A stretch of 23,605 bases of DNA. Source: a virus. Numbering within the stretch: the stretch's first letter is position 1; every line of letters begins with the position of its first letter. The position numbers and the translations under genes were made by a program. Shown here piece after piece: positions 1 to 23,605 of this stretch. Location: IMG/VR virus record IMGVR_UViG_3300046740_000429, positions 1 to 23,605 of that record; one strand, given 5' to 3'. The notes beneath the pieces are model-generated. The model did not search any database, was not told the origin of the DNA, and saw only the letters and a program-made list of their open reading frames with translations.

Positions 1-288
1 GTGGCCGGGGTGCATCTCAAGTTCCGGCTCGTTTCCCGCGACATAGACGACGCCGGGGATTTGTCCCCAGGCATTGATCAGGTGCGCGCAGGCATCGCAA
101 TACGCGGGCGGAGCCTGCCCGACCGACCAGTTCGGCAGGCGCACGATGTGCAGCGCGTCGGGGAAGCGCGCCGCATCACCGGGGTTCTCGCTCGGCAGCC
201 ATAGCACGCATTCGCCGCGCAGGGCTGCCATCGTTTGGTGGAAACGAACCGTTGCGCCTTGTGTGGGAGCATGCGCGCCGAGCTTCAT
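1..288 (-). CDS. Putative TIM-barrel lysin/glycoside hydrolase-like protein (partial, N-terminal 96 residues)
   Basis: The reading frame opens with ATG at 288 and runs off the left edge without a stop, so only the first 96 residues are visible. A GAGGG Shine-Dalgarno lies 7 nt before the ATG. The visible part begins MKLGAHAPTQG and reaches VVYVAGNEPELE at residues 80-91. A beta strand ending in GNEP is typical of TIM-barrel glycoside hydrolases, where the Glu is often the acid/base. Other strand-like segments are CVLWLP (27-32) and LHIVRLP (46-52). It is the last gene seen in transcription order, after the tail genes, where lysis genes usually sit. I infer an endolysin or a carbohydrate-binding/cleaving tail protein. 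The family is not identified with certainty; reading as a real gene is secure from frame, SD and context. Confidence 0.6.
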   Translation of the reverse strand, partial: MKLGAHAPTQGATVRFHQTMAALRGECVLWLPSENPGDAARFPDALHIVRLPNWSVGQAPPAYCDACAHLINAWGQIPGVVYVAGNEPELEMHPGH

Positions 289-382
289 GGCAGTCCCTCA
301 CTCTCCGCATGGCGGCGGCAATCCGGGTCGGGCCCGGGGGAAGCGGTGCTGCCCGCCCGGACCACCGACGCCCCCAGGAATC

Positions 383-420
383 CCCCGTAGACGCGCTGAG
401 AGCCACGCTACGGGGCTTTT
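383..420 (+). terminator. Hairpin with T-run on the + strand (possible antisense terminator or leader structure)
   Basis: An 8-bp perfect stem (383-390 CCCCGTAG with 408-415 CTACGGGG) encloses a 17-nt loop and is followed by CTTTT on the + strand. All genes here are on the minus strand, where the hairpin is not followed by a T-run. It would therefore stop only antisense transcripts, or act as a leader structure for the lysin-like gene starting at 288. The rest of the 289-438 gap shows no gene and no clear promoter. Confidence 0.3.
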
Positions 421-438
421 GTGCCCGGCCGCGAGGAA

Positions 439-810
439 TCAGCCCCGTCGCTCGTCGAGCGCGTCCGTGAAGACGATAATCTCCGTCTTCGTGCGCGCGA
501 AGAGACCGGCCGCGATGCCCGCCTCGATCACCGGCTTCGTCTTGACGCCAAGGCCCTCGAAGTCCACCAGACGCCGCAGGTCGGTGAGGCTGAGCGAGGA
601 ACCGCCGCGCCGGCGCACTTCACCGCAGGCACAGAGCCAGAGGTAGGTCGCATGGACGCCGGCGGCGCGCACGGCCTCGTGCTCGAACCAGTCCGGGCGC
701 AGGCTAATCGTCGGCATCGGCCGCGGCGTCTGCCTCGCCATCGGCCCCGGCGGGCGGTACGGCGGTGAGACGCCCTCGTCGTCAGTGGTGGGTATCTGCC
801 TCGTGTTCAT
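439..810 (-). CDS. Hypothetical protein with winged-helix-like C-terminal region
   Basis: 123 residues from the ATG at 810, which is preceded by a good GGAGG Shine-Dalgarno at about 4 nt. A GTG at 825 in the same frame would overlap the upstream stop (GTGA) but has a poorer binding site, so 810 is preferred. Residues 1-40 are proline-rich and probably disordered. From residue 41 onward the segment with WFEHEAVRAAG, a Tyr/Leu/Trp-rich helix, SLSLTDLRRLVDF, VIEAGIAAGLF and a final EIIVF strand has the helix-helix-helix-strand rhythm of a winged-helix domain, as in some phage replication or regulatory proteins. No family is recognised. It lies between the tail module and the lysin-like gene, transcribed with them. 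Confidence 0.6.
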   Translation of the reverse strand: MNTRQIPTTDDEGVSPPYRPPGPMARQTPRPMPTISLRPDWFEHEAVRAAGVHATYLWLCACGEVRRRGGSSLSLTDLRRLVDFEGLGVKTKPVIEAGIAAGLFARTKTEIIVFTDALDERRG

Positions 811-821
811 CGAACCTCCGT

Positions 822-1064
822 TCACGCGCCCGCGTCCAGCGAACCGTCCGTCGGATCCACGCCCCGGAACGGCAGCGAACCGCCGAAGATGAGGCCATAG
901 CCCCGCTGTTGGAGCGATCCCAGGACGGCATCAACAAACGTCAGCCAGTACGCGCGCAGCCCATCGCTCGCCTGGGCAAAGGGCACGCCGACGAGGCCGC
1001 TGGTCGGGTGCTTCTCAACCCACTCCTGATAGAGATCGGCCGCGACTTCATCCCGCAGTGCCAT
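822..1064 (-). CDS. Hypothetical small protein after the tail module
   Basis: 80 residues from the ATG at 1064, with a GGAGGAG ribosome binding site just upstream. The protein starts MALRDEVAADLYQEW and is mixed charged/hydrophobic with a glycine-rich C-terminus. There is no transmembrane segment, signal peptide or catalytic motif I recognise. The gene follows the 32-residue membrane peptide by 14 nt, and its stop overlaps the alternative GTG start of the next gene. Its function is unknown; position suggests a tail or lysis accessory protein. Confidence 0.65.
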   Translation of the reverse strand: MALRDEVAADLYQEWVEKHPTSGLVGVPFAQASDGLRAYWLTFVDAVLGSLQQRGYGLIFGGSLPFRGVDPTDGSLDAGA

Positions 1065-1078
1065 GCGCTCCTCCACTT

Positions 1079-1177
1079 TCACCGCCGGCGGCGAGCAATA
1101 ACCCGGGCGACGAGCACACCCGCGCCGCCCGCGGCGAGCACGATGAGCAGGATGATGATGATGGTTCCCGCGCCCAT
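1079..1177 (-). CDS. 32-residue single-pass membrane peptide
   Basis: A very short frame of 32 codons plus stop. Its ATG at 1177 overlaps the stop of the tail hub gene as ATGA, the usual sign of translational coupling. The peptide starts MGAGTIIIILLIVLAAGG, giving one strongly hydrophobic helix of about 20 residues, and ends in a cluster of arginines, so a positively charged cytoplasmic C-terminus is likely. It is followed by a GGAGGAG site for the next gene. Tiny membrane peptides next to lysis genes can be holin-like or spanin-like, but nothing here proves that. Confidence 0.5.
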   Translation of the reverse strand: MGAGTIIIILLIVLAAGGAGVLVARVIARRRR

Positions 1178-2907
1178 CAGCGCAGCCCAGAGTAAGCGAT
1201 GGAAACGGTAGCCGTGATGTTCCCAGGCGCCCCGACGGCCACCGAGCAGGCGAGATCGTGCAGGGAATCGAGCCCGAGGGGCGCGGGCGCGTTGCCGGGG
1301 ATAAAACTGATGTCAGCATCAAAGGGTTGATCGCCGTTGCCGGTAAAGTAGTCCGCGCCGTAATAGTGATAGCCGCCGGCGAAGAACAGCACGAGGTCCG
1401 GCGAACTGCCGGCCTCATCCTTGCCGGGCATGATATGCACCAGCACCTGCGTGCGCCGCTGGTTCGGATCGGCCGGAATCGTGAACGTCATGCTCTGGCC
1501 TTGCCGCACGTGGCTCGCAAACGTCCGCGTGTGCGTATAGATCACGGGGCGCGGATTCTTGGCCAGCGACACCATCTGCCGCCAGGTGTCGCCGATGACG
1601 TGTCGGTCGCCGCGGATCGGCCGCCCGACATTATCGACCGTCCAGTGGTCGGTGCCGAGCCCGGTATCGTCAACCGAGCGCGTCACGTCGACGACGGTGC
1701 GAAACTCATTGATGTCGCGGCTGAGGACGCCCGCGATCGCCTGCTGGTCGATCACCTGGACGTCCTTCCCCGCGATGCCACGGTTGTCGCCCACGGCCAC
1801 GGTCGTCACATCGAGGACGCGATGGGCCGCGGCGCGCACCTGGAGGTAGGAGACGCAGGCCCGATACACCGCGGCGGCGGCAGCCCGGCGATCACTGATG
1901 AATGCCGACGCGGGCCGGATCTCGCTGAACGTCTGGGACTGCCAGCGATTGCGCAGCGCGGCGAGGACGCCACTGTTCGCGACGAAATACGTCCAGCCAT
2001 CCTGGCCGTCGCCGGTCTTCAGGTCGGGCCGGGGACGGCGTATCAACGGGAAGGTCGGATCGTACCAGCTATCGGTGATCGGGCCGGTCAGATGCCAGTT
2101 GCCATCCGTGCCCGCGACGATCGCGTTCCCCGTCTCATTCCAGATGTCCCGCAAGCTGGCGCCGTCCACACCCTGCGTCTCCGGGACAACGAGCGTCGTG
2201 ATGCTCTGCGGATCGCGCTGCGGCGCCAGCGCGGTGATCGGGCGCAGATACGCCGGCGGGACACGCGATGCATCGCCGCCGGCACGCTGGAGCCGCAGCC
2301 CACTATCACCCCGCAAATCGCCGAACTCAACGATCCGATCGGCAGTCGCTGAGAGGCGAAACCCGTACCCGGTTTGCTGGCACAGATCGACCAGCGCCGC
2401 CAGCGTCGAGGATGTTTCCACCACGTAGCTGGTGCCAAGGTAAAAGCCCGCCGTACCGGCAATCGCGACCGTGTCCCAATACGTGGCTGAGGGCAGCCGC
2501 GAGTAGTCGCTCGCCAGGTGGATGATGTCTGCCGCCGTCACGTTGACGGGGAGGGCGGGATTGTTGGCGTAGCCGGTCAGCAGCGACCACCGCAACTCCT
2601 CCAGGAGGTCGGAGCAGCGGAAGGTTGCCACCGTGCCGTCGTCCGACTCGCTGTTCTCGCCGACGATAAACAGTCCCTGGTCGAGTCCGTCCTGCCACAA
2701 GCGGATGAACGTGCCCTCGTCGATCGCCGTCGCCCGCCGCGTCGCCAGCGCCAGGGAGAACGTCAACTCACCGGCCGCATTGAGCCGGGCGCCGCGCGGT
2801 GTCCAGGCGATGTCGCGGATGCCGCGCACCGGGCCGGCGATCGGCACGCCGTTGAGCGTCGCCTGAATCGCACCGTGATTGTCGAAGAGGTCCAGCCAGA
2901 CACGCAT
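1177..2907 (-). CDS. Tail hub / tail-associated protein (siphovirus Gp37-like)
   Basis: 576 residues starting ATG at 2907, directly abutting the preceding stop (TAAATG). The N-terminal 120 residues follow the pattern of siphovirus tail hub proteins (ReqiPepy6 Gp37-like): a first strand MRVWLDLFD, then GAGELTFSLA-like beta elements, then DEGTFIRLWQDG and GLFIVG, and LLEELRW. In that family this fold forms the ring under the distal tail protein. The middle (about 120-440) is mixed alpha/beta with a Tyr/Trp-rich stretch. The C-terminal 130 residues are beta-rich (VIYTHTRTF, MTFTIPAD, LVHIMPG, LVLFFAGG, SIAYSG), like a jelly-roll carbohydrate-binding or adhesin module; that reading is inference. 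It lies downstream of the tape measure, distal tail and fibre genes, as expected for the tail tip. Confidence 0.7.
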   Translation of the reverse strand: MRVWLDLFDNHGAIQATLNGVPIAGPVRGIRDIAWTPRGARLNAAGELTFSLALATRRATAIDEGTFIRLWQDGLDQGLFIVGENSESDDGTVATFRCSDLLEELRWSLLTGYANNPALPVNVTAADIIHLASDYSRLPSATYWDTVAIAGTAGFYLGTSYVVETSSTLAALVDLCQQTGYGFRLSATADRIVEFGDLRGDSGLRLQRAGGDASRVPPAYLRPITALAPQRDPQSITTLVVPETQGVDGASLRDIWNETGNAIVAGTDGNWHLTGPITDSWYDPTFPLIRRPRPDLKTGDGQDGWTYFVANSGVLAALRNRWQSQTFSEIRPASAFISDRRAAAAAVYRACVSYLQVRAAAHRVLDVTTVAVGDNRGIAGKDVQVIDQQAIAGVLSRDINEFRTVVDVTRSVDDTGLGTDHWTVDNVGRPIRGDRHVIGDTWRQMVSLAKNPRPVIYTHTRTFASHVRQGQSMTFTIPADPNQRRTQVLVHIMPGKDEAGSSPDLVLFFAGGYHYYGADYFTGNGDQPFDADISFIPGNAPAPLGLDSLHDLACSVAVGAPGNITATVSIAYSGLR

Positions 2908-3276
2908 TTAGCCCTGCTCCACCGCACTGCTGGGAAGCGGTTTGCCGAGAACCGTTCCAGCGGTTGGAGAACCGTTTGCCTGAGACCGTTCATTGCGGTT
3001 CACAGCAAACGGTTCTCCATCACGCAAACCGCTTCCCAGGTCTTCGAGCGGACTGATCAGGCCCGTCTCGGCATTGAAGCCTTCACGGCGCGGATCGATC
3101 GCATATTTGCGAAAGAGGTGCTGCACGAACGAGGTCAGGGCGGCATCGGCATGCACGTAGCGAGCGCGTGCCTCCTCGAACTGGCTCCGCGCCTCCTCGC
3201 GTTCCGCGCCTGCGGCGGTGACGTACTCACATTCCGCCGCCGTCAGTTGGCGTTCCGTTTCGGCGGGCGTTCCCAT
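2908..3276 (-). CDS. Small tail-module protein with coiled-coil-like N-terminus and repeat-derived C-terminus
   Basis: 122 residues from the ATG at 3276, chosen because AGAAGGAG lies 5 nt upstream; starts farther upstream would overlap the fibre gene. Residues 1-65 are rich in Glu, Ala and Arg (ERQLTAAECEY, EREEARSQFEEARARY) and probably form a long helix or coiled coil. Residues 66-78 (FVQHLFRKYAIDP) and the following AETGLI resemble small tail-operon proteins of other siphoviruses. About the last 40 residues are encoded by the nested palindromic element at 2930-3039, so this tail is not ancestral protein sequence. The gene sits between the fibre and hub genes and its TAA abuts the hub ATG. 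Function unknown; a fibre or hub chaperone is possible. Confidence 0.65.
   Translation of the reverse strand: MGTPAETERQLTAAECEYVTAAGAEREEARSQFEEARARYVHADAALTSFVQHLFRKYAIDPRREGFNAETGLISPLEDLGSGLRDGEPFAVNRNERSQANGSPTAGTVLGKPLPSSAVEQG
2930..3039. repeat. Nested palindromic elements: a 55-bp copy inside another 55-bp copy
   Basis: The outer arms 2930-2945 and 3024-3039 are perfect 16-bp inverted repeats (CTGGGAAGCGGTTTGC). The inner segment 2965-3019 is itself a 55-bp palindrome with perfect 15-bp arms (TGGAGAACCGTTTGC). Removing the inner 55 bp leaves an outer element of 55 bp with the same layout: arm, GTTTGC, a GAGAACCG half-core, a 6-nt loop, a CGGTTCAC half-core, then GCAAAC and arm. The same layout is seen at 6678-6731 and 13947-14000. 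The simplest reading is insertion of one family member into another. Confidence 0.85.
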
Positions 3277-3292
3277 CCCCACTCCTTCTGCG

Positions 3293-5758
3293 CTAGACCC
3301 CACCGGAGATCGTGCCGACGAAATATGCCGCGTCGATGAAATAACCCGTCGCGGCGCCCGCATTCGCACCGATCGTGAGCGTGTTGATCTGGTTCACCGC
3401 GAGCGGAATGTTCGTCGCGACGACGATCTGATCGTAGCTCGTGGCGCCGGCAATCAAGGTCTTCGACCCGAAGGTCACACCGGCCGCGGTCCCGTTGAGG
3501 AATGGCTGCACCGTCGCGGAGCATCCCGCCGAGCCACCATGAAGGTTCACGAACAGGATGCCGTTGAAATAGTAGGTTTGCGACGCCGACGTGGCATAAC
3601 TATAGCCCGGAAAGAACGACGTGCTGACCTGTACCAGCCCGCCGGTGTTCGTGATTGCTTGCGGACCGCCGCTCGCGCCCGAGACCACCATTTTCGGCTG
3701 GACCTGCGCGATGACCGCCCGCGAGTTGGTATTGACATTCATCTCGTTGACGAACGCCGTGCCGTTCCAGTAGAACGTGCCGATCGTCATCTGGTTGGCG
3801 TTCGGGTTGTTCGTCGACGAGACCGCCAACTTGAAGGTCGCAACTCCCGCGTCGCTGACATCCGCGAAAAGGAAGTAGGCGCCGGCGGCCTGGCCAACCA
3901 TTGAGAGCGTCACCGTGCTGGTGATGGTGCGCATCTTCGCGTTGACGTAGACCGCGTGCTGCACGCCGCCGGTCGCGGTCAGTGTGACGGACGTCCCACT
4001 GAACCCGAGGTAGAGGGGGAGATAGGGGCTCACAAACCGCGATGCCAGCAGGTCCGCGAGCGTCGCATCGGTGGCGCTCGTCTGCACGCCCGCGGGCGCC
4101 ACGACCAACCCCGAGGCACCGGGAGCCTGCGGTGGGCGGAAATCGGGCGTCGTGTCGATCCGCGCTGCCGTGATCACGGTGGTCGCGTTCGTGATCGGCC
4201 CGATCAGCGCGAGCTTGCGGTTATTCACCGGCAAGAGCGCGGCCGCCGTTGTGGTCGCGGTCACGTCCGAAAGCACGCCCGCGTCGGTGACCGAGAGGAG
4301 ATGATAGAGGTTCCCGGAGACGGGCGTCGTGATCGTGTAGCTCGCGCTGCCCGCATAGGTGGTGAGCGTGCCGGTGGCGACATTATGGAATGACAGCGCG
4401 CCGATCGCGACGGTCATGGCACTGTTCGGGACCACCGCGCCATTGGCGAGTGACGCACCCGGAATCGAACCGGGCCGGAACCCTGTTGCCGCGAGGGTAC
4501 CGTCGGTGTTGGTGATCAGGACGCTCCCGGAGCCGGTGCGCAGCGAGCCCGGCGTGTTGATGTTGCCCGCGGAATCGATCGCGACGGTGCCGTAGAGGAC
4601 GACCTGATCGGACGTGTTCTTGGCGATGACATTCAGGTCGGTACTATTGGCATTGTTCCGCGCGACGATGCCGCCACCGCTCGGCAGGCGAATGACGCCA
4701 CCGGTGAAGGTGCCGCCGTTGAAATCGTAGCCGTACAGGTGCGTGCCGGTGACGCGCCCGTGGAACGTGCTGCTGCTCGCATCATCAATGCTTGCCAGCG
4801 ATGCGCTGTTCGCGGCAAAGACCACGCCCGCCGTAAACGGTGAGCCGGCATTGTAGATGTAGAGTCCCGTGGCGCTGCGCTTGCCACCCGTCCCCGACGA
4901 TCCGAGGTTGATGCCATAGGTATCTGCCGCACCCCATGACGCCGGCGTGGTGTAGCCGGAATCGACGCCACTCTCGTTCTGGGCCCGAACCTCCATCGCG
5001 ACCGCGTAGCCGCCACTGCTGGCGCGCTGCGCCTGAATGTAGGCGCCGAAGCCGGTGCGCGTGCTGCCGGCAAGCGAGACGCCGACACCCATCAGTGCGA
5101 CGGTGTCCGCGCCGGGCTGCGTCGAGGCGGTCTGGGAGAGGACGTAGAGGCCGCCATTCTGGACGGCCTGGGTGGCGAGGGCGTTCGTATAGAGGGAGAG
5201 CGCGACCGATGCCTCAGTGATCGCCACGTTCGCTGAGGGCGCGTACAGGTTGGCGGGCTGATTGTGCGTCACCGAGAGCTTCAGGAGCGGGCCGCCCAAC
5301 GTTGCCGGTGCGCCGCTCGTGCCGATCGCCCATTCGGCCAGTTGCGCGTCATACTGTGCCGCCGAGCCTCCCGCGACATAGAACAGTTTCGTGCCCGGTG
5401 TCTGCCGGATGCGTTGCTGGGCGTCAGTATTCAGGAGGGTGCCCGCGTAGGTCGGCGCCGTGACGCCGGCACGAAAGGTGCCGCTGCCATCCGAGAAGAC
5501 GAAAAAGTTGTTGACGCTGCCGTTGTTGTTCATGACCGCGAAGATGGTCTGCGCGGGATTGCCGGCCGCGCCGCGCACGACGAGGCCCTGATAGGCCGCG
5601 CCGGGAGAGACGATCGTGACCAGGCCGTTGGCGTCCTTCACTACCGCGGTATCGTAGAACGGGTCGACCTTCGCCTTGAGATCGTTCACGGGCGCGTTGA
5701 GATTGGCGGCGGTGAGCGCGCCGCCGAACGGAAACTGCGTGATAGTTGGCAGCGGCAT
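3293..5758 (-). CDS. Large tail fibre / receptor-binding protein
   Basis: 821 residues, start ATG at 5758 with AAGGAG upstream, stop TAG at 3293. Composition is typical of a phage fibre: very rich in Gly, Ala, Ser, Thr and Asn and almost free of Cys. The N-terminus (MPLPTITQFPFGGALTAANLN) probably attaches to the tail. The segment at about residues 60-430 has repeated beta-type turns with many GS/GT/NN pairs, as in beta-helical or trimeric fibres. Near residue 425 it has the motif GSIPGASLANGAV, followed by NSAM, common in fibre and adhesin stalks. The C-terminal 150 residues (STSFFPGYSYATSASQTYYF, then VNLHGGSAG) look like a folded jelly-roll head. The assignment rests on composition, length and position between the distal tail and hub genes. 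The receptor cannot be inferred. Confidence 0.8.
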   Translation of the reverse strand: MPLPTITQFPFGGALTAANLNAPVNDLKAKVDPFYDTAVVKDANGLVTIVSPGAAYQGLVVRGAAGNPAQTIFAVMNNNGSVNNFFVFSDGSGTFRAGVTAPTYAGTLLNTDAQQRIRQTPGTKLFYVAGGSAAQYDAQLAEWAIGTSGAPATLGGPLLKLSVTHNQPANLYAPSANVAITEASVALSLYTNALATQAVQNGGLYVLSQTASTQPGADTVALMGVGVSLAGSTRTGFGAYIQAQRASSGGYAVAMEVRAQNESGVDSGYTTPASWGAADTYGINLGSSGTGGKRSATGLYIYNAGSPFTAGVVFAANSASLASIDDASSSTFHGRVTGTHLYGYDFNGGTFTGGVIRLPSGGGIVARNNANSTDLNVIAKNTSDQVVLYGTVAIDSAGNINTPGSLRTGSGSVLITNTDGTLAATGFRPGSIPGASLANGAVVPNSAMTVAIGALSFHNVATGTLTTYAGSASYTITTPVSGNLYHLLSVTDAGVLSDVTATTTAAALLPVNNRKLALIGPITNATTVITAARIDTTPDFRPPQAPGASGLVVAPAGVQTSATDATLADLLASRFVSPYLPLYLGFSGTSVTLTATGGVQHAVYVNAKMRTITSTVTLSMVGQAAGAYFLFADVSDAGVATFKLAVSSTNNPNANQMTIGTFYWNGTAFVNEMNVNTNSRAVIAQVQPKMVVSGASGGPQAITNTGGLVQVSTSFFPGYSYATSASQTYYFNGILFVNLHGGSAGCSATVQPFLNGTAAGVTFGSKTLIAGATSYDQIVVATNIPLAVNQINTLTIGANAGAATGYFIDAAYFVGTISGGV

Positions 5759-5768
5759 GCGCGACTCC

Positions 5769-6668
5769 TTACAACATCAGCGGTCGGAAAAACACGGTGA
5801 CCCGGCCGTTTTGACCGACCGCGCTCCCCGTCTGGACGCTGATCGCGTTGCTGCCCGGCCCGACCGGCAGAATGGACGCGGTGGCATGGTCGGATGTGAA
5901 CGACTGATAGGCGAGCGGTCCATAGATGCTGCTGACCACATCGCCGGTGGCGCTGTCGATCGTCACCGTCTCGCCATTGAGCAGTTGCAGCGTGTACGAG
6001 AACGTCCGCGCGGCGCCCGTCTCACGGTTCAGCGTCGCGGCGTTGCTGTTGGTCACCGTGATCGGACCGGTCAGCGGACCCTGGAGGACGAGTCGCGCAC
6101 CCTCATCGGGCAGCGCACCGGGATTGGTGAAGCTGAGCGTGGCCGTGTTGCTGGTGATCGTCGTCGTCGGGTTGGCGCTATCCGCGTTCAGACCGGCGTC
6201 GGCGCTGAGACCGGAATCGGCGCGGTTGTTGGCATCCGGCAGATAGAGATAGGGACTGGCGAGGAAGAAACTCGCCGGGATGACGCAGTACGAGAAATAG
6301 TCGGTCGTTGCCTCCATGTCGGCACTGACACATTTCGCGTCCGCGTACCAGGATAGGCCGCTCGGTTCCACGAAGGTCATCTGGACGCGGGCGCCGCTGC
6401 CGGGCCCGAGGAGAAAGGCGCGCCAGGCCGCGGTGAAGTCGGTGGTGGTGGCATCGTATTTGACGGTCAACTCGACGTCGATCGTGCGCGGGTCCAGCGG
6501 CGCCGGTGCATGGTGACGCGGGTCCCACGCACCCGGCGAATCGAGGTAGGTCACCGACCCTTGGCGACGACTCCACGGCATCTTCAGGTGCTGCTCAAGC
6601 GGTGAGGCGGCATAGGCAACGCCGGTCACGAGGTCCGTGATCGTCGTCAGGGTGCGGATATTGCTCAT
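5769..6668 (-). CDS. Distal tail protein (Dit-like)
   Basis: 299 residues, ATG at 6668 with AAGGGGG upstream, next to the right-hand arm of the palindromic element. It directly follows the tape measure gene, the standard place of the Dit protein, which forms the hexameric ring joining the tail tube to the tip. Residues 1-120 show the Dit-like order of strands, with ITDLVTGVAY, IDVELTVKYDATT, TAAWRAFLLGPG and the basic SRRQGSVTYLDSP. The middle contains an odd low-complexity stretch of alternating ADSG/ADAG units (about 161-175), then beta-rich sequence with TLQLLNGETVTIDSATG and ending VTVFF. That ending fits the galectin-like domain of siphoviral Dit proteins; I infer this from pattern and context. 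Confidence 0.7.
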   Translation of the reverse strand: MSNIRTLTTITDLVTGVAYAASPLEQHLKMPWSRRQGSVTYLDSPGAWDPRHHAPAPLDPRTIDVELTVKYDATTTDFTAAWRAFLLGPGSGARVQMTFVEPSGLSWYADAKCVSADMEATTDYFSYCVIPASFFLASPYLYLPDANNRADSGLSADAGLNADSANPTTTITSNTATLSFTNPGALPDEGARLVLQGPLTGPITVTNSNAATLNRETGAARTFSYTLQLLNGETVTIDSATGDVVSSIYGPLAYQSFTSDHATASILPVGPGSNAISVQTGSAVGQNGRVTVFFRPLML

Positions 6669-6677
6669 GCTGCCCCC

Positions 6678-6731
6678 TTGGAAAGGGGTTGCATGTGACC
6701 GTTATTGCGGTACACGGCAAACCCTTTCCAA
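6678..6731. repeat. 54-bp palindromic element between tape measure and distal tail genes
   Basis: Perfect 10-bp outer arms (TTGGAAAGGG with CCCTTTCCAA), then a nearly complete inner stem with two single-base bulges, and a 6-nt loop. It abuts the tape measure stop and fills nearly all of the 63-base gap. Aligned with the opposite strand of 13947-14000, both are 54 bp and share an 11-base and a 17-base core, while the arm and loop bases differ. The transcript would fold into a strong hairpin just before the distal tail ribosome binding site. Confidence 0.85.
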
Positions 6732-9700
6732 CTACATGGACAGCCCGTATTGGCGGCCGGTGACGGTGAAGACGTTGCTGAGCTTGTCGATCACGCGGTT
6801 CGCGATCGCTTCCTCGCTCTGGCCCGCGGCGCCATAGACCTGGACGGCTCCCGGTTGGAGTGTCACCGTGACCGGACTCGCCCCGGCGCCGCGAGCAGAC
6901 GAACCCACCCCCGCCGGCGTCATCGTTGCGTACGATGACGCCCCAAGTGCGGCGCTGATCTGGCCCACCCCGCCGAGGATGCCCGCGGCAATCCCGGCAG
7001 GAATCCAGCGGCCGACCTCGTTTGCAAAGACGGTGGAGGGTGACGAGATCCCGAGCGCGCTCTTCGTCTGCTGCAGCGCGATCCCGACGCCACCCTTCAG
7101 CGCTTCGATCACGCGATGCACATTCTGGCTGATGCCCAGCGCGATTCCCGCCATGATGCCATCTCCGATGTTCATGGCCGCCTTCGTCGTCTCGCTCGAT
7201 GAGGCGTTCATGGTCGTCGCCATTCCGGTCAGGGCGGTCTTGACTGCGCCGGGAAGATCACCGAGGGCGGTCTTGACGGGTGTTGTCGCTTGCGCACCCA
7301 GCGCCTTCGCGGAGGATGCGACCGTGGCCGCGGGTTTATTGAACATCGAGTTGAAGACACCCATCATGCCGTCCACGGCCTTCTGGTCGGCGGCCTTCAC
7401 GGGCGCGTTGAACATGTTGTTGAACACACCCATCATGCCATCGACCGCCTTCTGATCGGCAGCGACGACGGGTTTATTGAACATCGAGTTGAAGACACCC
7501 ATCATGCCATCGACCGCCTTTTGATCGGCAGCCTTGACCGGCGCGTTGAACATGTTATTGAACACACCCATCATGCCGTCCACGGCCTTCTGGTCCGCGG
7601 CAACGACCGGCTTGTTGAACATGTCGTTGAAGACGCCCATCATGCCGTCCACGGCCTTCTGGTCGGCGACCTTGACCGGCGCGTTGAACATCGAGTTGAA
7701 GACGCCCATCATCCCATTCACGGCATTCTGGTCCGCAGCCGCGCCTGCCTGCTCGATTCCGACGCCGAGGTACGTGCGCAGATCCTTCCCCGCCGCCGTC
7801 GCAAGCTGCCGCGCCTTTTCCAGCGCCTGCGCCGTCACCCTGTCCATCGTCGTCATCAGTTCGGGGTGTGCGGCGAGGATGCCGGAGATGATGCCCTGCA
7901 CGATGGGTGTGCCGACCTCGTCCGCGAACACCTTCGACGGTGAGCCGATGTGGAGGGCGCTCTTCGCCGCGTCGACGGCGCCGCTGACGGCATCGCGTGC
8001 CGCCCCCGCCAACTGACCGGCCGCGCCGCGCACGCCGGAGACCATGCCGCTGACGATGGCAGTGCCGATGCTGGTGGCGAGCCCGCCGGCCCAACCAATC
8101 GCGTCCGAGAGCGCGCCGCGGATGCCCTCGAGCCCCTCGTTCGCTGCCGATTTGATACCGTCCCACGCGCTTTGTGCCGCCGATTTGATGCCGTCCCAGA
8201 CCGATTGTGCGGTGCTCTGGATCGCGTTCAGTGCCGTCTCGATCAGCGATTGGATGCCGTCCCACGCGGATTGTGCCGCTGCTTTGATGCCATCCCACGC
8301 CGATTGGGCCAGGGATTGCAGCGCCGTCATCCCGGTATCAACGATCGCGTGCAGCGCGTCCATCCAGACGCCAGCGAGCGTCTGCATCGTGTTCCAGATG
8401 CCGGTGACGATGTTCTGGACGTTCTGCCAGGCGCCGGACCAATCGCCCTGAATCAGGTTCATGACCAGGGCGATCGCATTCGAGATGATATTGAGCTCGT
8501 TGCCGATCGTCGCGCTGATCACGGTCCAGACGCCGGAGATGATGTTCTTGATCGCCTCACCGTGCGCCGTGATGAAGTTCGCGATATTCTCGAAGTTGGT
8601 CTGAATCTGTGTCGCGAGCGCGATGACGGTCGGGATGACCTCGCTCGAGATGGTCTGCCACGCCTGGATCAGCATTGGCAGGATCGTCTCAGCGACGAAC
8701 TGGATCGCCGGCGCGATCTGATCGCGGAAGAAGGTCTGCACCTGCGCCGCGAACTGCTGGATCGCTGGCAGCCCGACGTTCACGAACCAGGCGGCAAACT
8801 GCTGTAAAACCGGGATCACATTCGTCCCGATCCAGGCCGCCGCCTGCTGGAGCGCGGGAATGAGCGTGCCCGTCACCCAGGCGGCGAACTGCTGGATCGC
8901 CGGAACGACAACATTGCGGATAAAGAGTCCGAGGTTGCCGAGCGCGGCCTGGAAGCCGACGATCCCCGGCGCGTCCGTCCAGTTGCCTTGCAGCGCCTGC
9001 GCGAAGGTCAGCACGCTGTCACGGACAAACTGGAATGCCTTGCCGAGCGCAAAGGCAATGGTCTGCAGTTTGGTCAGGCCGGCGCCACCACCCGCGCCCT
9101 CCGTCGCGGCCTGGAATGCCTTGATCGCGCCGGGCAACTGCTGGTTGAAGGCGACGAGGAGCGGCGTGATCACCGGCAGGATCGCCGCGCCCAACTGCGT
9201 CAGGACGCGCACGCCGGTGTTCTTCAGCAGCTGGAACTGCGCCGACGCGGTCTGGCTCATCTTCTGGTAGGCGGCCTCCGCGCTCCCCGCCGCCGACGTG
9301 TTCTGCGCGAGGGCGGCGCGGACGTTGTCCAGTTCGCCCATGATGACGCGTGCGCCCGTCTGTGCCTGGATGTCCGGGAAAATCTTCTGGATGTAGGCGT
9401 TCCGCTGCGCCTCCGTCATCGTGGCCAGGTGCGTTTGCAGATCGCCCATCACATCGATCGTCGAGCGGAAGTTCCCGCTCGCGTCCGTGGTGGCGATGCC
9501 GAGGTCCTTGAAGCCCTTCGTCGCGGCGGGCGTGTGAATCTTCAGCAGCAGGTTGGAAAGGTTGTTGATGTTCTGTGCGGCGGGCCCGCCCTCTTTCGTC
9601 ACCCCGACGATCAAGGCGCCGAGTTCGTCGAAGCCGACGCCTGCGCCCTTCGCGGACTGCGTCACCAGGCCAAGATTTGCCGCCAGTTCCTGGCCGTTCA

Positions 9701-10214
9701 CGACACCGGAGTTCACGGTATTGAAAAACACATCGCTGATATGCGATGCGTCATCGACGGACGAGCCGTAGGCGTTCATCACGCCGATGACTGCGGTGCC
9801 GAACGTCTGGGCGTCCGTCTGCGCGCCCACCGCACCCTTCGCGAACTGCTCGACGAGTTGCAGCGCCTGGTCCTGCGAGACATTGATCGACGAGAAGATG
9901 TTGTAGAGGCCGTCTGCCAGCGACTGCGCCGATTGCGGCACGCGCGTCGAGATCTCCGAGAGCGAGTTGAACACGGCGCTCGTATCGATGTCCGGCTTGA
10001 TCGTGCTGATATTGGCGACGCTCTGCTGCAGATCAGCCGCCATCTTGACGCCGGCGATGCCGACGCCCGCGAGCGCCGTGCCGATCAACGCGGTGCCGCC
10101 CGAGATGGCAGTGCCGAGGCCCGCGAGCTTGCTGCCGAAGCCGGAGATGCTGCTTTCCGCCTGCGACGAATCAGCCGTGATAATTGCCTTGAGTTCGGCG
10201 GCCTGGATCGGCAC
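6732..10214 (-). CDS. Tail tape measure protein
   Basis: 1160 residues, GTG start at 10214 preceded by AGAGGT, following the tail assembly chaperone. It sets tail length and is probably released into the cell during DNA injection. Residues 30-55 are a hydrophobic glycine-rich segment (GTAISGGTALIGTALAGVGIA). Residues 60-370 match the TP901-type tape measure core, with QSLADGLYNIFSS, VGVTKEGGPAAQNI and IFPDIQAQTGARVIMGELD. Residues 430-540 hold about 22-residue units around PAIQQFAAW; residues 640-715 hold repeated AQSAWDGI units. Residues 828-965 are six 23-residue repeats. SPSKVFADEVG and SPSTVFANEVG are the C-terminal GI-SPS motif common in this family. By the usual ratio of about 0.15 nm per residue, the tail would be near 170 nm. 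Confidence 0.95.
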   Translation of the reverse strand: MPIQAAELKAIITADSSQAESSISGFGSKLAGLGTAISGGTALIGTALAGVGIAGVKMAADLQQSVANISTIKPDIDTSAVFNSLSEISTRVPQSAQSLADGLYNIFSSINVSQDQALQLVEQFAKGAVGAQTDAQTFGTAVIGVMNAYGSSVDDASHISDVFFNTVNSGVVNGQELAANLGLVTQSAKGAGVGFDELGALIVGVTKEGGPAAQNINNLSNLLLKIHTPAATKGFKDLGIATTDASGNFRSTIDVMGDLQTHLATMTEAQRNAYIQKIFPDIQAQTGARVIMGELDNVRAALAQNTSAAGSAEAAYQKMSQTASAQFQLLKNTGVRVLTQLGAAILPVITPLLVAFNQQLPGAIKAFQAATEGAGGGAGLTKLQTIAFALGKAFQFVRDSVLTFAQALQGNWTDAPGIVGFQAALGNLGLFIRNVVVPAIQQFAAWVTGTLIPALQQAAAWIGTNVIPVLQQFAAWFVNVGLPAIQQFAAQVQTFFRDQIAPAIQFVAETILPMLIQAWQTISSEVIPTVIALATQIQTNFENIANFITAHGEAIKNIISGVWTVISATIGNELNIISNAIALVMNLIQGDWSGAWQNVQNIVTGIWNTMQTLAGVWMDALHAIVDTGMTALQSLAQSAWDGIKAAAQSAWDGIQSLIETALNAIQSTAQSVWDGIKSAAQSAWDGIKSAANEGLEGIRGALSDAIGWAGGLATSIGTAIVSGMVSGVRGAAGQLAGAARDAVSGAVDAAKSALHIGSPSKVFADEVGTPIVQGIISGILAAHPELMTTMDRVTAQALEKARQLATAAGKDLRTYLGVGIEQAGAAADQNAVNGMMGVFNSMFNAPVKVADQKAVDGMMGVFNDMFNKPVVAADQKAVDGMMGVFNNMFNAPVKAADQKAVDGMMGVFNSMFNKPVVAADQKAVDGMMGVFNNMFNAPVKAADQKAVDGMMGVFNSMFNKPAATVASSAKALGAQATTPVKTALGDLPGAVKTALTGMATTMNASSSETTKAAMNIGDGIMAGIALGISQNVHRVIEALKGGVGIALQQTKSALGISSPSTVFANEVGRWIPAGIAAGILGGVGQISAALGASSYATMTPAGVGSSARGAGASPVTVTLQPGAVQVYGAAGQSEEAIANRVIDKLSNVFTVTGRQYGLSM
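7320..7733 (-). repeat. Six tandem 69-bp repeats in the tape measure gene
   Basis: Six copies with an exact 69-nt period (equivalent GAACAT points at 7341, 7410, 7479, 7548, 7617 and 7686) encode 23-residue units of the form DQKAVDGMMGVFN-x-MFN. The end of the unit alternates between APVK and KPVV/KPAA types, so the higher-order unit is 138 bp (46 residues) present three times. This suggests duplication of a dimer rather than of a single unit. Confidence 0.95.
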
Positions 10215-10223
10215 AGTGACCTC

Positions 10224-10762
10224 TTAGCTCCGAAAGCGGCCGGAGCGATCGGCGCGCCGTTCAAGTTCGTTGCGCGCCTGCGCTTCAACCGATTCGGCAG
10301 TGAGCGCGCGATGCACCCAGACCATCGACTCATCCGCGAGGGTGCGCGGATCGACGCCTAAGTACCGACCCGCGCGAATGACGAGATACCAGAGGGGAGC
10401 GCGCCCTGCGAGCCCGCCGGTGACGAGCCAGACCCGGAGGGCGCGCTGGGTGAGTTTGGGACGGCAATGTCCGCCGCGATTGCTTCCATCAGCTTGACGA
10501 GTACCGGGATCGGCACATCCATCAAGCCCTCGGCGGTGAGCGGTAACGGCCCGCCGTCATCGTCGGTCACGTCCCAATCGATGAGCATTGGCGCCATCAT
10601 GGTGCACAGGGCGCCGATGTTGACCGTGCCGTTCTGCGCCTCCTCTGCCATCGCGAACATCCGCGGCGTCACGCCCGCCGGCGTGTAGGCGAGCGTGATC
10701 TCGCCCGATCCGATGGGGATCGTCACGGTGCGCCGGTCCTCCACTAACTGAGAGAGTTTCAT
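10224..10762 (-). CDS. Tail assembly chaperone GT, made by -1 ribosomal frameshifting
   Basis: The fusion reads the first 103 codons of the G frame from ATG 10762, slips back one base at CCCAAAC (10460-10454), then reads 76 codons in the -1 frame to TAA at 10224, giving about 179 residues. The T part begins LTQRALRVWLVTGGLAGRAP, continues LWYLVIRAGRYLGVDP and DESMVWVHRALTAE, and ends in a charged helix ERRADRSGRFRS. This is a protein-like sequence with no start codon of its own in the right place. In lambda the G and GT proteins chaperone the tape measure during tail assembly; here the pair sits between the major tail protein and tape measure genes, as usual. Its TAA lies 9 nt before the GTG of the tape measure gene. 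Confidence 0.88.
10358..10762 (-). CDS. Tail assembly chaperone G (unshifted product)
   Basis: 134 residues from ATG 10762 to TAG 10358, made when the ribosome does not slip. The N-terminal 95 residues (MKLSQLVEDRRTVTIPIGSG, LAYTPAGVTPRMF, PIPVLVKLMEAIAADI) resemble siphoviral chaperones that carry a short beta part followed by helices. After codon 103 the zero frame turns into low-complexity Ser/Gly/Pro/Ala sequence, as expected for a region whose coding constraint lies mainly in the other frame. It follows the major tail protein gene by 3 nt. Confidence 0.85.
   Translation of the reverse strand: MKLSQLVEDRRTVTIPIGSGEITLAYTPAGVTPRMFAMAEEAQNGTVNIGALCTMMAPMLIDWDVTDDDGGPLPLTAEGLMDVPIPVLVKLMEAIAADIAVPNSPSAPSGSGSSPAGSQGALPSGISSFARVGT
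10398..10460 (-). promoter_or_regulatory. Programmed -1 frameshift signal: slippery CCCAAAC plus downstream stem
   Basis: On the minus strand the zero-frame codons CCA AAC form the heptamer C CCA AAC at 10460-10454, the X XXY YYZ pattern. A 6-nt spacer (10453-10448) is followed by AGCGCGCCCT (10447-10438), which pairs perfectly over 10 bp with AGGGCGCGCT (10407-10398) across a 30-nt loop. Heptamer, spacing and GC-rich stem together match the standard architecture of a -1 programmed frameshift. Confidence 0.9.
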
Positions 10763-10765
10763 CGG

Positions 10766-12052
10766 CTACCCCAATGCTGCCTGGGTGTTCACGATGTCCA
10801 GATGAATCGCCTTCGCCCAGGTCGGATCGTGGACGAGATCGAGGGTCCACGAGAGCGTGGACAGTCCGTCTTTGTCATCGAATGCCGGCGCATCGGAGAC
10901 CTGGAGCGCCATGTCGAGCGAGAAGCCGTATGCGGCCGTGCCGATGGGGTTGCCCGTTGCCTTCAGGCGCATGTACCGCGTCGCGCCCGAGCGCATCGCC
11001 GCGACGAGCGCCATCCCCGCCGCGTCGCGCTCCATCTGCATCTTCACCTGCGGCTTGAGTTTCGTCTCATAGGTGGTGGCATACGACGTGTTGGCGCTGT
11101 TGATCGCCCAGAGGGGATTGAACCGATCGGCCATGTCCGTTTCCACCGAGAGGACACGCAAGAGCTTCGTGGTCCCGAGCGCCGCCGCACTATTGTCGAG
11201 ATAGACATCGAACTGCTGCGGCAGGACCGGGATCAGGGGCAGCGGATTCGGGCCGGCGCCGGCGGCGCCCTGGACGACGCTGACGGGGCCGCCGGTGATG
11301 GCGGTCGGCGTGATCGTCCAGGCGGGTTGTACGCCGGTGCCGAAGGCGGTGCAGACAATATCGGTCGGCGTCGCGAGGTTGCCACCGACGGCGGTATAGG
11401 GGATTGCGTTTGGTGTCGCGGTGTTGAGCGCCGTCTGCACGGTGGTTGCCGTCGCCGTCGCGCCCGTGATCGCCGACGTCGTGTTCCCGCCTGCCGCGAT
11501 GGTGAAGGTGCCGCCCGTGACCGCGGCCACCGCGTGCAGGCTCTTGGCGTCGTTCACGGACGGCGTCAGCGTCGCCCCCGTCGTCGTCAGCTTGCCCATC
11601 AGCGTCCCCTTGAAGGTCGCCTCATCGCGCGTGACGAGGATGTTCAGCGCCCGCGCCACATTCCCCGCGACGGTCTCGGCGCCGACCGATGAGCCGCGCT
11701 CGATCGAGAGCGACTTGACCGTGTCCGGCGCCGAGGAAGCGATGTCGAAGCCCCACGTGTAGGCGCCCGTCGTGCCGATCTGGACGCCGGGGGTCATCGC
11801 GAAGAACGTCGAGAGGACATAGATGCTCTCGTCGTACGTCAGCGGGCCGTCAATGGCGGACTCCGTCCACTCCTTGCCGAGCACGTTGAGCGTGTCGAAC
11901 TTGTTGCCCATCGGCGCGAACTTCGTGACGGTGCCCTGGATATCGGGCGCGATCGAGAGCGAGCTGAGGCGCTTCGTCGCTGGTACCAGACTGCCAATGA
12001 CCGACTCAACTCCACACTGGACGAGCTCGGTGACCATCGTGCGCTCAGGCAT
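10766..12052 (-). CDS. Major tail protein (tail tube) with inserted beta domain
   Basis: 428 residues, ATG at 12052 with AGGAG 7 nt upstream. It precedes the G/GT chaperone genes, the standard place of the tube protein. The N-terminal part (residues 1-165) has GTVTKFAPMGNKFDTLNVLGK, GPLTYDESIYVLSTFF and TWGFDIASS. The C-terminal part (about 280-428) has FDVYLDNSAA, a region naming VETDMADRFNPLWAIN, and ends in LDLVHDPTWAKAIHLDIVN. Together these resemble tube proteins. Between them, about 170-270, sits a Thr/Ala/Gly-rich stretch (GGTFTIAAGG, TATTVQTALNTATP) of a type seen as an extra immunoglobulin-like or beta-sandwich insert in phage structural proteins. The insert probably decorates the outside of the tube. 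The Dit, hub and fibre assignments are consistent with this role. Confidence 0.8.
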   Translation of the reverse strand: MPERTMVTELVQCGVESVIGSLVPATKRLSSLSIAPDIQGTVTKFAPMGNKFDTLNVLGKEWTESAIDGPLTYDESIYVLSTFFAMTPGVQIGTTGAYTWGFDIASSAPDTVKSLSIERGSSVGAETVAGNVARALNILVTRDEATFKGTLMGKLTTTGATLTPSVNDAKSLHAVAAVTGGTFTIAAGGNTTSAITGATATATTVQTALNTATPNAIPYTAVGGNLATPTDIVCTAFGTGVQPAWTITPTAITGGPVSVVQGAAGAGPNPLPLIPVLPQQFDVYLDNSAAALGTTKLLRVLSVETDMADRFNPLWAINSANTSYATTYETKLKPQVKMQMERDAAGMALVAAMRSGATRYMRLKATGNPIGTAAYGFSLDMALQVSDAPAFDDKDGLSTLSWTLDLVHDPTWAKAIHLDIVNTQAALG

Positions 12053-12068
12053 CTGCGTACTCCTGTGA

Positions 12069-12485
12069 CTACTGGAGAAGGAGCCGGAACAGATGTCCGA
12101 GCTCTACGAAGTCCTCGTCGCCATCCTCATAGAAGGATTCGTACTCATCCTCCTGGATGGACGAGAGGACAAGTCCACCGGTGAGTGTGGCGCTCTTCCG
12201 GTGCAGGAGCGTGTACATCCGGTCCACGCCCGCCTCGAGCGCCACAATGGAGTTGCCCGATCGGATCAGCCGGATGAGGTAGAGCGCGTTCGCCATGATG
12301 CGCACGCCAGCGACCTCGGAGACGCTGACGGACCCACCGCCCTGATTCTGGAAGACGGTTGCGGGCATGACGGCATTCTGCGGCGCCTGCCGCCGGTAGA
12401 CACCGCCCGGACTGGCGCCCATGTAGACGGAATCGCCCTTGAGCGTCGTGGCGATCCACTTCTCGGCGGTGACAATGGTAGCCAT
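12069..12485 (-). CDS. Tail terminator / tail completion protein
   Basis: 138 residues with ATG at 12485, one base overlapping the previous stop (TGATG). It has the size and place of lambda U-type tail terminators: after the HK97 gp10-like gene and before the major tail protein. Residues 1-30 contain KWIATTLKGDSVYM, residues 60-95 contain ALYLIRLIRSGNS and VDRMYTLLHR, and the C-terminus is acidic then hydrophobic (YEDGDEDFVELGHLFRLLL). The name comes from synteny and general pattern rather than a catalytic motif. The protein would form a ring capping the tail tube and contacting the head connector. Confidence 0.65.
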   Translation of the reverse strand: MATIVTAEKWIATTLKGDSVYMGASPGGVYRRQAPQNAVMPATVFQNQGGGSVSVSEVAGVRIMANALYLIRLIRSGNSIVALEAGVDRMYTLLHRKSATLTGGLVLSSIQEDEYESFYEDGDEDFVELGHLFRLLLQ

Positions 12486-12826
12486 CAGGCGAGCTCGCTC
12501 TCCAGGTGCGATAGGCGGCTGATGAAGGTCTGCTGCTGCCGCTCGACCGCAGGCACCATCGCCGGATGCGCCGCCATGTGCCGGGTGCCGAACTCCTGAT
12601 AGACCGCATACGGCACATCCGTCGTCACGGTGTAGGCGCCGGCGCCCGTGCGCGTCGTGTGGATGCTGTCGCGGTAGCGGCCGGTGCGGACATGGACGCC
12701 CGCCTTCCAGGCGTTCTCGATGGCAGCGGCGGACTCCGCGACGATCGGGTCAACGGCCGCGGGAAGGCGCGCCGCGATCTTGGCGAAGTCATTGCGGATG
12801 ACCTCGATGCGCACGCCGGTCGGCAT
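12485..12826 (-). CDS. HK97 gp10-like head-tail/tail completion protein
   Basis: 113 residues, ATG at 12826 with GGAGG 7 nt upstream. Two motifs typical of the HK97 gp10 family are present: VRTGRYRDSI at residues 46-55 and the segment YAVYQEFGTRHMAAHPAMVPA at about 74-94, the family's EFGT-(R/K)-M-x-A-x-P signature. Members act in head-tail joining or tail completion and lie immediately before the tail terminator gene, as here. Its stop shares a base with the next start. Confidence 0.88.
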   Translation of the reverse strand: MPTGVRIEVIRNDFAKIAARLPAAVDPIVAESAAAIENAWKAGVHVRTGRYRDSIHTTRTGAGAYTVTTDVPYAVYQEFGTRHMAAHPAMVPAVERQQQTFISRLSHLESELA

Positions 12827-12828
12827 GG

Positions 12829-13011
12829 CTAGGCCTCCGTGCTTGGGGGCGCCTGGTCGGGCGCCTCAACCGGCGTTCCGTCCTCGTTGGAGACGATGGT
12901 ATAGCCCGCGTACGCTCCGTCTTTCTCACGCTCGTAGTCCGCGGGTAGGACGGCGTACTGCTCGTGGGTCTCGTCGTTTTCGATGATGTACCGCTGCTCC
13001 GGCTGCTCCAC
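12829..13011 (-). CDS. Small acidic hypothetical protein in the neck region
   Basis: 60 residues. GTG start at 13011 lies directly after the previous stop (TAA GTG), with GAGGT 7 nt upstream. The sequence starts MEQPEQRYIIENDETHEQYAV, contains AGYTIVSNEDG and ends in a Pro/Glu/Ala tail, so it is strongly acidic with a short beta-like core. It has no recognised family. Small genes between head-closure and gp10-like genes are common in siphoviruses and often non-essential. Confidence 0.65.
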   Translation of the reverse strand: MEQPEQRYIIENDETHEQYAVLPADYEREKDGAYAGYTIVSNEDGTPVEAPDQAPPSTEA

Positions 13012-13377
13012 TTAGATGACCTCCTTGCAGACGAGACGGAGGCTCGTCGCGTACGACGCAGTGATCGGGGTCAGGATGGCCAGCGTATGGGCGCCGATGA
13101 CGAGTCGCTGATCAAGGGCGATCGTCGTGCCGAGGGGCAGCGTCGCCATCCAGAGGATGCTCGTCTGCTGGACATCGCCGACGACCACCTCGGCATCGCG
13201 CTGGCGGAACGGCATGATGCTGCATGGCACGGTGGCGACCGTCGACCACGTCATCGTGCCGCCGCCGCCGCCATCATCGACCAGCGTCGGCGCCTGGATG
13301 TTGCACGCCTCGATCATGGCGGCCGTGGCGTCACGCACCATCCAGTCGAGATCGGCGATCGGCGGGACGAATGACAT
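13012..13377 (-). CDS. Head-closure protein (head-tail stopper-like)
   Basis: 121 residues from ATG 13377. A GTG three bases upstream (13380) is also in frame, but GAGG lies about 6 nt from the ATG and only 3 nt from the GTG, so the ATG is chosen. The protein is beta-rich, with a glycine run after TLVDDGGGGG, then MTWSTVATVPCSIMPF and QTSILWMATLPLGTTIALDQ. The paired strands VPCSIMP and LVIGAHTLAIL fit the small beta-barrel of SPP1 gp16-like stopper proteins. The place between connector and gp10-like genes agrees. The assignment is by fold pattern and synteny. Confidence 0.65.
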   Translation of the reverse strand: MSFVPPIADLDWMVRDATAAMIEACNIQAPTLVDDGGGGGTMTWSTVATVPCSIMPFRQRDAEVVVGDVQQTSILWMATLPLGTTIALDQRLVIGAHTLAILTPITASYATSLRLVCKEVI

Positions 13378-13380
13378 CAC

Positions 13381-13932
13381 TCACCTCGTCGCGGCGGTCA
13401 CGTCAGGCCGCGTCATCGTCACCTGTTGCACGGCTTGCTTGGCCCGGTAGGTCGCGGCGAGGTCGGTCAGCGTCGTGACGCGCTCGCGGCGGTTATAGAC
13501 ATTCGTCTCCTGCGTCGTGCCATATTCGAGCTTGATCAGGGCGATCCACTGCTCGAGCACGTCCGCTGCGGCGGCGTAGAGGTCGAAGAGTTTGCCGACA
13601 ATGTAGACGGGCGGGAGCTGATTCGCCGCGAAGGTCCAGTGGCCGCCGCTCAGATCGCTCGTCGTGGGCGTGAGCACCGCGAAGGTGCTCGAGACAAGCT
13701 GCGCATCGCTCTCCCACCACTGGCTGTCGTACGGTGCGTAGTAATCGTGCCAGGTCACCGGACCGCCGGGAGCGAACGTCTGCGCCGGCGTCAGTTCCAG
13801 ATAGCGGATGTCCGTGCGGTGCTGGTCGAGCGTGTCCTGCAACTCCTGATCAGTAAATACCGGTGTTCCGCCGCGATCACTGATCAAGAGACGCAGCCTC
13901 GCGATGATGTCCGCCATAGTCGCGCGTGCCAT
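13381..13932 (-). CDS. Head-tail connector (head completion) protein
   Basis: 183 residues, ATG at 13932, stop overlapping the region of the next ribosome binding site. It begins with the helical MADIIARLRLLISD and FTDQELQDTLDQHR, followed by DIRYLEL, which is the usual start of neck/adaptor proteins that bind under the portal. A WHDYYAPYDSQWW aromatic patch follows, and the C-terminal half has helices LFDLYAAAADVLEQWIALI and TDLAATYRAKQAV. Helical hairpins of this kind are seen in SPP1 gp15/HK97 gp6-type connectors. Synteny downstream of capsid genes supports it. Confidence 0.78.
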   Translation of the reverse strand: MARATMADIIARLRLLISDRGGTPVFTDQELQDTLDQHRTDIRYLELTPAQTFAPGGPVTWHDYYAPYDSQWWESDAQLVSSTFAVLTPTTSDLSGGHWTFAANQLPPVYIVGKLFDLYAAAADVLEQWIALIKLEYGTTQETNVYNRRERVTTLTDLAATYRAKQAVQQVTMTRPDVTAATR

Positions 13933-13941
13933 CGTCCGCGC

Positions 13942-14262
13942 CTACTCGGAAGGGGGTTTGCCGTGTACCGTTTCAGCGGTCACATGCGCCCCCCCTTCCG
14001 ACAACTCAGCGGGCGGTGGGACTTCGGTCGCGCCCTCCGCCATGAGCCGGTTATACGTTTCAGAGCCGACCTCGACGTGAAAGGTGCCGGTACCCGTCTG
14101 CAACCAGACCGTGCCATCCCCCGCATCCGGGCTGGCGGGCTGTTCGTCCGCAGCGGCGCGTTCGGTTGGCTCCGCATCGCCTGCGGTGGCGCGGGCGGAG
14201 GTCTCCGCATCGGCGGCGCTGCGCTCCGCATCGGCTGGATTGGGCTTCGCGTTCTTACCCAT
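13942..14262 (-). CDS. Small head-region protein with repeat-derived C-terminus
   Basis: 106 residues, ATG at 14262 with AGGAGA 8 nt upstream. Residues 1-45 are low-complexity Ala/Glu/Asp/Ser/Thr, probably disordered. Residues 48-80 (GTVWLQTGTGTFHVEVGS then YNRLMAEGATEVP) look like a small beta domain with a following helix. The last 18 residues (EGGAHVTAETVHGKPPS) are encoded by the palindromic element 13947-14000, and the stop comes 2 nt after it. I know no function; position after the decoration-like gene suggests a minor head protein. Confidence 0.65.
   Translation of the reverse strand: MGKNAKPNPADAERSAADAETSARATAGDAEPTERAAADEQPASPDAGDGTVWLQTGTGTFHVEVGSETYNRLMAEGATEVPPPAELSEGGAHVTAETVHGKPPSE
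13947..14000. repeat. 54-bp palindromic element at the 3' end of a head gene
   Basis: Perfect 10-bp outer arms (CGGAAGGGGG with CCCCCTTCCG) and a conserved core matching the element at 6678-6731 in opposite orientation. The two elements have the same length, but five outer base pairs differ, each with both partners changed. The loop is TTTCAG on the + strand. The element lies inside the reading frame, ending 2 nt before the stop. Confidence 0.85.
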
Positions 14263-14297
14263 TGCTGATTTCTCCTATCGGTGAATGATGACCGTTT

Positions 14298-14690
14298 CTA
14301 GACGCCGGCAGGGATGTATAGGGCCGCTATCGTGCCGGTGATCGCGGCGGCCAGGTCGATCCAGATCCGTCCGCCCGTGCCGCCGTCCGTACCGCCCGGT
14401 GACTGGACGAAGCGCGCGGACTCCAGCGGACCGATATACGCGGCGCTGGAGGCCCCGACCGTATAGGCGAGGTCGCCGAGGTCCTTGCGGAAGGCGGGTG
14501 GTGCCGTCCCCGCCTTGACGGTGGCCACCTTCGTCGCCGCCACGGTATTGTTGACATAGATCACGATTCGGCCCGTCAGTCCCGTCACATCAACGTAATG
14601 GCCATTGGTCGGGTCAACCGCCGTCCCTGCAGGAGCGGCGATACCGTTCGTCGCGAGCAGATTCGTGAGTGGGATTTGCGTCCGCGCCAT
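14298..14690 (-). CDS. Capsid decoration-like structural protein
   Basis: 130 residues, ATG at 14690 with AGGAGG 8 nt upstream. It begins MARTQIPLTNLLATNG and is beta-rich (VDVTGLTGRIVIYVNN, IWIDLAAAITGTIAALYIPAG) with few charges. Small proteins of this kind, beginning MART.IPLT, commonly follow the major capsid gene of phages in high-GC hosts and are found in virions. I infer a decoration or capsid-stabilising role from this and from the 19-nt gap after the capsid gene; no catalytic motif is present. Confidence 0.7.
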   Translation of the reverse strand: MARTQIPLTNLLATNGIAAPAGTAVDPTNGHYVDVTGLTGRIVIYVNNTVAATKVATVKAGTAPPAFRKDLGDLAYTVGASSAAYIGPLESARFVQSPGGTDGGTGGRIWIDLAAAITGTIAALYIPAGV

Positions 14691-14709
14691 CTGGCGTTCC
14701 TCCTTCGTT

Positions 14710-15621
14710 CTAGGTCGCGTTGGCGGTCAGCAGGGCAAGGGCGTTCGGCCGCACGATCTTGGCGCCATAAACAAACAGCCCCTTGACGGCATCCGCGAAC
14801 CGGCGTTCCGGGCGGAAGGCCGAGACCTCGACGATCTGCGACGCGAACGACCATGCCATTGGATGCCCGGCGATAATCTTGTATTTCGTCGCCGTCGTGT
14901 TCGGCACCTGATTCGACTTATAAATGTCGAAGCCCGCCGCGCGACCAATCGGTTGTGCTCCGGGACCGCCGCCCCCGTTGGGCTGGGTAATGTTCTCGCC
15001 CCGGAACCCATTCAGCAGCATCTCGAGCTGCCCGGGCGTGCCGTAGCCGACGAACCGGGCATCCTTCAGCAGGTACGCCTCAAACCAGGGCGGAACGATC
15101 ACGAAGCGGCCGTCATCGGGAACATCCTGATTGTCGAGCAGGACGCCGAGGTCCACGAGGCGGTCATACGCCATCGTGCCGGCGGCGGCCCACGTACCGG
15201 TGATCGGGGAAGCATCCGAGCCGACGCTATTCGTCGCGGAGATGTCGGTGTAGAGGCCCGCGGCGTAGCTGTCCGCTGCTTTGCGCAAACCGTAGCCGGC
15301 GCGCCGCATTGCTTCCTCCATCACCTTCGGCTGCTGTTGCGCCTTGTCCACGTCATCGACCTGGAAGTTAAAGTATTTCGCCTGGTCGATGACGAGAATC
15401 AACTGCGCGTCGGTCAGGGCTTCCGGACTGTTGATGTCGGCATTCTTAGTGTAATTACTGACCGTGACATCGCCGATCTGGTTGATCCGCACGGACGAGC
15501 CGAAGCCCTGAATGTCGCCCTCGTAGTCCGTGTTCATCACACTGCGATAGACGAGGGCGGTGTCGAGGGCACGCAGGAGGCTTCCCGCCCAGACGCTCGG
15601 GATAAAATTCTCAAGTGGCAT
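14710..15621 (-). CDS. Major capsid protein (HK97-fold, P22 coat-like)
   Basis: 303 residues, ATG at 15621 with AAGGA 7 nt upstream, directly after the scaffold gene. The order of elements fits the coat-protein family: N-terminal MPLENFIPSVWAGSLLRAL, then FGSSVRINQIGDVTVSNYTK (E-loop-like), a helix MEEAMRRAGYGLRKAADSYAAG (spine helix-like), RFVIVPPWFEAYLLKDARFVG and, late, IIAGHPMAWSFASQIVEVSAFRPERRFADAVKGLFVYG. The late segment is typical of A-domain strands of capsid proteins. No N-terminal cleavage signal or prohead protease gene is visible. It would form the icosahedral shell on the scaffold. Confidence 0.9.
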   Translation of the reverse strand: MPLENFIPSVWAGSLLRALDTALVYRSVMNTDYEGDIQGFGSSVRINQIGDVTVSNYTKNADINSPEALTDAQLILVIDQAKYFNFQVDDVDKAQQQPKVMEEAMRRAGYGLRKAADSYAAGLYTDISATNSVGSDASPITGTWAAAGTMAYDRLVDLGVLLDNQDVPDDGRFVIVPPWFEAYLLKDARFVGYGTPGQLEMLLNGFRGENITQPNGGGGPGAQPIGRAAGFDIYKSNQVPNTTATKYKIIAGHPMAWSFASQIVEVSAFRPERRFADAVKGLFVYGAKIVRPNALALLTANAT

Positions 15622-15645
15622 GGTGCTGTCCTTTTCCCGCGGCCA

Positions 15646-16188
15646 TTAGGAGCTCAGTGCCGCCCGAACCACCGCCGGGTCGAGCGCGGCAATCTGGCTG
15701 GCAGTCATGCCGCGCAGTTGTTCTTTGCTCAGTTGTCGTTCGCCGCGCCCGCTCGCGCCATTGGTCGCCGCGCCGCTTGACGCCGGCGGCACCATCAGCT
15801 TGGCGAGCACCTTTGCGTCGGCTTCCATCGCGGTCTCATCCTCGCCCTGTAAGCGACTTGCCAGTACTTCAGGCAAGTTGTGCTTCGTGGCGATCCGCAG
15901 GCGCATCAGCTCGAGGCGCAGTTCCTCGCGCTCATTGACGGCCTCGTCGCGCTCGCGCTTCGTGCGGTCCGCTTCGCTCAGCGAGGCGTCTTCCAGTTCC
16001 TTCAGCTTCGCGGTCACTTGCACGGCCTCACGCCGATGCTTGGCGGCCTCGTTGCGGAGTTGCTGGACATAGGCGGCGTCAAACGTCTTCGGCTCCTGGC
16101 CGGTCGTCTCCGTCGTCTCTGGGGTGGCCGTCGTGGCCTGACCATCAGCTGCCGCCTGGGCATCCGTGGTCGTCGTGCTCTCGTCCAT
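15646..16188 (-). CDS. Capsid scaffolding protein
   Basis: 180 residues, ATG at 16188, immediately before the capsid gene. Residues 1-38 are Thr/Ala/Gln-rich and disordered-looking. Residues 39-115 are a long, highly charged helical stretch (YVQQLRNEAAKHRREAVQV, SEADRTKRERDEAVNEREEL) with heptad-like spacing, as in phage scaffold proteins. The C-terminus ends in basic and helical segments (GRGERQLSKEQLRGM, ALDPAVVRAALSS), where scaffold proteins contact coat protein. Its size, charge pattern and place are diagnostic in combination. Confidence 0.85.
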   Translation of the reverse strand: MDESTTTTDAQAAADGQATTATPETTETTGQEPKTFDAAYVQQLRNEAAKHRREAVQVTAKLKELEDASLSEADRTKRERDEAVNEREELRLELMRLRIATKHNLPEVLASRLQGEDETAMEADAKVLAKLMVPPASSGAATNGASGRGERQLSKEQLRGMTASQIAALDPAVVRAALSS

Positions 16189-16196
16189 GATGCGTG

Positions 16197-16532
16197 CTAC
16201 TCCTTTGCGTCGCCGATCAGTACGCGAATCAACTCCGGGTTGCGCCTGAGCGTATCGAGCAGGATGGGTGCGAGCGCACGCACGATGCGCTCCTCATTGT
16301 CAAGATCGGCATTCCCCGCGAGGTCGTTGCAACCGTGCATCACTTCGTGCAGCAGGGTCACTGCGGTCTTCTCCGCGCACATGTTCGGGTCGATGAGGAT
16401 GCGATGCTCGATGTATTGCATCGCGCCCCATACCAGCGTCTTGGCCTTGTGCTCATAACGGATGAGTTCACCATCATCCGAGACGATGGGATACGTGTAG
16501 GGACCAATGACAATCGCCGGAGGAAGATGCAT
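16197..16532 (-). CDS. HExxH zinc metallopeptidase-like protein
   Basis: 111 residues, ATG at 16532, three bases after the previous stop. The zincin motif HEVMH is at residues 62-66 within TAVTLLHEVMHGCND, preceded by the strand HRILIDP (43-49), and followed about 15 residues later by the acidic NEER (79-82), which could supply a third metal ligand as in other gluzincin or ImmA-like proteins. The order strand, HExxH helix, acidic helix fits a minimal metallopeptidase. It sits between portal and scaffold, where head maturation proteases are often coded, but usual head proteases are not zincins. Cleavage of a head protein, or of a host repressor, are both speculative. Confidence 0.7.
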   Translation of the reverse strand: MHLPPAIVIGPYTYPIVSDDGELIRYEHKAKTLVWGAMQYIEHRILIDPNMCAEKTAVTLLHEVMHGCNDLAGNADLDNEERIVRALAPILLDTLRRNPELIRVLIGDAKE

Positions 16533-16535
16533 GCG

Positions 16536-16787
16536 CTACTTCCCGCCTGTGCGTATTGCGGCTGACTCCTTCGCAGTCGCCGGCAGCGCGCTCGTCAGAC
16601 CGAGACGGGCCGCGATCGCTTTGATCTTCCGACGCACCGCGGCAGGATTGCTCGCATGACCGGACAGGTTCCAGGCGGCCCGCACGTCCGACGCGTCCTT
16701 GATCGGGTATGACAGGCCCGGCCCGGCAAATCGGTCAGGATGCTCTTTTTTGTATTGGAGCCGCGCCGCCATCGTCCAGTTCGCCAT
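16536..16787 (-). CDS. Small DUF6582-like protein
   Basis: 83 residues. The ATG at 16787 is chosen because GAGGG lies 7 nt upstream; upstream starts in the same frame run into the preceding membrane gene. The segment YKKEHPDRFAGPGLSYPIKD, followed by VRAAWNLSGHAS and VRRKIKAIAARLGL, follows the pattern of small DUF6582 proteins: a Phe-rich start, a YPI motif, then two helices. Such domains occur in phage head proteins and attached to head proteases, and their function is unknown to me. Confidence 0.7.
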   Translation of the reverse strand: MANWTMAARLQYKKEHPDRFAGPGLSYPIKDASDVRAAWNLSGHASNPAAVRRKIKAIAARLGLTSALPATAKESAAIRTGGK

Positions 16788-16803
16788 CTCGCACCCTCGC
16801 TCG

Positions 16804-16980
16804 CTATTTGCCGGCGTGCCAGAGAAGGAAACAGATTGCCCAAAGGCAGAAGCACGCTGACCAGACGCGCGGGTGATAGCGCGTGCCGTAGGTCTCTCCC
16901 GCGAAGTAGCCCAGGATCGCATCCAATCCGAAGACGATGGCGGTAATCAAAAACAACACCAGAATGAGCGTCAGGGTCAT
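16804..16980 (-). CDS. 58-residue two-helix membrane protein (holin-like?)
   Basis: A short gene with ATG at 16980 and a nearly perfect AGGAGGTGA ribosome binding site 7 nt upstream, which supports it strongly. The peptide begins MTLTLILVLFLITAIVFGLD (first transmembrane helix), has a polar turn with AGETYGTRYHPR, then a second helix containing SACFCLWAICFLLW and ends HAGK. Two helices with a short polar loop fit a small holin or membrane accessory protein. However, it lies between portal and scaffold genes rather than near a lysin, so its role is open. Its stop (TAG at 16804) precedes the DUF6582-like start by 16 nt. Confidence 0.75.
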   Translation of the reverse strand: MTLTLILVLFLITAIVFGLDAILGYFAGETYGTRYHPRVWSACFCLWAICFLLWHAGK

Positions 16981-17041
16981 CGTGTCACCTCCTACAAACC
17001 GGGCGGCTCGTCCTGCCGCGTCACAGCCTGCATCCCGTTCG

Positions 17042-18451
17042 TCATGGCGTCCCCGCCGAACCTGGCGCCGGCGTTGGCGCTGCCTGCGCGCTCGCCGCGG
17101 CCTGAGCTTCCTCCGTCGCCATGTTTTGTGCTTCGAGCAGTGGATTCAGGCCGACCTTCTGGGCCGCGGTCGTTTTCGAGAGGATTCCCATCGCCATCTG
17201 CGCCGTCAGCGTCTCCGCTTCGGCTTTCGGATCGGACGGTACGATCTCCGGCCAGTGGGTTTCGACCTGGTTACTGGCGCCGAAACCGCCGAACTCCAGC
17301 AGGCGCCGGTTCAGTTCTTCGAGCAAGTCGCCATAGAGGCGCCGCTTGACCTGCGTGCGCTGCAAGAGCGGGCCGTAGAGAATCTGTAACGCGAGCCCGG
17401 AGAGTTGACCGATGTTATCGAACTTCCCCGTCGTCACTTCCGGCACCTGCGTCGTCTCGTGAAACGCGGCCTTGATGCGCTCGTAATAGGCGATGGAGGA
17501 GGCGAGGTCACTCTGCATCTCGAGGTTCGCCAGTTCGGCGTCCTTGTTCGGCAGGATCGTGACCTGATCGGGGCCGGTCTTCAGATCCGTCGCCTGGAAG
17601 CCCTTGCCCCATGTCTTCGGGTGCGCGTGGAAGCGGATGATGCGGTTCGTGTTCGAGAGGACGAAGTTGACCGCGTTGCCGAGCTCCTGCACATCGTCCT
17701 CGAGGTCGGAGATCCCCCAATACTCATTGGGCGCGGGCAGATTCTGGCAGTCAACGATCGGCGGCCACGGATAGGGCCAGACGCTTTCGGCGACGATCCG
17801 CCACTGGTTGCTGTCGGGCCGCGACTCCTCATCGGTGATCGTCCAGCGCGTGCCGGATGGATCAGACGCGGTGGTCTGGCGGTAGTTCATTGGCCGGCGA
17901 CTGCGCGGATCGATGGCGTTATACGTGTAGACGTAGCGGCAGACACAATCGATGTCGTCCGGCATCCACTCAACGCGCATGCAGGCCGGATCGAGGTTGA
18001 CGAGGCGGGGGTACTGCTGCCCGTTGCGCGGCTCCACGATCTTGATGAACGCATGCCCACAGACCGCGCCGTTGAGCCCGACCTTGAGCAGGAACGTCTG
18101 TTGCTTGTTGTCCGCCCAGACGTTCTCGAGATAGACATCTGCGGGCGTTTCCACATCGGCCGTGGGTTCGCTCTCACCGGTATCATCGACGCCGGTGGTG
18201 TCCTCCGCGGTGTCGGCAATCTCGAACGCGAGATCGCGCCCGAACAGGTAAAACGCGCTCGTGTCGACCGCGAGGCGCGCGAGGTTGACGCAGACATTGT
18301 CATCCGCCTGTCCCGGTGCGACGACGAGCGGCTTCTTCGTGTCACCCTGATAGGCGAGCCAGGCGTTGCGAATCCTGCGTGCGCGCGCGATGTCGTCGGT
18401 GTTGGCCTCGGTCAGGATGTTCTGGCCGTTGAAGAGGTAACTCAGGCTCAT
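17042..18451 (-). CDS. Portal protein (SPP1 gp6-like)
   Basis: 469 residues, ATG at 18451 with GAGGT upstream, 10 nt after the terminase stop. It forms the dodecameric ring at the head vertex through which DNA enters and to which the tail binds. Early residues VCVNLARLAVDTSAFYLFGRDL (54-75), the clip/stem region with NGAVCGHAFIKI (about 132-143), LVNLDPACMRVEW, and the long stem helix segment ending in LEDDVQELGNAVNFVLSNTNRIIRFHAHP are typical of Phage_prot_Gp6/SPP1-type portals. The C-terminal crown region (LLEELNRRLLEFGG, then a helix with KTTAAQKVG and an Ala-rich tail) also fits. Position right after terminase confirms it. Confidence 0.93.
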   Translation of the reverse strand: MSLSYLFNGQNILTEANTDDIARARRIRNAWLAYQGDTKKPLVVAPGQADDNVCVNLARLAVDTSAFYLFGRDLAFEIADTAEDTTGVDDTGESEPTADVETPADVYLENVWADNKQQTFLLKVGLNGAVCGHAFIKIVEPRNGQQYPRLVNLDPACMRVEWMPDDIDCVCRYVYTYNAIDPRSRRPMNYRQTTASDPSGTRWTITDEESRPDSNQWRIVAESVWPYPWPPIVDCQNLPAPNEYWGISDLEDDVQELGNAVNFVLSNTNRIIRFHAHPKTWGKGFQATDLKTGPDQVTILPNKDAELANLEMQSDLASSIAYYERIKAAFHETTQVPEVTTGKFDNIGQLSGLALQILYGPLLQRTQVKRRLYGDLLEELNRRLLEFGGFGASNQVETHWPEIVPSDPKAEAETLTAQMAMGILSKTTAAQKVGLNPLLEAQNMATEEAQAAASAQAAPTPAPGSAGTP

Positions 18452-18461
18452 CGGTTACCTC

Positions 18462-18953
18462 TCACGCGTAGAGCGACGGCGCGTACGTGACCGCGGCAGT
18501 CAGCCCGCGCCCTGCCACTGCGAGCGCCAGCGCCGTCACGCAATCGTCGTGCATGCCCTCAGGTGCCGAGTAGCGAACGCCAGTGCGCGTGTAGGCATAC
18601 TCGAACGCTTCCAGCTCACTGACGATCGCGCCATCCGGGTAGCGGATCTCCCGTCGCTGAATCGCGACGGCGAGCCCTTCCATTAGCTGCTGCTTCGACG
18701 GCGCGGAGAACTTGTAGCCGCGGTAGTTGATCCGGCCGGCCGTCTGCAACTCCTCAAGGACCGGATCGCCCACGCCGGTCGAATCGACGAGCGCGGGCGT
18801 CTGACCGACGAGACCGACGATGCGCGGAATGGTCGCCTGCCACGGCCCCTGCCAACGCTCGAAGCGGCAGACCGCGCCGCCGGCGTCGAGGGCGATACAG
18901 ACGGTCCAGTCCACCGACTTCGCGAGGTCGATGCCCCAGATAGCGGTGCTACC
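18462..18953 (-). CDS. terL: Terminase large subunit, nuclease half (reading frame after the frameshift)
   Basis: The -1 frame relative to the ATPase half, open from 19019 and carrying coding sequence from about 18953 to the TGA at 18462. Its first recognisable segment, WGIDLAKSVDW, holds the first catalytic Asp of the RNase H-like nuclease. VCRFERWQGPW and ALVDSTGVGDPVLEEL follow, and a late GMHDDCVTALALA segment carries the C-terminal acidic residues. An initiation at the GTG at 18914 would lose the first catalytic Asp, so separate translation seems unlikely. If the frames are joined, the whole protein is about 414 residues, normal for this terminase type. I infer either a frame error in the sequence, a real disrupting mutation, or recoding without a standard slippery heptamer. 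Confidence 0.88.
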   Translation of the reverse strand, partial: GSTAIWGIDLAKSVDWTVCIALDAGGAVCRFERWQGPWQATIPRIVGLVGQTPALVDSTGVGDPVLEELQTAGRINYRGYKFSAPSKQQLMEGLAVAIQRREIRYPDGAIVSELEAFEYAYTRTGVRYSAPEGMHDDCVTALALAVAGRGLTAAVTYAPSLYA

Positions 18954-19705
18954 CGGTCGGCAATGGCGGCGAGACCGAACGGGTTGCCACCATCGTCGGA
19001 TGGCTCCGCGAGATAGAGTTCACGGAACACGGCATCGGGCAAAGTACGCTTCGCGTCTTCGATCTCCGCCGCATCCAGGACGCCCGCGGCGACGGCATCG
19101 TAGGCGGTGATCTTGGCGTAGTGCATATCGGGCTCACCCGACTCCGCACGGCGACAGAGGCGATAGAAGAAGTTCTTTCGCCCCTTGACGTTGCCGATGA
19201 GCCGGACGGGGCCGCGCGTCTGGGTGAGGGTAGATCGCAGTGCGTACCAGGCGTCTTCCTTCCAGCGACTCGCTTCATCGCCAACCGCAGCGTAGACGTC
19301 TTCTCCGAATAACGAATCAGGATGATCGGCGCCCTTGAACCAGATCACCGCGCCGTTCGGCAGGGTGATCGTCAGTTCGCTGGCGTTGTAGTGGTGCAGG
19401 TGCGCAGGCAGGGTGCGCTTCAGTCTCCGAAAGGCGATCTTCGCCTGCGGGTAGATCGGCGCGACCCACCAGAAGTTCCTGCCCGGCTTGCTGAGCCACG
19501 CCTGTTCGTAGAGCCAGGCGATACAGCCAACTGTCTTACCGGCTTTGGTACTACTTTCCGTCAGTCCGTAGCGTTCGGTACAGAAGATTGCGGCGAGCTG
19601 TTTCGGGTACAGCCAGGGCCGCTCATAGTTGATCGTCCGCGTCGCCGGCGTCGGCGTCGATGGTGATGCGATCGAAGGAGAGCGTGAAGGAGATCGGACC
19701 GCCAT
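18683..19705 (-). CDS. terL: Terminase large subunit, ATPase half (frame lost near 18940)
   Basis: Start ATG at 19705, overlapping the small subunit by 83 nt. The Walker A-type segment SSTKAGKT is at residues 51-58, Walker B VYAAVGDE at 137-144 with the catalytic Glu, and a coupling motif RLIGNVKGRKNFFYR at 168-182. YLAEPSDDGGNPFG (231-244) is the usual link between the ATPase and nuclease domains. Beyond about residue 256 (APLS) the frame becomes Arg/Ser/Pro-rich nonsense to 18683, while the nuclease sequence continues in the -1 frame, so only about the first 255 residues are genuine. This motor cuts and pumps DNA into the head through the portal, whose gene follows. Confidence 0.88.
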   Translation of the reverse strand: MAVRSPSRSPSIASPSTPTPATRTINYERPWLYPKQLAAIFCTERYGLTESSTKAGKTVGCIAWLYEQAWLSKPGRNFWWVAPIYPQAKIAFRRLKRTLPAHLHHYNASELTITLPNGAVIWFKGADHPDSLFGEDVYAAVGDEASRWKEDAWYALRSTLTQTRGPVRLIGNVKGRKNFFYRLCRRAESGEPDMHYAKITAYDAVAAGVLDAAEIEDAKRTLPDAVFRELYLAEPSDDGGNPFGLAAIADRVAPLSGASTSRSRWTGPSVSPSTPAARSAASSVGRGRGRRPFRASSVSSVRRPRSSIRPAWAIRSLRSCRRPAGSTTAATSSPRRRSSS

Positions 19706-20126
19706 CCTTGCCCGTCACTTCCGCGATCGCCTTGCGCCCGCCACGTTCCTTCGCGATGTCGTCCAGCGTGCCGCGGAGCTGGGCGACCTGCTGCGACTTG
19801 AACGCCGGTACCTCGACGGCCCTCCCGTTCGCGCTCAGCTTGATGTCCGCGCCATAGAAGCCGGTGCGCAAATCGGCTTCGAGCATGCGATTCAGCCATT
19901 CGAGTTGTGCGACGCGGGCATCAACCTCTGACAAACCACGATCAATCGCTGCTGTTTGGCGTTCGGCCTTGGCGGCGGCGATCACCGGCTGCATCTTGCC
20001 TGCGTAGTACTTCACATTCGCGATCGTGCAGCCGAAGGCGGCGGCAATATCCGCATAATGATCGCCGGCGGCGATGCGGCCGCGAATCGCGTCGCGTTGA
20101 TGTGCGGAGAGTTTGTTTGCGCTCAT
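19623..20126 (-). CDS. terS: Terminase small subunit
   Basis: 167 residues from ATG 20126. A TTG at 20228 in the same frame would read through the terminator hairpin and is not chosen. The N-terminus carries a helix-turn-helix: LSAHQRDAIRGRIAAGDHY, then ADIAAAFGCTIANVKYYAGK, with a following recognition-like helix; terminase small subunits use this to bind the packaging site. Residues 55-105 are a long helix (AAIDRGLSEVDARVAQLEWLNRMLE), probably oligomerisation. The C-terminal part (VPAFKSQQVAQLRGTLDDIAKER and an acidic end DADAGDADD) may contact the large subunit. It directly precedes the large subunit, with overlap, which fixes the role. Confidence 0.82.
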   Translation of the reverse strand: MSANKLSAHQRDAIRGRIAAGDHYADIAAAFGCTIANVKYYAGKMQPVIAAAKAERQTAAIDRGLSEVDARVAQLEWLNRMLEADLRTGFYGADIKLSANGRAVEVPAFKSQQVAQLRGTLDDIAKERGGRKAIAEVTGKDGGPISFTLSFDRITIDADAGDADDQL

Positions 20127-20160
20127 GTGGTCTAAGCCCGGTCTAACCGTGCCGGTGGGC

Positions 20161-20186
20161 AAAAGAAAGCCCGGCCGTGCGCCGGG
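20161..20186 (-). terminator. Intrinsic terminator between early and late operons
   Basis: On the minus strand CCCGGC (20186-20181), a 5-nt loop and GCCGGG (20175-20170) form a 6-bp all-GC stem followed by CTTTCTTTTG. It lies 39 nt after the stop of the last early gene and 35 nt before the terminase small subunit ATG. It would end early transcripts, or act as a leader terminator that must be overcome for late expression. Confidence 0.7.
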
Positions 20187-20203
20187 GACAGTACGAGTGT
20201 TCC

Positions 20204-20240
20204 TGTCAATGATATAAACCCGTGTCAAGTCCCGTCAAGT
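20204..20240 (-). promoter_or_regulatory. Possible promoter with tandem TTGAC repeats before the late operon
   Basis: On the minus strand TTGACG (20238-20233) is followed after 16 nt by TATATC (20216-20211), a fair sigma70-like pair. The same strand carries ACTTGACGGG and ACTTGACACGGG in direct repeat, and a third TTGACA at 20209-20204. The first start would be near 20204, about 18 nt before the terminator hairpin. This could be a late promoter or an operator with iterated TTGAC sites; evidence is modest. Confidence 0.4.
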
Positions 20241-20713
20241 TCCCAACCCGCATGCAGGCTTTCCCACTCGTCCTCGATAGCCGTGCGCACCTGGGAGTGG
20301 TAGGTGCGCACCGACGCCACCGCGATCCCGAAGAGCCGCGCCGCCTCGTCATCAGGCACGACGGCGTTCGGATGCTCGGCGGAGTAGACGCACCATTGGA
20401 GCCGGCCGCGACTATCCGCACGCTGGACCATCCCAACTTCGCAGGCGATCAGCACCTTCCAATGTGAAGCATGCAGGTGGTGCCGGGCACGCGATTCATG
20501 GAACGCGCGCTGAATCGCGGTCGTGACGGGGCCCCAGTTGGCGCGTGCGAGCGCCGCACCGCGGATGCCATCGGAACTGCGGTGGGCGCTCATCGTGACG
20601 GGCATCAGCGTCCGGTCGGATGAATACTCGCCGCCGGAGGTGAGGACGAACCGCAACGCGCCCCAGGGGAAGAGCGGGATCGCCCGGTGAATCTCATCAG
20701 TCATCACCACCAT
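20225..20713 (-). CDS. Putative late transcription regulator with C-terminal helix-turn-helix
   Basis: 162 residues from ATG 20713 (GAGG about 6 nt upstream); ATG 20704 also fits and would overlap the preceding TGA as TGATG. The N-terminal 90 residues have no family I know (LFPWGALRFVLTSGG, VTTAIQRAFHESRARHHL). The C-terminal 50 residues read VVPDDEAARLFGIAVASVRTYHSQVRTAI, a helix-turn-helix like sigma region 4 or ArpU-type late regulators of phages. It is the last gene of the early group, right before the terminator/promoter gap and terminase, the usual place of a late activator. Function as such is inference. Confidence 0.62.
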   Translation of the reverse strand: MVVMTDEIHRAIPLFPWGALRFVLTSGGEYSSDRTLMPVTMSAHRSSDGIRGAALARANWGPVTTAIQRAFHESRARHHLHASHWKVLIACEVGMVQRADSRGRLQWCVYSAEHPNAVVPDDEAARLFGIAVASVRTYHSQVRTAIEDEWESLHAGWELDGT

Positions 20714-20973
20714 CGCCTTCCTCGCCGCCGGCGGCAGCGCTCGCGCTCCAGATATTCATCACCGAGCCGCGCCCGATACTCCCTGCCCCGGGCCGCGTGG
20801 CACGCTTTGCACTCGAAGCGGTACTGGCCGGGAGCGCCATACACACCGTCGCGGCGGGAGAACTCGCCCTGGTCAATGTTGCGCTCCTCGCCGCAAGTCG
20901 GGCAGTGCTTCATGCGGGCTCCGGTCGTCGGGTCCACGTACACCGGATTGGGTGAGGGGTGGCAGCGGGTCAT
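20704..20973 (-). CDS. Small zinc-binding protein (two CxxC pairs)
   Basis: 89 residues from ATG 20973, which overlaps the previous stop as ATGA; starts farther upstream in this frame lie inside the transporter gene. CPTC (24-27) and CKAC (55-58) form a four-cysteine zinc site around a short loop with FSRRDGVYGAPGQYRF. The C-terminal part is strongly basic and arginine-rich (RGREYRARLG, then an Arg/Cys/Trp end), so nucleic-acid binding is likely. Zinc fingers of this type are frequent in phages, sometimes as N-terminal pieces of HNH endonucleases; here no HNH follows. Confidence 0.75.
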   Translation of the reverse strand: MTRCHPSPNPVYVDPTTGARMKHCPTCGEERNIDQGEFSRRDGVYGAPGQYRFECKACHAARGREYRARLGDEYLERERCRRRRGRRWW

Positions 20974-21578
20974 GAAACCACCGCCACGGTAGCAGGCGCT
21001 ACAGACCGACGCCGGCGCACGAGCCACAGCGCAACAAGCGCCGGCACGATCATGAGTTCCTTGCCAAGCACCTGCCCCGGCATCAGCGTGAGCGAGAAGC
21101 CGGCCAGCCACAAGAAGAGGCCGGAATCGATGATTGCCCCCACGGTATTGCTGCAGGTCAGCGCCCACGCCCGATGATTCACACGGAGTGGGCTATAAAC
21201 CAGGAAATCGGCCGTCTCGCTGAACAGGAACGCCAGACCGCTAGCGAACGCGAAGCGCAGGGGTGAGACCGCCGTCGAGAGGATCGCCCCGACGGCGATG
21301 GCGATGATCACCGCCGGCCGCCCCGCCGTTTCCTGAAGCCAATCACGCGCGCTGAAACTGACGCCGGCGGCGAACACGCCCGCGGGCATCGCGAGTCCGA
21401 AGAGTGTGACGACGCCGAACGTGGCGAGCAGCCAGTTTGCGCCGACGATGCACAGGAGATACAGCAAAGCGGCTGAGAGCCCCCACAGGACGCGCCAGCG
21501 GGCAGAACGACGAATGACGCCTTTGCGCGCGTCACGGGCTGCTGCGAGGTCTACGGGCGCACTCACGGCGTCATTCAC
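20970..21578 (-). CDS. VUT-family (YhhQ-like) queuosine-precursor transporter
   Basis: 202 residues. The start is set at GTG 21578 because GGAGGTGA lies 4 nt upstream and it overlaps the antitoxin stop as GTGA; an upstream GTG (21593) has no such site. About six transmembrane helices can be seen: WGLSAALLYLLCIVGANWLL, VTLFGLAMPAGVFAAGVSF, a third AVIIAIAVGAIL, FAFASGLAFLFSETADFLVY, CSNTVGAIIDSGLFLWLAG and IVPALVALWLV. The FLFSETADFLVYSPLR and SNTVGAIIDSGLF segments are characteristic of the VUT/DUF165 family, whose members import preQ0/preQ1, precursors of 7-deazaguanines, across the inner membrane. Phage versions are known with DNA-modification genes; none are visible in this window. Confidence 0.82.
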   Translation of the reverse strand: MNDAVSAPVDLAAARDARKGVIRRSARWRVLWGLSAALLYLLCIVGANWLLATFGVVTLFGLAMPAGVFAAGVSFSARDWLQETAGRPAVIIAIAVGAILSTAVSPLRFAFASGLAFLFSETADFLVYSPLRVNHRAWALTCSNTVGAIIDSGLFLWLAGFSLTLMPGQVLGKELMIVPALVALWLVRRRRSVAPATVAVVS

Positions 21579-21793
21579 AGCGTCACCTCCCACAAGCGCG
21601 CGGTATCCGTGTAGCGTTCGCGCTCAGCGCGGCGAAACGCCTCGTAGATCGCGATCGGGATGATCGCCAGCACCGGCCGCTCCTGGCTGGTGATGATCAT
21701 GGCGGGCGCGCCGCTGATCGCCACCTGCCGGAACATTTCGCCGACCCGACGTTGAAACGCGCTCGCGGTGACGACGATCGGCTCCTGCATCAT
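21575..21793 (-). CDS. Orphan antitoxin of the Phd/YefM family
   Basis: 72 residues, ATG at 21793 overlapping the VRR-NUC stop as ATGA. The N-terminal domain has the Phd-type pattern: VVTASAFQRRVGEMFRQVAI, then GAPAMIITSQERPVLAIIPIAIYEAF, with the strand, helix, strand-turn-strand order that forms the DNA- and operator-binding dimer. The C-terminal part (RRAERERYTDTARLWEVTL) is short and would hold the toxin-binding segment. No Doc-, RelE- or PIN-type toxin is coded beside it: the neighbours are a nuclease and a transporter. It may counter a host toxin or serve as a regulator; both are inference. Confidence 0.8.
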   Translation of the reverse strand: MMQEPIVVTASAFQRRVGEMFRQVAISGAPAMIITSQERPVLAIIPIAIYEAFRRAERERYTDTARLWEVTL

Positions 21794-22152
21794 GCCACCC
21801 CTTTTAGTGTCGGGACGATCTCACTCTCCCAGACCTGTGGCCGCCATACGCGATGATCACCGCCAGCGGCACGGATGGCATCCCGCCACCCCTCCTGCGC
21901 GGCCGTGACGATGCCATCGTGCCGCTTCACTTCCACCCAGAGAATGAGGCGCCGCTCGGCATGAATAAGCGTCAGGTCCGGATAGCCAATGGCAGAGCGC
22001 CGACTGTCGAACGGGTGATAACACATCCAGTGACATATTCTCGCCAGCTGAATGATCTGCCACATGAAATCAGCCTCATTCACCGCGGCATCGAGCATCT
22101 GGCGTGCATCGGCGGCGGTGGTGCGTGTCGTAGCGGTAGGCGTCTTAGTCAT
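21790..22152 (-). CDS. VRR-NUC domain nuclease
   Basis: 120 residues. The ATG at 22152 is chosen because it overlaps the upstream stop by 8 nt (ATGACTAA) and the sequence before it in this frame is arginine-rich shadow of the neighbouring gene. The core has GYPD (56-59), WVEVKR (72-77) with Glu74 and Lys76, and Gln86 in TAAQEGW. These residues are the metal-binding set of the VRR-NUC branch of PD-(D/E)xK nucleases. Phages often code these as single-domain proteins in the replication or recombination module, acting as structure-specific nucleases. The N-terminal 20 residues are Thr/Ala-rich and not conserved-looking. Confidence 0.88.
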   Translation of the reverse strand: MTKTPTATTRTTAADARQMLDAAVNEADFMWQIIQLARICHWMCYHPFDSRRSAIGYPDLTLIHAERRLILWVEVKRHDGIVTAAQEGWRDAIRAAGGDHRVWRPQVWESEIVPTLKGVA

Positions 22153-22672
22153 CGAACTCCGCCTCTCGCGCTTGGAGCGCGTCAGCCGCCCGCCGCCGCG
22201 CAATGACCAGGCGCGCCCGACCGAGCGGCGTGATGCGTGGGTGCACGCGCGGCTCGACGAGCGCGTTGCGGCGGACGCCGAGGAGACCGGCGCGCTGCTG
22301 TATCGCTTTGGGCGTCCGGCCCAGTTCCTCGGCGACCGCGAGCGACGGGATGTCTGTCTCTGCCCAGAGATAGCGGAGGCGGGCATCCGTCTCCGGCGTC
22401 CACTCGGGCGCCGCGTAGCCGAACTTTTTCGCACGGGCCCGGCCGAGGATGGCCCGCTGCTTCTCGCTTGGCGGCGTGCCCAGGTTTTTCACGCGGATCC
22501 TGACCAGCGCGCCAGCATGCGCGAACCGCTCCACCCGTTCGACGATCGCGGTGAGCACGTCCAGTTCGAGCGGATCGGGTTCGGGCTGCTGTTCCAGCCA
22601 GAGGAGCACACCACGCAGCGTCAGGGCGTGCTGCTTCGTCATCGTCATTCGGCCCGGTTTACGCGTGCTCAA
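22145..22672 (-). CDS. DNA-binding protein with Myb/SANT-like helix-turn-helix
   Basis: 175 residues from TTG 22672, chosen because GGGGAGGAG lies just upstream; an ATG at 22648 lacks a site. The central segment EWTPETDARLRYLW (89-102), then DIPSLAVAEELGRTPKAIQQRAGLLGVRR, is a three-helix Myb/SANT or GcrA-like DNA-binding domain: two tryptophans at the core, and a recognition helix from PKAIQQRA. The N-terminal part has a helix-rich LRGVLLWLEQQPEPDPLELDVL. The C-terminus is basic. It overlaps the VRR-NUC start, so the two are likely co-translated. It probably controls early transcription or helps replication. Confidence 0.75.
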   Translation of the reverse strand: MSTRKPGRMTMTKQHALTLRGVLLWLEQQPEPDPLELDVLTAIVERVERFAHAGALVRIRVKNLGTPPSEKQRAILGRARAKKFGYAAPEWTPETDARLRYLWAETDIPSLAVAEELGRTPKAIQQRAGLLGVRRNALVEPRVHPRITPLGRARLVIARRRAADALQAREAEFDD

Positions 22673-22684
22673 GGTCTCCTCCCC

Positions 22685-23227
22685 TCAACCGCTTGGAACC
22701 AGGGACTCCCCCGTCTGCTCGAACTGCGCGTGCCACTGGCTGCGCTCCCCGAGCGTGCGCACCAGCACCTGAACACGCCGCTCAAGATCAGCGTCGCCCG
22801 GATGGCGATCCAGTTCCTCCAGGCGCTCAGTCAGGCGACGCTCAAGCAGCGTCGTCAGTCGCGCCGATGCGTGCAGCCATCGCTCGTGCGCACGCGAGCC
22901 GGGCCGCCAGGGCGTTGGCTTCGCAACAAACGCGACGTCGAAGTCCGCGGCCGTCCAGCGCCGTGGCGGTCCGCTCGACCCGTCAGACCCTGCGGTCCGC
23001 CGCCGTACCTCCACCGAACCGTTGAGGATGTCCGTCAGCGCCGCCGGCGTCGGAAAGGATCGCTCCGTCAGCAACGCACGCTCGCATGCCGCCGCGAAGC
23101 GCGCGTCGTCGCCCTGACCGAAGAGCGTCCAGTACGCCGCCATCGTCGGCGCTGGCACGTCAATCCGATAGACGCTTGCGAGCCGGAGCATCTGTGGCCG
23201 GAATGTCCGCTGGTAATCCACTCTCAC
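22685..23227 (-). CDS. Helicase-loader-like replication protein
   Basis: About 180 residues. GTG at 23227 (or 23221) is preferred since GGGAGG lies 4 nt (10 nt) upstream; an ATG at 23272 in frame lies inside the upstream gene. The N-terminal domain (DYQRTFRPQMLRLASVYRID, then TMAAYWTLFGQGDDARFAAACERAL and FPTPAALTDIL) has the rhythm of SPP1 G39P-type replicative helicase loader/inhibitors: aromatic tract, WxxL-like YWTLF, and a Pro-rich FPT motif before a final helix. The C-terminal part is basic and helical (LTTLLERRLTERLEELDRH). In this position it could load the helicase at the phage origin. The match is by pattern only. Confidence 0.6.
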   Translation of the reverse strand: MRVDYQRTFRPQMLRLASVYRIDVPAPTMAAYWTLFGQGDDARFAAACERALLTERSFPTPAALTDILNGSVEVRRRTAGSDGSSGPPRRWTAADFDVAFVAKPTPWRPGSRAHERWLHASARLTTLLERRLTERLEELDRHPGDADLERRVQVLVRTLGERSQWHAQFEQTGESLVPSG

Positions 23228-23605
23228 CCTGCCTCCCAAGGACGATGGCATCCAACTCAGCCATTGCCGCATCGTTGTTTCGTTGCCGCTGCTGCGCGAA
23301 CGTCACGGGCGGGACGCTTCCGTGTGGCGGCGCCCGTGGCGGGGGATCGACTGCGAGCTCTCCCCAATGCCCCGCGAGGCCACCGTGCGTCACCGCAATC
23401 GATGGGTACTTCCGGCCGTAGCGTTCCGCCCGGACGGGTACCTCCGCCGGCGTCCCACCCGCACCGAGGATCTGCTCCGCAGATTCGACGAGCCGGTCGT
23501 GTTCCTTCGCCGAGAGCCGGGCATTCGCGTCATACGCAAGGGCATGGGTGAGCGCATTCACAACATCGCGCACCGCGGCGGTCGGAGCCTCGCGCGCGGG
23601 CCTGT
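23160..23605 (-). CDS. Hypothetical protein at the right edge (start probably outside the window)
   Basis: The frame is open to the right edge. An in-window GTG (23573) gives 137 residues but has no ribosome binding site, so the true start may lie outside. The segment VRDVVNALTHALAYDANARLSAKEHDRLVESAEQILGA is a long helical stretch. A middle region of RKYPSIAVTHGGLAGHWGE follows, then a proline-rich linker (PPPRAPPHGSVPP) and a helix with QQRQRNNDAAMAELDAIV. The last about 22 residues overlap the next gene. I do not recognise the family; the linker between helical parts resembles replication proteins near the origin region of other phages. Confidence 0.55.
   Translation of the reverse strand, partial: RPAREAPTAAVRDVVNALTHALAYDANARLSAKEHDRLVESAEQILGAGGTPAEVPVRAERYGRKYPSIAVTHGGLAGHWGELAVDPPPRAPPHGSVPPVTFAQQRQRNNDAAMAELDAIVLGRQGESGLPADIPATDAPARKRLSD

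Follow-up and report, generated by a model that had tools for sequence, protein, structure and literature searches.

A Nested Pair of Hairpins in a Phage Tail-Module Gene

The window, that is, the whole stretch of DNA analyzed, is a 23.6-kb linear IMG/VR record. On its minus strand, a small tail-module gene (positions 2908–3276; ORF 2908–3369/3276) harbors near its 3′ end a nested pair of hairpins (2930–3039) that encodes its C-terminus. The perfect 16-bp arms of the outer hairpin (2930–2945 and 3024–3039, complementary at 16 of 16 positions) are interrupted by an inner hairpin with a type-1 core, located on the minus strand at 2965–3019, whose arms (2965–2979 and 3005–3019) are complementary at 15 of 15 positions. 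This confirms the original prediction of a palindrome lying within another palindrome of the same plan. The 121-nt stretch containing the pair is predicted to fold strongly both as RNA (−69.5 kcal/mol, z = −8.1) and as DNA (−47.1, z = −11.5), none of the shuffled sequences folding as well in either case. The inner copy scores 68.1 bits (E = 1.5e-15) against the covariance model of the family, of whose training set it is part. The 110-base palindrome is one hairpin of about 55 bases inserted in another copy: at least 11 further nested insertions occur in other phage contigs and stand-alone copies are common. It is not a unit that always occurs whole, because stand-alone 55-bp copies are the rule.

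The size of the insertion differs from that initially proposed. Removing 55 bp (2965–3019) was expected to restore the full outer element; it leaves this element one base short, and the gene then reads out of frame beyond its stop. Removing 54 bp (2966–3019) and keeping T2965 yields CTGGGAAGCGGTTTGCCGAGAACCGTTCCAGCGGTTTCACGCAAACCGCTTCCCAG, a complete 56-bp member of the family, and leaves the C-terminus (...SSAVEQG*) and the stop identical. Most simply, the net inner insertion is therefore of 54 bp, and one target base doubles as the outermost arm base. The outer element would thus comprise on the plus strand a 5′ part (2930–2965) including T2965, probably reused as the outermost base of the inner hairpin, and a 3′ part (TCAC-GCAAA-arm, 3020–3039), identified by the pairing of the outer arms and by the rejoined element. 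The insertion most likely preserved the reading frame, which had been thought to be shifted. Similarly, a 57-bp inner insertion kept the frame in the relative G001, and the relatives G002 and G003, which lack the element, end in ...DGTISRVP..*. The nest of the window may represent one insertion event, with the frame kept, into a gene whose C-terminus tolerates it.

In the window, G001, and G003, rejoining restores a perfect outer element only if a single base of the target is retained; on one side, the outermost base of the arm comes from the target, and the base facing it is new. The nests of ATC type, G012, and G019:24790 can be read in the same way, and no reused base is seen in L008, G017, the L159 site, and G019:23391, the first three of which look even. 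Few independent cases stand behind the rule of an extra base.

A Hairpin Family in One Group of Uncultured Phages

Search patterns derived from the window copies were matched against other viral contigs. An initial pattern in which the TT at the end of the loop was fixed retrieved 52 contigs, many of them by chance, and these were separated by folding; L160, L126, and L148 are chance matches without arms. Pattern scans of IMG/VR identified about 90 copies, interrupted outer elements and imperfect copies included, in roughly 24 distinct contigs of related temperate phages. By reading whole carrier contigs, we obtained 69 intact placements. The family is apparently undescribed: we found no such hairpin family of phages in the open-access literature, and Rfam 15 gave nothing above the gathering threshold, the best matches being generic hairpins far below it.

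The elements are 53–58 bp long. On one strand, they follow the plan arm - TGC - c - GTGT - ACCG - loop of 5–8 - CGGT - c - ACAT - GCA - arm, with two single bulged bases on opposite sides, 4 bp apart. The TGC..GCA pairs, the G of GTGT, and both bulges are near-invariant. The ACCG/CGGT pairs covary (AGCG/CGCT, ACAG/CTGT, CGCG/CGCG, and others), and the outer 12 arm pairs vary freely, the partners changing jointly. With respect to the bulged core, the loop reads in either direction (CCAGAA vs. TTCTGG), as if the tip inverted across the 4-bp ACCG/CGGT stem. Integron attC sites, which recombine as folded single strands, have the core boxes RYYYAAC/GTTRRRY and go together with an integron integrase. 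Judged by eye, the GTTTGC/GCAAAC of the outer element of the window presumably does not fit the GTTRRRY box.

The window contains two further copies, both stand-alone. The one at 6678–6731 (minus strand; 63.0 bits, E = 4e-14 with the covariance model) has a single arm mismatch and lies between a dit-like gene and the adjacent upstream gene; no relatives of the dit-like protein were found. The other, at 13947–14000 (plus strand; 45.1 bits, E = 5e-9), has arms that are degenerate beside the core and is antisense to the genes. According to our own rough gene caller, copies mostly occupy gene boundaries, some lie within long genes, and both orientations occur. The long tail gene of the window (6732–10214) contains six tandem 69-bp repeats (7270–7809).

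Filled and Empty Sites

The mobility proposed for the element is supported by orthologous sites that are empty in close relatives and show clean insertion. Three junctions are exact. The copy L008:515 is missing from contigs with 98% identical flanks (GAAG^AAGTAGG), G017:17308 from 94% identical relatives (CTCTAC^AGGTG), and L159:474 from the window at 85.5% identity. The unoccupied target of the latter lies on the minus strand of the window at 22101–22119 (GCCGCCG^ATGCACG). A gene for a VRR-NUC nuclease-like protein is found nearby (21847–22041), the L159 element being near the orthologous position. Another unoccupied site of the window (16206–16226, plus strand) corresponds to a nested pair in G024, with 89% identical flanks. 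Conversely, the site of the window copy 6678–6731 is empty in G001, G002, and G003 (80–83% identity), and the element at 13947–14000 is missing in two relatives of about 70% identity. At the end of the tail-module gene, the site is empty in G002 and G003 and occupied by a different nested pair in G001. The empty G003 site (8686–8717) is itself palindromic: a perfect 12-bp inverted repeat encloses a loop of 8 nt, and its sequence bears no relation to that of the element.

The insertions are exact units of 54–57 bp, and the neighboring DNA is not exchanged. We observed no target-site duplication at the exact empty sites, and flanks share 4 bases in none of the copies (0.5 expected). No clear motif was found in the flanks of stand-alone copies. 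Two identical copies lie 176 bp apart in G014 and three copies with the same arms are found in different contexts in G004; these are recent copies. Since the arms are the same in different contexts, they travel with the element. These G004 and G014 copies led us to abandon the idea that the target serves as the template for each arm.

Arm Pairing and Covariation

At 12 of 15 arm positions, the copies differ from one another and the changes are compensated. In the covariation alignment, 99.4% of the cells are paired and 17 of 23 pairs are altered on both sides; the covariation score of 0.697 compares with 0.148 after shuffling and at most 0.144 after sliding, a test that is partly circular because the aligned copies had been found by their arms. 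An independent test was made on copies picked by the core alone. Arms of at least 12 bp were present in 47 of 49 viral contigs, compared with none of 15 chance matches in bacterial genomes. Within carriers, 61 of 62 core-only matches are flanked by arms; of the 610 arm pairs, 601 are Watson–Crick and one is G-T. As a negative control, we used unrelated phage contigs that had been returned by a search for further ATC-type nests: they contain one TGC-armed hairpin in 985 kb, whereas 545 kb of carriers contain 64.

Selection for an RNA or DNA hairpin could also maintain the pairing of the arms. Selected RNA stems normally show G-U intermediates. Their near absence argues against RNA and suggests that, at the DNA level, one arm is copied from its partner.

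Nesting and Target Choice

We identified 13 insertions within another copy: one each in the window, G001, G003, and G024, two in G014, five in G019, and a triple nest in G006, with which its near-copy in G011 was counted once. One G019 outer element contains two inner ones. All 13 insertions fall in the 26-position core and none in the arms, an outcome with a probability of about 6e-5 if positions were used evenly, outer elements with broken arms being harder to detect. Three junctions adjacent to the bulges account for 10 of the 13 nests: CG^TGTACCG in five, whose inner elements are all ATCYTT-armed, CGGT^CAC-type junctions in three, all TGGARR-armed and including that of the window, and CGTGT^(A)CCG in two. 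The window junction CGGT/TCAC had been taken as a target preference. It does recur in two other nests, as CGGT^CACAT and CGGT^CTCGT, but it is one target among several: different core positions are used by the nests, and stand-alone copies lack a flank motif. Nested copies amount to 13 of about 90, whereas the elements occupy 0.9% of the DNA (5.6% of the non-coding DNA). Tolerance of harmless sites may explain some of this excess, and some nests could conceivably share ancestry.

Carriers and Searches for a Mobilizing Protein

The carriers are related temperate tailed phages, with a tyrosine integrase in G002 and a serine recombinase in G006. RecT and VRR-NUC proteins are each encoded in 6 of 17 carrier contigs, and a GIY-YIG protein in G002. 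As they occur in only some of the carriers, we kept VRR-NUC and RecT as leads for the mobilizing protein. The phage G014 has about ten elements densely clustered in the region of its RecT and VRR-NUC genes (16509–22888). Neither a Y1 transposase (PF01797), detected in control genomes, nor a reverse transcriptase (PF00078) was found in the 17 carrier contigs. These missing genes prove little because the contigs are metagenomic fragments, and an enzyme of host origin of either kind is possible.

Within the sensitivity of the searches, no copy of the element was found by pattern scan in 84,980 bacterial genomes. In bacterial genome contigs, the strict pattern gave no match, and the 15 matches of a broad pattern are all armless and attributed to chance. 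The covariance model, in runs without a positive control, found none in 397 genomes of the G034 phylum or 297 of the G032 phylum. A hairpin from an Acidimicrobiia MAG (G034; E = 4.5e-4) with a TTTGtCGTGTA-like stem was rejected as a coincidence: it is a single copy, lacks the bulged core, and has no relative in the 397 genomes. Similarity of integrase and portal proteins, used to search for hosts, was below 60% identity in all cases, and positions 2800–3300 of the window had no blastn match in the phages collection.

Comparison with Known Short Mobile Palindromes

Like short non-autonomous mobile hairpins, the phage elements are dispersed hairpin repeats, present or absent at orthologous sites. 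Such hairpins are already known from mitochondria, where fungal double hairpins, the yeast GC clusters (GC42), and sponge RHEs are also short, GC-rich, and mobile, mostly intergenic, and tolerated at gene ends (PMC4478555, PMC2800124). Yeast GC clusters merge and shuffle, and Allomyces elements lack target duplications. The mitochondrial hairpins differ by their location in organelle genomes and their unrelated sequence, and for GC42 a duplication of an AG target is putative; the word "nested" does not appear in the text of either paper (PMC4478555, PMC2800124).

Bacterial REPs, RPEs, and MITEs are likewise known short mobile palindromes (PMC3733652, PMC10969869). REPs, i.e., the GTAG and CGTC palindromes, share with the phage hairpins a small size, bulged stems, and many copies, and their recognition as single strands by the RAYT transposase has been proposed (PMC3733652). 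In contrast, the phage hairpins have a longer stem, lie in phages rather than in the chromosome, and have no Y1 transposase in their carriers; REP stems contain G-T pairs, unlike the phage arms. No REP-type end tag (GTAG or CGTC) or any other conserved flanking or terminal tetranucleotide was seen in 69 copies. Rickettsia palindromic elements (RPEs) and prokaryotic MITEs are also non-autonomous palindromes with in-frame coding insertions (PMC10969869). However, RPEs are about 150 bp long, and MITEs end in inverted repeats that are fixed and, as a rule, duplicate their target, whereas the arms of the phage hairpins vary between copies, with no fixed inverted repeat common to all, and no duplication is generated. 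The T4-type promoter stem-loops (PeSLs), as far as the account cited in PMC3950731 describes them, are similarly dispersed and thought to be mobile. They combine a promoter with a stem-loop and mediate the exchange of modules; the phage hairpins insert as exact single units and nest, a comparison that concerns the units themselves.

A Model for Hairpin Mobility

We consider that these observations as a whole are best explained, with a probability of roughly 0.7, by a non-autonomous family of mobile DNA hairpins relying on a putative recognizer acting in trans, on fold-back synthesis, and on core-targeted nesting. A putative protein, of phage or host origin, would recognize the folded single strand or an extruded cruciform through the two bulged bases. 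Insertion would be completed by fold-back (snapback) DNA synthesis, the 5′ arm serving as template for the 3′ arm, and this copying would often continue into the flank for one or two bases. Fold-back synthesis would explain why the arms vary and yet pair almost perfectly, why the target is not duplicated, and why an additional base complements the flank. Insertion may favor resident cores, since these extrude the same hairpin with its bulges, and nests would therefore form. A narrower version, which we put forward only tentatively, holds that the hairpin is restricted to phages and moves as a folded DNA strand, that a mobilizing protein reads the bulges, and that a single arm is informational and the other re-made by fold-back at each insertion, preferential insertion into the cores of other copies giving rise to Russian-doll nests.

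The strong folding, the compensatory changes, and the location of most copies in short spacers between genes or at the ends of genes would also be expected of RNA-level regulatory or protective hairpins (terminators, RNase III sites, or stabilizers of mRNA 3′ ends) maintained by selection and gained or lost by cassette recombination, as for the PeSLs of T4. This explanation is unlikely, since copies lie in both orientations relative to transcription, several are inside long genes, no T-tract is present, and only 1 of 610 arm pairs is G-U; furthermore, exact insertions of 54–57 bp with the neighboring DNA unexchanged, and self-nesting at fixed core positions, do not fit it. The scarcity of G-U pairs also weighs against spread through an RNA, in which a hairpin transcript would be reverse transcribed and then inserted, as proposed for the Allomyces mitochondrial double hairpins on the basis of the same absence of target duplication (PMC2800124). 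Despite the strong conserved RNA fold, this route seems rather improbable given the two orientations within operons and given that no reverse transcriptase was found in the 17 carrier contigs, though a host enzyme could be used. Template switching during replication, without any dedicated recognizer, might by itself make and spread palindromes: the arms look copied from one another, the loop occurs in both orientations (CCAGAA and TTCTGG), and the empty G003 site is an inverted repeat. Yet a 24-base bulged core common to about 90 copies in different contexts must derive from a template and is suggestive of a recognized structure, and confinement to one phage group also speaks against this process, which we regard as very improbable on its own.

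If mobility of DNA hairpins is indeed involved, tailed phages carry their own selfish hairpins of about 55 bp, among the smallest mobile elements, whose self-targeting leaves a readable order of insertions. Their freely varying, near-perfect arms point to a fold-back copying step rarely caught in natural DNA, and nests and empty sites provide before-and-after pairs for dissecting transposition without a known enzyme. The elements also contribute coding sequence to the C-termini of phage proteins. Compared with known short hairpins, they stand out by an unusual habit of self-nesting and by their arm-copying behavior.

Other Hairpins in Carrier Contigs

Some members of the family harbor a different, longer GC-rich hairpin in their loop (G004 (L084), 13719–13802 and 47398–47483; G019, 19319–19402). 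Their loops are 36 nt long with GCAGGC..GCCTGC-like stems, as if another type of hairpin entered loops. Hairpins without the TGC core were also found in carrier contigs (G007, 50607–50667 and 46022–46150; G010, 8497–8574). These hairpins, e.g., TGATGAAGGGTTATCGCACC...GGTGCGACAACCCTTCATCA and TGGTTCTCCTTTATCGCACC...GGTGCGACAAAGGAGAACCA, resemble a second family with another core and similarly variable arms.
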